From NCBI GenBank assembly GCA_003116975.1, contig BGKB01000005.1:67880-131879 (forward strand): DNA of 64,000 nt, in the 5' to 3' direction. The notes under the pieces were generated by a model. The model did not search any database. It was given only the letters and a program-made list of their open reading frames with translations, and was not told the DNA's origin. The position numbers and the translations under genes are program-made. This DNA is from Aurantiochytrium sp. KH105. Taxonomy: Eukaryota; Sar; Bigyra; Thraustochytrida; Thraustochytriidae. Shown here piece by piece: positions 1 to 64,000 of the stretch (positions within the stretch are counted from its first letter, which is position 1; every line of letters begins with the position of its first letter).

Positions 1-1243
1 TTTCCGCGAAAAGCAACTTGGCTGGGCTCGAAGACAGAGCCGGCGATGGCGCCTCCAAGGCCAGCGTGCTATCAGCCCAGAGTCTGCGATTGATCACGAG
101 GGTGCAGGATCAGATGAACCAGAAATACACATGAGCACGTCGGCAGTGACTGGACATGCAAACGAAAATGCAGATGACGAGGAAATGGAGATGGAGAATG
201 AAAACAAGAACGATGACCTCGAAGATAATCTCGCAAAAATCCGAAACAATATCGAGACCGCTGCGGGAATAAAAGAGGCGCTACATCTCCTCAAGTCCGC
301 CAGAATCCAGCTCGAAGATACTCCTGGGGCGACAATTGTTACGCTCGAACGATATCTGCAAATCAAAGAAGATGGGATTGCTGCAAAAAAAACTCCGATT
401 CTGACCCGAACGACGGAGCAGAGGCGCCAGCAGACGCTGCTCGCTCCACTCCTGGACGGAGGCATGGCCGAATGGCGACGGGTGTTTCGAAGTCTGGCCG
501 AAGGATTGGGCGTCCTTTTTTCTCCCATTCGCGGCGTGTACGAAGTGATCTCCCGATTGCTGCCACGCAGCGTTACCTATTGGTCCGAAAAGGCACTCGC
601 AAAGTCATTGACGACGCTAGCGCCTGTACGAATTTGGTTCGTGCAAAATGGAGTCTATGACCTTTGGTTACGCTTCTGGGACGCAGGACCGACCATGTAC
701 TTTTATTTTTGGCAAGGTGACAGTTTTAGGGACGACATGATCAAATCATCGCCGCAGCTCAGTCGTCTCAAGCAAGTTGACGACAAAATCAATGACCTCA
801 TCGCGCGGTGCAGGACACTCGCGACGCGCGCACTCGGTCCGTCTGCAGGCCCAATCGACACTTCCGCTTGGCCAGATCCGAAGTTCGCTGCCCTCGAAGG
901 GCGATGTCTTTCACAAAATCTCATGGGCTACAAATATTCTCTATGCCTCTTCAAATCCGCCAAACAAGGCGCCACGTCGCTTGGAAAATTCAAGGGCTGG
1001 TCCTCATCGAGCGGGCCTGTATGTGTGGAGGATCCAGTCACTGGCGAAATGCCTCTTCAGGGATGTGCAAGTCTTTCTTTTGCTGACGGTGCCAAGTGCT
1101 GGAACGGCCCGAAACGATCGGTGGACGTTCGGTTCAGGTGCGGCATCGAGAATGAAATCATCTCGGTGGACGAGCCGAGTACCTGCGCCTACGCCATTGT
1201 CGTTGAGACCCCCTTTGCCTGTGAACACATTCAAATTATCTAA
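1..1243 (+). CDS. PRKCSH: Glucosidase II beta subunit (PRKCSH-like), C-terminal part
   Basis: Partial gene: the frame is open to the window edge (first whole codon at base 2), so the start and the N-terminal GII-beta/LDL-A part lie outside. The visible part has an acidic, Glu-rich stretch (bases ~170-230), then a spacer, and ends in a mannose-6-phosphate-receptor-homology (MRH) domain at about 920-1230. Diagnostic pieces are YKYSLCLF, CWNGPKRSVDVRFRCG and the E..TCAY motif, with the paired cysteines and the Arg/Glu/Tyr of the glycan pocket. In known eukaryotes this subunit holds the catalytic alpha subunit in the ER and presents N-glycans for glucose trimming. Oddity: the protein ends HIQII and lacks an HDEL-type retrieval signal in this frame. 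The next gene on the same strand starts 115 bases downstream. Confidence 0.88.
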   Translation, partial: FREKQLGWARRQSRRWRLQGQRAISPESAIDHEGAGSDEPEIHMSTSAVTGHANENADDEEMEMENENKNDDLEDNLAKIRNNIETAAGIKEALHLLKSARIQLEDTPGATIVTLERYLQIKEDGIAAKKTPILTRTTEQRRQQTLLAPLLDGGMAEWRRVFRSLAEGLGVLFSPIRGVYEVISRLLPRSVTYWSEKALAKSLTTLAPVRIWFVQNGVYDLWLRFWDAGPTMYFYFWQGDSFRDDMIKSSPQLSRLKQVDDKINDLIARCRTLATRALGPSAGPIDTSAWPDPKFAALEGRCLSQNLMGYKYSLCLFKSAKQGATSLGKFKGWSSSSGPVCVEDPVTGEMPLQGCASLSFADGAKCWNGPKRSVDVRFRCGIENEIISVDEPSTCAYAIVVETPFACEHIQII

Positions 1244-1358
1244 CCACCGTAAGCAAAAACCCAATGCTCTTTTGAAAATAGAAGAACATTCATGTGCCTT
1301 GGCCAATTTTTCGAAGCAGACAAACTAGTTCTTCCTTTGCGATCTTGGTGCGTGGACT

Positions 1359-2330
1359 ATGAAAATGATTGGGGCCGCGCTCGTGGCCGTTCACGTTGTT
1401 GTTGAGCAGCCCGCGGACAGCAGTCGTAGTACCTTGCAACATTGTGACATTCAAATCTCCACAATGAACGGCGTGAAGCTCGCACGCATCAATGGTGTTC
1501 ACGTTGACGAGCTCGAGAGATCGAGTCGGCTGCTCCATGTTGGAACGAGGCGCCCCCACATTGATCCCGAGGAATGGTGCATTTCAATTGAATGCCACGG
1601 ACGCGAATGGCAGACCATGCCAGAGCAGCGGTGCAGTATGCTGCAATCCACGATCCAACTTGGCTTCTGGGATGCAGGTACGTTGTGCGCACAGTGTGGC
1701 TACACGTCTTAATGAGGTGTGGCGGAACGAGATGATTCAGGACCTTGACGTCAAAAACAGAAAAAAGAAAAAAGAGACGGGACTGACACTTTATCTTCGC
1801 CATGGAAACGGAAATGCATTAGGTCAATTTCAAATCTTGCATCGCCCTCCGCCACCAGCACCATTGCCAATGCCCCTGCACGCAGACATTTGCAGCGCGG
1901 CAGACGAAAACGAGGAACAAAAACACACGCGGCAATGTGAAGCCATGGATCACACTGTGTTGCTTGGCCCTTGCGTCGTGTCATTGATCCTTTTCGTCAT
2001 TGTCGTTATCATGCAAAAGCTCGTGCGACGAGGGTGGCCACCCAAGAGTGATGAACGTTTCTTACTTTCTGCGACAGAAGAGACAAAACCTCAGATGCTT
2101 CCGGACGAATCGATCATTGCCGATCCCAATCACCCAGGTACGTGCGAAAACAATATGTTTGCAACTTTTCGTTCAGAATACGTGCAATCGCTGACGTGAT
2201 CAAGTCTTTTCGTCATCGATCGATCCACCTTGGGTCCGTGGGCCTTTTACTTTGTTTCGGTTCAAAAAAATGCAATTCACCGCCACGCGCAGCATGGGAA
2301 GCCATCTTCGCCGAAATCTACAAATCTTGA
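1359..2330 (+). CDS. Small single-pass membrane protein, three exons (predicted)
   Basis: I do not recognise a family. My model joins 1359-1677, 1886-2137 and 2293-2330 (609 nt, 202 aa). Donors at 1678 and 2138 both read GTACGT-like; acceptors end at 1885 and 2292, and all phases agree. The last junction turns a frame that would otherwise run on into a clean end, AWEAIFAEIYKS then TGA. The first exon starts with a weak signal-peptide-like stretch (IGAALVAVHVVV). A strong membrane helix lies near 1950-2025 (LLGPCVVSLILFVIVVIM) followed by basic residues, so a type I topology is likely with a short cytosolic tail. The first acceptor is uncertain: an AG at 1822 keeps the same frame and would add 21 residues. 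The stop is 8 bases before the longest open frame of the next gene. Confidence 0.55.
1678..1885 (+). other. Predicted intron 1 of the small membrane-protein gene
   Basis: It begins GTACGT after GATGCAG and ends in a C-rich tract followed by CGCAG. It is phase 1 and contains stops in the exon 1 frame. An alternative in-frame acceptor ends at 1822. Confidence 0.45.
2138..2292 (+). other. Predicted intron 2 of the small membrane-protein gene
   Basis: It begins GTACGTGCG and ends in CGCCACGCGCAG. It is 155 nt long and phase 1. Splicing it out joins HP to AWEAIF and leads to a stop within 38 bases. Confidence 0.6.
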
Positions 2331-2650
2331 GAGGATGAATGGCCAATGGATGGATGCATGGATCAATGCATGGATCAACTAGGCCTATGCTGTCGCGTCT
2401 TGCGCTCTCCATCCATTCACTGTCAAGACCATTGATCTCCGTCCCATTTGTGCACGTCAGCTCTCCTGTCTCTCCCGTGGCTGCGGTTCCGGATGGGTCG
2501 TCGACGGTAGGCAGGCATGTTTGCAGCGGCAGCGCAGCGCAAAGCTCCAAAACTATCGACGGAGCGCAGAGCGCAGGCAAACGCTCGTGCGTACTGCGAG
2601 CGTGCCGCGAGCGTGCCGCAAGACACGTGGCTGGTCCTCACGCACTGCCG

Positions 2651-5600
2651 ATGCGCCGGGCCCTCGCAAATTCGGTGCAGCGCGCGCCGCGCCTCAGTGG
2701 CGGCTCGGCCCTCAGCATTGTAGTATCCGCTGAGAAGCAAAACCCTTTCTCGAAGAAGCCGGCAACCGCGACAAGCCTCTTCGCAACGACAACGCGAGCA
2801 AGCGGATCCTTGACCACCTTGCAGCTGCAAAGCGCAAACACCGCGTCACTTGGTGCGCTGCGCACAGGTTGGCAACGTCGAGCGACGCAAAGCTCGCCCT
2901 TTCGCGCACAGCGTCCCAGCAAGCAAACCGAGTCGCGAAGAACCTTCACGAGCATGTCGGAGGAGGCAACCCAGAAAGCCGCGCAGCCGGTACTCCGACT
3001 CGAGTATGAGCCGCCGGCCTTTTTGGCCAAAGATGTGGACCTCACGGTGGAGCTCGATGACACGAGCAAGATCTCATGCAAGGTCGAGTACGAGCGCCAA
3101 CGTGAAGGCGCGGACCTTGTGCTGAATGGCGAGCGCAAGCCTGCGCAAATGGAAATCCAGAGCGTTCTTATCAACGGCGAGGCCCTCGATGCGGACGCAT
3201 ACCAGGTCGACGACGAGACGATGACCATTCCGAGCGCGGCGCTTCCGGTCAAGGTCGGTGACAAGATCTCTGTGCAAATTGACGTGACCGTTGTCCCCGA
3301 AAAGAATACCTCTCTGAACGGACTGTACAAGTCGAGCGGAAACTTTTGCACCCAAATGGAAGCCGAGGGGTTCCGCAACATGATGTACTTTGTAGATCGC
3401 CCGGACAACATGTCCATCTACCGAACCAAGGTCATTGCGAGCAAGTCCGTCCCGCATCTTTTGTCGAACGGCAACGATGTGGAACGTGGTGATCTGCCCG
3501 ACGGTCGTCATTTCGTGCTCTGGGAAGACCCGTGGCCCAAGCCGTGCTATCTCTTTGCGCTCGTTGGCGGAGACTTTGACGTCTTGACCGACAGCTTTAC
3601 CACGTGCTCCGGTAAGGAGGTGCGTCTCGGTATCTTTGTCGAGAAGGGCAACCTGAGCAAGACGCCGCACGCCATGGACTGCCTCAAGCGTGCCTTCAAG
3701 TGGGACGAGGAGCGTTTCGATCGCGAGTACGACCTCAGTCAATTCAACATTGTAGCAGTGAGCGATTTTACCATGGGCGCCATGGAGAACAAGAGCCTCA
3801 ACATTTTCAACTCCAAGTATGTTTTGGCTGACAATGACACGGCCACCGACACTGATTTCCTCAACATCGAGGGCATCATTGGCCACGAGTACTTTCATAA
3901 CTGGTCCGGCAATCGCGTCACCTGCCGCGACTGGTTTCAGCTCACGCTCAAGGAGGGCCTCACGGTGTTCCGTGACCAGGAATTTAGCAGTGATCTCAAC
4001 TCTCGCGCGAGCAAGCGCATTGCCGATGTCCAGTTGCTTCGAGACCATCAGTTCAAGGAGGACGCCGGCCCCATGGCACATCCCATTCGCCCTGACGCCT
4101 ACGAGGCCATCGACAACTTTTACTCGCTCACTGTGTATGAAAAGGGCGCCGAGATTATTCGCATGATCCAGACTATTGTCACGCCCGAAGGCTTCCGCAA
4201 GGGTCTCAACCTCTATTTTGAGCGCCACGACGGCCAGGCCGTCACCTGTGACGACTTTGTCAAAGCCATGGAGGATGCCAACGAGGTTGATCTGTCTCTT
4301 TTCCGCGACACCTGGTACACGCAGGCAGGGACCCCGGAAGTCAGCGTCAAGACCTCTTACAACGCCGAGGCGGCTGAACTTACTCTCACCGTTGAGCAGT
4401 CATGCCCGGCCACGCCCGGTCAGGCGGAGAAGGAGCCCTTTGACATTCCCCTTGCCGTCGGGCTCGTCGGTACATCCTCCAATGGTCCTCTGCGCTTCAA
4501 GGTGGGTGCTGCTGACGCGGAAGAAGTTGACTCGGCTGTGCTTCGCGTAACCAAGGCCAAGCAAGAGTTCACTTTGCACGGCGTTTCTGAAAAGCCCGTG
4601 CCCTCGTTGCTCCGAGGCTTTTCCGCTCCAGTCAAGCTCTCGTGCAGCGAACTTACGCGACGAGACCTGGTCTTCCTCGCTGCCCATGACACGGACTCTT
4701 TTGTGCGCTACGAAAGCGGTCAGGAGCTTGCCAAGCAAATTCTCACCGAGCTCGTTGAAAAGGCTGCTTCGGGTGTCGAGGCCGATGCCCTCGATCATGA
4801 AGACGCGCCTCTGCTTCTCTCCAGCTTGGAGCATACGCTTCGCGACGCCTCGCTTGATCGCGCCCTCGTGTCACTTGCACTCGCCATGCCCAACGAGAGC
4901 GCCATGGCTGACGCCATGGAAAAGGGAACTGCAAATGTGGACCACATCTCGAGCGCTTGTTCAGCCCTGCGGCGCCTCATTGCAGAAGGTCTCGGCCCGC
5001 TTTTTGCAGAGACCTACGAGGCTACTCGCGAGCCCGCTAAAAACGAGTCGCCTGGCGACGCTGTTGCCCGCCGTCAGCTGAAGAATTCATGCCTGCGCTA
5101 CCTCGTGAAGAACTCGGCGCTACGCGAAGATGCGCTGCGCAAGGCTGTACATCAGTTTGAGGCTCCAGAGAACATGACGGATCGCTATGGCGCAGTTCTT
5201 GCCGTGCGCGATATTGACTGCTCGGAGCGCACGCGTCTCTTGCAGGACTTTTTTGACATGTACAAGAGTGACAAGCTTGTTGTACAAAAGTGGTTTCGAG
5301 TGCAGGCGCAGTCTGCTCTACCCTCAACGGTGGACGCCATGAAAAGTATCATGGACATGCCTGAAGTTTTCGATATCAAGAACCCCAACTGCTGCTATGC
5401 GGTCTTCAACGCATTTGCTGGCGGTAACTTTACTGGTTTCCACGCCGCCGATGGCAGTGGCTACACCTTTGTGGCCGATCGAATCATTCAAATCGATGAC
5501 ATCAACCCGCAGGTCGCAAGTCGCTTGGCCAAGCAATTTTCTTCGTGGCGGTCCTTCACCGCACCTTGGTCGACAAAGATGCATGCCGAGCTCGAGCGAA

Positions 5601-5680
5601 TCGCCGCCAAAAAGGATCTTTCCAAGGACGTTGCAGAGATCGTCCACAAGTCCCTCGAGGCGCCCTCCAGCAACCTGTAA
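2651..5680 (+). CDS. M1-family zinc aminopeptidase (aminopeptidase N, PepN type)
   Basis: It hydrolyses N-terminal residues from peptides using one zinc. Visible motifs: the exopeptidase signature GAMEN at about 3777-3791, the zinc motif HEYFH at 3882-3896, and the third ligand in LKEGL near 3949. The surrounding sequence (SGNRVTCRDWFQ) is of the bacterial PepN type, which is also widespread in plants and protists. The mature enzyme aligns in style from the MSEEAT at 2954, giving about 908 residues, close to the ~870 of PepN. The frame is open from an ATG at 2339, but that lies 8 bases after the previous stop and inside a tandem repeat. I chose the ATG at 2651 because it gives a basic, Arg/Ser/Ala-rich leader of ~100 residues, as in organelle-targeted enzymes. 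Starts at 2339, 2390 or 2954 remain possible. Confidence 0.93.
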   Translation: MRRALANSVQRAPRLSGGSALSIVVSAEKQNPFSKKPATATSLFATTTRASGSLTTLQLQSANTASLGALRTGWQRRATQSSPFRAQRPSKQTESRRTFTSMSEEATQKAAQPVLRLEYEPPAFLAKDVDLTVELDDTSKISCKVEYERQREGADLVLNGERKPAQMEIQSVLINGEALDADAYQVDDETMTIPSAALPVKVGDKISVQIDVTVVPEKNTSLNGLYKSSGNFCTQMEAEGFRNMMYFVDRPDNMSIYRTKVIASKSVPHLLSNGNDVERGDLPDGRHFVLWEDPWPKPCYLFALVGGDFDVLTDSFTTCSGKEVRLGIFVEKGNLSKTPHAMDCLKRAFKWDEERFDREYDLSQFNIVAVSDFTMGAMENKSLNIFNSKYVLADNDTATDTDFLNIEGIIGHEYFHNWSGNRVTCRDWFQLTLKEGLTVFRDQEFSSDLNSRASKRIADVQLLRDHQFKEDAGPMAHPIRPDAYEAIDNFYSLTVYEKGAEIIRMIQTIVTPEGFRKGLNLYFERHDGQAVTCDDFVKAMEDANEVDLSLFRDTWYTQAGTPEVSVKTSYNAEAAELTLTVEQSCPATPGQAEKEPFDIPLAVGLVGTSSNGPLRFKVGAADAEEVDSAVLRVTKAKQEFTLHGVSEKPVPSLLRGFSAPVKLSCSELTRRDLVFLAAHDTDSFVRYESGQELAKQILTELVEKAASGVEADALDHEDAPLLLSSLEHTLRDASLDRALVSLALAMPNESAMADAMEKGTANVDHISSACSALRRLIAEGLGPLFAETYEATREPAKNESPGDAVARRQLKNSCLRYLVKNSALREDALRKAVHQFEAPENMTDRYGAVLAVRDIDCSERTRLLQDFFDMYKSDKLVVQKWFRVQAQSALPSTVDAMKSIMDMPEVFDIKNPNCCYAVFNAFAGGNFTGFHAADGSGYTFVADRIIQIDDINPQVASRLAKQFSSWRSFTAPWSTKMHAELERIAAKKDLSKDVAEIVHKSLEAPSSNL

Positions 5681-6004
5681 TGGAAGGTAAAGATGATCCC
5701 CCTTTTTTCTTTTCTTTTTTCCCAATCTCTTCCGCTTCTTCTTGCTTTTCGCATTGGCTCCAATCTTTCGCTCGTTTCTGCACAACAGACGTTCGCTGCG
5801 TCTGGCTGATGCAAAAGCGAAACAAAGGCACTTTGTGGCCTGAGCGAGCAACGCACTTTGGCTTATATCAAGTTCAAAGTCCTCCCCAAAGGCGTGTTCC
5901 AACGCTTCATTGCCAGTCTTATACAGAGCTTGCCGGGCCTCGTGGGTGTGAGAAATGGTGTCGTATTCTCCGACTTTGTGAGTATTGCCTTTGAAAATGT
6001 GGAC
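5681..6004 (+). other. Gap with pyrimidine tract before the TIR gene
   Basis: Bases ~5698-5790 are strongly CT-rich and end in CACAACAG, which could be a promoter/initiator tract or the 3' end of an intron (a GTAAAG donor-like site follows at 5688). From 5810 the frame is open into the TIR gene without an ATG, so part of this stretch is probably coding. Confidence 0.4.
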
Positions 6005-7009
6005 ATGATTCTGGAAACAAGTGGCAGGCGGGCGACGCTTCACTTCAAGAAACCCGCAAAGAAGAGTCACGTCAAGATTCTCCAGCGTTGTCTGGAGAGC
6101 ATCGACGCGTCTTTCATGAGGGGAAATCTTGAACCGAAACTCTTTCTCAGCTCTGACGGCTCCGATAGCGAAGATGCATGTGCTTCTGTCGATGTATTTG
6201 CGGGTGCAACAAACAACGAGCTTCCCTCGTTGCAAAGGAGGAAACGTCTTTCTTTGGCACTGTTGTCACCATTTGTGGAAGGAGGTGAGGCCGCACGAGG
6301 CTTGTGTTCATCCGTCACTAGTGATGCCAAGCCTTTCGACGCCTTCCTGTCGCATGCCTGGGGCGAGAACATGGAGGTCCATGGAATGGTGAAGGCCATT
6401 GCGGGTGCACTTGAGAGTCGCGGAATTTGCTGTTGGCTCGACGAGAAAGACATCGGCACAGAGGTTCTCGATTCAATGGCGGATGGCATTGACCGTTCCA
6501 AAGCTTTTGTGGTCTTCGTGACCCGGATATACATGAGTAACGTCAGTAAAGGGAGGACAACGCTTGACAACTGTCGAGCCGAGTTCTGTTATGCTCTTCA
6601 GCGTGTGAAGCCCGCGAGTATGATTCCATGTGTCTTGGAAAAAGAGATGGAGGACAGAAGCACGTGGGAGGGGCGTTTTGGGATATCGTCGAGTGGCGAT
6701 CCATTGTATGTTCGAATGCTGAACGAGGGCCAGCCAGACGAGGTGGACGCTCTTGAATGGTCGATCAGACAGGCCATTGCTTTGCAGGAGGATGCAACGA
6801 AGCCTCTCGAAGCAGCAGAACATGGTGACGATGCCAAGGGAGCTGAGAAGACGTCGGTAGCGGCAGATATAGCAGTCGCGAATACAAGCGCATCGAGCAG
6901 ATCTGATGACCAAAACGAGAGCAACATCGTCTCAGCAGAGATGGACAATGCAGAAAAGGAGGACGAGGTGGATTCTGAAGCACGTGGAAAGCGGGGAAGG
7001 CTTGATTAG
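6005..7009 (+). CDS. TIR-domain protein (putative NAD-cleaving or signalling)
   Basis: A TIR domain runs from about 6335 to 6700. It opens with FDAFLSHAWGEN, has the WLDEKDIG strand/loop and the FVVFVT core strand, and continues to DNCRAEFCYAL, whose Glu sits where the catalytic Glu of NADase TIRs lies. The later W-G-G-LYV pattern is that of TIR proteins common in algae and protists. The part before the TIR (to ~6150) looks like a compact PH-like beta domain (IAFENVDMILETSG), a guess. The tail (~6800-7009) is acidic and Ser-rich and ends in a basic KRGRLD. The 5' end is unsettled: the frame is open back to a stop at 5807 with protein-like sequence but no ATG, so a short upstream exon is probably missing. 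6005 is the first ATG in frame. Confidence 0.8.
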   Translation: MILETSGRRATLHFKKPAKKSHVKILQRCLESIDASFMRGNLEPKLFLSSDGSDSEDACASVDVFAGATNNELPSLQRRKRLSLALLSPFVEGGEAARGLCSSVTSDAKPFDAFLSHAWGENMEVHGMVKAIAGALESRGICCWLDEKDIGTEVLDSMADGIDRSKAFVVFVTRIYMSNVSKGRTTLDNCRAEFCYALQRVKPASMIPCVLEKEMEDRSTWEGRFGISSSGDPLYVRMLNEGQPDEVDALEWSIRQAIALQEDATKPLEAAEHGDDAKGAEKTSVAADIAVANTSASSRSDDQNESNIVSAEMDNAEKEDEVDSEARGKRGRLD

Positions 7010-7409
7010 GAAGATGACCGAGTTGTTGTCGACCTGTGCATCAGTAACAATGACACTGATGAAGATCATCGAGAAAGGGCGAAGCAAAAGCGGAAGCGAA
7101 GGCGAGGAATGTAAATTTATTGCAAGCGGGGGCTGTACCAGAACCATTTTTTTATTTTATTTCGAATACTGCTTTCTTTTTGTTCAAGTTCGCAGATGGC
7201 GCGTCTTGCGTTTGCCGAGTGCTGGCACATGTACATGCAAACTTTCCTCACAGACTTTGAAGCTTTCATTCATTCTTCTTACTGTCTTGAACTACGTTCC
7301 CAAGCACGAGCTGGGTTTGTGCCTTCTCCAAAAGTGATCAATTTCAGATTTAAGCCCCCGTGTCAGCCAGGTCTTTGATCGCGTCTAACGATAGTAGTGG
7401 ACCTTGAAA
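7010..7409. other. 3' flanks of two convergent genes
   Basis: No gene seen. On the minus strand AATAAA-like signals lie near 7116-7121 and 7150-7163, 250-290 bases after the myosin stop. The plus-strand flank is AT-richer than the surrounding genes. Confidence 0.5.
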
Positions 7410-10400
7410 TCAGGCCACTGCAGAGCCCGCAGCCGTAGCGAGGTCTGCCATCGATTCTCCTTGAAGAGGCGACTCGGAAAGATGCGCGAGACGCTCTTTG
7501 GCAGCCTTGACCACGGCCGCACCGGCAGCTCCTTTGCCAACAAGCTCGGTCTGCATTTTCGCGAGCTGCTCCCGCCGTTTCTTCAGGGCCTTGGAAGCAG
7601 CCGTGAGGTTGTGAAAGGCCTCTCGGCGCTGCACGGGACTGTGAAACCAAATCATGAGGTTCTCGACACGGGGAGAAAGATTCTCCTGACGCCCATTCTT
7701 GCGCTTCCTTGTTCCACCGCTTGCGTTTTGAAGCAAGCGAATGGCAAGACTGGTGTGGCCTGTATTCGCGATTCCATTCGCCATGGAAATGTACACAATC
7801 TGCAACGGGTACACGCGCTCGTGACGCTCCGTTGTGGCCTCTTCAAATTGCTCGCGCACCCGTGCTGTCTTCTTTCCCGCTGCAGTCACGTGTGAGGCGT
7901 CGACCCATATTTTGCTCAAGTCAATCCACATGCGCAAATCGTACTTGCGCGTCGCTACCTTTTTGGCAATCACCAAGACATCCGAGAAGAGAAAGAATGC
8001 GCGATTTTTGGGCTTGACGTCTGCAGGTTGCGCCTCGTCCAACTTGCGCTCACTGACACTAAGCGGAGCCGTCCATTCACAAAGAAATTGGCGCCCTGGC
8101 ACAAGAATATGACTCTGTGGTGCGACAGTGCCGCTTGTTTCCGCGTCAGAGATCGTATTCGTTCCGTCAACATTGCTTGCTTGCGAGCCTTGATGTGCGT
8201 GCTGGTCGTCAGACTTTTGTTTGACCTGATCTTGCTGCACAGATGTCGCTTGTCCTTGGCTTGAGCCTGTTGGAAATGACTCGCGCTGGTGACTACTTTG
8301 CAAGCTCGCTGCAGCTGCCGCAGAGAGATCCAGGAGCGAGTGATGGCTGCGCGGGTTGTTGACATTGTTGAGCAGCTGAGTCTTTCCCTTGCGCTTCCAG
8401 GCTGGCTTGCCGACACCCTCGAGCTCGTTGGCGATCTCATACGCTCGCATTCTCAATCTTGCGAGCCGTCGCTCGTTGTCTAACTCCCGAGTGATTCCTT
8501 CGATTCGCTTGCAGACCTCGCGCAAATCCTTGTGCTCCCTGCTATCAGGATGCGTGCAGGAAAGCAGCATGTTCAGGAACTCGTGATAGCGAGCCATCTG
8601 GTTGATGGGAATCTTGAGTAGATCACGCAGATCTGTGCCGTAGCTGGGCAGCGTTTTGTTCTCCGCAGTAAGACGAAGAAAGCGAGCAAACTTGGGAACC
8701 TCCGCACGGGCGCGAGAAAGGATACTAAGACTCGTGGAGTTCTGCTTCACATACACCAAGTAGACGGTGCGAAGAAATGGCAGAGATTCTCGAAGTTTTC
8801 CCAGAAAAGTTGACGTCATCGCGTACATGGGATCTTGCTTTTGCTTTGCAAGCTCCTCTTCGATGCTTGCAAGCATCTGAAAGTGCATCTTGAGAAGCTG
8901 TGGTAGGTTGGAGAAGATGCTCTCTGCATCCTGGCGCAGCAGACCTTTGGTGGAGCCAGGCTCGTCGATAATGAGGGTCTCGAGTACGGGTTTGTAATAG
9001 TTGCCGTTGATGATGCTCAGCGCGTCAACATAAGACCTCTCTTCTTGCCGCAGACGTAGGAAGATGGTGCGCTGTTTCTTTTGGTCGTGCTCAGCGGTGA
9101 CGCGTTTCTGTGAAGACGGATTCCGTCGCGAGTAGAGACGTTGTTTCCGACCCGTCATCTGCCTTCCGCTCGCTGCTGTACCCGACTTGGAGCCGCTCTT
9201 CGCGTTCGCATTTCCGTCTTTCTTTTTGGTTCGTTCGCTGGTGCCACGTTTCGCATTTGAGACACCATGACTTCCCTCGTCTCCTGAAGCACTAGACGAA
9301 GAGGATCGCGATCGTTCTGATTGACGCTGGAGTGTCTTGGAGCTTTTCGGGGGTGGTGGCGGAGGTTGGGGGGCGCGTGCAGGCGTTGTGGCCTTTTTGA
9401 AGCTGCGCAGGGATGCTGCCTCTACTGGCGTGCTCTTAAAGGATTGCGAGCTTGGTCTGGGACGATCTTTGCCTTGGGACTGTTGTCCATCGGTTCCAGC
9501 GAGTACGTCTGTATTTCCTTCCAAGGTATGGAGGGAAGTGCCACGCTTATGTTCAGGCTTTGGGGGTAAGGGCGGGGGCGGTCCTGTGTTCTTGAGCTTG
9601 GTCTTTGCGCGCGACTGATGACGGGGGCTCGGAGCGCTACTGATATTACCCTTGAGATGCTGTTGCGACGATTGCTGCGTTTGCTGCTGTTCTCTCGATG
9701 AAGAGGGGACGCCCACAAATGTGCTGCTTTTGCTCGAGTCTGCTGGCAAAGTAAAACTGCTAGCACGCGAACGAGAGGCCCACGATGACACGTCGTCCTC
9801 ATTTTCTTCTGGAATAGTGCTCATGCTGCCATCAGTATCCGCAGCCGCTTCACGGCGCTCATTTTCCGCCAAGATGGCTTCCTTGATCATCATGAGCTGC
9901 ATTTGCTGCTGGCAGCGCATCGCCTGCTCGCGAAGGCGGTCTGCTTCTTCTTCGTCTTCATCATCTTCTTCAATGTGCTCATCTTCCTCATCTTCTTCTT
10001 CATCTTGAACGTCCTCATCTTCATCCGCATCCTCTTCCCTCTCGTCGTTGGTTACCTCGTCGATGTTGTTGCTGCGCTTTCGAATATCCAGCTGCCGCTG
10101 GGCCTCGGCAGCAGCCTCAGCAGCCTCAGCAGCCGCAGCAGCAGCCGCAGCAGCAGCTTCTTGCTGCCGTTTTGCCGCGGCTGCTTCAGCGGCAGCTTGG
10201 GCTGCAGCAGCCTCGGCTTCTGCCTCTGCAAGGGCCTGAGCTGCCTCTTTGCGACGTTGCCTCTCTGCCTGGTACGCTTTTCGTGTCTCGCACATTCGCC
10301 AAAAGCTCTGGGCTGAAAGCACGGCTTGGAAAATGATGCGAAAATTGTCCATGGCAAGGGCCATTCGCCACGTCGCCTGAATACGCACAGCTGCTCGACG

Positions 10401-13022
10401 TTCTAACGCACGGCGACGCGCTTCGGCAGCCTTGCGCGCGGCCTGCAGTACGTCCAAGAATCGATTTGCCGCGATAACCTTGGTGCAGCAAGAGCGCCAT
10501 GCAGACCGCGCGCAATGTTCGCGAAAGCGTGCAAGACGCGCGCTCTCTGCAACCTCAGCTTCATCGCCAACGTTTGCGTCTGCTTGGTCGCGTGAGGCGG
10601 CGAGCATGGCGTCGACCTTTTGCAATGCCCCAGGCTTAAAGAAGACCTTTGTGAGCCCGCACCTGTAGGCATCCTGTGGGATATCAAATGCCCAAAAAAG
10701 AGCGCGGATGAAGCGCGCGTTGCGCCGACGGCGACGTGCCGTGTCGTCTGCACAGCCACCAGCACCGACGTCGAGAAGTTTGGTGCATGCCTCAAAGTGT
10801 TCTTTTGGGATTTGCTCCTTGAAGTTTTCCATGACGTCCTTGTAGTCAATGCGCGTCGGAAAGCCGCCACCGCGAAGTGCTTTTGCAGTCTGCGCAATAC
10901 CGAGGCAGCGCAGCTGGTCAAGCACGTAGCTACTGTCGAACCAACGGCCATTACTATGGTCGCGCCGCATGGTCAAGTTTGGCTTAATGCATCGCACAAA
11001 GGAGCATTGTGTAGCGTTGAGGTCGCGCACCAGTGCGCTGATTTGCTTGGAAAACTGTGTTGCAATGGTCCGCTGCTGGCGCTTGGACGCAGCGGCGCCT
11101 GAGCCACCTGCAGAGCTCGCTGCCGCAGCGAGCATGTCAGCTACAAACTCGCGCGTTGACTGGCCAAGCACCACCTGAGCATCCTTGGGCAATCGATCGA
11201 GATTCTTTTGTGTAAATTTGCCCACGGTGTACGTGACGTCGGACGCGTAATGGGAGACAATAAAGGTGGTCTGCTTGTCCTTGGGATGAGGCGCGAGAAA
11301 TTGAGGATGCCTGGCAAACGAAGAGTGTAGCGTGCTGACAAATCGATCATCCTTTGGGTTTGGACACTCGCTTTCGGCGGCAAGCTTTTGTAAAATGCCC
11401 GGTTGAGACTTTGTCCCTTCCAAGAGCGCAAGGCAAGAGGCAATGTCGTCCGCGGCGGACGATGATGACGTTGCGTCGTCGAGGACAAGGCCCTCTTGCC
11501 GATACAATAATGCCTCGGCCACGAGGACCTTTTCGCGAAAGGTTTCCTGCAATGCCTCGTTGGCAAAGTTGATGAGAAGTTGCTCAAAGTCATTACGTGC
11601 AAAGGTTTCGAAACCAAAAATATCGAGCACGCCGACATAAGAGTCTTTGAAGCGCTCGGCTGCCATGGCGTTGGGGGCAAGCTTGTGGTTGATGCGTTCA
11701 ATGAGCCAGTCGAAGAGAGCGCTGTATAGACTCTTGGCAAGAGCGTTGCGTGCCTCGAGCGCCTCGAGAAGCTTGCGTCGGACTCTTACACTTTCGCCTC
11801 CAGGCAAATTGACGGTCCGTTCACAAAGGAGCTCTTGAAGTGATCCTTGCGGTAAGCCAAGCAGGTCCGAGGTCACGCCTTCGGTCACGAGGTGCTCGTT
11901 TTTTATACAAGCCACGCTCCCTTGCTCGCTTTCTTCCTCCTCGATCTCGAGATTGCCTAAATGTAGGACACAGGCGACCATGAGAAAGATATCGTCGAGA
12001 CGTTTACCAAGCCCAACTGCGCGAAGCGCTTTGACGAGGCCCGCAAAAGCAGCTTTGTCTCTTTCGAGCTGTTTCGCACAATCGCGTTCGGTCGCATCAT
12101 TGTCGCGGACAAAGTTGAAAATGTATCCCTCTTTGCTTTGATCGACTGGACCAAGTCTGGCTCTATCGCGCAGTTCTGTATCCGCCCCATTGATGAGCTC
12201 GTAAAATACCCGAAAGGAGCGTTCGCCAGGGCTGTGGAAGACAATGCGGGACCTTTCCAGGAGATACGAGCAAATGGAAGCATGAGCCAGAGTCGCCCCG
12301 GACTCTGACGTGCCGTCGCAGTCAAAGTGCAATTTTGTGAATTTGCCAAAACGCGACGAGTTGTGGTTGCGTAGAGTGGCCGCATTGCCGAAAGACTCCA
12401 AAATCGGGTTGAGGCCCAGGAGCTGCTGTTCCAGCGAGGGCGAGCCATTGTCGCTACTGATTTGAGCGGGCGAGGCGCCAGAGCGCTTGATGAGATGCTG
12501 GATCACGCGTTTGGCAACTTCAGTCTTGCCAGCGCCGCTTTCGCCAGCAATGACGATAGATTGCGCGCTCGTGCAGCTTCGATCCTGGTTTTTGGTCGCA
12601 AAACACATTTGCTGAAAGGCAGTCTCGGCCAATGCGAACGGATGGGGGGGGACGTAGGTGCCTGGGGCCGCCTTAAATCCCGCTTGAAGAGCTTCTGACG
12701 TTCGCTCGAGCGGGTTGACACTGACGAGGATTCCACTCAGATATGTATACGGCTGATTCTCGTAAGATCGCCCTTCCAAGACGTGCAGAATGGCCGGCTC
12801 GTGGAGGTGTCTGAGACTGGTGAGATCATCGAGGTCGTTAAAGCTTGCGACGCCAGGGTTTGTCTCGTAGACATTTTCTCGACTGATGGGGATGGTGACG
12901 CCGAGGGTTTCCACGGAAACATCGACAAAGTCTTCGCTGGGCTCATCAACAGCAATACGGCCTTCTAGGTACGAATTTTCTACGAGGACCCAGACGTTTC
13001 GCTGCGAGGTCTCGACGGTCAT
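7410..13022 (-). CDS. Unconventional myosin with C-terminal DH-PH (RhoGEF) module
   Basis: 1870 aa from the ATG at 13022 (the open frame extends 18 codons further to a TTG). Order: motor head, residues ~1-800, with P-loop GESGAGKTE (~160-168), switch I NHNSSRFGKF and switch II DIFGFE; one clear IQ motif (VRIQATWRM, ~880); an Ala/Glu-rich probably helical stretch; an acidic tract (~990-1030); a Ser/Pro-rich linker with polyproline runs; a Dbl-homology domain (~1315-1530, from LRLRQEERSYVDAL to the helix ending near RMRAYEIANELEG); and a PH-like domain (~1635-1810). The head moves on actin with ATP; a DH-PH pair would load GTP on a Rho/Rac GTPase. Dictyostelium myosin M has the same plan. One uninterrupted frame covers both halves, so the fusion is real unless introns are hidden. 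Divergent from the arrestin gene. Confidence 0.92.
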   Translation of the reverse strand: MTVETSQRNVWVLVENSYLEGRIAVDEPSEDFVDVSVETLGVTIPISRENVYETNPGVASFNDLDDLTSLRHLHEPAILHVLEGRSYENQPYTYLSGILVSVNPLERTSEALQAGFKAAPGTYVPPHPFALAETAFQQMCFATKNQDRSCTSAQSIVIAGESGAGKTEVAKRVIQHLIKRSGASPAQISSDNGSPSLEQQLLGLNPILESFGNAATLRNHNSSRFGKFTKLHFDCDGTSESGATLAHASICSYLLERSRIVFHSPGERSFRVFYELINGADTELRDRARLGPVDQSKEGYIFNFVRDNDATERDCAKQLERDKAAFAGLVKALRAVGLGKRLDDIFLMVACVLHLGNLEIEEEESEQGSVACIKNEHLVTEGVTSDLLGLPQGSLQELLCERTVNLPGGESVRVRRKLLEALEARNALAKSLYSALFDWLIERINHKLAPNAMAAERFKDSYVGVLDIFGFETFARNDFEQLLINFANEALQETFREKVLVAEALLYRQEGLVLDDATSSSSAADDIASCLALLEGTKSQPGILQKLAAESECPNPKDDRFVSTLHSSFARHPQFLAPHPKDKQTTFIVSHYASDVTYTVGKFTQKNLDRLPKDAQVVLGQSTREFVADMLAAAASSAGGSGAAASKRQQRTIATQFSKQISALVRDLNATQCSFVRCIKPNLTMRRDHSNGRWFDSSYVLDQLRCLGIAQTAKALRGGGFPTRIDYKDVMENFKEQIPKEHFEACTKLLDVGAGGCADDTARRRRRNARFIRALFWAFDIPQDAYRCGLTKVFFKPGALQKVDAMLAASRDQADANVGDEAEVAESARLARFREHCARSAWRSCCTKVIAANRFLDVLQAARKAAEARRRALERRAAVRIQATWRMALAMDNFRIIFQAVLSAQSFWRMCETRKAYQAERQRRKEAAQALAEAEAEAAAAQAAAEAAAAKRQQEAAAAAAAAAAEAAEAAAEAQRQLDIRKRSNNIDEVTNDEREEDADEDEDVQDEEEDEEDEHIEEDDEDEEEADRLREQAMRCQQQMQLMMIKEAILAENERREAAADTDGSMSTIPEENEDDVSSWASRSRASSFTLPADSSKSSTFVGVPSSSREQQQTQQSSQQHLKGNISSAPSPRHQSRAKTKLKNTGPPPPLPPKPEHKRGTSLHTLEGNTDVLAGTDGQQSQGKDRPRPSSQSFKSTPVEAASLRSFKKATTPARAPQPPPPPPKSSKTLQRQSERSRSSSSSASGDEGSHGVSNAKRGTSERTKKKDGNANAKSGSKSGTAASGRQMTGRKQRLYSRRNPSSQKRVTAEHDQKKQRTIFLRLRQEERSYVDALSIINGNYYKPVLETLIIDEPGSTKGLLRQDAESIFSNLPQLLKMHFQMLASIEEELAKQKQDPMYAMTSTFLGKLRESLPFLRTVYLVYVKQNSTSLSILSRARAEVPKFARFLRLTAENKTLPSYGTDLRDLLKIPINQMARYHEFLNMLLSCTHPDSREHKDLREVCKRIEGITRELDNERRLARLRMRAYEIANELEGVGKPAWKRKGKTQLLNNVNNPRSHHSLLDLSAAAAASLQSSHQRESFPTGSSQGQATSVQQDQVKQKSDDQHAHQGSQASNVDGTNTISDAETSGTVAPQSHILVPGRQFLCEWTAPLSVSERKLDEAQPADVKPKNRAFFLFSDVLVIAKKVATRKYDLRMWIDLSKIWVDASHVTAAGKKTARVREQFEEATTERHERVYPLQIVYISMANGIANTGHTSLAIRLLQNASGGTRKRKNGRQENLSPRVENLMIWFHSPVQRREAFHNLTAASKALKKRREQLAKMQTELVGKGAAGAAVVKAAKERLAHLSESPLQGESMADLATAAGSAVA

Positions 13023-13374
13023 CGTCGCGGCGCGCCCGTCGCACTTGGGTCGTTGCGGGAAAGCGCCAAGGACCAAAGGTGCTCTGCTTGTGAAAGAATT
13101 CGTACACCACGCTACCTTGAGACGGCGCTCGCCCTTGTGCGGCGTAGCGTGCCGTTGTGGCTACCAGGTGCCGCTCGGGCAGCCAAAGGCGTGGCGCGGC
13201 GCCCTTGGGGGGAAGGAATTTTGCGCCCATGCAACTCGGGCTTAGCGCCTTCAATTGGTCCAGCTAGTAGTGAAGCAGAGAGAGAGTCGCGCGCGTCAAC
13301 CCACCAGCGGGCGGTCAAAATTATGTGACGAAACCAAACATACCTGGGTGGGCGAGCGAGCAGTCGAGAGTGTC

Positions 13375-13400
13375 CGTGCGTGCGTGCGTGCGTGCGTGCG
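13375..13400 (+). repeat. (GTGC)n microsatellite
   Basis: About six copies of a 4-base GTGC unit in the divergent promoter region. Confidence 0.9.
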
Positions 13401-13767
13401 GGTGGGCGGCCAGACGTCTTTGCATTTCGGACAGCATGTAGTGCGCAGTGCAGTGCTCTGTGCAGGCGGGTGTTCTATCTACGACGACGGATCGGTTTGG
13501 GATCCAAGTGAGAGACAGAGGAAAAAAAGGAAATTGACTGTGAAAGACACCTGTGGCTGACAGAAACAAAAACGATAGAAGAAAATGTACTACCTACGTC
13601 TTGTAGTAGCACGCACTGTCAGTCAGCCAGCCACCATGGCTTGTGGGAAGCAACCGCCGGCGCGATGCTCGAACAAATCAAGAAAACCAAAGGCTCGTCA
13701 TGATAAGCCTGGCAGGACAAACTGAGATTCGTCGCGATCGCTTCCCCATGTAGAGCCTACACTAATA

Positions 13768-13786
13768 GTCAGTCAGTCAGGCAGTC
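13768..13786 (+). repeat. (AGTC)n microsatellite
   Basis: Four to five imperfect AGTC copies; a related AGTCAGCC run lies at ~13618-13630. Confidence 0.8.
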
Positions 13787-13893
13787 ATCGACGTAGAAGC
13801 TTGCCGCAAAAAGCCCATGTCAGAAGAACGCGCGCGCCTGCGCCTGCCAATCAGCAGCTGTCAGGGCCGACGGTCGCACGCTCCGCTGCCGCG

Positions 13894-13940
13894 CAGTGTA
13901 GTGCAGTGCAGAGCAGAGCAGTGCAGTGCAGAGCAGGGCA
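13894..13940 (+). repeat. GCAGTGCAGAGCA-type direct repeat
   Basis: Imperfect 5-base GCAGT/GCAGA units in two larger copies (GTGCAGTGCAGAGCA) within 47 bases. Confidence 0.8.
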
Positions 13941-14362
13941 GTTCCGAGCGCGATTTACCAGGCGCTGATGTCGTCAGCCCGACTCGGACCTTCCAGGTCA
14001 ACCTTGATGTCTGCGCAACGCTTTATTGACACTGAATTTCTTTCTGCGCAACCCTTTTTTTCCACCCGGCTCACAGCATCAACGCCGCTGCAGCTGCTGC
14101 TGCTGCAGTACCACTCGGCGAGCGACGAGAAGAAAGAAGCAGTTCCGGCGCTCGCCCCCCTCGGCGCAGAGCGTGCGCTGGCTGCGCCGGCGTTGCTGCC
14201 TGCTGCTGAGCAGACCGTAGTCGGGCTCGCGCTCGCTGCGCGTGCAGGTCGATCGACGAGTCGGACGCGGGCTCGGACGCGGACGCGGGCTCGGAACTCC
14301 TCGCAGAACCTCAAGGCGGACTCCGACGCGAGGCGCTCGTCGCGGGCCAGCTCGCAGACGCC

Positions 14363-15748
14363 ATGGGTCAGCGAGCGTCGGTGAGCGAGTACGCCACCGT
14401 CCGCGTGTGCCTGGACCAGCCAACCGCGGTCCCCGGGGACGTGGTGAGCGGCGAGATCTCGGCGGTCGTGATAGCGAGGACGAGGCTCGGCGAACTCGAC
14501 GCGCGACTGCGCTGCACGCTCGTTGCCGGCGTAGACGCCGATCGGTCCAAGTCCACTTTGCTGGATCAGAACATTGTCTGCAAGAAGTTCAATGCTGGGT
14601 ACCTCGAGCCGGGCTCGTACAAGTTTCCCTTTCGCTTTCATCTTCCTCGCTCTGCGCCGCCCTCAACAGAGTTCGAGAATGTGGACAATAGCGCAGGCGC
14701 GGTCGTAAAAGTCTCTGTAGCTTATGCAGTCCACGCCGAAGTTCGCGGAGGTGGGGCTGGAGGCAGCGGCTGGTTTTCAAGCAAACAAGTGGCGCACTCG
14801 CAATCTCTTGAAGTGAATGCGACGCCAACGCTACAAACCATTACGACGGGCTCTCTCAACAGCAAAGTTGATAGTGGCTTTTCGCTCTTTCGAACGCACG
14901 GTAGCATTCAAGCGCGAGCGTTTTGTCTTCCTTCGTCTGTGCGTCCTGGCGAGAAGTGCGCTATTACCGTGTATTTACGAAATAATACGAATGCGGCCTT
15001 TATCTTGCGCAATGTCAAGCTTGAGCAACGCGTCATGGCGCGGACAAGAACTGCAGCGCGAGAGCATTCGCAAAAGTGGGTTTTGCATCGAAGTGCTACG
15101 CATGAGACGGAGGAAGAGTGGAAAGACCCCAATGATGACGGAGACGATGGCGACGGCTCGAGAGGCGGTGCCACTGGCGCGACTGCTCGTGGCGCGGGGC
15201 CAGCAAAGAAGTCAGCCAAGACCCCGGCAATCGAGGCAAAGGCTGTGGGAACACAGTACAATCATCATCCTACATCACCACCACCTCCTCCGCCACCTCC
15301 ATCGCCGCCGTCAGCATCTTCGCCAGCCCCTAAAGCAGCTGATTTTGGAGCCAAGAAGAAGAGCACGTGTGCTCGATTCTCCGCGACGATTCCATTGAAT
15401 GTCCGACATCAAAGCTTTTCACTCGATCAGGCAAGCGTGACGCACGCGGTGGTTTTTACCCTGCAACCATGCACTTTTTTTGGACAAAATTTTCACTTGC
15501 GCCTTCCGATTCAGATTGCTCTCGCAAGCGAGGCCTCGTCGTCTCACAATGAGGCGGCTCAGCAAACACAAACCACGGATCATACATCGAGTCATAGCGT
15601 CAGCGTGCATCACGACGAGATTCCTTTGGCAGAGGCTGTCCCAGAGCCTGCTCCATCGCCCTCGGCGCCTCCTATGGCGAGTCTAGCTTCACACCCAGCA
15701 GACGCAATGACAAGTGCAGGCTCAGGCGCGGGCGAGGGTAGAAAGTAA
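14363..15748 (+). CDS. Arrestin-domain protein, probably N-myristoylated
   Basis: 461 aa from an ATG in CGCCATGGG. The N-terminal half has the alpha-arrestin/Vps26 pattern: TVRVCLDQPTAVPGD, a short G-strand region, then GSYKFPFRFHLP with the usual E following it; a second half begins with VRPGEKCAITVYLRNN. These proteins act as adaptors for membrane cargo, often linking receptors or transporters to ubiquitin ligases. Three features stand out. The start MGQRAS fits an N-myristoylation signal (Gly2, Ser6). A Gly/Asp- and Pro-rich insert (~residues 250-330, with an eight-proline run) splits the C-terminal fold. The tail is Ser/Pro-rich. No clear PPxY motif is visible. Family call is firm, subclass is not. 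Confidence 0.83.
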   Translation: MGQRASVSEYATVRVCLDQPTAVPGDVVSGEISAVVIARTRLGELDARLRCTLVAGVDADRSKSTLLDQNIVCKKFNAGYLEPGSYKFPFRFHLPRSAPPSTEFENVDNSAGAVVKVSVAYAVHAEVRGGGAGGSGWFSSKQVAHSQSLEVNATPTLQTITTGSLNSKVDSGFSLFRTHGSIQARAFCLPSSVRPGEKCAITVYLRNNTNAAFILRNVKLEQRVMARTRTAAREHSQKWVLHRSATHETEEEWKDPNDDGDDGDGSRGGATGATARGAGPAKKSAKTPAIEAKAVGTQYNHHPTSPPPPPPPPSPPSASSPAPKAADFGAKKKSTCARFSATIPLNVRHQSFSLDQASVTHAVVFTLQPCTFFGQNFHLRLPIQIALASEASSSHNEAAQQTQTTDHTSSHSVSVHHDEIPLAEAVPEPAPSPSAPPMASLASHPADAMTSAGSGAGEGRK

Positions 15749-15786
15749 AAGTATTGATGATGTAAAAACCAAAAGCAAACCAGAAT

Positions 15787-15888
15787 TTACTCGACCTTTG
15801 ACACAAGATTTGCTTCATTTTCGCGAGCTCGATGAAGACGGGCTTGAAGATTTGCGTGTTTTCTGTCTCCGTGCGCACTGCGTAAAGG
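15787..15888 (-). pseudogene. Decayed duplicate of the methyltransferase gene 3' end
   Basis: Read on the minus strand it gives AVRTETENTQIFKPVFIELA, matching AVRTETTRNFKPIFIEL at the end of the adjacent gene. The last codons SKVE-stop are also conserved, but in another frame, so at least one indel separates the two parts. It lies ~140 bases beyond its source. Similarity begins abruptly at TTACTCGACC in both copies. A broken tandem duplication is the simplest reading; an alternative last exon is less likely because of the frame break. Confidence 0.75.
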
Positions 15889-15927
15889 ACGACGTAAAAA
15901 AACACAGAAAGAAAAGCAATCTAGACG

Positions 15928-16998
15928 TTACTCGACCTTCGACGCACACGCTTCAGTTCTCTTTCGCAGCTCGATAAAGATGGGCTTAAAATTGCGTGTC
16001 GTCTCCGTGCGAACTGCGTCGAGAAATGAAATGTCTTGCGTGGACTGGCGAACATGAAAACGTGCTGCCGCCCGTGCAACAAATAGCTCGAGTGACCTGT
16101 ACCGAGGCGGAGAAACGATGATGCAACGCGATTCGTGACCCTTTAAGAGATGAAAGATGGCATTGAGAAGGTCTGCATGTAGTTTGTTCAGATACAGACA
16201 GTCGGCGATGATGATTGTGTCGTATGTTTCATGCCCAACATAGTCAGCCTTTCGGTCCCAGAGAATTCGTTTGGTGGACACCACATGTTCAAGCTTGTTG
16301 AGCGATATATGGCGGTCTGCGAGGTCGAGACATGCCTGACTTCCGTCGCTGAGGCAGATTGTGGCTCCCTTTGGTATTTTACGTGCAAGCAAAAGACCAG
16401 CGAGTCCACAGAAGCCTGCGCCGAGCTCGAGTACCCGCTGGTTTGCAAAGTCGCCAGCGTTCAAGAGAAGATACGCGCCAAGAACCTCTTCCGAAGGATA
16501 CAACTTGAGCAAACCGGTTGTATCGACTTGATCTTCCTTGGCTTGCGCTCCAGCGTCATCGGCTTCCTCGAAACGCGGTCGCACAATGTCGACCGCGGCA
16601 AAGTCTGAAGCACCCGGGATCTTTGCCTCTGCTAGAGTCTCCCAGCCGGCAAACGTGAGTTTGGTGCCTTCGGGCACAACTTGGCGCGACTTTGCGAAGA
16701 GGCCTACCTCGAGCTCAGGCACGTCAACGAAGAGTTTGGCGCGGCTCGCGGAGAACACTGCGCGGCGCAGCCGTGCCCACTTTTCGTCGCGCGCTAACGT
16801 CGGTGCCTCTGTGGCGCCGGACGTTGGGGCCGTCTTCTCCATCTTTGGAGCGCATGCCGATCCGGTTGCAGCGAGCTCGTCGCTATCGCTGGTAGTAGAC
16901 GCGAGCGACGTTGATGGCGGCGCCGCCGGCGCGGGCACGGCTTGCACGTCGTCCATTGTGATGCAATTGCGAATGCTAGAATCGAGATTTGCTTTCAT
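15928..16998 (-). CDS. CAMKMT: Class I SAM methyltransferase, calmodulin-lysine methyltransferase-like
   Basis: 356 aa. A low-complexity N-terminal ~70 residues is followed by a methyltransferase-16-type domain. Visible: YPSEEVLGAYLLL, the SAM-binding motif I VLELGAGFCGLAG (~residues 188-200), the acidic end of strand 2 in LSDGSQACLDL, and post-motif DTIIIADCLYL. The YPSEEVL before motif I and the ADCL motif are those of CaM-KMT, which trimethylates a lysine of calmodulin; the wider family modifies other proteins, so the substrate is inferred. Spacing is extreme: its ATG is 34 bases after the stop of the ABC gene lying upstream on the same strand, so promoter elements may sit inside that gene. 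ATG at residue 15 (MDDVQAV) is an alternative start. Confidence 0.82.
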   Translation of the reverse strand: MKANLDSSIRNCITMDDVQAVPAPAAPPSTSLASTTSDSDELAATGSACAPKMEKTAPTSGATEAPTLARDEKWARLRRAVFSASRAKLFVDVPELEVGLFAKSRQVVPEGTKLTFAGWETLAEAKIPGASDFAAVDIVRPRFEEADDAGAQAKEDQVDTTGLLKLYPSEEVLGAYLLLNAGDFANQRVLELGAGFCGLAGLLLARKIPKGATICLSDGSQACLDLADRHISLNKLEHVVSTKRILWDRKADYVGHETYDTIIIADCLYLNKLHADLLNAIFHLLKGHESRCIIVSPPRYRSLELFVARAAARFHVRQSTQDISFLDAVRTETTRNFKPIFIELRKRTEACASKVE

Positions 16999-17011
16999 TG
17001 CTATGAGGCAA

Positions 17012-17023
17012 GCTAGCTAGCTA
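17012..17023 (+). repeat. GCTAG tandem motif in the ABC 3' flank
   Basis: AGCTAGCTAGCTAG directly after the stop of ABCA copy 1; a similar AGCTAGCTAGCTATAT lies at ~24144-24160 in the 3' flank of copy 2, so it may be a remnant of the duplicated unit. Confidence 0.5.
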
Positions 17024-17032
17024 GGGGGGAAT

Positions 17033-20000
17033 TCACTCTTTCGGCCCATCGACGAGGGCTTGGCGAGCGGCAAAGGTGTTGAAAATGTGCTCCAGCGAAG
17101 TCACGCTCAGACTGTAGCCGTCAATGCCGGCCTCCTCGCGGGCGCCCTCGATGATGCCAAACATGTCCGAGAGCTTCAAGTGATCCTGCGAGGGCAGGTT
17201 GAACCGGAGGCGGAGACCCACGCGCTCGAGAAGCTTGGTCCCCGGGAACTTGCTTTCCAAGAGCGCAGCAAGACGCGTGAACGAGCGCTCCACGAGAAGC
17301 CACTCGCCCAGGTTGCTCGCACGTACCGATCCACGCCCGACTGTAAGCTGCTGAAGTAAGGTCGACCCGCTGCCCTCGGCACGAAACCCTTGCTCGTACA
17401 AGTCGCGCGCCCCGGCCTTGTCCATGACGTCCACCACGCCATCCTGGGTCAACATGCTGTCGTTCGTAGTGCCGAACTCCTCGCCCACGACCTCGGACAC
17501 CTCAGCCTCGGACGGGACGCGAAGATTCACCTCGAGCTGGAAACCTTGCCCGTACTTGGTCTTGAGACGATGCGCCGTGCCCAGACAGCGCAGTCGGCCG
17601 TCCACCATGATGGCGATGCGCGAAGAGACTGCCTCAGCCTCCTCCATCGAGTGCGTCGTCAGCAAGACCGCAGTGCGCTTGGCCAGCTTGTTGATCACCT
17701 CGAGCAGGAAACGCCGAGCCGCCGGGTCCACGCCCGCACTTGGCTCGTCCAGCATGACAACTGCCGGCGTCGCAAGACTGGCAATCGCCACGCTCAGTTT
17801 GCGCTTGTTGCCGCCCGAGTAGCTCATGGCCAGCTTATCGGCGTGCAGGGTCAGGCTCATCTCGCGCAGCGTGCTGTCGATCAGAGGCTTGAGGGCCTGC
17901 TCAGGAATGCCCTTGACGCGGCCGTAGAACTCGAGATGCTCGCGGCCGGTGAGACGGTCAAAGAGAGCATCGAACTGCGGGCAGTAGCCGATAGACTGCT
18001 GGGCTCGCACAGTATCGGTGACGATGTCGTGGGTGTTAACGTAGATGTGGCCATCGGTGGGCGGGTGCTCGCCCGAGATCATTTGCATGGTGGACGATTT
18101 GCCAGCGCCGTTGATACCGAGAAGGCCAAAGCACTCAAACTTGCGAATGCCAAAGCTGAGGTCCTTGACAGCGACCTTGTCGTTCGTGAGCGCCGTGCCG
18201 GGGTAGACCTTGCGAGCATGCTGGAGAATGACGACATCGTCGCTGGTTGCTGAAGTTTTGCCGTCGTGGTTTCGCACGTCGACAGGCTCGATTCGGGCGC
18301 GTTCAGCTTGGACGTCGTCATCTTCGATCTCGTCGCCATAAGCGGGATCAATGATTCCCGATGCGGAGCCTTTGCCGGCCACAGATTTGTGACGTTTGCA
18401 TCGAGAGAAACAAGAGATTCCGGATCGTCCACCGGCACAGCACATGCCGTTGCGGAACTGGGACTGTAGGACAACGAGAAGTGCCGTGTAAGCAAAGGTT
18501 TCGACAATGAGATACACAATGTCGAGCCCTGCGACCCTTGTGCTAAAGACGCTGTAGGATACGGGGTTGCTCGGGTCCCCGCCTCTTTCTTCGCTGTTCA
18601 GCAGAAAGTTGATGATCTCCACATTAGCCACATTGATGAGCCCGTAGCTGAAGCAAAAGCTCGGAAGCAGCCGGTAAATGTACGTGAGGCTCTCATTTAC
18701 CTCGTACGTGCTTTCAATAAAAGACATGATGAAGGCCACAATGACGAGAACCATGCCGCCTACGAGATTGATGAGAATCATGCCGAACTGTGAAAACTTA
18801 AAGTTGCTGAACAAAAAGGTGCAGCAGTATGTGAAACTTGTGATGGAAGTGCCGTAAAAGAAAAAGATGAGAAGAACGGCTGGAAACTCACTTGTGAGCG
18901 CAGACACATCAAAGGCAAAAATGAGCGCCCAGGCTACAAGCATGGCCATGGCGTAGGTGCAAAAGTCAAAGATCCAATTTGCTGTCCAGTACGCGAGCGG
19001 TTTGATGCCGTTGAGAAGCTGCTGGTGCCAACTGCGTTGCTCTTTCTCGCGGACGATGAAGACTGCATAGTATGAAGGCACGAAGGAAAAGGCAATGGCC
19101 AAGCAGAGTGTTGCTGAAAACGCAGAAAAGCCTTGCCTGATCTCCGTTTCTGCCTTGGTTCTAGGCAATGGAAGATTTGATGTTGTGAGCGTCACAGAGT
19201 CGTCGATTCGCTGCAGCAACGCGGAATTGACACGATTCATCATCAGTGGAGCCGCATTTACGCCAGTGTAATTGTATGCAACGGTATACTCGGCCTCGAC
19301 GCCTGCGGCAACACCTCCAGCTCCCGAGCCAAAAAAGTTGTCTGGCACCACATCGAAGAGGAGGCCCGCATATCTGGAACTGGGAGAATCGTCCTTGGTG
19401 GCGAGCAGACGTTCCGAAAAGGCTGTTGTCGAGGCATTATAATCGTTGTCAGCTGTGCAAGCAGGTGGAACGCTGCCCTGGAAAAGACTTTCTACGGGCA
19501 AAGAGCCAAACCCTCCTCCAGTGAGAAAGTTAAGGAGGCTTTCGAGCTGTGCATTCAGCTCCACAGGGCGACAGTACGTTGTCGTCGGACCGATATCAGC
19601 AAATGATTGGCTTCGATCGAGTCGTGGCATCGATAGATTCCCCATCCACGCCGTGGTGGCTTCCGCAGAAATGGACTCGCCTTCACCAAGGTTGAAAGGA
19701 ATCGGATTGGGAAGGGGACCCTCGATATTCCAATTGTCTGTGTCTGGGCCAAAGGTGTAGGCCTCCTGGTCTGGATTAAAGACAGCCTTCATGGCCAAAA
19801 GACCAAGAAGAAGAAATGCCAGAGGCGTGCAGCACTGGCAGCACCAGGCAGAACGATCTCGCTTGGCGTATCGCAAGCGCTTGTGCAAGATGGCCCGCAC
19901 ATGGACTTTGCTGGAAGCGCCCCTCGTGGCCATGATCTCCTGCGTAGCTTCGCTTGGCTGGGCAAATGGCACCTCGACATCCTCGCGAGCCGGAGAACCA

Positions 20001-23000
20001 GCTTGTTCGGCTTTCCATGCTGCTGGAGCTGCTTCAAGATCAATCTTTTGAGCTTGGTCCATAGCTTGTGCATGAGGATGATCCGTAGACGACTCTTTGG
20101 TTGTCGCGTCTTTGGAGGAGTTTGTATCACCAAGTGTAAGCGCTTGTTCGGTCGCAGATGGCGCTGCGTGCTCTTGCGTCGGCGTGGCGCCTTCACGCTG
20201 AGCATTCTCTTGTGGGTGGGGATGCTCCGGAGGAAGCTCGCTAATTGCCATGCTAATGTTTGGATCAGCATTATCAAGCGTAAAGGCATCGTTGCTCTGG
20301 CTGGACGCGAGCCGGGCTACATTGATACCCGTCTTTGATCGCTCAAAGACGTTCTCCGCGCCCTCTGCCACGCGCAGAAACACGTTCTCCAAACTTGTCA
20401 CCGAGATACCCACGTTCACAATCCCTAGACGCTCTGCAGAGGCTTCGAGCTCTGCCAGCATGCCCTGGAAATTCGGTGACGCTGCCAGCGGAAGCTGCAA
20501 CATGATTTCCGTGCCCACATCGGACAGCACCTCCGCAGATGGAACATGACGTGCCACGATCGAGACAACCTCGAGTCGCTTCGCCTCGTCGCCATCGTCC
20601 GCCTTTTCGATCGTCATCTGATACCCGACGCCGAAGATCTTCTTCAAGAACAGACTCGATCCGATGCACTTCAGCTTGCCCTCGGACATGATGGCGATGC
20701 GGTCGCCAAGAAGGTCCGCCTCGTCCATGTAATGCGTGGTGAGAATGATGGTACGGCCCTCACGATGGCGCTCGATGGTCTTCCAAGTAAAAGTTCGGCT
20801 GTACGGGTCCTGACCGCTGGTGGGTTCATCGAGCACGACGAGCTTGCTGTCGCCGAGCAGCGCGATGCCGAGGTGGAGCTTGCGCTTCATGCCGCCGGAG
20901 AGGCTCTTGGAGAGCGTGTGGGTCTTGGGCGTGAGGCCAACCTCGGCAATCATTTCTGTGATTTTGGTCTCGGCTTCGTTAGCGGGCAAGCCCTTGACGC
21001 CGGCATAAATGCGGAAGTGTTCCTTGACTGTGAGGTTTGGAAAGAGAATGTTGTGCTGGGGACAGACGCCAAGAGACCCGCGAATCGTGGCCATCTCGGT
21101 GCTCACGGGGTGTCCTCCGATATAGACTTCACCTTGCGAAGGCGCAAGCTTGCCAACAAGCATGTTGGAGAGTGTGGTCTTGCCGGCGCCATTGTGACCG
21201 AGTAGGGAAAGGATTTGGCCCTCGTACATTGTAAAGTTGACCTGATTGACCGCGTGAATGGGTCCGCGTTCCGACTTGAAGGTCTTGGACAGGTTACCGA
21301 GCATGACACACCGTCCTTCGGCGCGAAGGTCCTGCATCGTCTTGGACACTTGCTCAAAGTTGGCAGTCTCGTCGGCAGCGAGGTCATTTTCGATCTGCGT
21401 CTGATTCGCAATTGCCTCGATGAACTGTTTCGAGTCGGAGATGCTTTTGCTCCGACGACGCAAGCAGCCGCACGTAAAGGGCCAATACCACGGTATACGT
21501 GCGGTACCAGCGCTCGAAGAAAGCGTAGCGTCAAAGTAAAGCGCGAGCGCAAAATAGAGAAGCGTGTCAATGAGAAGCATTGCCAAACAGTTTGCAAAGG
21601 TGAAGCCTCCGTTATTAGATGAACCTGCATTGTCCCATGTCAGCGGCACGAGAGCGCCCTCGTATTCGGCAAACGGGATTGTGCCGAGAGAAAACGCAGT
21701 GGATGGGATGAGGGAAAGGAAGATTTGCACGCCAACCGAGGCGGACGAATCACTGACGGGGATAAAGAGAAAGTAGCCGATAAAGTAGACGAGAAGACCC
21801 ACAATGATCGCCAGTGTTGTGCGCTCAAAGATGGCTGCGATGAAAAAGGCGTAGGCGAGAGACGACGTGAGAAAGAGCACAAAGTAGACGAAGATGATAC
21901 TCGGGGCCGCGAGTTGGAAAACGTTGATCATCGAGACGCCGGTGAGCACTGCCGCAACAATGAGGTAGAAGAATAAATAGAAGATGACCCACGCCAAGGT
22001 GTATGCGAGTGGATTGAGACCCATCATGAACATGAGTTCGCGCTGACCGGTTTCCTTGAGACTGACAAACTCGAGAATGACCATGGCCACGGGAAAGAGC
22101 AGACTGAGCACAAGGAAGATGGCAAAGGTGGACCCCGCTGCAGCCCAAAATGTGTCGCTCTTGTAGGCTGACGTTGGCATGGCAAGAAGATTCACGCGCA
22201 AGGTGGCGTTGGCGCCACTTGAGGATTGCGAGAGAATGTATGAATCGACCTCTTGTTGCACAGTAAGGAAACCTGACATGAGGTATTGCTGTGTATACTC
22301 GGTGGAGCTACGTTCGAGATCATCCGTTGGGGTATCGCGGCCATTTTGGATGGACGGCACGTTGCGTTTGGGTTCTGATCCTCCATAGGTGGCAGTTTTG
22401 TTGACGCGAATGGAGTACGACCAGTCAGGGGCACCAGACTCGATCACGATGGCGAGACCAATGCGCGGTTTTTCGGCGGTACCGTACTGATCCGAGGTGA
22501 TGTAATCTTCAAGTTGTTCGTTATCCTTGATGAGGTCTTCCACCTGATCAAAGCGACCTTGCGCGTCAAGAATGGGATTTTGCGCGCGCCAGTATTCGCG
22601 GAACTCCTGGGCAGCGATGGCAGCAGCACCATTGCGAAAGTTGCCGGGAATCACGACGAACTTGGGCGTTTCGCAGACGCTGCCGAGTCCTTGCGTGATC
22701 ACCGTCGAAAGCTCCGAGACGCTCGCATCGTTGATGGTTTCGGCGTCGCACACAAAGGCTAGGTTTGACATGCCGTGTGCGTAAAACGGCACCAAGTTCG
22801 CCACGTACCATCCGGGGGAGAGGAACTCGGTCATCTCTGGCACGCGTTGCGTTTCGTTCGCGTAGATGCCGGCGGGGAAGTCTTCCTCATCGGCGGTTGT
22901 CTTGATGCCCACAAGGGCGAACATGAGCAACACGGGAATGAGGATCTCTCCGAGCGATCGCAGTGGACTTCTCACCTTGAGAAGCAGCACGAGCCGCAGC

Positions 23001-23032
23001 TGCGACACGAGCTGGCCGCCAAAGTTCCCCAT
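17033..23032 (-). CDS. Full-length ABCA-type transporter, copy 1
   Basis: 1999 aa from MGNFGGQL; the frame continues 157 codons further upstream without an ATG that resembles the paralogue's start, so I cut there. Two halves, each with one membrane helix, a large extracytoplasmic loop and a block of about five helices (e.g. FAIFLVLSLLFPVAMVILEF) before an ATPase domain. NBD1: Walker A GHNGAGKTT (~613), signature LSGGMKRKL, Walker B VVLDEPTSGQDP. NBD2: GINGAGKSS (~1640), signature YSGGNKRKL, VVMLDEPSAGVDP. All catalytic residues are present. ABCA proteins move lipids or sterols across membranes; the substrate is unknown. A linker of about 100 residues rich in His, Pro, Glu and Thr (~bases 19960-20250) is absent from copy 2. 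Both NBDs are nearly identical in DNA to copy 2. Confidence 0.95.
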   Translation of the reverse strand: MGNFGGQLVSQLRLVLLLKVRSPLRSLGEILIPVLLMFALVGIKTTADEEDFPAGIYANETQRVPEMTEFLSPGWYVANLVPFYAHGMSNLAFVCDAETINDASVSELSTVITQGLGSVCETPKFVVIPGNFRNGAAAIAAQEFREYWRAQNPILDAQGRFDQVEDLIKDNEQLEDYITSDQYGTAEKPRIGLAIVIESGAPDWSYSIRVNKTATYGGSEPKRNVPSIQNGRDTPTDDLERSSTEYTQQYLMSGFLTVQQEVDSYILSQSSSGANATLRVNLLAMPTSAYKSDTFWAAAGSTFAIFLVLSLLFPVAMVILEFVSLKETGQRELMFMMGLNPLAYTLAWVIFYLFFYLIVAAVLTGVSMINVFQLAAPSIIFVYFVLFLTSSLAYAFFIAAIFERTTLAIIVGLLVYFIGYFLFIPVSDSSASVGVQIFLSLIPSTAFSLGTIPFAEYEGALVPLTWDNAGSSNNGGFTFANCLAMLLIDTLLYFALALYFDATLSSSAGTARIPWYWPFTCGCLRRRSKSISDSKQFIEAIANQTQIENDLAADETANFEQVSKTMQDLRAEGRCVMLGNLSKTFKSERGPIHAVNQVNFTMYEGQILSLLGHNGAGKTTLSNMLVGKLAPSQGEVYIGGHPVSTEMATIRGSLGVCPQHNILFPNLTVKEHFRIYAGVKGLPANEAETKITEMIAEVGLTPKTHTLSKSLSGGMKRKLHLGIALLGDSKLVVLDEPTSGQDPYSRTFTWKTIERHREGRTIILTTHYMDEADLLGDRIAIMSEGKLKCIGSSLFLKKIFGVGYQMTIEKADDGDEAKRLEVVSIVARHVPSAEVLSDVGTEIMLQLPLAASPNFQGMLAELEASAERLGIVNVGISVTSLENVFLRVAEGAENVFERSKTGINVARLASSQSNDAFTLDNADPNISMAISELPPEHPHPQENAQREGATPTQEHAAPSATEQALTLGDTNSSKDATTKESSTDHPHAQAMDQAQKIDLEAAPAAWKAEQAGSPAREDVEVPFAQPSEATQEIMATRGASSKVHVRAILHKRLRYAKRDRSAWCCQCCTPLAFLLLGLLAMKAVFNPDQEAYTFGPDTDNWNIEGPLPNPIPFNLGEGESISAEATTAWMGNLSMPRLDRSQSFADIGPTTTYCRPVELNAQLESLLNFLTGGGFGSLPVESLFQGSVPPACTADNDYNASTTAFSERLLATKDDSPSSRYAGLLFDVVPDNFFGSGAGGVAAGVEAEYTVAYNYTGVNAAPLMMNRVNSALLQRIDDSVTLTTSNLPLPRTKAETEIRQGFSAFSATLCLAIAFSFVPSYYAVFIVREKEQRSWHQQLLNGIKPLAYWTANWIFDFCTYAMAMLVAWALIFAFDVSALTSEFPAVLLIFFFYGTSITSFTYCCTFLFSNFKFSQFGMILINLVGGMVLVIVAFIMSFIESTYEVNESLTYIYRLLPSFCFSYGLINVANVEIINFLLNSEERGGDPSNPVSYSVFSTRVAGLDIVYLIVETFAYTALLVVLQSQFRNGMCCAGGRSGISCFSRCKRHKSVAGKGSASGIIDPAYGDEIEDDDVQAERARIEPVDVRNHDGKTSATSDDVVILQHARKVYPGTALTNDKVAVKDLSFGIRKFECFGLLGINGAGKSSTMQMISGEHPPTDGHIYVNTHDIVTDTVRAQQSIGYCPQFDALFDRLTGREHLEFYGRVKGIPEQALKPLIDSTLREMSLTLHADKLAMSYSGGNKRKLSVAIASLATPAVVMLDEPSAGVDPAARRFLLEVINKLAKRTAVLLTTHSMEEAEAVSSRIAIMVDGRLRCLGTAHRLKTKYGQGFQLEVNLRVPSEAEVSEVVGEEFGTTNDSMLTQDGVVDVMDKAGARDLYEQGFRAEGSGSTLLQQLTVGRGSVRASNLGEWLLVERSFTRLAALLESKFPGTKLLERVGLRLRFNLPSQDHLKLSDMFGIIEGAREEAGIDGYSLSVTSLEHIFNTFAARQALVDGPKE
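17043..18235 (-). other. NBD2 high-identity tract, ABCA copy 1 (pairs with 24245-25437)
   Basis: From the C-terminal end of the gene through NBD2, the DNA differs from copy 2 at only a few dozen positions by eye, including third codon positions. A small variable patch lies at ~17400-17480. Similarity breaks off sharply near 18236. Confidence 0.85.
20330..21360 (-). other. NBD1 high-identity tract, ABCA copy 1 (pairs with 27288-28318)
   Basis: Nearly identical DNA between the two genes, with a short variable patch at ~21110-21145. Outside it, the linker on one side and TMD1 on the other are clearly more diverged. Confidence 0.85.
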
Positions 23033-23115
23033 ATTGGATTGCTCTGCCCTTGCTTTCTTTCCGTCTTCGGCCTCCCAATCTGGACCCGTGCAACCGAGCA
23101 AACAACTTCTAGGCC

Positions 23116-23160
23116 CAGCAAGCAAGCAAGCAGGCAAACAAGCAAGCAAGCAAACACGCA
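23116..23160 (+). repeat. (GCAA)n-type repeat upstream of ABCA copy 1
   Basis: Imperfect GCAA/GCAG units over 45 bases, ~90 bases upstream of the start on the minus strand. Confidence 0.9.
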
Positions 23161-23185
23161 ACAACCCAGCAAACACGCAGACCCT

Positions 23186-23220
23186 CCCTGCCCTGCCCTG
23201 CCCTGCCCTGCCCTGCCTTG
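23186..23220 (+). repeat. (TGCCC)n pentanucleotide repeat
   Basis: Six or more CCTGC units in a row. Confidence 0.9.
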
Positions 23221-23524
23221 GCTGTCTGCCCGCCCGCTGGACCCCGGCCCTCGCCCGCGCAGGCTGCGCCGATTCCGCTCTGCGCGAGTGCGCCCGCCCG
23301 GCCAGCTGGCTGCAGAATTCAAATTCAAAAGCACGTTTCAAATCTGCCTGCACCGACGTCCCCCGGTCCGAACTTTTGTCCTCCTTGCTAGCAGCAGCTG
23401 CTTGCCTGCTTCTGCTTCGCCTGCTTTTCCCGCCTGTGTATGGCATGCGCGCTGGTACATCGCATTTCCCGTCCCGAAAATGGCGCAAAGTCCCGAGAGA
23501 CACTCGGCTCGCGCTCGCGGCATC

Positions 23525-23556
23525 GGTTGATTGATTGATTGGTTGATTGATTGATG
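23525..23556 (+). repeat. (TTGA)n repeat
   Basis: About eight TTGA units with one interruption. Confidence 0.9.
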
Positions 23557-24240
23557 GAGAGGCACGCGCCCCCAGATCCCGCGCGGCGGGCGGCCAGCTG
23601 CAGCTGCCAGCAGCTGCTCAGCGAGCGCGGGGCGAGAGGAAAGCAAAGCAAAGCGAGGCGCGAGCCCGTCGAGGCGTGCGACGGCTACTGGCGCCAGCGC
23701 AGGGGCAGAAATTGCGAACTCCTCGCTAGCCGCAGCTGCAGCCGCGTGGCCCAGGCCGCGGCCTTCCTGCCTGACAGTGAACAAGATGGCACGATGCGTG
23801 CGACACAAGAAGCAAGCCTTGCCGCTCGCATCGCAAGGCAAGAAAGAACCGGCCCCGCCTCGCGCCGCGTGAGTTGGACCGCACTCCGATCTTGAGACCC
23901 AGCATGGAAGAGCATCATAGCGTAGCACATGATCATCACGAGCGCAGGTCAGCTGCCAATGGCTGCTGTGGTTGGGGTCGCACGGCACGGAGCGAGGCGT
24001 GCGACGCGTGCCGAGGGAAATTACTTCTGCTGCAGCTGCAGGTGCTGGCTGCTGTGTTGCAGGTGCGTGTGGCAGCGGCAGCGGGTTCGAGGACCGGGCA
24101 CCTCGGCGCGAAAGCACACGGCGTAGGACAGAGGGGGGCAGCGCTAGCTAGCTATATAGCTTTTACTCCCAAGAACGCCCAAGAACGAAAAGATACTTCA
24201 ACTGCGATCTGCTACAACTAGGAAATCTAGGCAATCTTTT

Positions 24241-27200
24241 TTAGGCCCCATCGACGAGGGCTTGGCGAGCGGCAAAGGTGTTGAAAATGTGCTCCAGCGA
24301 AGTCACGCTCAGACTGTAGCCGTCAATGCCGGCCTCCTCGCGGGCGCCCTCGATGATGCCAAACATGTCCGAGAGCTTCAAGTGATCCTGCGAGGGCAGG
24401 TTGAACCGGAGGCGGAGACCCACGCGCTCGAGCAGCTTGGTCCCCGGGAACTTGCTTTCCAAGAGCGCAGCAAGACGCGTGAACGAGCGCTCCACGAGAA
24501 GCCACTCGCCCAGGTTGCTCGCACGTACCGATCCACGCCCGACTGTAAGCTGCTGAAGCAAGGTCGACCCGCTGCCCTCGGCACGAAACCCTTGCTCGTA
24601 CAAGTCGTGTGCCCCGGCCTTGTCCATCACATCCACCACGTCGTCCTGGGTCAACATGTCGTCGTCCGTCATGCCAAACTCCTCGCCCACGACCTCGGAC
24701 ACCTCGGCCTCGGACGGGACGCGAAGATTCACCTCGAGCTGGAAACCTTGCCCGTACTTGGTCTTGAGACGATGCGCCGTGCCCAGACAGCGCAAACGGC
24801 CGTCCACCATGATGGCGATGCGCGAAGAGACTGCCTCAGCCTCCTCCATCGAGTGCGTCGTCAGCAAGACCGCAGTGCGCTTGGCCAGCTTGTTGATCAC
24901 CTCGAGCAGGAAACGCCGAGCCGCCGGGTCCACGCCCGCACTTGGCTCGTCCAACATAACAACTGCCGGCGTCGCAAGACTGGCAATCGCCACGCTAAGT
25001 TTGCGCTTGTTGCCGCCCGAGTAGCTCATGGCCAGCTTATCGGCGTGCAGGGTCAGGCTCATCTCGCGCAGCGTGCTGTCGATCAGAGGCTTGAGGGCCT
25101 GCTCAGGAATGCCCTTGACGCGGCCGTAGAACTCGAGATGCTCGCGGCCGGTGAGACGGTCAAAGAGAGCATCGAACTGCGGGCAGTAGCCGATAGACTG
25201 CTGGGCTCGCACAGTATCGGTGACGATGTCGTGGGAGTTCACGTAGATGTGGCCATCGGTGGGCGGGTGCTCGCCCGAGATCATTTGCATGGTGGATGAT
25301 TTGCCAGCGCCGTTGATACCGAGAAGGCCAAAGCACTCAAACTTGCGAATGCCAAAGCTGAGGTCCTTGACAGCGACCTTGTCGTTCGTGAGCGCCGTGC
25401 CGGGGTAGACCTTGCGAGCATGCTGGAGAATGACGATATCATCGCCATTGGAGAGCTTTTCATCGCTCTTTGCATCAATGGGCTCCACACGATTGCGCTC
25501 AGCTTGGACGTCGTCGTCCTCAATCTCATCGCCATAAGCTGGATTCGCAGTTGACACGCTTTGGTGGGGAAGCGTCTTGGGCCGTCGATTGCAAAAGTTT
25601 ACACGACTACACAGACTCCGTGCCCCGCTCAAGCAACCGCGAGGCAGACACATGCCGTTGCGGAAACGCATTTGCAGCAGCACCAGCAGTGCCGTAAAGA
25701 CCACAGTTTCCACGCCCAGGTACACCATGTCGTAGCCTGCAATCTCGGGGCTAAAAACGCCGTACTGGACAGGATTGAGCGGATCGCCACCTCGTGCTGC
25801 GGTATTGAGCAAAAGATTGGTGGTCTCCACATTGGCAATTCCCATGAGGCCATAGCTGAAGCAAAAGCTTGGAAAGAGACGATACACAAAGACAAGGCTG
25901 TCGTTGATCTCCCAAGTGGTGTCAATAAAGGACATGATGGAGGCCACAATCACGAGAACCATGCCGCCCACAAGATTGATGACGATCATGCCGAACTGCG
26001 AGTACTTGAAGTTGTCGAAAAGAAATGTGCAGCAATATGTAAAGCTTGTAATGGCCGTGCCGTAAAGGATAAAGACGAGGGCCACCGCGCCAAATTCTGT
26101 TGTAAAGGCAGACACATCAAAGGCAAAGATGAGTCCCCAGGCAACTGCCATGGCCACCACGTAGGTGCAAAAGTCAAAGATCCAATTTGCCGTCCAGTAC
26201 GCAAGTGGTTTGATGCCGTTGAGAAGCTGCTGGTGCCAACTGCGCTGCTCCTTTTCGCGGACGATAAAGACTGCATAGTAAGAAGGCACAAAGGAAAAGG
26301 CAATGGCCAAGCAGAGAGCGGCAGACAGGCCAGAGAATCCTGCGCGAATCTGGTCCTCCGCTTTCGTGTTCGGAAAGGGAAGACTCGAAGCTGTCAAACT
26401 AGCCGCACCATTTAGTCGCTGCAGCATTGCTGCATTTGCTCGATTCATCATCAACGGAGCCGCATTCACACCCGTGAAATTGAACACGATTGTATACTCC
26501 GCATCAAAATCCGAACCGCTTCCGCCACTTCCAGAACCAAACAAGCTGTCGGGCACCACGTCAAAGAGGAGGCCTCCATAACGAGACCCTGGTGACTCAG
26601 TCATGGTGGCGAGTAGACGCTCCGAAAACGCCATTGCGCTCGCATTGTATTCGCTACCCGCCGTACAAGAGGCAGGAACACTTCCTCCGATGTACGCATC
26701 GAGAGATCCGGCAGGAAGTTCGCTGCCTATAAGTGTCGTAAGAAACAAAGAAATTTGCGCATCCAAGGCAGCAGGCCGGCAATACGTTGTCGTGGCACCG
26801 ATTTCGTCGAAACCTTGGCTTCGGTCTAAACGTGGCATGGTCAAATTGCTCATCCAGGCCGTCGTTGCCGCGTTAGAGATTGACTCGCCCTCACCCAGAT
26901 TAAAGGGCACAGGATTTGCCAAGTCGTCGTCTGTGTTCCAGTCATCCGTCGTTGCACTGAAAGTGTATGCCTTTGCAGTCCTATCAAAGGTTGCCTGCAT
27001 CACTGCGAGGCCAATGAGTAAGAATATCAAAGGAATCAAACATTGGCAGCAAAACGCTGCACGATCCCGTCGAACGTAACGCAGGCGCTTTTGCAAAATG
27101 GCGCGGACATGAATTGCATTGGAACCGGCGCGACTCGCCTGAATTTCGCGCATTGCGTCATCCATTGGAACATGTACAGCATCGCCATCTTCCTCGTCGT

Positions 27201-29982
27201 GGGCCGCCCCTTTGATTGCACTGACATGAAAAGGAGACTGGTCGATTTCGCCCGAAGCCAGACGACTCACGTTGATGCCTGACTTGGATCGCTCAAAGAC
27301 GTTCTCCGCGCCCTCTGCCACGCGCAGAAACACGTTCTCCAAACTTGTCACCGAGATACCCACGTTCACAATCCCTAGACGCTCTGCAGAGGCTTCGAGC
27401 TCTGCCAACATGCGCTGGAACTTTGGCGACGCTGCCAGCGGAAGCTGCAGCATGATCTCCGTGCCCACATCAGACAGCACCTCCGCAGATGGGACATGAC
27501 GTGCCACGATCGAGACAACCTCGAGTCGCTTCGCCTCGTCGCCATCGTCCGCCTTTTCGATTGTCATCTGATACCCGACGCCAAAGATCTTCTTCAAGAA
27601 CAGACTCGATCCGATGCACTTCAGCTTGCCCTCGGACATGATGGCGATGCGGTCGCCAAGAAGGTCCGCCTCGTCCATGTAATGCGTGGTGAGAATGATG
27701 GTACGGCCCTCACGATGGCGCTCGATGGTCTTCCAAGTAAAAGTCCGGCTGTACGGGTCCTGACCGCTGGTGGGTTCATCGAGCACGACGAGCTTGCTGT
27801 CGCCGAGCAGCGCGATGCCGAGGTGGAGCTTGCGCTTCATGCCGCCGGAGAGGCTCTTGGAGAGCGTGTGGGTCTTGGGCGTGAGGCCAACCTCGGCAAT
27901 CATTTCTGTGATTTTGGTCTCGGCTTCGTTAGCGGGCAAGCCCTTGACGCCGGCATAAATGCGAAAGTGTTCCTTGACTGTGAGGTTTGGAAAGAGAATG
28001 TTGTGCTGGGGACAGACGCCAAGAGACCCGCGAATCGCGGCCATCTCGGTGCTCACGGCTCGGCCGCCAATATAAGCCTCGCCATGAGAAGGCGGCAACT
28101 TGCCAACAAGCATGTTGGAGAGTGTGGTCTTGCCGGCGCCATTGTGACCGAGTAGGGAAAGGATTTGGCCCTCGTACATTGTAAAGTTGGCCTGATTGAC
28201 CGCGTGAATGGGTCCGCGTTCCGACTTGAAGGTCTTGGACAGGTTACTGAGCATGACACACCGTCCTTCGGCGCGAAGGTCCTCCATCGTCTTGGACACT
28301 TGCTCAAAGTTGGCAGTCTCGTCGTCGGCGAGGTCTTTCTCCACCTCGGCCTGATGCTCAACAGCCCGTGCATATCGCTTGGCGTTGAAACCGCCCTTGC
28401 TCCGACGACGCAAGCAGCCGCACGTGAAAGGCCAGTACCACGGTATACGTGCGGCGCCGGCATTGGAAGGCAACACAGCGTCAAAGTAAAGCGCGAGCGC
28501 AAAATAGAGAATGGTGTCGAAAATGAGCATACCAAGGCAGGTAGCCAGTGTATAGCCTCCGCTGCTCGATTTGCCGGCATTTTCCCACGTCAGTGGCACG
28601 AGAGCGCCCTCGTATTCCGAAAAGGAAATCGTGCCGAGCGAGAACGCAGTCGATGGAAGCAAAGAGACAAGGATTTGAGCCCCCACCGGTGAGGTTGCGT
28701 CGCTGAGTGGCGTGTAGAGAAAGTAGCCGATAAAGTAGACGAGAAGACCCACAATGCAAGCCAGTGTTGTGCGCTCAAAGATAGCCGCGATGAAAAAGGC
28801 GTAGGCGAGAGACGACGTGAGAAAGAGCACAAAGTAGACGAAGATGACGCTCGGGGCTGCAAGCTGGAAAACGTTGATCATCGACACACCTGTGAGCACC
28901 GCGGCAACAATAATGTAGAAAAAGACGTAGAAGATCACTCTGGCGAGCGTGTAGGCCAGCGGATGGAGGCCCATCATGAACATGAGCTCGCGTTGGCCCG
29001 TTTCCTTGAGGCTGACAAACTCGAGAATGACCATGGCCACGGGAAAGAGCAGACTAAGCACGAGAAAAATCGCAAAAGATGAGCCTGCTGATGCCCAAAA
29101 GGTGTCCGTCTTGTACGCCGGGGTTGGCATGGCAAGGAGATTCACGCGCAAGGTGGCGTTGGCGCCCCCCGCACTCTGCGAGAGAATGTACGAATCAATC
29201 TCTTGCTGCACCGTGAGAAAGCCCGACATTAGATACTGCTGCGTGTAATCTGTGGTGCTGCGCTCGAGGTCATCGGTCGCCCCGGAAACATCGAGACTAT
29301 TCGGGATATTGTTGTCCCGCTCGACAGCGTCGCGATACGAGGATCGATTCACGCGGATCGAATATGACCAGTCTGGGGCTCCAGACTCAAACACGACGGC
29401 CAGACCGAGCCTAGGTTTGTCTCCAGACCCGTAGTCGTCTGATTGAATGTAGTTGTTCAAGTCTTCATTGTCGCCAATTGCATCCTGCGCGCCCTCGAAT
29501 CGACCCTGCGTTGTCAGTGTCGGGTTTTCGGTCGTCCAGTAGCTCAAGAACTCCTCTGCGGCCTGAACCTGCTCGCTGTTGCCAGCGTCCTGCGGGATCA
29601 CAATAAATTTGGGCGTCTCGCACAGGCTTCCCAGTCCTGCGGAGAAGAGGTTGAGGAGCTCCGCGCTGCTTGCACTTTCAATGTCGTCGGGGTCGCACAC
29701 GTACGCCAGGTTTCCCATGCCGTGCTGATAAAATGCGTAAAAGTTGGCGACATACCAGCCTGGCGACAGAAAGGACTCCATATCGGGTACCTGCTGTCCT
29801 TCATCGACAAAGTACTCTACGGGCATATTTTCCTCATCTGCGATTGTTTTGATGCCCACGAGCGCGAGCATCAACGCCACCGGAATGAAAATCTCGGCCA
29901 TGGCTCGCAGGGGGCTTCGCAGCTTGAGCAGAAGCACCATGCGGAGCTGCGAGACCAGCTGGCCTCCAAAGGTGGCCGTCAT
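24241..29982 (-). CDS. Full-length ABCA-type transporter, copy 2
   Basis: 1913 aa from the ATG of MTATFGGQL; stop TAA at 24243-24241. Same plan as copy 1: helix, large loop, helical block, NBD1 (Walker A GHNGAGKTT ~614, LSGGMKRKL, DEPTSGQDP), shorter linker, second helical block, NBD2 (GINGAGKSS ~1557, YSGGNKRKL, DEPSAGVDP). All ATPase motifs intact. It lies head-to-tail behind copy 1's promoter on the same strand and is the obvious tandem paralogue. Membrane segments keep high protein identity with many silent changes, while the first and second extracytoplasmic loops and the linker differ much more. That suggests the two pumps share an engine but may differ in cargo or control. Upstream lies 1.2 kb of repeat-containing spacer. 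Confidence 0.95.
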   Translation of the reverse strand: MTATFGGQLVSQLRMVLLLKLRSPLRAMAEIFIPVALMLALVGIKTIADEENMPVEYFVDEGQQVPDMESFLSPGWYVANFYAFYQHGMGNLAYVCDPDDIESASSAELLNLFSAGLGSLCETPKFIVIPQDAGNSEQVQAAEEFLSYWTTENPTLTTQGRFEGAQDAIGDNEDLNNYIQSDDYGSGDKPRLGLAVVFESGAPDWSYSIRVNRSSYRDAVERDNNIPNSLDVSGATDDLERSTTDYTQQYLMSGFLTVQQEIDSYILSQSAGGANATLRVNLLAMPTPAYKTDTFWASAGSSFAIFLVLSLLFPVAMVILEFVSLKETGQRELMFMMGLHPLAYTLARVIFYVFFYIIVAAVLTGVSMINVFQLAAPSVIFVYFVLFLTSSLAYAFFIAAIFERTTLACIVGLLVYFIGYFLYTPLSDATSPVGAQILVSLLPSTAFSLGTISFSEYEGALVPLTWENAGKSSSGGYTLATCLGMLIFDTILYFALALYFDAVLPSNAGAARIPWYWPFTCGCLRRRSKGGFNAKRYARAVEHQAEVEKDLADDETANFEQVSKTMEDLRAEGRCVMLSNLSKTFKSERGPIHAVNQANFTMYEGQILSLLGHNGAGKTTLSNMLVGKLPPSHGEAYIGGRAVSTEMAAIRGSLGVCPQHNILFPNLTVKEHFRIYAGVKGLPANEAETKITEMIAEVGLTPKTHTLSKSLSGGMKRKLHLGIALLGDSKLVVLDEPTSGQDPYSRTFTWKTIERHREGRTIILTTHYMDEADLLGDRIAIMSEGKLKCIGSSLFLKKIFGVGYQMTIEKADDGDEAKRLEVVSIVARHVPSAEVLSDVGTEIMLQLPLAASPKFQRMLAELEASAERLGIVNVGISVTSLENVFLRVAEGAENVFERSKSGINVSRLASGEIDQSPFHVSAIKGAAHDEEDGDAVHVPMDDAMREIQASRAGSNAIHVRAILQKRLRYVRRDRAAFCCQCLIPLIFLLIGLAVMQATFDRTAKAYTFSATTDDWNTDDDLANPVPFNLGEGESISNAATTAWMSNLTMPRLDRSQGFDEIGATTTYCRPAALDAQISLFLTTLIGSELPAGSLDAYIGGSVPASCTAGSEYNASAMAFSERLLATMTESPGSRYGGLLFDVVPDSLFGSGSGGSGSDFDAEYTIVFNFTGVNAAPLMMNRANAAMLQRLNGAASLTASSLPFPNTKAEDQIRAGFSGLSAALCLAIAFSFVPSYYAVFIVREKEQRSWHQQLLNGIKPLAYWTANWIFDFCTYVVAMAVAWGLIFAFDVSAFTTEFGAVALVFILYGTAITSFTYCCTFLFDNFKYSQFGMIVINLVGGMVLVIVASIMSFIDTTWEINDSLVFVYRLFPSFCFSYGLMGIANVETTNLLLNTAARGGDPLNPVQYGVFSPEIAGYDMVYLGVETVVFTALLVLLQMRFRNGMCLPRGCLSGARSLCSRVNFCNRRPKTLPHQSVSTANPAYGDEIEDDDVQAERNRVEPIDAKSDEKLSNGDDIVILQHARKVYPGTALTNDKVAVKDLSFGIRKFECFGLLGINGAGKSSTMQMISGEHPPTDGHIYVNSHDIVTDTVRAQQSIGYCPQFDALFDRLTGREHLEFYGRVKGIPEQALKPLIDSTLREMSLTLHADKLAMSYSGGNKRKLSVAIASLATPAVVMLDEPSAGVDPAARRFLLEVINKLAKRTAVLLTTHSMEEAEAVSSRIAIMVDGRLRCLGTAHRLKTKYGQGFQLEVNLRVPSEAEVSEVVGEEFGMTDDDMLTQDDVVDVMDKAGAHDLYEQGFRAEGSGSTLLQQLTVGRGSVRASNLGEWLLVERSFTRLAALLESKFPGTKLLERVGLRLRFNLPSQDHLKLSDMFGIIEGAREEAGIDGYSLSVTSLEHIFNTFAARQALVDGA
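24245..25437 (-). other. NBD2 high-identity tract, ABCA copy 2
   Basis: Partner of 17043-18235. Differences by eye include CGTGTGCC against CGCGCGCC and CCAACATAAC against CCAGCATGAC. The break is near 25438. Confidence 0.85.
27288..28318 (-). other. NBD1 high-identity tract, ABCA copy 2
   Basis: Partner of 20330-21360. Runs of well over 200 bases without a difference occur between ~27740 and ~27960. Confidence 0.85.
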
Positions 29983-31211
29983 CCTCGACTGGGTCTATTT
30001 CTTTTCCTGCTTCTCTGTTCCCCTTGTTCGCACTGGCCGGTGATCTTCGCGCTCCCTGCTTCTTGCGAGTCCTTCTCCCGAGGCGGGCGACCAGCCCAGA
30101 TTCGTTGATCCGATTTGGGCTCTTCTCGGCGTTCTCTCCTCAAGGCCCGGGTTCTTTGCACTCCCATTCGGGGTTTGCTGCTGCTCCTGCTCCTGTGATC
30201 AATGCTGCAGCTGCACCGAGGACGGTGACGCTCACTTACAATTCGCTTGCTTACTACAAGCCATCAAAATATCGCGCAACGTGGAGTCGGGCGCCGCGAG
30301 GGCGGTCTCTGCTCTGCTCCCGCTCCTTCTTTCGGTGCCAAGGTCGCCGCCGGCTCGCAGTCCGTCGCGCCAAGCAAGCTCGAGCCCAGCGCGAGGCACG
30401 TGCAGGCAGGGAGGGCGGGTGGGAGAGAGATGCGGTGATGGCCGACCATCCAAGGGACAGACAGACAGACACCGTCGAGGCGACGCGTCGAGGCATGGAG
30501 AAGGTGAAGTAGCGGCGAAGGTGGGCGCCGTCCCTGGTCGTACGATCTCGAGGAGACGCGGCGCTGGCCGCCGGACCTGGCTTGAGACCGACGCGAAGGC
30601 GCACCTCGGCGGCCGCGAGAGGGAGCGGCGCGCGTCGGCCAGTGCCCGCTGGCAGCGGCCATGCTATGTGTGGGTGGTCGAAGCGTAGTACTTTCTGTGC
30701 GCACTGGAGCGGACGAAGCGGGGCAGACACTGAACCGGTCTTGTCTGGCCTTGGTTCCAAAGACCATCTCTTGGCCGGCCAGAGAGCTTCTGAGATTCGG
30801 GCGGCCACGCAAGCAAGCAAGCGAGCGAGCAGGCAAGCGCGCGTTACGCATGAAACTTGCTTTAGAACTTGTATACTAGTAACCGTGGGGATGTTCTGAA
30901 GTGTCCCAGCTGGCTCGTCAGACAGACATATATATTTGTCTCGCGTGTGACACAAGGCGTGGTCGAAGGAACTTTACACGGGACGAGCGGACGTGTCCAA
31001 CGGGTCGCCATGGGATCGGCCGCAGGGATTTGCGGCGGGTGAACATGCCTACTCGGTCTACGCTGGAACCTTTCGACTGGTCGGGACCGCCGGCCCTGTA
31101 TGGCTTGTGCATCCGCGAACGCCAATATTTTCGTTATAGATAGAGTCATGTGGATGACTCTAGACCTAGTCGGTCATAGAAATGATGTTGAGACTGAATA
31201 TGATTTTTTTA
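29983..31211. other. Spacer between ABCA copy 2 and the oxidoreductase
   Basis: 1.2 kb with the promoter side of ABCA copy 2 and the 3' flank of the oxidoreductase. Open frames on both strands (e.g. 30254-30955) are Arg/Ala/Ser-rich and look like chance frames in GC-rich DNA. I see no gene. A GCAA-type repeat lies at 30807-30840. Confidence 0.55.
30807..30840 (+). repeat. (GCAA/GCGA)n repeat
   Basis: Imperfect 4-base units, similar to those at 23116-23160. Confidence 0.85.
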
Positions 31212-32291
31212 TTAAAGCTTTGAAGTTTGCTGGGCGCCTGCATGAATGTCAATGATGAGACGGCCACGGTTGCCGCCGTACTCGCCAAAGAGCTTGAGCA
31301 GGGCGCGAGGCGCCTCAGAGAGACCCGGAATGACCTCCTCTTGATACTTGATCTTGCCCTCGGCAAGCCACTGGCCGATCTCTCGCTTGGCTTCCTTGAA
31401 GCGATCTGCGTAGTTGAGAACGATAAAGCCCTCCATGCGAGAGCTCGTGCTGACGAGATTCAAGTACGCCGCAGGCCCAGGGCGCAAGGTGGTGTCATTG
31501 TAGCCGGCAATAGCGCCGCATAGAACAACGCGTGCCTTAAAGTTGATCTGCTTGAGGACCTCGTTGAGAATCCAGTCGCCCACATTGTCAAAAAATACGT
31601 CCACGCCCTTGGGACATGCCTTGCGCAAGTCGCGCTTGAATTGTCGGCCCTCTTCGAACTTGTAGTCGATGGCCTCGTCCACGCCGAGCTCGTCCTTGAG
31701 CCACTGGCACTTTTCCGCGCCGCCCGCGATGCCGACCACACGGCAGCCGAAAATGTGTTTGGCGATCTGGCAAACCATGCTGCCTGTAGCTCCGCCAGCG
31801 GCGCTGACGACAACAGTGTCGCCCTTCTTCGGCTGCCCAACCTCGATGAGACCAAAGTACGCCGTGAGGCCGGTTCCGCCAAGAGCGCCCAGATGCACAC
31901 TCGGCGGTACTCCTTCGGTATTCTCGAGCTTTTCCAGCTTGGACCCCTTGGCAATACCGTACTCGCACCAACCAAGCTCAATGTTGCAGTTTACCCAGTC
32001 GCCCTTGGCTAGACCTTTCGCGCGCGATGCGAGAACCTGGCCCACCGAAGAGCCGCGCATCACAGCGCCAAGCTTGACGGGCGGGACGTAGCTCTTTTGG
32101 TCCCGCATCCATCCACGCATCGCGGGATCCAATGTCAAGTACACGTTCTTCACGAGCACATCGCCATCAGCGAGATCCTCTTCCGTGGGCATGGTTGCCG
32201 TCTGGTACACGAGGTCCTCGCCCGGGATAGGTTTGGCCGCTGGCCGCTTCTCGAGCCGTACCACATGCTGCAGCTGCTTCTGCGGCGCCAT
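31212..32291 (-). CDS. Zinc-independent MDR oxidoreductase (alkenal/prostaglandin reductase type)
   Basis: 359 aa from the ATG of MAPQKQL; the longer frame to 32492 starts at TTG and its extra part is low-complexity. The family reduces activated C=C bonds with NADPH. Seen: the N-terminal YLTLDPAMRGWM, the linker GALGGTGLTAYFGL, the Rossmann glycine motif AAGGATGSMVCQIAK, the GGAEKCQWL end of strand 2 typical of NADP users, and FDNVGDWILNEVL. No catalytic-zinc cysteines are visible, as expected for this branch. It probably detoxifies lipid-peroxidation aldehydes, which would suit a cell rich in unsaturated fats (inference). On the minus strand an AATAAA overlaps the stop codon (31208-31213). 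Divergent from the SH3/IQ gene. Confidence 0.92.
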   Translation of the reverse strand: MAPQKQLQHVVRLEKRPAAKPIPGEDLVYQTATMPTEEDLADGDVLVKNVYLTLDPAMRGWMRDQKSYVPPVKLGAVMRGSSVGQVLASRAKGLAKGDWVNCNIELGWCEYGIAKGSKLEKLENTEGVPPSVHLGALGGTGLTAYFGLIEVGQPKKGDTVVVSAAGGATGSMVCQIAKHIFGCRVVGIAGGAEKCQWLKDELGVDEAIDYKFEEGRQFKRDLRKACPKGVDVFFDNVGDWILNEVLKQINFKARVVLCGAIAGYNDTTLRPGPAAYLNLVSTSSRMEGFIVLNYADRFKEAKREIGQWLAEGKIKYQEEVIPGLSEAPRALLKLFGEYGGNRGRLIIDIHAGAQQTSKL

Positions 32292-33140
32292 CTTGGGTCC
32301 TTTCTCCCCTACCTTTTGCTCAGAGTCACACGACACCTGCTCTTCGCTCCCGCGTTCTTGCTCTTGCTCTTGATTCGCTTCGTTTCGCCGGCCAGGCCTC
32401 ACCGAGTTCGTCGTTCGCGTTTTGCCAGCCGAGGCCCGCCAAGTCTGCTTGGGTTTCCAGGCCACGGTCGGAATGCAAACTTTGGAAGCCAAGCCTGCCT
32501 TTCTTCACCGGCCGGCTCAGCACAGCGGTCAGCCGCCTGGCAAGAGCGCAGCGACAAGCACGGGGCAAGATCTGCTTGGCCAGACGCGGCAACCTCGGTC
32601 GTTTATCCCAGACGGGCGGGCTGGCGAGGCCGGCGCCGGGCTCCGCGAGGTCGATCGCAACAAAGAAAGAGAGAGAGAGACCTGCCTGCATGGGGCGCCC
32701 ATCGTGAAGAGACGGCAAGTGACTGTCTGTGAGAGCGCCTGGTTCTCCTCGTTAGGGCGGGCGCGCAAGCGAGCGAGTGCGTTTTTGCGTACGTGCTCAC
32801 GTGCGAACGATTCCATGACGTGGGCAAGGCGAAGGCATCCCGGTCTCCGACAATGTGTGTGCGAACTGCGGATATCCTAGCCCAGGCCAGGCCTTGTAGT
32901 TCAAGTTTCGAAAGTTTTGTGTATAAAAGTCAACGGATAGGTCACAACTGCAAACTTGCGAATGCGCGGGCGGCAGGACCGCGCGCGCGCGAGGCGCAAG
33001 AGAGACAAAGAGAGAGAGCGCGCGTGCGGGTGCGCGCGACTGTAGGCAAGGCTCGGGCGAAAGGCTCGGGCGAAAGGCTCGGGCGAAAGGCTTGGGCGAA
33101 AGGCTTGGGCGAAAGCGAGAGCAACCAATCTTTCGCTCCT
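32292..33140. other. Divergent intergenic region (oxidoreductase / SH3-IQ gene)
   Basis: 0.85 kb holding both 5' ends. The plus frame is open here from a GTG at 32793 and has an ATG at 32853, but the sequence is repeat-like and Arg/Ala-rich, so I treat it as leader. A 13-base tandem repeat precedes the chosen ATG. Confidence 0.55.
33048..33112 (+). repeat. 13-bp minisatellite, five units
   Basis: AAGGCTCGGGCGA repeated five times with a single C/T change in the last two units. It ends 28 bases before the ATG of the SH3/IQ gene. Confidence 0.92.
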
Positions 33141-35444
33141 ATGACGAGAACAGGCGCACAGCAACGACGCCGTCTCGATCGAATTAAGAGAGTAGACCCC
33201 TTTGCAGATGGCGTCGAGGCTCTTGTCAAAAATGCCGAAGCAACTTTTAAAGCTAAACAAGAAGCTGCTGCAGCTGAGAAAGAAGGGGCAAGATTAAAGG
33301 CACGCGAGCACCGCGAACGCATTCAGAGCTATCTTCGTCCCTCGGCAGAAACTTTGCCAAAGCCACAAGCGCGACCTTGGGCATCTCAAGCTGAAGATGA
33401 CCGACATTTTAGTGCGGAAGCAATTCGCTCTCAGCTCGAAAAAGAACAAACCCTATTGCAGCACCAGAAACGACAGCGGATGCGGAATAAAGATGGCGCA
33501 CAAAGCAACCGGCAAACAAAGCTTCCTGCCATGTCAAACAACGTTCAGGACCCTCGTACTTCACAGATGCAAAAAATGGCAAACCAGCACATCGAGGCGA
33601 GCACAAGATCGTTAGTCCGCTCGCATTCAACACAGTCCACCGACACACGAAAACGTTCACGTCTCGAGCCTGGAAAGACCAGCAAGAGTCGCCAACGTCT
33701 CCTCCGGGCCCAAGAAAGGGACACTCGGCTTGGGCTCACGTCCACGCGACTTGCAAGTTCACGATCATTACAGAGTCTATCCCAAGAAGCAAACACGACG
33801 CCAGCACAAATCTGTTCCTTTGTTCGCGCCATGCACCCACTTGATGCAGCCGAGCCTCTGGACCTTTCATTTCAGCGCGGTGAAATTATCAAGGTTCTTC
33901 GCGAATCTGAAGACGGCTGGAACTATGGCGAGAATCTTTCCACACACCAAAAGGGCTATTACCCCATAAACTTTGTCTCGCCCTGTGGTACACCAGAAGA
34001 GGAGGCTGCTCGGGAAGACGACGCGCTGCAAGCAGGCAAGATGGCGGCCGATCTTGCCGAAGCTATTTGCGAGGATGCCTCGCAGGAAAAACAACCAACA
34101 TCAATGCCTCAAACAAAGCAGCGAAAGCAAAAGCAGCAAAAGAGCCATCAAGCGGCAAGTCAGCAGAAATCAATGATGCGCGCCGACCATGCTTCGCCCC
34201 AACAATTCGTCAGAAAGGTCTGGGGCAGTGAAAGTTCGCTCTCTGAGCGGCACCGAGTACAACACCGAGTACAAGAGTCGACGTTCAATTCGAGTAGCGA
34301 AGCTGCGCGTGCAGCCACCAAAGTGCAATCAGTGCGACGGGGACAAGTCGCGCGACGCTATGTGCAAGAATCAAAGGCTGCTACGAAACTGCAATCTGCA
34401 AGACGTGGTCAAGTTGCGCGGCGCTATGTTCAAGAGTCGAAGGCTGCCACCAAAGTGCAATCAGTGCGACGGGGACAAGTCGCGCGACGCTATGTGCAAG
34501 AATCAAAGGCTGCCACGAAACTACAGGCCGCGAGACGTGGCCAAGTTGCGCGGCGAGGCGTCCAGAAAGAAACTAAAGCCGCAACCCAATTGCAAGCCTT
34601 ACGGCGCGGACAAGTCGCGCGGCGCAACGTGCAAGAATCCAAAGCTGCCACAAAATTACAGTCAGCGCGACGCGGGCAAGTTGCGCGACGCTATATTCAA
34701 GAGTCCAAAGCTGCAACGAAAGTACAATCGGTGCGACGCGGACAAATTGCGCGGCGACTTGTCCAGGAAGAAACTCGAGCCGCAACCCAAGTGCAAGCTT
34801 TACGTCGCGGACAGCTAGCACGCAAACGAGCTCGCAAGATACGCGGGAACTCGATTCCTTCAGATGAAGACGTGAGCTTGGAAGCTACGCTCGCTGCCAC
34901 AAAATTACAATCTGCTTGCCGTGGTAAGGCGGCTCGGAAGAAATTTCATGAATCAAAAGCAGCAATCAGAGTCCAGGCAGCATGCCGAGGACAGCTCGCA
35001 CGTGGGCGCGTGCAAAGAATCCAAAAAGGATACGAGCTCGCAAGCGGCGGCTGGAGCCAAAATGCAACATTTGCCGCCACAAAACTTCAATCAGCGCGCC
35101 GAGGTCAGGTGGCACGGCGCTATTACCATGAGACAAAAGCTGCAACAAAGCTTCAAAAATTTTATAGGAGCAAAGCTGCAAGTCTTCTCGCGGACGAATT
35201 CGACACAAGAGGAATCCAGCATTTACCCTCCACCACCAAAGAAGAACGTATGCGAATCGAAAAGTCCGAGATATGGGACGACGATGCAGAGGAGGAGCTC
35301 TCCTTTGTGGATGCGAGCGCTGTCCCAGCTCCAGTCCCGGCCTCTGTGACACCACTCAAGTCAACAGCTACAAGTTTTAATGTGACAATCCTGCCGGACA
35401 TCCCTTTTGTCGACAACTTTACCCCAGAGGAAAAAACAGAATAA
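33141..35444 (+). CDS. SH3 protein with an array of twelve IQ-like repeats
   Basis: 767 aa from the ATG of MTRTGAQQ. An Arg/Glu/Gln-rich N-terminal part is followed by an SH3 domain at residues ~223-283: AMHPLDAAEPLDLSFQRGE, then EDGWNYGEN and KGYYPINFV, with the usual Trp and Pro/Asn/Tyr of the ligand groove. From ~385 to ~685 come twelve units of about 22 residues built on ESKAATKLQSARRGQVARRY, a compact IQ-type motif (hydrophobic-Q-RRG-AR). Units 1-8 are nearly identical, the last four more varied. IQ motifs bind calmodulin or light chains, so this looks like a scaffold that could load many calmodulins; SH3 would bind a proline-rich partner. The array is encoded by 66-base DNA repeats. The stop faces the CaM-kinase stop 23 bases away. 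Confidence 0.86.
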   Translation: MTRTGAQQRRRLDRIKRVDPFADGVEALVKNAEATFKAKQEAAAAEKEGARLKAREHRERIQSYLRPSAETLPKPQARPWASQAEDDRHFSAEAIRSQLEKEQTLLQHQKRQRMRNKDGAQSNRQTKLPAMSNNVQDPRTSQMQKMANQHIEASTRSLVRSHSTQSTDTRKRSRLEPGKTSKSRQRLLRAQERDTRLGLTSTRLASSRSLQSLSQEANTTPAQICSFVRAMHPLDAAEPLDLSFQRGEIIKVLRESEDGWNYGENLSTHQKGYYPINFVSPCGTPEEEAAREDDALQAGKMAADLAEAICEDASQEKQPTSMPQTKQRKQKQQKSHQAASQQKSMMRADHASPQQFVRKVWGSESSLSERHRVQHRVQESTFNSSSEAARAATKVQSVRRGQVARRYVQESKAATKLQSARRGQVARRYVQESKAATKVQSVRRGQVARRYVQESKAATKLQAARRGQVARRGVQKETKAATQLQALRRGQVARRNVQESKAATKLQSARRGQVARRYIQESKAATKVQSVRRGQIARRLVQEETRAATQVQALRRGQLARKRARKIRGNSIPSDEDVSLEATLAATKLQSACRGKAARKKFHESKAAIRVQAACRGQLARGRVQRIQKGYELASGGWSQNATFAATKLQSARRGQVARRYYHETKAATKLQKFYRSKAASLLADEFDTRGIQHLPSTTKEERMRIEKSEIWDDDAEEELSFVDASAVPAPVPASVTPLKSTATSFNVTILPDIPFVDNFTPEEKTE
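34290..34830 (+). repeat. 66-bp coding tandem repeat (IQ units)
   Basis: About eight copies of a 66-base unit starting GAATCAAAGGCTGCTACGAA or close variants, alternating between two subtypes (KLQSA and KVQSV), which suggests duplication of two-unit blocks. Confidence 0.88.
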
Positions 35445-35467
35445 CAACGTACTTCTCATTTGATACT

Positions 35468-36769
35468 CTACGAAGATGATGTGTCGGGCTCCTTGATTTC
35501 GTCACCAGGCTCACGCGGACTCTCTTCGGCATCGGTGACATTGCCAAGGGCGCTCTGGTCTTCAAGTGGTTTCTCTGCATCCGCGTCAGCACCTGGGTTG
35601 GCGGCGCCTGTGGGTTCTTTTGACGCAGCTTCCGCTTCGAGGTTCTCGTTGCGTGCCGTTTTGCTTTCCTCTTCTTCGACATTCTTTTCTTCCGCGCCTT
35701 CGGCAGCTTGGCCGTTCTCGCCGTTCTTGGCGGCAAGGGCTGCGGCGAAGATGTTTTGCGCCCCGCCCTCCGCATTGATAAGCTTGCCAAACTGCGTGAT
35801 CGCCTTGACCCGAAGCACCGCGCGCTTGAACTTGCGTTTCTGCACCTCGGCAATACCTTCCTGAACGTGCTTGCCGAAGTTTTCGCTGCGCTGCGCGTCC
35901 GGGTTCGCCACCCACGGCTCCTCGAGGACCTGCTTGGCGCTAAGACGCTTGTCCTGGTCCAGGACGAGGAGTTTGCGCACCACGTCCTTTGCTGCATCCG
36001 ACACCTCATCCCAGTACGGCGAGTCGAAAACGTACTTGCCGGACTTGATGGAGCGGAAGAGCTCTTGCTGGTCTTCCGAGTAAAACGGCGGGTAGCCGCA
36101 GAGCAAAATGTAGAGGATCACGCCGAGCGCCCACGTATCGACCTTGCAACCGTATTTGATTCCGCAGAGGATCTCAGGGGCCACGTAGCCAGGCGTTCCG
36201 CATGGGTCGCTAAGAGGCTTGTTCGAATTATAACCGGAGATGTCTTTGGCAAGTCCAAAGTCTGTCAGCTTGATGTTTGCGTCCGTGGCGTTCGACTCGT
36301 AAATGAGATTTTCGGGCTTAACGTCGCGGTGAACAATGCCGCTATCCTCGAGGTAAGCCAGCGCTCTTGCCACCTGTCGCACGGCATGGGCGGCCTCGAT
36401 CTCGTTGTAGTAATTCTTGGCCACGATCTGGTCAAAGACCTCTCCACCCTTGACGAGTTCGAGAACGAGATAGAAGAAATTCTCTTCGTCAAAGAACTCC
36501 AGCAACCGAACACAGTTCTCATGGTCGAGCTTTTGCATAATCGTCACTTCTTCTTGGAGAAGGGGAATTTCGTCATTGGGGATCTTTGACTTATCGATTG
36601 CCTTGATGGCGACAAGCGAAGGAATGGGAAACCCGGACTCAGTCTTGCGGTCTGGGTCAATGAGCTCGGCCTCGTACACGGTCGCAAAGGAGCCTTGCCC
36701 AATCGACTGACCAAGCTTGTAGAACGTGTCCATGCTCTGCTTTTTCGTCTTGCTAGCGCCGCCGCCCAT
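35468..36769 (-). CDS. Calcium/calmodulin-dependent protein kinase (CaMKI-like), myristoylation signal
   Basis: 433 aa from the ATG of MGGGASKT (the frame continues to a GTG at 36823). Kinase domain ~17-290 with glycine loop GQGSFATVY, Lys56 in VAIK, HRD at 147-149 with KPEN, DFG at 170-172, and APE at 197-199. The activation loop DPCGTPGYVAPE carries Thr192 where CaM-kinase kinase acts on CaMKI. After the domain, EGIAEVQKRKFKRAVL fits an autoinhibitory/calmodulin-binding helix. The tail is Glu/Ala-rich and acidic. The start MGGGAS fits N-myristoylation, unusual for soluble CaMKs, and suggests membrane attachment; the same type of start is seen in the arrestin-like protein. Catalytic residues are complete, so it should be active. 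Confidence 0.92.
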   Translation of the reverse strand: MGGGASKTKKQSMDTFYKLGQSIGQGSFATVYEAELIDPDRKTESGFPIPSLVAIKAIDKSKIPNDEIPLLQEEVTIMQKLDHENCVRLLEFFDEENFFYLVLELVKGGEVFDQIVAKNYYNEIEAAHAVRQVARALAYLEDSGIVHRDVKPENLIYESNATDANIKLTDFGLAKDISGYNSNKPLSDPCGTPGYVAPEILCGIKYGCKVDTWALGVILYILLCGYPPFYSEDQQELFRSIKSGKYVFDSPYWDEVSDAAKDVVRKLLVLDQDKRLSAKQVLEEPWVANPDAQRSENFGKHVQEGIAEVQKRKFKRAVLRVKAITQFGKLINAEGGAQNIFAAALAAKNGENGQAAEGAEEKNVEEEESKTARNENLEAEAASKEPTGAANPGADADAEKPLEDQSALGNVTDAEESPREPGDEIKEPDTSSS

Positions 36770-38157
36770 GGTGCTCGCTTTTTGTTCGTGCTTGTTTACT
36801 CTTTTGTCAAGGCTTGAACACACACACGCGTTTCAGTGTCCTTGAACTCAAGTAAGGAGGTCAGTCTTTCGCAGCAGCTTCGGCCGCCGGGAGACTCGAC
36901 GTTTGCTGGCGCTGCGGCGATCTGGCGCTCGCGCTTGCGCTTGCGCTACGCGATCGCCCGTGACCTCGGGCGCACAGGCAGACGTACAAGTGCTTTTGCT
37001 TCGCTCCTGGACACACGAGACTGACTTGCTTTCCTCGCTTACCACCTCAAGCTTGTGTCCTTTTCGACAAGGTAGAATGAGATGGCCTCCGCGCCGTGCG
37101 CCGCGTCGCACACCCCTCTTTCCTCCCTCCTTCCCTTTTCGTTCGTTATTGTTGCTTGCTAAACCTACTCACTCGCTTGCAGTGCACGCTATTCGTGCAA
37201 GTCAGTCGCCATGCCATAAATGGCGAGTGGTGTGACACTGCGAACTAGATGAGAATAGACTTGTTCTCTACAGTGACGAAGTTCTTTTAGCAGTTGCGGC
37301 GTCCGTTTGGCGGAAGTCCGCTTCAAAAACGAACTCCCGTGCCTCCGTGTTTCCGGGAGCACCCCACCGCGGCCGTGGCTGCACTCGCACAGCCTTGAGC
37401 ACAGCATTTCTCATAATTTGAGATCACCCTCTGTCTCACTGCACTCACCGCTCTTGTCTGTCTCCCCTGAACCAGGACCCGAAATTTTATTCCTCAACTT
37501 CAACAACTCTTCAATGTCTTCTCCGGTCGCCAAAACGGATTTGTACCACATTGTCGCTCTCCTTGGTACCATATTTTCCGCCTTAAAGAACCTGTCTCCC
37601 AAACGGGAACGATCCCCAAGTTTAAGGTACGTTTGGCGCTCATCTGTTCATTATGTTCTGTTCTTCCGGAAGCTGCGTGAATGATCCGAGTCATGATCAT
37701 TGCTTTCTTCTTGCTCTCTCCTCAGAGCAGAATTGACGCGGGGCTCGAGCAGCAAGCACCGAGCGCGCGCGCGCGCGCACGCCTCGCTTCCGCGCGCCTC
37801 GCCCTTGCCCGCCCTGGAACGGCAGGCTCCTGCCGCCCCGCCGACCCGCAGATTCATCGCTTCGTCGCTCCGGAAAGGAGGCGGGCCGAACCGGCGACGA
37901 CGCGCGAGACGCCCTCGGGAATCGCGACGCCCGGCGGTCAAGGAGAGCAGCCAGCAACGGAGCACGAGCACGAGCAGAGGCGAGAGCAAGAGCAGCAGGA
38001 GCAGCAAGAGTTGCACAAGCAGCAGAGCAAACAAAAGAAGGCGGAGCGGCGGCGCCGGTGGCAGATTGAGAGATATAGATTAAGAAGATCGATCGATTTG
38101 TCGCTCGCTTGGCGTCGAGGCAAAAGCCGAGCTCAGCGCGCCGAAAAAGGGACCAAA
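36770..38157. other. Divergent intergenic region (CaM kinase / Mei2-like)
   Basis: 1.39 kb with two 5' ends. The plus frame is open from an ATG at 37681 to the Mei2-like gene but codes for Ala/Arg/Gln/Glu-rich low-complexity sequence, so it is probably leader. A (CG)n run lies at 37763-37778. I see no other gene. Confidence 0.55.
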
Positions 38158-40665
38158 ATGATCGATGACGATACGGACTCGGCTGCCGAGGGACGTCCTC
38201 GCTTGAGATCCTGGGGCGGGTGGGACCTATTAAACTTTGATAACGCCTATGAGTGGTCTGAACACGAACTCATCGAGGCGGAGAGCCTTGCTCAGTCGTC
38301 CGATGGAAAGGCGCAGTGGACAAAAGATGATTCTTTTCTCCTCTTGATCATGCCACCATACGAAGCTGCGGCGATGGACAGAGACTCTGCCCGGTCTCTG
38401 ATGCAAAAGTATCAACGAGAACGTGTCTCATCGCCCAGCCAACAAAAAGCTGTTCTCGCTTCAGCAAGCAAAAAGGACGGGTCTGATCGGAGCCGACTCT
38501 CTGGCCAAGAGATGGAGGAAGCCCAAGATCTCGAGCTTAGTAGCCCAGGAGCTCGCGTAACTGCTACGAAGGACTCCAAAGCAATCGACGGTCAACCCGC
38601 CAAGCCCAAAACTTCCCATCGACTCATGTACAAGACGCTGGAATTGCCAATGTCCAATTCTCTTCTCGTTCGAAACAGTAGCTTCGCTGATGATGACACG
38701 GAGCAAGATGACAGTGCGCCTTTTGATCGGTCCATGGTCCTGGATATCATCAAAAGCTATGGGGATCCGCAGCTTGTACACTACGGACCCGATATGGTCC
38801 TTGTCTCTTTTTACGACCGGCGCGACACCGAGGCCATGATGGAGCTTTTTGCAGAGGAATCGGGCCCACCCAAAGCTTTCTATTGCGTTCCCGGAGTCCT
38901 TTGGAAGGGCCCGGACGGTGTACTTTATCGACAAGACATGCTTGCGGTCCGCACACATGAAGAGGACCAAACACAACTCGAGCAGTCCTTTGTTCTTTCT
39001 GTGCTAGGGGCGCGGCCCGACACAATCTCGAGTTTCAAGGTGGCGAATGACAACGAGGTCCATGTGGAATTCCACAAAGTCGGAGACTGCCGCGGCGCGC
39101 TTGAGCACGCTGTGAGGTCCGCGTCAACACGCCACCAGCTCGGCATCGGCCTCGTCCCCGCCTCAGATGTCCTTAAACGCAAACACACGTCTCTCTTTAA
39201 CTTTGTGTCCTGCGACCATCACGTCGGTTTCAAACCAATCAACTCTCTAGGAATCGCCCCGGGAGGAGCCCAATCTGAGGATACACGAAGTATTCGCTCA
39301 CGCTCGCGCTCTCCGGCTCCGGGGGCCTCATCACAATTTGGTTCCCAGAGCGGAGGTGGCTCCGCAATGCCGCTGGCTGCTGGAAAAGCAGGCAGTGGGC
39401 TGCACCCGATTGCAGCCGCCACTGCGGCCGCGACGCGTTCAACGTCTGATGAGCTCAACTTTGTACCGACAAAATCACTCGGTAGATCCTCTTCCTCGAG
39501 CAGTCACGATGCAGACACGAATAGCATAGGAAGCGCACAAAGTTTCGCCAGCAGGGTGAGACATGGCGGCACGCACCCTCCGGCATCCCCGAATCCTCAC
39601 GGCCAGCGCGGTCGCCCGGGACAATCCCTTGCGCGGGCCCCGGGTGGAGAAAGCGTTCGGCGCGCAGAGAATCATGCAACGCTTGCTGCAAATTCGAGCG
39701 GCAGTTCCGTCAACAACGATCGACGTCCGAGAAGCACGGCGCCCAGCAACCGTGGAGCTACGACAGGACGCGGCCGAGACAACTCTGAGTTTCAAATCAA
39801 CGTTCACAACATTGTCAGTGGCAGGGATGATCGGGCCTCTGTCATGATCAAGAACATCCCCAACAAGTACACGCAAAAGATGGTACTCGAAGAGCTCGAC
39901 GAGACTGGTTTCCAAGGCACGTACGATTTCTTCTACCTTCCCATCGATTTTCAAGCTGGTTGCAATCTTGGATACGCTTTCATCAATTTTCATGAGCCGC
40001 AAACCATTCCGAGCTTCTTCGACACCTTTAACCAGCGTAGATGGAATAGGTTCAACAGCGACAAGATTTGCGAGGTTGCATATGCTCGAATCCAGGGTTG
40101 CGAAGCTCTGCTACGCCGCTTGGAAAAGTCATGTGTCATGGACCAAGAAAAGGAGTATCAGCCAGTAATGTTCAATCGCGACGGCTCCATGATCGAGGAT
40201 CTCACCACGACCGTAGCCTATTCACAGTCCAAGTCGCGCAATCGCGGGCGCGGGGCGAGAGGAGGGACCACGCGACACAGCTCAGGTGTTGAACGGGATC
40301 GCGATCGGGATCGCGATCGCGACCGAGATCGCGAAAGGGGGACAACTGTGTCGCGTGGGATGAGCGGAGGTGCTTCTATCGGTAGCGGCAGTAGAAATGT
40401 TTCTCTTGGCGCCAGCAATGGTGTGATTGCGGCCCCAACCGGTGCCGCCCCCGGTGCTGGGGCACCTTTTGCGGCAGCGGCGGCACCATTTCACCATTCG
40501 TCGGCTCATTCCCAACAGTACTCTTACTACAGCCCGTATGAGTTCTCGCAACAAGGGTCCGCACCGCCTCAATATTGGGAGCAGCAGCAGCAGCAACAAC
40601 AACACCAACAGCATGAGCAAAATCCGGCTCCGGCTCCCCATTTCCCGCCGCAAAACTCGCAATAG
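38158..40665 (+). CDS. Mei2-like RNA-binding protein
   Basis: 835 aa from the ATG of MIDDDTDS. The key domain is the C-terminal Mei2-type RRM (~residues 560-660): SVMIKNIPNKYTQ, then GTYDFFYLPIDFQAGCNLGYAFINF and NSDKICEVAYARIQG. This RRM class is specific to the Mei2 family, which in fission yeast drives meiosis and in plants acts in meiosis and development. The N-terminal half also has a weak RRM-like stretch (LVHYGPDMVLVSFYD, ~200-330). Around the RRM the protein is disordered: Ser/Gly/Arg-rich before; an Arg-Asp dipeptide run, then Ala- and Gln-rich after. An upstream ATG at 37681 would add 159 low-complexity residues. The role here is unknown; life-cycle switching would be a fair guess. 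Confidence 0.9.
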   Translation: MIDDDTDSAAEGRPRLRSWGGWDLLNFDNAYEWSEHELIEAESLAQSSDGKAQWTKDDSFLLLIMPPYEAAAMDRDSARSLMQKYQRERVSSPSQQKAVLASASKKDGSDRSRLSGQEMEEAQDLELSSPGARVTATKDSKAIDGQPAKPKTSHRLMYKTLELPMSNSLLVRNSSFADDDTEQDDSAPFDRSMVLDIIKSYGDPQLVHYGPDMVLVSFYDRRDTEAMMELFAEESGPPKAFYCVPGVLWKGPDGVLYRQDMLAVRTHEEDQTQLEQSFVLSVLGARPDTISSFKVANDNEVHVEFHKVGDCRGALEHAVRSASTRHQLGIGLVPASDVLKRKHTSLFNFVSCDHHVGFKPINSLGIAPGGAQSEDTRSIRSRSRSPAPGASSQFGSQSGGGSAMPLAAGKAGSGLHPIAAATAAATRSTSDELNFVPTKSLGRSSSSSSHDADTNSIGSAQSFASRVRHGGTHPPASPNPHGQRGRPGQSLARAPGGESVRRAENHATLAANSSGSSVNNDRRPRSTAPSNRGATTGRGRDNSEFQINVHNIVSGRDDRASVMIKNIPNKYTQKMVLEELDETGFQGTYDFFYLPIDFQAGCNLGYAFINFHEPQTIPSFFDTFNQRRWNRFNSDKICEVAYARIQGCEALLRRLEKSCVMDQEKEYQPVMFNRDGSMIEDLTTTVAYSQSKSRNRGRGARGGTTRHSSGVERDRDRDRDRDRDRERGTTVSRGMSGGASIGSGSRNVSLGASNGVIAAPTGAAPGAGAPFAAAAAPFHHSSAHSQQYSYYSPYEFSQQGSAPPQYWEQQQQQQQHQQHEQNPAPAPHFPPQNSQ
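40282..40336 (+). repeat. GATCGC-type repeat coding an Arg-Asp run
   Basis: Imperfect 6-base GATCGC/GATCGG units inside the Mei2-like gene give alternating Arg-Asp. The core GCGATCGC is palindromic. Confidence 0.8.
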
Positions 40666-41303
40666 GCCTAGCCTAAGTGTTGTTTTTCTAAAGAACTTTC
40701 GTGATCATTTTCTCTATGCAAAGGATGCTTTTCATGTTTGCAGCGAAGTCACTTTGACCGAGCGACCGTCTTGAATCCACAACGCAAACCGAGAGTGCAA
40801 TGGGAGAAATAAAAAAAAGCGAAAAAAAATATGAACGTTCTGAAAGTTCTGGATGGGCGCAGAAGACCAAGCCCACACCGCGGCGAGGAAACCGCTTGTG
40901 ACCGTTGAAGCCCGTGGGGTCCGCTCGCTCGCTATGTACGTGGGTCTCTCTCTCTCTCTCTTTCTCTAGGAGTCGAAGGCCCGCCAATGCCAAGACCTTG
41001 AGGTGCTGCTGAGATCGCGAGGCGTGCGCTTTCCAAACAAGCACCAAGAAAGGTCCACCGCGTGCGCGCGAGGGCGCACAGATACGCTGTGCTGTGCTGC
41101 TCTGCGCCGCGCTGTGCAGGGCTGCGCTATACGCAAGAGCGAAGCGCATTGGTCCCAAGACGATAAGCGTACCTCTTTTGGCTGCTCGAGGTCGTGGAGT
41201 CATCCTTGAGAAAGCACCATCAAGCCTGAACGCAGAGACTTTTTGATATCGCGATAGATCAGCTTACCTCGAGAAGGAGGATCAAGACAAGCAAAGAAGA
41301 ACT
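40666..41303. other. Spacer between Mei2-like and IFT121 genes
   Basis: 0.64 kb between two genes on the same strand. It holds a possible AATAAA and a CT-repeat ending in TTTCTCTAGG at ~40945-40970, which could be a promoter element or an acceptor for a 5' UTR intron. No gene seen. Confidence 0.5.
40808..40813 (+). promoter_or_regulatory. Possible polyadenylation signal of the Mei2-like gene
   Basis: AATAAA followed by an A-run, 143 bases after the stop. Confidence 0.4.
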
Positions 41304-44300
41304 ATGTTTGTCTTTCTTAGCAAGAAGATTGCCATCCCGAATGGTGCCACAATTCACAGTCTTGCATGGAACTCCGCCCAGGGTTGGATCGCGTGCGGCG
41401 GCGAAAATGGTTTGCTCAAGGTCCTCAAACTGCAAGTGAGCGCTGACTCAAAGGCGCGCGGCGTTGCGGCTCCGACCAATTTGTCCATGAACCAAAGCCT
41501 CGAAGGTCATCAAGGAGGCGTGGTCTGCTGCGTATGGAACAAAGCGTACCGCAAGCTGACGACGAGTGACCAATATGGTCTCATCATTGTGTGGATGCTG
41601 CATCGGCAAATGTGGTTCGAAGAAATGATTAACAATCGCAACAAGAGCGTGGTCAAAGATATGCGCTGGACTGCTGATGGTGGGCGCATTTGCATTGGCT
41701 ACGCTGATGGTGGCGTCATCGCTGGAGGAGTAGATGGCAACCGTCTTTGGGCAAAAGAGACTGGTCTCAACCTCAAATTTGTGCAGTGGTCCCCCGATGG
41801 CCGTGTGATTCTTTTTGCCACGGAAGAGGCCAAAGTCTTCATCTTTGACCAAAAGGGCAACAAGCTTGGTCGCATGCCTCTTTTTGTCGCTGCAGGCGCC
41901 AAGCATGAGCAGCAAGACGATGATGGTGGCGAGCCAGGCTCCAACAGCGATCGTGGCATCATTGCCGTTGACTGGTACGATGGCTTGCGAGGCCACGTCG
42001 ATATTGACGCGCCGGATCTCGCCATTGCCTTTGCTAATGGATGCGTTCAAATCACCAAGGGACTCATGGTCGCCAAGCCCACTGGCATGGCGGCTGCATC
42101 TTCCAAGAATCGCTCTAAGCGCGAGAGCAAGCATGCTTCGGAGGATGATACACGCCATGAGGACCTCACAGAGATCGATAGCAGCGATGGAAGCGGCCCC
42201 CAGCCCGTGCTCATTGACACCGGTCTGCTCCTCAGCAAGGCCGCGTGGAGCGCAGATGGCTCTGTACTCGCACTTGCTGGTTCTCAAGTGCAAAAGCTTC
42301 CCAGCGGCGACTCTCGGCGAATGTGCATGGTGCAATTCTATACCCCATTTGGTCAGCACTTGCGCACGCTCAAGGTACCTGGAGCGCGCATCTCGGCACT
42401 CACCTGGGAAGGTGCAGGGCTAAGAATTGCCCTGGCGGTCGACTCTTTCATTTACTTTGCAAACATTCGCCCAGACTATCGCTGGTCTCACTTTGCCAAT
42501 ACGCTCTGCTACTCATTCAACCGTCCGGACCGCAAGGATCACTCTGTCGTGTTTTGGGACACGCACGCAGAGGAGAGGCACGTCAAGTATGTCAAACGCC
42601 TCATTGGCGTACGCGGCGCAGGTGAGCATGCCTTGCTCACCACTCGAGGTTCCGAGGCCGTCGCGGCCTCCAAGCCAGGTGCACCTCCAATTTTGCAGTA
42701 TGGTCTTATTCTCTGCAATTCCATCGGGTCTGCAGTAGACTCAAAGCTCATTAGCATCGAGCCGACATTTGTGGCCATGACGTCCCAGTTTGTCGTCGTC
42801 GCTAGTGAAAAGGCAGTCTATGTCTGGCAATACCAGTCTGCGGGAGCCGCCCGACTTGCAATGGGAGGTAGCTCAGGGAGCGCTACGAGTAACTCGAGCA
42901 AAACTATTGGCGGAGGGAACAACAGTGCGAGCAACCAGTCTCTGCAGGAGTCACTCTTGGACGTGACCCACACCACACAGAGCGCTGGCCGCGCCGCCAA
43001 GGCCGGCCGAGAACGCGTCATTCATATTGACATCGATCCCACACGCACATGTGTGACAGGACTTGCCGTCTTGTCGGACAGCGACAAGCCAAGCGGAAAG
43101 AAGGCCGCCGAGACGCGCAAGACCTTGCTTGATCTGCTCAGCCGCGGCACATCGGATCCAATTGCTTGCATTGCAGCCAACGATCGCTGCCTCGTTGTAG
43201 GCCGCGCCTCGGGTAGCATCTGCAAGTACACGCTGCCGCATCTCACTCTTGAAAGCAAAATGGTGGTCAAATGCCGACCGCAGCAAATCGCTCTTAATTG
43301 CGACAACTCAAAGATCTCGATCATCGACATCAACGGCGTCCTTTCGCTCGTCGAGCTGAATAAAAGCGGTGGCAAACAGCTTGACTTTGAGCGCAAAGAC
43401 ACCTGGGACATGATGTGGGCAAACGATAACCCCGACCAAATGGCCGTGATGGAAAAGACGCGGCTCTACGTCTTTCGCGGTCTCGAACCAGAAGAACCCG
43501 TGCTCAGTTCGGGATACCTATGCGGCCACGCAGACCTACAGATCAAGGCCGTCATGCTCGACGAGATTATGGCTCAGCCTCACGCACCAGCCAACGAGCT
43601 CTTGGTTGACTTTCCCACCAAGTCTCTGCGGGATGCGCGCGAGATGCTTCGCACCGAAAGCATCCAGGACGTGGCGACCTACATTGAGAGCCATTCGCAC
43701 CCCAAGCTCTGGCGTCTCCTCGCAGAAACTTCTCTCGAGCGACTGGAATTCCCCATTGCCGAAAAGGCATTTGTCAAGTGCGCTGATTACCCAGGCATCC
43801 AGCTCGTAAAAACGCTAAAGCTTCTCAATGACAAAGTGAAGCAGCGCGCTCAGGTCGCGGCCTATTTCGAGCGTTTCGACGAAGCAGAGGCACTCTACCG
43901 CGACATTGACCGCAAAGATTTGGCTGTCGACCTCCGCATGATGCTGGGTGACTGGTTCCGAGTCGTCCAGCTTGTGCAAATGGGCGGCGGGGGCGACGAC
44001 GACCTCATGCGCCGCGCTTGGCGGGAAATTGGCGACTACTACGCTTCGCGGCAAAAATGGAGCAAGGCTGTCCAGTACTACGCCTCGGCAAAGGACCCCG
44101 AACCCCTTGTGGAATGCTATTACCTTCTCGAGGAGTATGCCTCCCTGGAAAAGCTTGTCCGCGTCATTCCCGAGAACTCGCCCGTCCTTATTGACATTGC
44201 GCAAAAATTCCAGGCCGTTGGCATGTCGCAGGCGGCTTGCACTGCGTATCTAAAGGCAGGAGACGTGAAAGCAGCAATTGATTGCTGCGTGCTCTTGAAT

Positions 44301-45278
44301 CAATGGGACCAAGCCGTCGAGCTCGCACAAGAGCACGAGTTTCCACAGATTGAGGGCCTTCTCGCCAAGTATGCCTCACACCTCCTCGAAAAGGGCGAGA
44401 AACTTCAAGCCATTGAGCTCTATCGTCGTGCACACAAGAGCACGCAGGCCGCGAGTCTCTTGGCGAGCCTCGCGCAAGAGGCCGGTCGCACCAAGGTCAA
44501 CCCTCTCGATGCGAAAAAGCTCCACGTCTTGGCTGCCATGGAGATGGAAGAGTTGCGCACGCGTGTGCTCGACACTCAGCTCCGTACCATGGGGCTCACG
44601 CAGCAAGACACGGCGAATGAAGACCCAGATGCAGACTTTGAGCTTGGGACAAAGCGCAAGGGTGCAAAGACGCGCGCGACCATGAACATGACAGCTGCGC
44701 AAACGACTGCTGCAACGCTCGAAAGCCTTGTACAGCACGATGCCGCCACAGGCGAGAATAGGTCCCTCGATAACGCCTGGAAGGGCGCAGAAGGATACCA
44801 TCTGTTTATGCTTGCACAACGGCAGCTTTACAACGGAAGACTGAAGGATGCTCTCATCACCGCGCTGCAGTTGCGTTCTTACGATGACGTTCTCGATGCG
44901 CGCGATGTCCACTCCCTCATTGCGCTAACAGCCTATCACAATGGTGCCTGGGGACAGTGCTCCAAGGCGTTCGTCGACCTCGAATCCCTCAAGAGCACGA
45001 CTTGCTCGCAGTTGGACCGCGACGCCTTTTCTGCCCTGGCCCTGAAAATCTTTACAGCCAACCGCCCCGTCGACCCCTCCGACATTGCGGAACAGGTCGA
45101 GGAGATTGCCAGTGGCCATGCTAACAAGAGTCCGATTTGCATGATGACTGGAAAGACGATTGACGAAGCTGCAAGCGCTGGACAGGTCTACAAGTGCCGT
45201 CGCTGCAGTCGCAAAATGCTCGAGCGCTACTTGCGTGGATGCAGCCATTGCCCGCTGTGTCATATGATGCTTGTATAA
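41304..45278 (+). CDS. WDR35: Intraflagellar transport protein IFT121/WDR35
   Basis: 1324 aa from an ATG giving MFVFLSKKIAIPN. This opening, the LSMNQSLEGH stretch, QYGLIIVWMLH and EEMINNRNKSVVKDMRW are hallmark IFT121 sequences. Two WD40 propellers (~1-600) precede a helical TPR-like repeat region (~750-1250; e.g. AQVAAYFERFDEAEALYRDI, YYASRQKWSKAVQYY). The C-terminus carries a cysteine-rich zinc-binding end (YKCRRCSRKM and CSHCPLCH). IFT121 is a core subunit of IFT-A, which drives retrograde transport and membrane-protein entry in cilia. Slightly longer than the ~1180 residues of animals because of Ser/Asn-rich insertions. No introns. It faces CFAP65, another ciliary gene, with 158 bases between stops. 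Confidence 0.97.
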   Translation: MFVFLSKKIAIPNGATIHSLAWNSAQGWIACGGENGLLKVLKLQVSADSKARGVAAPTNLSMNQSLEGHQGGVVCCVWNKAYRKLTTSDQYGLIIVWMLHRQMWFEEMINNRNKSVVKDMRWTADGGRICIGYADGGVIAGGVDGNRLWAKETGLNLKFVQWSPDGRVILFATEEAKVFIFDQKGNKLGRMPLFVAAGAKHEQQDDDGGEPGSNSDRGIIAVDWYDGLRGHVDIDAPDLAIAFANGCVQITKGLMVAKPTGMAAASSKNRSKRESKHASEDDTRHEDLTEIDSSDGSGPQPVLIDTGLLLSKAAWSADGSVLALAGSQVQKLPSGDSRRMCMVQFYTPFGQHLRTLKVPGARISALTWEGAGLRIALAVDSFIYFANIRPDYRWSHFANTLCYSFNRPDRKDHSVVFWDTHAEERHVKYVKRLIGVRGAGEHALLTTRGSEAVAASKPGAPPILQYGLILCNSIGSAVDSKLISIEPTFVAMTSQFVVVASEKAVYVWQYQSAGAARLAMGGSSGSATSNSSKTIGGGNNSASNQSLQESLLDVTHTTQSAGRAAKAGRERVIHIDIDPTRTCVTGLAVLSDSDKPSGKKAAETRKTLLDLLSRGTSDPIACIAANDRCLVVGRASGSICKYTLPHLTLESKMVVKCRPQQIALNCDNSKISIIDINGVLSLVELNKSGGKQLDFERKDTWDMMWANDNPDQMAVMEKTRLYVFRGLEPEEPVLSSGYLCGHADLQIKAVMLDEIMAQPHAPANELLVDFPTKSLRDAREMLRTESIQDVATYIESHSHPKLWRLLAETSLERLEFPIAEKAFVKCADYPGIQLVKTLKLLNDKVKQRAQVAAYFERFDEAEALYRDIDRKDLAVDLRMMLGDWFRVVQLVQMGGGGDDDLMRRAWREIGDYYASRQKWSKAVQYYASAKDPEPLVECYYLLEEYASLEKLVRVIPENSPVLIDIAQKFQAVGMSQAACTAYLKAGDVKAAIDCCVLLNQWDQAVELAQEHEFPQIEGLLAKYASHLLEKGEKLQAIELYRRAHKSTQAASLLASLAQEAGRTKVNPLDAKKLHVLAAMEMEELRTRVLDTQLRTMGLTQQDTANEDPDADFELGTKRKGAKTRATMNMTAAQTTAATLESLVQHDAATGENRSLDNAWKGAEGYHLFMLAQRQLYNGRLKDALITALQLRSYDDVLDARDVHSLIALTAYHNGAWGQCSKAFVDLESLKSTTCSQLDRDAFSALALKIFTANRPVDPSDIAEQVEEIASGHANKSPICMMTGKTIDEAASAGQVYKCRRCSRKMLERYLRGCSHCPLCHMMLV

Positions 45279-45424
45279 GTCTTTTCGCTCCCTTTTCTCG
45301 TTTCTAATTTCAGAAAGAGGTCACGCATCACCTCACTCGACACAAATACGCAACAACGAACTTTATAGAATTTTACGTCTGCTTTTCATCACGTTATCGT
45401 ATATAATACGGACAGCTCAGAGGC

Positions 45425-45430
45425 TTTATT
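45425..45430 (-). promoter_or_regulatory. Possible polyadenylation signal of CFAP65
   Basis: AATAAA on the minus strand 7 bases after the stop; very close, so weak. Confidence 0.25.
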
Positions 45431-45436
45431 CTTCAT

Positions 45437-48400
45437 CTACTGAGGCGAAACTGCTTCCGAGCTCTCCTCGCGAAACAACATTGTCTTGTGCGCAATGAGC
45501 GAAATCTCACCTCGCGAAGCTTCCTCGATGAGGTTAAGCAGAGTGCTTTCCAAAACGACATGCGTCAGCTCCTGGCAGTCGGGCTTGAGCAAGGCATCAA
45601 TGCGCCGACGCTCAAGAGCATCTTGCTGTGTTCCCAATGCGTGAACGGGGGTGTCTTTGGCACGCAGGCCCTCGGCAGCAAGCATGTCAACGAATCGAGG
45701 GGGCGATGCCTCATGCTGCGCTTCGATCGCAGCTTGCACACTTGGGTGAAACGCTGCGGAGCGAAGATTAGCCTGCGCCATCTCTGGTGAAATAGGCAGC
45801 TGCGCTCGGGTCGCCTCCGAGGACAATGTGCCTCGCGAGCGCCCGCAGCTCGACGAAGAGCTCGACGAGGAGAGCGAATACGTGGATTGCCGTGTGGATG
45901 GCCGACTCGTTTCCTCAGCGCCGAGCATCGACTGTGGGGCCAAGTTTGACGGCAGTGGCGGCATGTAAAGGTGACTCGAGATGCCCTGTGTCGTAGCATC
46001 TCTTGCGCTGTATATTTTTCCACGGATCCGTACATAGATGCGCTGGGAGCTCATTGGCCCACCAGGGGAACGCGGCGATTGCATCGCCGTTCCCTTGCGC
46101 ACATCCGCCAGTGAAGAGTCGGCTGGAAGCCCGTCAAGATCATCGTCAAGGATAAGGGCATGATCAGACGGTGGGGCTCTGCCCAGGGCTTTCATGCGCA
46201 GGTCGCGAGCGGCGGTGGAGCGACCAACGACGCTCTCGTGGTCAATGGGCTGTCTTTTCTTGCGTGTGTCGCGCCGCACAGAGGAAGCTCGCGACTCGGA
46301 GCGGAAAGAGTTACCCAAAGGGTCGCTCGTGCCAAGCCTCGTCACGGCTCCACTTTCTCGGCTGGGAATATCGCGCGAAGACGTAATTAGGCAAGCAAAG
46401 TCCGTGTCGAGCACGGAGGCCTTCGCTTCATCAGAGGCGCTTACAGTCAGCTTGCAAATGCAAAACTCTCCGGGCGCAATTTCGCCTCGGTGCGGGACCA
46501 TACTAGCAACCCCGCTTGTTACGAGTGGATGCAATTCGTCCCAGATGAAGAAGATGTTATTGGCCGTATGGTTGCGGAGAAAGACAACCCGGGTCGTCTG
46601 CGTGGAGACAGAAAGAGCCCCGAAGTCAAGCACATCGAGCGAGGTTGATGCCAGTTGTCCGGGCAGTGCCAACGCTTGTTGCTCGGGAGAGCTCGCTCCC
46701 TTGGGCTCAATTGCGCATTCCGTTTCGGGGTGGTCGGGATGAAAACCACGCGCCTCGAGTTCAATTTCGATCATGCTGGCTTCGCCAGCATCCTGCGGCA
46801 AGGCTGACTCGACCGTGATGGGAAGCTTGCACTTGTAAACTTTGTCTTCAAGGGGCGCAAAAATGAACTCTAGTCGAGCCGTGCCTCCTGCACCGCTGAT
46901 CGTTCCTGTTGGCGTCAGACACTTGAGTACGGGAAAGCCATAGTTTGCCTGCAAAAGCTGCTGAAGAGGCGCCGCATCCACTGTGTACCGTGCGTCAGCG
47001 GCGCCCATATTGCGAATCTCGACAAATTGAACGAGAGGATCGCGAAGGCCGATCGGCGTCCGGGAGAGCTCGCAGCGCCGTGCGACGGGGAACGCAAAGG
47101 GTGTAGCTCCGGACAACGTCTGGCCCTCAAGCTTCACGCGAACCTGCTTGCCATGGGTGAGTCCAAAGAGGACTTCAAGTCTGTGCAAGCCTTCATACTC
47201 TGCAACATGATGCCTGTACGAAACGCGAACGGTGACAGCCTCGCCTGGTCCAAGCAGCGCGGATCGAGGAACAATTTCAAAGACGCGCTGGTCGAGGAGA
47301 AACGCCTGTCTCATTTCGGCCTCGCATGGGTCGCGTGAGTCGGCCCATGGCTCGATGTCAATGTCCGCATCGTTGGGAAATTGCACAGAGAATTCTGCAG
47401 GTAGCTTCCCGTAGTTTCGGAGCTGCAAATGAATGTGCTCCGTCGGAGACATGTGCGGGGCCGGCGTGAAGCGAAAGCACACAGTGTCGAGCTGTTCGCG
47501 AAGTTCGTCTTTCCGCGACCGGCCCATCCCTGGGACCGTTGCGCACTGCGCAAATTCGACTTCTTCATCTGTCACGGGCGATGAAAGGATTGTATTAAGG
47601 CGGCCCAAATCAAGCTGTTTCCAGAGTGCGGCGGGACTTGCTGTTGCACGAGCATCCTCAAAAACTACGCTTGGGTCTGCAGCTGCACCCGAAGCTGCAC
47701 ATGTTGCTCCACTGCCCGAATCCTTGCCCTGGTCGAGGCAGGTACAAACGACCTTGAAATCGAAATTACCGCACTTTTGCGGCGTAAAGGAGAGACGCAC
47801 GGGGAGCGTGGCGCGAGCTGGGACGGTCAGCGAATTTGGAGAGACTGCGAGGTAGTCGGCGCGATCGCCGAGAATGTCGAGCTTCACGGCGACCTCGCAA
47901 TCTGCGTGGTTCGTGATGCCAATGTCGCGGATCGAGGACGCTTGAGCAAGCACGGTGCCAAGGTCGACCTGCATCTCGGTAAATGCAACGCATGAAGTGG
48001 ACCCTGACCCGTGAATCGAAAGGATGGACCGCGACTCCGTGGCGATGCCCGGGCGCGGCCAAATGCTGCGCGAGAAGAGGACGCAATCCATTTCATAAGC
48101 TCGAAGTGCTCTGGGCGCAAAGTCCCAGGTCACCAAGGTGCGCTCGTTGCCGCGGAGCAGACCGCGCGAGGGCTCGACGCTCAACACGGACCGGAATCGC
48201 TTCGGTACGCGCCACTCGAACTCTAGTGGAACGCGCGAGCGGTTCCGCACGGAAACTTGCCGCTGCGAACGCAAGCCAAGACACGTCGGCTTGATGAAAA
48301 GTGTTTCAAGAGATGCTCCGTCTGTGCCTGAAATGTCCTGCGCTTCGGCAACTTGAATTGTGGGAACTGCGCAAAAGCTCGAGAGAGCAAGGGTGTGCGT

Positions 48401-50761
48401 GTTGCTCGCGGCGCCATTTAATCTGCATTTGAGTTGGAACTTGCGCTCCCCGACGCTTGCAGGAGTGCACTTCAGGGCCACAATTTGGAAAGCGCCACGC
48501 TCGATCTGCCCGCTGCGAGGCATCACGGCGAAGCACTCGCTGGGGTCGTTGGAAAAATCAAATCGGACTGGAGTATCGCCGTTGTTCTCGATCACGATGG
48601 TTTGCAGCGCAGACTCGCCCAGATGACACACGGGAAATTGAATGGGATGCCAGTACTCGCCTTTCGCTTCCGTCGTATCGAAAGCATCCTTGGAGGAAGA
48701 AAGTTGTGTCCCCGTCTCGCTTCCGAGATCAGAGCGTTCTGGAGCGATGAAACGAACCTTTGGTAGGAAGTGCTCGACGCCGGGCTGAAAAGTGTGGCCA
48801 AGAAGTCGTACGCTGAGGAACCAGGGCGGGATAAAGGCCTTGTCCTTGACAAGGCGGAAGGTCCGATTTGATTTGAGGTGCGCGTAGGCGCTGGCGGTGG
48901 CGAAAAAGTACGCGTTGTCTACGTTGGGTCGAAAGTGTACTCTGAACTCGACAGTGCGGCCAGGACTGATGTCTTGGGTGTCGGGAAAGATAGCAAACGG
49001 AGCTTGCGCGGCAGCTTTGCTGCCACTTTCGTCTGCTCCCTGCGGTTGACTTGGCCAGTTCACAGTCCACCCACAGGTAATTTTGGCGTGATGATAGTTT
49101 GTAACTCTGAGGACTCTTTTGTCGGCGTTGGCGCGTAGGGAAGAGCTTCCTCCGAAGTCGAGCTCGTCTGCGTCAAGTACGACTACATTCGATGCCTGCG
49201 TTGGTCGCTTGAAGAGCTGCTCGCAAACCTCGAGTTGGCCTTTGCTGATGCCCCCGCTGCATGCGACCGAGACGTCGTCTTCAGGAAAGACGCTTGCACG
49301 CGGAGCTCGTTCCGTCTCGCCACGAAGTGCGCGGTCGTGCTCCACCTCGAGCAAATGCTCGGGCGTCTCTCTTTCGAGGCCGAGAAGTTCGCGCTCACGG
49401 TGCGCCACAATGTGACGAGCGAGGAGAGGCTGCGGGCGATTGGAGCGCCCTTCAATGCTGTCATCGTAGCAGGTGCCGAGCAGGTCAAAGTACAGCGGGA
49501 GCTGATCCTGAAGAACACAAAAAAGCCTTCGGTAGTAATTGCCCGGGCGCGAAGCGCGAAAGCGCACGGTGATGGCCTTTTCCAATTTGGCAGGAATTTC
49601 TCCAATGGCTGGATCGACAAATTCGAACTCACTGTGAGGGTCTGCAAAAAAGTGGTAGCGAACTGGTTTCTCTGCATTGTTGCGAAGATGCAGAGCACGC
49701 GTTGGCGCTGAGGAGGGCCCGGCTTTCATGACACATTCGCCGAACTGTACAACACGGGTTTCGCCCGCGCTGACCTCAGGCCCCACGCAGAGACCAACGA
49801 GATCAAGTTGCGCGACGTTGCCTCCCGGGGTCTCGATGAGGTACGAATCGCAGGAGAACTGTCCGAGCGCAGTTGGCTGGTAGCGGACGCGAAGCGGAGT
49901 CATTTGACCCGGCTCGACAACTCCTGTCCCTGGGCGCACGTCAAAGACTGGGGGCAGATCATTCTCGACGCGTCTGATGGAGAATTTAGCCGGGACAAAA
50001 GACTGGTTGCGTAGCATGATTTCTTTGTCGGTGGACGCTCCTGGAAGCACCTCGCCAAAATCAACACGTGTTTCTGAAAGCGAAACATGCGGGTACTTTC
50101 CAATTCCGCTCAATTTGAAAACCACAGGGCTCGTTTCCAGTCCGCTTACGTGTAGCAAAGCTTTGCTGACAACCACACTGGCATCGATCGGAGCGTAAGT
50201 CGTTTCGAATGTTTGGACGTCCTCGATGGTTCCTTTGGATGGTTCGATCTGAAAGGGGGGCTGCATTTCCCATTCGTACTCAACCGTGACCTGGCCGGTG
50301 TTCCGGACTTCAAAGGAGCGAACAGAGGTTTCACTGATGGGGCAGAAGCCAAAGTCGAGCATTTCAGGGACGCTGACGGAGACGTTGGAAAGTCTTGCTT
50401 TAACCGGAATGTAGAAGGTCCATTTGAGTTTCTTGTTGCGAATGACAAACTCAATGTAATCATCGTACGGCTCAATGCGAACGGGACGGAAGATGACTTG
50501 GACAGGGAATGACATGCCTGGACTGAGCGCAATTACTTCAGGAAAGTCCATGCTGAAGAAGGAGGTCTCTGGTGGCCGATACTTGATTTTAATTGTTTCG
50601 TTCCCAACGTTTTTTAGGACAAGGGTCTTGACAAATTCACCTCCTGGCGTCCAAGTCCCATCCTCCCAGAGGAGTTCATCGCCGCAGTCTACCCCAAATC
50701 TGCGCACGCGCTCCTCGCGATCAAACACCTCTGGCGGAACTCTTGCCTTTTGACTCGTCAT
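45437..50761 (-). CDS. CFAP65: Cilia- and flagella-associated protein 65 (CFAP65/CCDC108-like)
   Basis: 1774 aa from the ATG of MTSQKARV (the frame goes 18 codons further to a TTG). It is a chain of ASH/MSP-type immunoglobulin-like domains, visible as recurring patterns such as KTLVLKNVGNETIKIKY, RSFEVRNTGQVTVEYEW, KEIMLRNQSFVPAKFSI and RVLRVTNYHHAKITCGW, each followed by a stretch like IEPSKGTI or FRPVRIEP. YYRRLFCVLQDQLPLYFDLLGTCY is the most telling piece for CFAP65. In Chlamydomonas the orthologue belongs to the central-pair C2a projection of motile axonemes. The last ~350 residues are Ser/Arg-rich and less conserved. Related ASH proteins (DLEC1, hydin) are the main alternatives. No introns. 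Confidence 0.83.
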   Translation of the reverse strand: MTSQKARVPPEVFDREERVRRFGVDCGDELLWEDGTWTPGGEFVKTLVLKNVGNETIKIKYRPPETSFFSMDFPEVIALSPGMSFPVQVIFRPVRIEPYDDYIEFVIRNKKLKWTFYIPVKARLSNVSVSVPEMLDFGFCPISETSVRSFEVRNTGQVTVEYEWEMQPPFQIEPSKGTIEDVQTFETTYAPIDASVVVSKALLHVSGLETSPVVFKLSGIGKYPHVSLSETRVDFGEVLPGASTDKEIMLRNQSFVPAKFSIRRVENDLPPVFDVRPGTGVVEPGQMTPLRVRYQPTALGQFSCDSYLIETPGGNVAQLDLVGLCVGPEVSAGETRVVQFGECVMKAGPSSAPTRALHLRNNAEKPVRYHFFADPHSEFEFVDPAIGEIPAKLEKAITVRFRASRPGNYYRRLFCVLQDQLPLYFDLLGTCYDDSIEGRSNRPQPLLARHIVAHRERELLGLERETPEHLLEVEHDRALRGETERAPRASVFPEDDVSVACSGGISKGQLEVCEQLFKRPTQASNVVVLDADELDFGGSSSLRANADKRVLRVTNYHHAKITCGWTVNWPSQPQGADESGSKAAAQAPFAIFPDTQDISPGRTVEFRVHFRPNVDNAYFFATASAYAHLKSNRTFRLVKDKAFIPPWFLSVRLLGHTFQPGVEHFLPKVRFIAPERSDLGSETGTQLSSSKDAFDTTEAKGEYWHPIQFPVCHLGESALQTIVIENNGDTPVRFDFSNDPSECFAVMPRSGQIERGAFQIVALKCTPASVGERKFQLKCRLNGAASNTHTLALSSFCAVPTIQVAEAQDISGTDGASLETLFIKPTCLGLRSQRQVSVRNRSRVPLEFEWRVPKRFRSVLSVEPSRGLLRGNERTLVTWDFAPRALRAYEMDCVLFSRSIWPRPGIATESRSILSIHGSGSTSCVAFTEMQVDLGTVLAQASSIRDIGITNHADCEVAVKLDILGDRADYLAVSPNSLTVPARATLPVRLSFTPQKCGNFDFKVVCTCLDQGKDSGSGATCAASGAAADPSVVFEDARATASPAALWKQLDLGRLNTILSSPVTDEEVEFAQCATVPGMGRSRKDELREQLDTVCFRFTPAPHMSPTEHIHLQLRNYGKLPAEFSVQFPNDADIDIEPWADSRDPCEAEMRQAFLLDQRVFEIVPRSALLGPGEAVTVRVSYRHHVAEYEGLHRLEVLFGLTHGKQVRVKLEGQTLSGATPFAFPVARRCELSRTPIGLRDPLVQFVEIRNMGAADARYTVDAAPLQQLLQANYGFPVLKCLTPTGTISGAGGTARLEFIFAPLEDKVYKCKLPITVESALPQDAGEASMIEIELEARGFHPDHPETECAIEPKGASSPEQQALALPGQLASTSLDVLDFGALSVSTQTTRVVFLRNHTANNIFFIWDELHPLVTSGVASMVPHRGEIAPGEFCICKLTVSASDEAKASVLDTDFACLITSSRDIPSRESGAVTRLGTSDPLGNSFRSESRASSVRRDTRKKRQPIDHESVVGRSTAARDLRMKALGRAPPSDHALILDDDLDGLPADSSLADVRKGTAMQSPRSPGGPMSSQRIYVRIRGKIYSARDATTQGISSHLYMPPLPSNLAPQSMLGAEETSRPSTRQSTYSLSSSSSSSSCGRSRGTLSSEATRAQLPISPEMAQANLRSAAFHPSVQAAIEAQHEASPPRFVDMLAAEGLRAKDTPVHALGTQQDALERRRIDALLKPDCQELTHVVLESTLLNLIEEASRGEISLIAHKTMLFREESSEAVSPQ

Positions 50762-51257
50762 GTTTCTCGTCTCCGAGGTGTCTGACGTTGTCGCGTTGAT
50801 TGACCAATCTTTCAATCGGGTGTTTGCGGATGCAGAACTCTAAAAAGCCAAGACCAGGGTCGTGCGTGCGTTTGCTCGTTCGTTTAATCGCCCGCTTGCT
50901 CACTTGTTTATCGCGTTTATGCTCGTGCCTCTTGTGCTGTCGCGACGGAAACGCTGGTCGACAGTCAACCCCAAACACTGGGTTTGATGACCTTCGGAGA
51001 GCTCGGCAGAGGCGCCGGCTGGCCGGACTCCACGATGCGCGGCGTGCGTACGCGACGCGACGGGCCCGCTCCGTCGATCGGTCAACTGCACGATCGAAGC
51101 GACAGGGCTTGCCTCGCGTCCTGTCTCTCCCTCCCTTCATCCGGGACACCCGCGCTCGGTCCGCGCCATGTGACCGTTGCCGCGCGATCGAGGATATCCT
51201 GCACAACTCATAATGCCCCGTGGTCTGATTTTTACCCCTCTTTTTTTTGCTCGAACT

Positions 51258-51298
51258 TCTTTCTTTTCTTTTCTTTTCTTTCTTCTTCTTCTTCTTTC
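51258..51298 (+). repeat. CTTTT/CTT pyrimidine repeat
   Basis: Forty bases of TTTTC then TTC units on the plus strand. Confidence 0.9.
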
Positions 51299-51376
51299 CA
51301 TGTTCAAAGCCTGCTCCGGGTCCGGTGTGGCGCGCCCCGCTCGCGCGCTTCCCCACTCGGGCAACGATCGCTCGGT

Positions 51377-51410
51377 CGCCCGCCCGCCCGCCCGCCCGCC
51401 CGCTCGCTCG
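51377..51410 (+). repeat. (CCCG)n repeat
   Basis: Seven to eight CCCG/CTCG units. Confidence 0.9.
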
Positions 51411-51916
51411 GGTCGCGGTCGCGAGCCCTGTCGGCGCGCGGCTCGGGCTCGCGGAAGAGCCTCGGCCGACGTCGGGCGCGCTGCTGCTGATTGGCCGGCC
51501 GGCTACGAGGATCTGGGACGAGTCGCAGGGCCGGACCCGGCCCAAGGGCACGTGCACGCGTAACGGCTTTGCCCCAGCCAGACAGTCTACGGCGACAACG
51601 AGCGAGCACCGCGTGACGAAGAAGAGCGGCGAGTCGGCGTCAGTCCCAGACCGGCGAGCCCCAGCCCAGCCAGCCCGGGACCAACAGCCCAGCCCAGCCG
51701 GGCAGCACAATCCTAAATACAACCGACGGACGCGCCCCGTGCGCGCGCTTCAAGAGGCACCCGACGGCCGGCGAGACGCGCACGCCTCGGCGGTGCCAAC
51801 GACAGCGCAAACGGCATCGCCAAACGACGAGCGAGAGGCTCGGGGCTTGCTTGTCGTTCGTTGCGAGCAGCTGCAGCTTCGTTGAAGGCGAGCAGAATCC
51901 TGCAGGACAGGGCAGA

Positions 51917-51917
51917 G

Positions 51918-51952
<35 letters not shown>
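51917..51952 (+). repeat. (GGCA)n repeat
   Basis: Nine GGCA units ending 73 bases before the chosen start of the PX-domain gene. Confidence 0.92.
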
Positions 51953-52024
51953 ACAAACCACGGGACTGCGTCGCTCCCGACCGGGGTGCGCGCTTGGGTC
52001 TTGCGGAGGACCTTGTCAGCGACC

Positions 52025-54658
52025 ATGCGCAGCGGCACCGCCGTTGGCAAGAAGACCCCGGGCAACAACCAGCACATGAGCGTCCTTCCCAAACTGCCTT
52101 CCGAAAATGAGACGCTGAGCAATGACGAAGATCGCCACGCCGCGTATGGCAAAGCAAGTCACGGGGCGCAAACCACGACGAGACTCTCGCTCGCAGAGCT
52201 CCGACTCAACGCGTCTGGAGCCTACGGAGGTCTCAAGGGCGGCGCAATGACTTCAGTGGGAATGTCGGGTCCTCGCGAACATTCCAGACAATGGATGCAG
52301 ACGATCTTAGGCGCAAGCTCCACCGCAAGATACCACAATGAGCAAGCTGCTGCAAAGCGCGCTGCTGCTGCTGCTGCTGCTGCTGCAACTACTGCTACTA
52401 CTACTGCTACTGCTGCTGCTGCCGGTGACAACAGCGCAACGAGTCATGTCAAGCGAAATCAGCCTTGGCAACAACATTCGTACGCCAAAAGCGCTTCTTC
52501 ATTGCAACACAGAGACTATTCCGCTTCTGATACGGATGACGAGGGGGAAGTCGAAGAGGGTGACACAGAAAACGATGCGATCGAAGAAAACGATGATGAC
52601 GACGATGATAGCGGAGAGACGGGAGACACCTCGATGAGTTCGGACGAAAGTTCGACAGACGAAGCCGACGGAAACGATCTGCGCATGGCAGGCGAATACG
52701 GACGCGCACTGCTTGACCTCTTGGAAAAAGAATCGAGGCGCGCGCGCATCCTCTCGGATCTCCTTGACCGAGAGCAAAAGATGAACACTGATCTCCTCGG
52801 GAAACAGGAAGATATCTCTCGGCTGAGGAGGCGCGCCACACATCAACAGGCGCATCTGGAGCAGCTCGAGGAGCAGGCCCAGGAACTTGAACACTCGTTG
52901 CACAAGCAGAAGCAGGCTGCACATGAAGAGAAGCGAAGACGTCGCGCGCTCGAGCGAGAGATCGAGAAGCTACGTACGCTCGTCTCCGAACGCGAATCGC
53001 TGCGCGCAGGCACAGCTTCAGCTGCGAGTGAATTTGAGCATACCGGATCTGACGCAGGAACATTCGACGAGAGCTTTTTCAATTCGAGCGAGGAATACGA
53101 ACATGACCCCAGCTCCGTCTTGCGACACTCGCCGAGCCAGGAAGTCCGCGATGAACTTCGCAAGAGATATCTGGAGTCGATGTCCCCACGAACTTCTCTC
53201 GACGACGAATACGACTCGCGACATATGCTTGAACGCGGGGCGCGTCTTCCTGCCAATGAGGAGCCGGATGACGTGCGCGTTTTGGCGCAGACTGCGGCTC
53301 TTGTCGGGCAAAAGATGACGCTCCTGGCAAGCGCGCACTTTGACGGAAAAGAGAGGCCTTCCTTCGTGCGCGGATCGCGAGGAGACATTGCCGAGGACAT
53401 GACGGCTGCGCAGCAAGTAGAGCAGATGCGGCGCTTCAAACGCGAGCAGGAGGCACTGGGACATGATCAGGATCTAAATCAGGACGATGACCACGAGTTT
53501 CGTCCTCTGGGAAGCGCGGTGGACTGCAACGAGTCATATGTGACAGAGTACTTTGCGTCTGCGTCACAAGCACCAGACTGCGGCGCGATAGATGTGTATC
53601 ATGAGGAAGATGAGTCGTTGCTTCCGCCAGACGAATCAGAGTATGAAGAGGTTCGCGCAATGTACGAGGAGGAGCGTGAGCGTAGACAGCAGCTTCAAGC
53701 CGAAGTAGAGGCTTTGTTGGAGGAGTGTGAATTGCAGCGGCAGCGCGCAGAACGCCGTCGAACCCGCGGACGTCCCTCTGGACGCAACAGCGGACTCTTT
53801 AGTGTCGGAATCAATGGTCTGGGAGGTAGATTCGGCGACGAGACTACCATGATGCTCAGTCACACGCGCGGAGGGGGTCAAAATGATGCAAAGTACACTT
53901 TGGCTGTGGACTTTGCTGTGCACCAATTAACCACGGAACTCGGGTACGAGCAGACGAGACGGGCGACGATTGGCAAGTGCGAAATCTTCACGGGTGGGCT
54001 CTCACGTCGGCGAACTTTTGTAAGTCGTCGCGGCGGCCATGATGCAATGGCATCATTGTGGCGCGAGAGCAAGCCACTTATTCTCGACACCGGGGCGTCG
54101 GATGCCTCGGATGCGCGACTCTTGCGCGACACAGCAACGATTGAGCCTTTGCAAACGGTGGACGAAATTTCGGCAGTGACTCCTATGATGGAACGGCGTC
54201 GTCCTCCGCCTCTCACGCTGCCTCGCGAGCCGCGCGCCAATGGAGAAGATAGACCCCCCAGTCGGCTCCGTCTTCGTGCCGACGAGAGGCGAAAGCGCCG
54301 CATTGGCGTGGGTACAATGGTTTGCCATGGCGAGTCGCACATGACGTACGTGATTCAGGTCGAGAATGATCACGGCGGGTGGCGGATGGTGCAAACTCGC
54401 TTTCGTCAATTCGAGCACATTTTCAAATGGGTGTGCGAACATCACGCAGGTGGACTTCTCCCCGCTGATCCACTGCCCTTACCGCGTGGGAACGGTTGGT
54501 TTTCCGGGGGCAGCTCGACCGACCCGCAAAATGTCAAGGAGCGACGCAGCTGGTTGGAGCACACAATACTTAGCGTACAGCATGCTGAGCCAGCGCTCGT
54601 AGATGTGCTGATGGACCACATTGGCATAGTTGGAGCGCGTGCAACCACGCCGAGCTAG
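52025..54658 (+). CDS. Coiled-coil protein with C-terminal PX domain
   Basis: 877 aa from the ATG of MRSGTAVGKK (the longer frame starts at TTG in a repeat). Order: Ala/Thr homopolymer run (~residues 112-135), acidic Asp/Glu/Ser tract (~175-225), a clear coiled coil (~230-335, RALLDLLEKESRRARILSDL onward), a disordered Ser/Glu-rich middle with a second short coil (~540-580), then a PX domain at the very end (~760-870). In it, MTYVIQVENDHGGWRMVQTRF, the RQFEHIFKW helix and the late VKERRSWLEHTIL match the PX fold. PX domains bind phosphoinositides, usually PI3P on endosomes. It may be a sorting-nexin-like adaptor. The R-R-x-S/T-x-F basic pocket is degenerate (RFRQF), so lipid binding is not certain. 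Confidence 0.78.
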   Translation: MRSGTAVGKKTPGNNQHMSVLPKLPSENETLSNDEDRHAAYGKASHGAQTTTRLSLAELRLNASGAYGGLKGGAMTSVGMSGPREHSRQWMQTILGASSTARYHNEQAAAKRAAAAAAAAATTATTTATAAAAGDNSATSHVKRNQPWQQHSYAKSASSLQHRDYSASDTDDEGEVEEGDTENDAIEENDDDDDDSGETGDTSMSSDESSTDEADGNDLRMAGEYGRALLDLLEKESRRARILSDLLDREQKMNTDLLGKQEDISRLRRRATHQQAHLEQLEEQAQELEHSLHKQKQAAHEEKRRRRALEREIEKLRTLVSERESLRAGTASAASEFEHTGSDAGTFDESFFNSSEEYEHDPSSVLRHSPSQEVRDELRKRYLESMSPRTSLDDEYDSRHMLERGARLPANEEPDDVRVLAQTAALVGQKMTLLASAHFDGKERPSFVRGSRGDIAEDMTAAQQVEQMRRFKREQEALGHDQDLNQDDDHEFRPLGSAVDCNESYVTEYFASASQAPDCGAIDVYHEEDESLLPPDESEYEEVRAMYEEERERRQQLQAEVEALLEECELQRQRAERRRTRGRPSGRNSGLFSVGINGLGGRFGDETTMMLSHTRGGGQNDAKYTLAVDFAVHQLTTELGYEQTRRATIGKCEIFTGGLSRRRTFVSRRGGHDAMASLWRESKPLILDTGASDASDARLLRDTATIEPLQTVDEISAVTPMMERRRPPPLTLPREPRANGEDRPPSRLRLRADERRKRRIGVGTMVCHGESHMTYVIQVENDHGGWRMVQTRFRQFEHIFKWVCEHHAGGLLPADPLPLPRGNGWFSGGSSTDPQNVKERRSWLEHTILSVQHAEPALVDVLMDHIGIVGARATTPS
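52361..52422 (+). repeat. (GCT/ACT)n trinucleotide repeat in coding sequence
   Basis: Codes the Ala/Thr run of the PX-domain protein; a length-variable site is likely. Confidence 0.9.
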
Positions 54659-54954
54659 AAGCTTTGTTTGTGGCTCGGCGGACTCGCAGTAGACCTATCA
54701 CGTATGATTTCTATGTAAAACAAAATTCGACGATTGATGAATCCCTTGCTTTGGAATCGACTGTGATGAGTGGAATGCGCGCCAAGAACGTGCTCAAGCC
54801 AGCTAGAAGTTTAACGCAGGCAAGATGTCATGTTCATGTACCTTGGCACACTCTCATCACGAAATCAGAACCTCTTTGGTTAAAAAATGTGAAGTTTGAC
54901 ATTAAACTTATAGATAAGGAATGGGAGCCGAGTCTCTGGAGAAAAGGCGAAAGT

Positions 54955-56447
54955 TCACATGAGATGGTTGATGGTCGTTTGCGGGTCTGGAAGCGAAGAC
55001 TGCTGAAATTTTGGTGAAGAGATGGGCGAGCCAACACTCCGTACCTCGTCATCGAGGCTGTCGGAACGACGGCGGGCCACCTTGTTGGCCTTGGGCTTGG
55101 GCACGAATTTGGGCCAGTTCTTGAGGCAGCCAAGAATGCCCGAAGTCATGCCGAGAGCACCAATGACCCAGAGCGGGAAGGCGCGGAAAAAGCGGAATTT
55201 AAGGCGGTTCAAGAGAATGCCAAGATTGCAAAGCGCACCAAAAAGCTCTTGCTGCTGCTCAATGACAGCATCCTTGACCTCCTTGCGACGCGTGCTGAGC
55301 TCGACGCGGAGATCTGCTGGAGTCCGCAAAGGCACACCGCGTTCGCTGGTGATAGAGTCGGAACGGTCGCTGTAGCGCCGTACGAGTTGACGCGCTGATC
55401 CGCTCGTGCTAGCAGACTCGTCGCTCGAGGTGCTAGCCTCGTCGAGAGCATCGCTGAGCTGAATTTCTGCCCGGCGAATGCGGTCAGCGTAGCGGTCACG
55501 AAGCCGAGCGTCCTCGGTGCGCAGCGATTTGATTTGGATGTAGCAATGGACAATGGCAAAGATGAGACGCCCGAGAGACGACCAATTCTTGAGGTCCTTC
55601 CAGCGCTTCACACGCTGGTCGGCCTGCTCGCGCTGGTCGAGAGATTTAATGTGTTCATTTTGAAGCTCAATGTATCGCTCGTACGAGAGCTTGGGGTACG
55701 CTTCCAAAAGAGAGCGTCTGAGCTCCTCCTGACGCGGGTATCGATTGATGAGGTTGGACTGGGCCGCCCAGATCATATTGTCAAAAACATAGTACCAAAA
55801 TGAGAAGGAGTTCATGAGCACCGCGAGGAACCGGGTGACGAGGGCGCTGTACTTGTTTGGGTGGACGCCGAGGTAGGAGTCGGGCGCTGTGAGCGCAACA
55901 CGAGCCTTTTCATACTCTTTGATCCATTTGCCGAGGCGAAAAACTTTACGGCCATTGCTCATGGACTCTTCAAGTTTTTTCCACGGCGCCTCGTCCGAGT
56001 CCTCGATTTTGGTCAGGTTCACAAAGGGCTGACTGCCCCAGAACATGGCAGCATACTGGATCACAGAGGCGGCTTTGTCCCGTCCGCTCGAGCGTCCGAG
56101 CAGAACAGAGATGCGGGCCACGTAGGTTGCGACGATTCGCTCGAGACGCGTGGCGGAGCCGGAGATGCCCTTGAGCGGCTTGCTGCCGTCGCCCATGGGC
56201 ATTTGGTACTTGTTAAACTCATACACGGCGGTGTCTTGGCCGATGGGGTCGGCGCTCCGAATGACAAATTGCAAGTCTTCGGGCTTCTTCAGAGCTGACC
56301 TCACGGGCAACTTGCTAGACGCCGCGCTCCGCGGCGGGTGTTTGACCTCGATCGTGACGGGTTTGTCCTCGTTGATGGTCACGCTCTTGCGCCTGCCTCC
56401 CCCAGGACTCGTCGCCGTCACCACCGGCACATGGACCTCCACCTCCA

Positions 56448-56484
<37 letters not shown>

Positions 56485-56580
56485 CTGCTCGGGCAGCGGC
56501 GCGTCGCCGCCATCCTCCTTCTCCTCGCGGCGCTCTTCGTCGTCATCCCGCTCCACGCGGGCCTCCTCGCTCTGCGCCAT
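54955..56580 (-). CDS. PEX11: Peroxisomal membrane protein PEX11-like, long form
   Basis: 541 aa from the ATG of MAQSEEARV (the frame runs on to 56787 through a GC-rich repeat). PEX11 signature pieces: GRDKAASVIQYAAMF, SNGRKVFRLGKWIKEYEKA, FWYYVFDNMIWAAQSNLI, and a C-terminal amphipathic/hydrophobic segment (FFRAFPLWVIGALGMTSGIL). PEX11 bends peroxisome membranes during elongation and division. The usual length is ~240 residues; here ~170 N-terminal residues (acidic, with a ten-Gln run) and an internal Ser/Asp-rich insert (~380-440) are added. KKPEDLQFVIRSADPIGQ just before the domain is unusual. In a lipid-storing cell peroxisome number would matter (inference). Its stop lies 296 bases from the PX gene's stop (convergent). 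Confidence 0.88.
56449..56481 (+). repeat. (CTG)n repeat coding polyglutamine on the minus strand
   Basis: Eleven CTG units (CAG on the coding strand) in the PEX11 gene. Confidence 0.92.
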
Positions 56581-57428
56581 GCCTGCCGCTCCTCCGCGCG
56601 GGCCTGCCTGCCTTGCCTGCCGGCCTGTCGCGCCGCGGGTCTCGCGCCGCGGGTCTCGCGCCGCGGGTCTCGCGACTCGGGTCTGCGCCGCTCCGCCTCG
56701 CGCCTCGCGCGCGGAATCGCGAGTCCGTCTGGACAGGGAGGCAGAGAGAGAGAGAGAGCCCAGGGGCGGACTCTGCGCCCGCCGCAACTTTCCATAAAAT
56801 AACTACAGCGGCCAGCGACTTGGCTCAGGTTCGAGGTGGCGCCACGCACGCTGAGCCATGCTGCTCTCTCTGCCTCTGCTCTGCTCCGCTCCGCTCCGCT
56901 CGGCTCGGCGCGGGGCCGACAGGGGAGGAAGGAGCGTCGAGCGGGCGAGCGTGCGGGAGGGTGTGCGAGGAGGTGTATGAGACGGCGTCAGTGGGTGGGC
57001 GGGTGACAAGTGGCCCACGCCTGCTCACCTCACCCCACCTGTGATAGGCGTAGAGCTTGCCTTGCACAGCCTGCGGCGGTGGGCCTTCGTCGTCAGAAGC
57101 ATCGTCGTCAGAAGCATCGTCGTCATTGTCGTTGTCGTTGTCGAGCGCGATGTTATACGTATACGAAGGAAGGCCACAGGTTTAGGGTGCAGTGGGGCTT
57201 GATCGTGGCCAGAATAGAATAACCGTGCGACGAGGCGATGGTTGTTTTTCTGCCTGCCTGGCTGCCTGGCTGGTGCCGGCGACGCGACCATCGCAATGAA
57301 AGGATCGTTCGTGCTTGATGATTGGCTGTAGCTGTAGCCGGCAATGTGAACAAAAACAGTGACGACCGTGTGAGCATGAGGAAAAGCAGCATACTTGGCT
57401 GACAAAGAGATCAGTCGGTCCGAGGCAG
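56581..57428. other. Spacer between the coiled-coil gene and PEX11
   Basis: 0.85 kb between two minus-strand genes. It has a 14-base triple repeat (CCGCGGGTCTCGCG, ~56631-56676), an AG-repeat at ~56745-56758 and CTCCG units at ~56880-56910, all upstream of PEX11. No gene seen. Confidence 0.55.
56631..56676 (+). repeat. 14-bp GC-rich tandem repeat
   Basis: Three copies of CCGCGGGTCTCGCG just upstream of the PEX11 start. Confidence 0.85.
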
Positions 57429-58712
57429 TCACGTCAATTGGGACTCTGCGGCAGCGCGCAGCGAACGAACTTCGCGAGCGAGAAGGCGTTTCGCAGCCTG
57501 TGCGGCGAGAAGCTGGTCTGCAAGCTTGTTGGCGCGCGAGCGCGCAATAGACAAGTCAGTTTCGAGCGAGGCTTCACGCGCAATGCGCGAGGCGTCTCGC
57601 CCAGCTTGGACATCCCGCGCCCCCCTCTCGAGCTGGCCAACGCGGTCATCCAAAAAGGTAATAACTTCTTTGTCCGCAGCAAGCTGATCGTGCAGCCGGT
57701 GCACCTCCACTGCAGCTGCGTCAAGAGCAGTTTCGAGTTCCTTGACGCGCTGCGCATTGATGTCCTTGGCCGCTGTAAGCGCCTCGATTTGCGCATCGCG
57801 GTCCTCAATCGCGCTCTTACTGGCTGCAAGAGCCGTGTTTACGCTCTCAAGCTTCTTCTCAAAACCTAAAATGGCCTTGTGTTGCTGCGGATCGCGAGCT
57901 ACGTCGCTTGCGCTGCCCTGCGACCCAATTGATCGCTTTCGTCCGAGACTGAAACGCCAGCCAACACCACGCGTCAGTGTCTGTGTGTCTTGCAATCCTG
58001 CATCAGCAGTGGACTGAGACGATGAAGATGTTGGACGCTCCGCAGTAGCAGCGCCAGGAGCCGCAGCATCAAGAGGGTTGCTCGGCCCAGATGGTGCCGT
58101 GAGCCACTGTTGTTCTTGCAGATCTTGCTGCACGGCAAGAAGAGCTTCTACTTGAGCCTCGAGCTCCACGACGCGAGATCGACTCTCGAGTAAAAGTTCT
58201 TCGGTAGCCTGCAGTCGCCCTGGCCATAGAGCCTGCTCCTCTCGCAAGAGATGAAGTTCCCGCTCCTGTTCCCGCGCGGCGGCTATCGTGGCGCGAGTCT
58301 GTTCGAACTCGCGACCCAAAGTCTCCGCAAGAGCAGCAGCATCAGCCCTTGTTTTTGCTGCGCCTTTCCTCCACGCGCAGCACTCTTCGCGGAGCTCAAT
58401 CTCGTTTTTCCTCGCTTCATCAGCCTGCGCGAGCGCTACGCGAAGCGCCTTGCCAAGCGCCAAGCCCTTGGCGCGCTCTTCGGCTTCCACGATCTCGTCC
58501 ACCACCTCGCGCAGCACAGCTCGGACCTCGAGGGCGCGAACGGCAGCAGAGAGGTCCTCACACGCGCGAGCTACGAGCATCTCCGCCAGCTCGGGCGTCT
58601 CCATCTTGGCCCACGCGCGCTCGCGAAGCCAGGCTCTGTTTTGGTTTTCCAGGTATCGGGATGAACCGGTCTCAAGCGATCGCAAGACAAGAGCATCAGC
58701 ATGTGGCGACAT
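57429..58712 (-). CDS. Coiled-coil protein, unknown function
   Basis: 427 aa from an ATG (MSPHADAL). I recognise no domain. The sequence is dominated by two long heptad-rich coiled coils (~40-200, e.g. EIVEAEERAKGLALGKALRV, and ~285-425, e.g. FEKKLESVNTALAASKSAIE), joined by a disordered Ser/Pro/Ala-rich linker that holds a basic RFSLGRKRS patch. No membrane segment and no signal peptide. Such proteins often act in centrosome, basal body or trafficking scaffolds, but nothing here decides. It is divergent from the pseudouridine synthase gene, with 252 bases between starts. Confidence 0.72.
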   Translation of the reverse strand: MSPHADALVLRSLETGSSRYLENQNRAWLRERAWAKMETPELAEMLVARACEDLSAAVRALEVRAVLREVVDEIVEAEERAKGLALGKALRVALAQADEARKNEIELREECCAWRKGAAKTRADAAALAETLGREFEQTRATIAAAREQERELHLLREEQALWPGRLQATEELLLESRSRVVELEAQVEALLAVQQDLQEQQWLTAPSGPSNPLDAAAPGAATAERPTSSSSQSTADAGLQDTQTLTRGVGWRFSLGRKRSIGSQGSASDVARDPQQHKAILGFEKKLESVNTALAASKSAIEDRDAQIEALTAAKDINAQRVKELETALDAAAVEVHRLHDQLAADKEVITFLDDRVGQLERGARDVQAGRDASRIAREASLETDLSIARSRANKLADQLLAAQAAKRLLAREVRSLRAAAESQLT

Positions 58713-58964
58713 CGTCAGTGTGACCCATCCATCCCGCGACCTCGAAAGCCCGCGTCCTAGGACCCCGCTGAGAACCTCGTGCGATCAGCATGCGATGTAC
58801 GTTTACTAGGCCCGCGACGCCGGGGTTTGACAAAGGACTGCCTCGGAGACTGAGGTTTTTCAAGCTCGCGTTGTAGCGCCCCTTGAACTCGAAGCAAGCA
58901 GACCTTGAACACGCGTTGTGGTACAGAGGCGACGAGACGCGCGCTGTGCAGACTGCGACGCAGG

Positions 58965-60457
58965 ATGTCCTCGCGCGTAGAAGACCAGACTCCGGCGTCG
59001 AAGTCGGCGACAGATCTCGTCTCCAACGAAGAAGTAAAGCAGCAGCAGGAGCAAACAGAGCGACCGCCCCATGTGGGCCTGGCGACCACTGGCAGCACCA
59101 CTCAGGTCGCGGCGCTCAGACCCGTGCGGCACGAAGAAGCCGGGGCTCAGCAGCACAGCGAGGAGGTGACGGAGGGAGGAACAACGCAGGGCGAAGGCGA
59201 TGCAAGTCCAGCCAGCAAAAAGCAGCGAGCAATCTCCGGCCCAGTGAACCGTCGAGGCGGCGTCTCAAGCCTCGACGAGTGCAAGGTGGACATTCTGCAT
59301 CAAAGCGACGATCACTTGGTCATTGACAAGCCAGCCGATTTTCGGCTCGATGGCGACTTCCCTGTCACCGTCGAAAACTTTGTCAAGAAACTCATTCCCG
59401 AGGAGGCCAAGCGCCCGCGCTGGGTTCATCAGCTCGATTTCGCGACGTCTGGCGTGCTTTGCATTGGCCTGTGCCGTCGCGGCGCGGGAAATGCGTCCAA
59501 GCTCTTTCAGGAGCGTCTCACGCGCAAATACTACGTGGCCCTTGTCAAGGGAAAGCTACGTTCTGCAAAGCCAGCTGCAAAGAGACCGCTTCCTTTTGTC
59601 ATGTCGCATGGCGACGCCGCAGAGCAAACCTCCGTACCTACTGATCAAACTGCAGACCAAGAAGTTTGCCATGAGGCTTTTCGCTTTGCGCCGGGGCAAC
59701 CCTTGGTGCGCATTCGCGAATGCTGGGAACGAGCTGAGGCATTCGGGATTCGGACCAAAGAGCTCGAGCAAGATGAGGACTCCACGTCTGGCAGCACGCT
59801 CTTGGAAAGGCTCCTGCGCAATCAGTACGAAGACGCAGCCTCGAGCGGATATCTCCCGGTCTTCGACGTTGAGGGAGCCATTGCAGAGCCGAGTAAAGAT
59901 GACTTTCGTATGGTCATTGACAATGCGGCCGGTCGCGAAGCGCGCACGCAAATTTTGCCGATTGCATACGGCCAGCTCCACGGAGAGGATGTGACCAAGG
60001 TAATCATGCGTCCTATTCAGGGTCGGAGACACCAGCTTCGACTGCACTGCATGCATCTTGGATTCCCTATTGTAGGTGATGCTACCTATGGGTACGTTTT
60101 TTTTCGCTTTTTCGAGTGTCGGACTCTGGTTTACTCACGTCTTCTCTTTTCCTCTTGAAATCCAGGCCTGTCTTTTGCAGCGCAATCGGCGCCCCCACGG
60201 ACAGCGCATTTTACATGCTTCCTTCGCGCATGTATCTGCATGCGCTTCGTTTGGAGCTCAACTTTGCCACACACAAAGGCAAGGTCCGCTACGTAAGTTT
60301 CTCTATCTTTCTTCACCATTCTATCTTGCTCACTTACTCATAAACTCCCTATTTGACGAGCTCTTCGCAGAAGGATGTAAAAAACTTCATGGGCGGCAAC
60401 TTGCGCGATCTCGTGCTAGAAACCAAAGATCCCTTTCCCCTGGGCGCAAGTGAATGA
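58965..60457 (+). CDS. RPUSD1: RluA-family pseudouridine synthase (RPUSD1-like), three exons
   Basis: My model joins 58965-60091, 60166-60292 and 60371-60457 (446 aa). Domain from ~residue 110: [20 protein letters not shown], then the catalytic motif HQLDFATSG with Asp158, [12 protein letters not shown], and [26 protein letters not shown]. Exon 2 continues with [15 protein letters not shown], the family's conserved end, which proves the splicing. Substitution of Arg by Gln in H(R/Q)LD is typical of RPUSD1-type enzymes. A ~100-residue insertion (59580-59930, acidic and polar) interrupts the domain between two conserved blocks. Start chosen at [11 protein letters not shown] rather than the upstream TTG. 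Its stop overlaps the first ATG of the next gene by two bases. Confidence 0.9.
60092..60165 (+). other. Intron 1 of the pseudouridine synthase gene
   Basis: 74 nt, GTACGTTTTT donor, pyrimidine-rich, ends AAATCCAG; phase 2. Joins GDATYG to PVFCSA. Confidence 0.85.
60293..60370 (+). other. Intron 2 of the pseudouridine synthase gene
   Basis: 78 nt, GTAAGTTTCT donor, pyrimidine-rich with a CTTACTCAT branch-like site, ends CTTCGCAG; phase 0. Confidence 0.85.
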
Positions 60458-60504
60458 TCCCGCAACTCCATTGTCAGCGTGGGTCAGACACGACAAGAAA
60501 TAAA

Positions 60505-63500
60505 ATGGCCGTTGAAAGAGAGAGTCCCCGGCCGGCCCAACCTGAAGGCGGTCTCCGGATCACTCAGGCTGGCACCGCTACCACCAGAGCTCGCGAGGTC
60601 GGTCTCTCGAGGCGCAGCTCGGCGCGAACAGCTGCTGCGTGCGCATCGCATGCGCGCGCTGGACCGTCTGGCCTGCTGTGCCGTGCGATGCGCACGCACG
60701 ATTCTGCATGGCACGGCGCGGCGCGCGAAAGAGCCCGCGATGAGGACGAAGTGGCCCCGCGCTGGCGCCAGGGCGCAGCCAAGGTGCAGCGGAGCCGCAC
60801 TCGCGCGACAGGGCAGCAGGATCGGGGGGCGCGACACGCCAAGGCACGCGTGTTCGAGGCCTGTGGAGCGCAGTCTTCGCATTTGCGGCCACTCGTGAGG
60901 ACACTGGAACAGCACGGGTGGTCGCGCAACGCGCAAAAGCATCCGGGAGGTGGCGGAAGCGGCCTTCCATCGACAATTTCATTGCGGTCGTGCTCTTTGC
61001 TCCTCACGGTAGAAAATTTGCCGACGGCAAGCCTTTTGCGTCGCAACAAACATCTCTTTTACAACCATTTTGAACGCAACACAGAAATCACAACCAAGCA
61101 TGCACTTGCTCAAAATTTGGACCTCTTGCACTGGAATCATGGCGTGAGCGCAAAGCAAGTATTTCCACGGTGCTACTCGCTCCACGACGACGCCGGCAGG
61201 CGGAATTTTCGCGAGGACTATCGCCAGACCGCTGCAGCCAGTGTCGTGCGTAGTATCCTCGAAGTGGGCGACGAGGCCCTGCGCCTCGTCGACACTCGGC
61301 TTTTTCGCATGGCCTTGCTCGTGTGCGACGAACGCGTTGGCCGTCTTCTCGGTCAGGTGAGTCGCGCTCGAACCTTTTCAGACACCGAGTGGGAAAGCCT
61401 TGTCGAGCTAAGTGCTCAGCTTGCCGTTCTCGACGGCACATCTGCCAACACGACTCAGCGCATCGCAGGCCTCGACGCCCAAGTTGGTGGGCTCGTTGCC
61501 AAGGCGCGACAACTAGCAAGCCAACTCAGCCGTCTCGACCCACAATGGATCATGAACGGACGACGCAATATTTGGATCGTCAAGCCCGGCGACAAGAGCA
61601 AGGCGGCGGGTATCTTTTTGCACAACCAGCTCAAAGCCATCGAGGCCAATGGAGCAAGGATGGGGGGTGCACGCATTGTGCAAAAGTACATTGAAAATCC
61701 TCAACTGGGACCGGGTCAGCGAAAGCTCGACCTGCGCGTCTGGGTCCTCGTCACCTCCTGGGCTCCCTTGAAGGCCTGGATTTATAACCCTTTTTATTGC
61801 CGCATGTGCCGCGACCCGTACTCTTTGGCTACGCGTGACCTTTCTCGGGCATCCGTGCATCTGTGCAACGCCTCCGTCCAGGGCACTGGGTCAATCCTTA
61901 GCATGGAGAATTTGCTCTTGCACTTGCGAAGCGAAGGCCAAGTGTCCACGGCTGCGGACGAACGCAAGCTGTCAGCCTCGATCGAAACAGCCTGTCGATT
62001 AGCTCTTCAGGCTGGACTTCACAAGGTCATTCATCGAGATCGAAGCTTTGAGCTTTACGGTATTGATCTTCTCATGGACGACGAACTCCGCTGCTGGTTG
62101 CTCGAAGTGAATCTCTCCCCGGGCTTTGGAAAGCATGACGACGCCTTCACCGCAATGGTGGAGCGAATGCTGCACGGGCTGCACGACCTTGTCTTTGCGC
62201 GCAGCGCGAATGACGCAAGCGAGTGTCGTGATGTCGCCCCCGAGAGAAGCTGCCAGAGCATGGGTGGCTGGAAGCCGCTGATTACTGGCGTTGCGGAAAG
62301 AAACAATGGCCAGAGCAGCAGCAACGAGGATTTGGATCTTCCAACCCAGCGCGTAGACCCTCGCATCGGCCAAGATGTGTCTGACTGCGAGGAGGAACCT
62401 CGTCGCGTCAAGCTTTCTGCGGCGGCAAGCCTCCGGCTACTTGTTAAGGGCCACCGCTTGCATCGTCGTCAGATTTCACGTCTTGACCATGCTATTCGCT
62501 CGGGCGAAGCCTTGGAAGCAATCGCACGCTTCACGTCCATGTGCAAGCAAAACTGGCCTGCAGTGCGTCATCATCGACGTCACGCCGCGACAATCATTTC
62601 TCGTGCGTGGAGCTCCTATCAATATCGCGTCTTCGACCTTCGCTGTACTGCCGCGACGTGCATCCAAGCGTGGGTACGCTCTTTGCAGGCGATGCAAAGA
62701 GTTGAGACGTTATGGAAGAACCTGAAAACAAACAAGAGTATGAAAATTGCCCACTGGTGGCGCTGCGTTCATGCAAGGCACGTGCAATCTGCAGTCTTCT
62801 GCGCCTGGAAGCAGAGGACTTTACACGCTGTCCGTCTCGTCCGCAAACTTCAGCGGCTTTGGCGAGCTCGCCAAGCTCGCAAAGTTTCACGCCGCGAAAG
62901 TGCAGCAAGGGTGATCCAAGCGTGGATTCGTCGCGACCGAGGACGACGTCTTTTACGTGCGCGACATCTTGCATCGGAAACAATTGCCTGGGCATGGTTT
63001 GCATTTTTGGAACGACAACGTCATCGACGCAAGAAGCATATGGTAGTCGCTCGCGCGGCGTGCCGCATTCAAGTATTCTGGCGTTCGTGGCAAGTCAAGA
63101 TTTGCTCTGTTCGTGTCATACAGCGACTTGCTCGTCAGATTGCGTGTAAAGCGACGAACCGAGCGAGCTTATTAGCAAATTTACAAACACCGCAAGAACC
63201 GCCACCACGCCCCATGCCAGAGACTCTGCAGCCTTTGCAGGCGGCAATTGAGGCGAAGGTGCGAGACGAGGAGGCAACAAACGATAGGGAAAAGGAGAAG
63301 AAAAGCCGGCGAAAGCACTCACGCGCCTTTCGCAAAGCACAAGCAGAGTCTTCCATGCGTCTCGCAAGACCACGGGTTGTTCGCGAGAAACATGGGGCGC
63401 GTGCAAAGTCTCGGACGGCGCGTCGCGGGACTTCTTGCAAGAGCAAAAAACCATCGAGAAAGAATGACAACTTCATCTCACAGTCAACGATTACTAGTGG

Positions 63501-63714
63501 GGCGCGACATGAGTTGCATCATCATCGCAAGGACACGGACAGATCAGCGCTGGTGGTGTTTGATGGTGCTCAACCCGTGCGCAGTACGGCGAGAAAGGAC
63601 CAGGATGGGCCAGGTCTTTTGGAACGGCTGCGCGCAAGAGAGGAAGAACTCTGCGTAGAGCTTTGGCGACATTCTACGAATCGGCCGCAGCTGCCGGCCC
63701 CACTTGACATTTAG
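60505..63714 (+). CDS. TTLL3: Tubulin glycylase (TTLL3/8-type) with C-terminal IQ repeats
   Basis: 1069 aa from the ATG MAVERES; an ATG at 60454 overlaps the previous stop. An Arg/Ala-rich leader leads to HLRPLVRTLEQHGWSRNA, a family start motif. The TTL/ATP-grasp core (~350-570) shows NIWIVKPGDKSKAAGI, VQKYIENPQLGPGQRKLDLR, the VLVTSWAPLKAWIY block, SVHLCNASVQ, and the metal-binding WLLEVNLSPG. The KPGDKS motif and SVHLCN match TTLL3/TTLL8 monoglycylases, which add glycine to glutamates of axonemal tubulin. From ~690 to ~900 come about six IQ-like helices (e.g. AATCIQAWVRS, AARVIQAWIRRDRG, ACRIQVFWRSW) that could bind calmodulin or light chains, then a basic tail. The stop lies 23 bases from the stop of the opposite gene. 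Confidence 0.9.
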   Translation: MAVERESPRPAQPEGGLRITQAGTATTRAREVGLSRRSSARTAAACASHARAGPSGLLCRAMRTHDSAWHGAARERARDEDEVAPRWRQGAAKVQRSRTRATGQQDRGARHAKARVFEACGAQSSHLRPLVRTLEQHGWSRNAQKHPGGGGSGLPSTISLRSCSLLLTVENLPTASLLRRNKHLFYNHFERNTEITTKHALAQNLDLLHWNHGVSAKQVFPRCYSLHDDAGRRNFREDYRQTAAASVVRSILEVGDEALRLVDTRLFRMALLVCDERVGRLLGQVSRARTFSDTEWESLVELSAQLAVLDGTSANTTQRIAGLDAQVGGLVAKARQLASQLSRLDPQWIMNGRRNIWIVKPGDKSKAAGIFLHNQLKAIEANGARMGGARIVQKYIENPQLGPGQRKLDLRVWVLVTSWAPLKAWIYNPFYCRMCRDPYSLATRDLSRASVHLCNASVQGTGSILSMENLLLHLRSEGQVSTAADERKLSASIETACRLALQAGLHKVIHRDRSFELYGIDLLMDDELRCWLLEVNLSPGFGKHDDAFTAMVERMLHGLHDLVFARSANDASECRDVAPERSCQSMGGWKPLITGVAERNNGQSSSNEDLDLPTQRVDPRIGQDVSDCEEEPRRVKLSAAASLRLLVKGHRLHRRQISRLDHAIRSGEALEAIARFTSMCKQNWPAVRHHRRHAATIISRAWSSYQYRVFDLRCTAATCIQAWVRSLQAMQRVETLWKNLKTNKSMKIAHWWRCVHARHVQSAVFCAWKQRTLHAVRLVRKLQRLWRARQARKVSRRESAARVIQAWIRRDRGRRLLRARHLASETIAWAWFAFLERQRHRRKKHMVVARAACRIQVFWRSWQVKICSVRVIQRLARQIACKATNRASLLANLQTPQEPPPRPMPETLQPLQAAIEAKVRDEEATNDREKEKKSRRKHSRAFRKAQAESSMRLARPRVVREKHGARAKSRTARRGTSCKSKKPSRKNDNFISQSTITSGARHELHHHRKDTDRSALVVFDGAQPVRSTARKDQDGPGLLERLRAREEELCVELWRHSTNRPQLPAPLDI

Positions 63715-63737
63715 AACACGTAAAACATTTCAATTGA

Positions 63738-64000
63738 TTAGAAACGGTTCTCTCGAACCTTGACTAATGTGGGTGTGGCGACGTCCATGTCTTGTTGGTG
63801 CGGGTGAAGACTTGCTGGATCCATTTGAAAATCAAATACCGTCTTGTGCGCTCGCGAGGTGAGCAAAAGGTTTCCGGCAGAGAGACAGCTCGCTGGTGAC
63901 TGCATGTTGGATGGAAAATTTGCGATTGCATCTCGAGGCGCAGCTTGCGACACCGTGGACCTTGCGGGATTTGAGTACGTCTCGAAATCTGCAAAGCCCG
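63738..64000 (-). CDS. 3' end of an unrecognised gene
   Basis: The minus frame is open from the window edge to a TAA at 63740-63738, giving at least 87 residues (GFADFETYSNPARS to VKVRENRF). I recognise no domain; it is a polar, Ser/Pro/Asn-rich tail with QMDPASLHPHQQDMD. It is a better candidate than other frames here because it runs without a stop to the edge and ends neatly opposite the tubulin-glycylase stop. Upstream sequence is needed to identify it. Confidence 0.45.
   Translation of the reverse strand, partial: GFADFETYSNPARSTVSQAAPRDAIANFPSNMQSPASCLSAGNLLLTSRAHKTVFDFQMDPASLHPHQQDMDVATPTLVKVRENRF

Follow-up and report, generated by a model that had tools for sequence, protein, structure and literature searches.

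Evidence that recurrent, mostly intrachromosomal gene conversion homogenizes the ATPase modules of two otherwise diverged tandem ABCA-type transporter genes in Aurantiochytrium sp. KH105

Domain-limited gene conversion is a known process. The closest precedent for the gene pair considered here, A and B of Aurantiochytrium sp. KH105, is the ABC11-ABC1 pair of Candida krusei (Pichia kudriavzevii), which the passage cited describes as tandem drug pumps under recurrent gene conversion (PMC6053246). Like A and B, the Candida genes are two tandem full-size ABC transporter genes whose likeness is kept by recurrent conversion, but they are described there as 98% identical members of the pleiotropic drug resistance family, whereas A and B are of the ABCA type and are homogenized in their ATPase (NBD) modules only. 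The family of the Candida pair is presumably ABCG.

Opsin genes, as excerpted from PMC3924837, resemble A and B in being tandem duplicates with ongoing conversion and with divergence kept where function differs. Their divergence peaks around one exon (exon 5), whereas A and B are mostly diverged and two modules are still being converted. For the zebrafish NLR-B30.2 genes, the relevant passage (PMC4852459) reports conversion that differs by domain, nucleotide-binding versus recognition, read from synonymous divergence as it is here; that family numbers nearly 400 immune genes, and these have NACHT domains, whereas the present pair are transporters whose ATPase domains are of the ABC type. In humans, the adjoining genes ABCA3 and ABCA17P, both of the ABCA kind, are up to 98% identical in separate stretches (exons 8 and 15), but one of them is a pseudogene, and in the excerpt GENECONV was not significant for the exons tested (PMC1579226). 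Among the literature matches listed (titles and the starts of abstracts), none described NBD-limited conversion in ABCA genes, and among those joining "thraustochytrid" with "gene conversion" only metal ATPases were found. Three papers (PMC8765293, PMC13059742 and PMC8544900) contain the search term in their reference lists only, and PMC11881565 was set aside as a conversion precedent, the passage in question being about loss of heterozygosity.

The DNA analyzed, here called the window, is a stretch of 64,000 nucleotides, positions 67880-131879 of contig BGKB01000005.1 (C5) in assembly GCA_003116975.1; its GC content is 56%. The assembly is eukaryotic and comprises 76 Mb in 367 contigs, i.e., about 38 Mb per haplotype when halved. 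The contig alignments suggest a diploid of which both haplotypes are assembled, or else a hybrid with two subgenomes. Contig C21, in reverse, aligns with nearly the whole window in five main pieces of 94.8-96.4% identity and one short piece of 85.8%. Seven more ABCA-like genes lie on contig pairs, as found with 25 of 187 candidates scored: C179/C53, C76/C14, C108/C44, C124/C137, C4/C187, C50/C11 and C35/C9. NBD 4-fold sites differ by 4-11% within five ABCA contig pairs, which suggests that the assembly keeps haplotypes apart. The copies of the two genes are named A1 and B1 on C5 and A2 and B2 on C21. A2 has an unbroken reading frame; in B2 the NBD2 part is shifted out of frame by one base, near contig position 593800, which may be a null allele or an assembly error, and an intact copy of gene B exists. 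The comparison rests on one genome, and its second haplotype takes the part that orthologues of related species would otherwise play.

Elsewhere in the assembly, matches to a PfaA-like omega-3 synthase lie at C72:305786-314912 and C155:166452-175544, at 930 bits against a family cut-off of 1010. The later domains of the PfaA model fall on other contigs, C61 near its start and C290 at 39390-42377; it is as if the assembly were broken within the PfaA-like gene, since the match on C61 starts at base 32. In the PfaA-type family at large, 11 of 14 control genomes have weaker matches and none has one above the cut-off. Taken with the GC content of the window and the size of a haplotype, the PfaA-like matches suggest a thraustochytrid, a group of which such a gene would be characteristic. 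Elicitins (PF00964) were looked for and not found, but as the 14 control genomes had no match either, their absence says little.

The two transporter genes are as follows.

17033..23032, minus strand: gene A, ABCA-type full transporter, 1999 aa in one open frame
24241..29982, minus strand: gene B, ABCA-type full transporter, 1913 aa in one open frame

They are arranged in tandem, head to tail and in the same orientation, B being the upstream neighbor of A. The open reading frame of gene A as listed has a GTG start, reaches 23503 and encodes 2156 aa. The start is probably at 23032 rather than 23503, because in the alignment with gene B the MGNFGGQLVSQLR of A matches the MTATFGGQLVSQLR of B. The pair is neighbored by a lysine methyltransferase-like frame (PF10294; window 15928-16998) and a zinc-type dehydrogenase (PF16884, PF00107; 31212-32492). 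An 883-aa frame with SH3 and IQ (calmodulin-binding) domains occupies 32793-35444 and contains, at about 34314-34813, internal tandem repeats that are 73-83% alike.

By Pfam, A and B each carry two ABC_tran (PF00005) and two ABC2_membrane_3 (PF12698) stretches in one chain and end in an R1_ABCA1 regulatory domain (PF23321; 28.9 and 29.8 bits against a cut-off of 27). In A, the best ABC_tran match covers aa 595-739 and the regulatory domain aa 1919-1976. A phmmer comparison of gene B, the one gene so compared, with solved structures gave ABCA3 first (E 2.8e-216), followed by ABCA1, ABCA4 and ABCA7. These four make up the top 13 of the best 60 rows (E <= 5.2e-190), the next row standing at 8.6e-38, and the ABCA3 alignment spans both halves of gene B. 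By domain content and homology, A and B are ABCA-type full transporters resembling lipid exporters. They are read as an old tandem duplication in what is probably a diploid protist.

The likeness of A and B is very unevenly distributed along the genes. A two-state HMM with hand-set parameters divides them into the following segments.

20339..21373, minus strand: tract 1 of gene A, aa 554-898, NBD1 and the stretch after it
27289..28323, minus strand: tract 1 of gene B, aa 554-898
17042..18232, minus strand: tract 2 of gene A, aa 1601-1997, ending just short of the stop codon and comprising NBD2 and the C-terminal regulatory domain
24244..25434, minus strand: tract 2 of gene B, aa 1517-1913
21374..23032, minus strand: diverged first half of gene A (ECD1 and TMD1), including two short blocks of low divergence; partner in B, 28324-29982
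18233..20338, minus strand: diverged second half of gene A (linker, ECD2 and TMD2), with one short low-divergence block; partner in B, 25435-27288

Divergence was counted over the 1888 codons aligned in all four copies, codons gapped in any copy being omitted. Between A1 and B1, 4-fold sites differ at 10 of 177 positions in NBD1 (5.6%) and at 8 of 214 from NBD2 to the end (3.7%), that is, at 18 of 391 in the two modules pooled, versus 208 of 400 (52%) elsewhere. The second haplotype repeats the pattern: A2 and B2 differ at 10/179 (5.6%) in NBD1, 4/215 (1.9%) in NBD2 and 206/400 (51.5%) elsewhere. Outside the NBD modules, the A-B dS is about 1.4 (Nei-Gojobori, with domain limits set by eye), and silent sites in ECD1 and ECD2, the exofacial domains, have reached or come close to saturation. 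The first membrane half, TMD1, is strongly diverged as well (dS 0.84 and 0.96), and in the second diverged half the linker of A is some 85 residues longer than that of B. On both haplotypes the HMM edges fall at identical codons (553/554, 898/899 and 1600/1601), and the last tract runs to the C-terminus. The homogenized pieces extend past the ATPase proper, and the second includes the regulatory domain.

This pattern bears out what the first-pass annotation had read from the letters, namely that the NBDs of A and B are nearly identical, silent sites included and with sharp edges, and that the linker and second membrane half are diverged. The sliding count of silent-site divergence it had called for is far from equal along the genes. 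Its NBD2 coordinates (17043-18235 against 24245-25437) agree with the self-BLAST match, 17045-18243 against 24247-25445, which is gap-free over 1199 bases at 97.9% identity; no BLAST match continues beyond 17045/24247 at the gene ends. For NBD1 it had paired 20330-21360 with 27288-28318. The near-identity stands, at 97%, but the partner in B was placed 8 bases off, self-BLAST pairing 20333-21360 with 27283-28310.

The four copies allow each variable site to be sorted by the pairs it unites. Among 5664 aligned sites, 990 are gene-type (A1A2|B1B2), 20 are cis (A1B1|A2B2), 3 are trans and 208 are otherwise variable. All 20 cis sites lie inside the NBD modules, 12 in tract 1 and 8 in tract 2; elsewhere, over 1148 aligned codons, 965 sites are gene-specific, none is cis and 1 is trans. 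A Fisher test of cis versus gene-specific sites in and out of the HMM tracts (20/16 and 0/974) gives 1.8e-32, a value that is overstated because the sites are linked. For the 20 cis sites to arise, each haplotype must have been converted since the two split, or one conversion must have preceded the split and another followed it; thus, conversion has been recurrent. The ratio of 20 cis to 3 trans sites points to exchange within a chromosome.

Permutation tests agree with this to differing degrees. The longest codon-identical run of same-residue codons is 77 on haplotype 1 and 142 on haplotype 2, against maxima of 52 and 46 in 5000 permutations. In a stricter, GENECONV-like run test on the silent codons variable among the four copies, the run was reached in 88 of 5000 permutations for A1-B1 and in 4 of 5000 for A2-B2; the cross pairs gave 165/5000 (A1-B2) and 2003/5000 (A2-B1). 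Hence a GENECONV-type check, which had also been proposed, comes out strongly in the form of codon-identity runs; the test on variable silent codons is weaker, and its result for haplotype 1 is modest.

Taken with the site patterns, these results make it very probable that recurrent, mostly intrachromosomal gene conversion homogenizes the NBD modules of A and B. In the proposed mechanism, non-reciprocal conversion, recurrent and mostly within a chromosome, would rewrite NBD1 with the stretch that follows it and NBD2 with the C-terminal regulatory domain. Strong protein constraint on the ATPase would keep DNA identity above what recombination needs, so that conversion could persist there, while the membrane and exofacial halves would have drifted below that identity and escaped. 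This passive account, in which ATPase constraint keeps homology sufficient for conversion, would be the most economical. Were the modules near equilibrium, the paralogue silent distance of 0.04-0.06 would mean that a site is converted some 15-25 times as often as it mutates, and that since the haplotype split each site has undergone about one conversion on each haplotype.

Base composition gives a hint of GC-biased repair. In gene A, GC4 is 0.742 and 0.797 in the NBDs versus 0.659 and 0.613 in the membrane domains. The NBD-minus-TMD difference is +0.084 and +0.184 in A and +0.051 and +0.158 in B, the first-half intervals of both genes including zero. Controls were taken from one haplotype of five non-tandem ABCA genes (C50, C35, C179, C76 and C108), the second half of C50 being left out and C124/C137 and C4/C187 omitted because no TMD match was found in them. 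In the nine control halves, the difference ranges from -0.100 to +0.011 and every interval includes zero, although the nine are not fully independent, as the halves of C108 share one TMD value and possibly one segment; the value for the second half of C35 varies from -0.033 to -0.001 with the rule for picking the segment. GC4 is also uneven along the gene, being high near the N-terminus too and not above average at aa 803-882 inside tract 1. The raised GC4 of the converted NBDs would fit such repair but falls short of proof.

Within the tracts, two short islands keep A and B apart.

21107..21148, minus strand: unconverted NBD1 island of gene A, aa 629-642, 42 bases, just after Walker A (HMM)
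28057..28098, minus strand: partner of this island in gene B
17405..17476, minus strand: weaker island of gene A after NBD2, in tract 2, aa 1853-1876 on haplotype 1 and 1853-1866 on haplotype 2 (HMM)
24607..24678, minus strand: partner of the weaker island in gene B

In the 14 codons of the NBD1 island, haplotype 1 has 7 silent and 5 amino-acid differences between A and B; of its 16 variable sites, 14 separate the genes on both haplotypes, and cis sites are absent. The weaker island holds 5 gene-specific, 1 trans and 10 other variable sites. If conversion acted evenly, the NBD1 island would be expected to survive about 1 time in 10 since the haplotype split and hardly ever since the duplication. 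Selection or local heteroduplex rejection may protect it, as the proposed mechanism would have it, or it may simply mark where tracts end. The HMM also marks low-divergence blocks in the membrane domains, at aa 310-327, 380-422 and 1309-1360, with 10 gene-type, 13 other variable and no chromosome-type sites; they are read as older conversion that has since stopped and faded, or as constraint.

The islands and edges raise the alternative that survives best, which is a version of the conversion reading with another cause of confinement: selection would favor identical ATPase modules and remove converted membrane halves. The edges do lie near module borders, and the NBD1 island, strongly diverged over its 42 bases, persists on both haplotypes as if its differences were protected, much as the divergence peak at opsin exon 5 is described in the excerpt (PMC3924837). 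Loss of homology alone would explain the edges, however, and the short blocks in the TMDs look like faded conversion, or constraint. Nor is there an amino-acid excess between alleles: outside the NBDs, the alleles of A have a dN/dS of 0.10 and those of B one of 0.11, which indicates purifying selection on both genes and gives no sign of adaptive divergence now. Confinement by selection is possible but on balance doubtful. A fuller version would be that two divergent pumps share one exchangeable engine through ongoing, GC-biased, same-chromosome conversion, with selection guarding the patch beside Walker A and the island residues letting each membrane half recognize its own ATPase; this combination we regard as unlikely.

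A single old conversion or domain transfer per module, completed before the haplotypes split and without recurrence, would produce equally sharp edges and equally low silent divergence. It is at odds with the 20 cis sites and with how few gene-specific sites are left in the tracts once the islands are excluded, 3 versus 12 cis sites in NBD1 and 3 versus 8 in NBD2, so that it retains only a slim chance. Just as improbable is unequal crossing-over in the array instead of conversion. Direct tandem repeats favor such exchange, and it is reported for the Candida pair in the passage cited (PMC6053246). Yet on both haplotypes tract 1 is bordered at either end, and tract 2 at its front, by gene-specific sequence, which would demand repeated double exchanges, and each of the two contigs has two genes.

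An assembly or polishing artefact, in which reads of the two NBDs collapsed onto each other, had been named at the outset as what could undo the conversion reading. The tracts are long and similar and B2 is frameshifted, and phasing or polishing errors may affect single sites of the assembly. However, each tract occurs in four distinct copies, spread over two contigs and each set in flanks of its own. Among the best candidates scored in two DNA searches of the assembly there was no orphan fifth NBD, the other matches being short and 69-81% identical. Collapsed reads might obscure individual sites, but they would hardly reduce a silent divergence of 50% to 4%, and cross-mapping should mix alleles as well as neighbors, which the excess of cis over trans sites contradicts. 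An artefact is therefore extremely unlikely.

Silent sites in the NBDs are free to change, as the alleles show by varying normally there: the allelic 4-fold differences are 13/184 and 16/182 in NBD1, 8/219 and 12/216 in NBD2, and 35/595 and 41/590 elsewhere, i.e., 3.7-8.8% in the NBD modules versus 5.9-6.9% elsewhere. The NBDs of gene A, moreover, differ from those of five other, non-tandem ABCA genes at 58-71% of 4-fold sites (nine comparisons). Together, the two observations mean that silent constraint is not the cause. Purifying selection that keeps the NBDs equal down to their silent sites, through codon use, RNA structure or antisense open frames, has thus next to no chance of being right, even though the NBDs are the most conserved part of the protein and long antisense ORFs overlap the tracts, since constraint also does not make variants common to the neighbors on one chromosome. 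The preference of the first-pass annotation for repeated conversion over purifying selection is upheld on these grounds and by the cis sites.

Under recurrent conversion, A and B show its confinement to domains with unusual clarity: on both haplotypes, silent divergence is near saturation in one part of the gene and at or below the allelic level in another. An NBD-based tree of tandem ABC transporters like these would make an old duplication look recent. The NBD1 island, for its part, is a hint at residues that may match the ATPase to its own membrane half. It is also plausible, because the exofacial and membrane parts differ most, that one engine with different loops might give the pair a wider range of cargo, as the first-pass annotation proposed.
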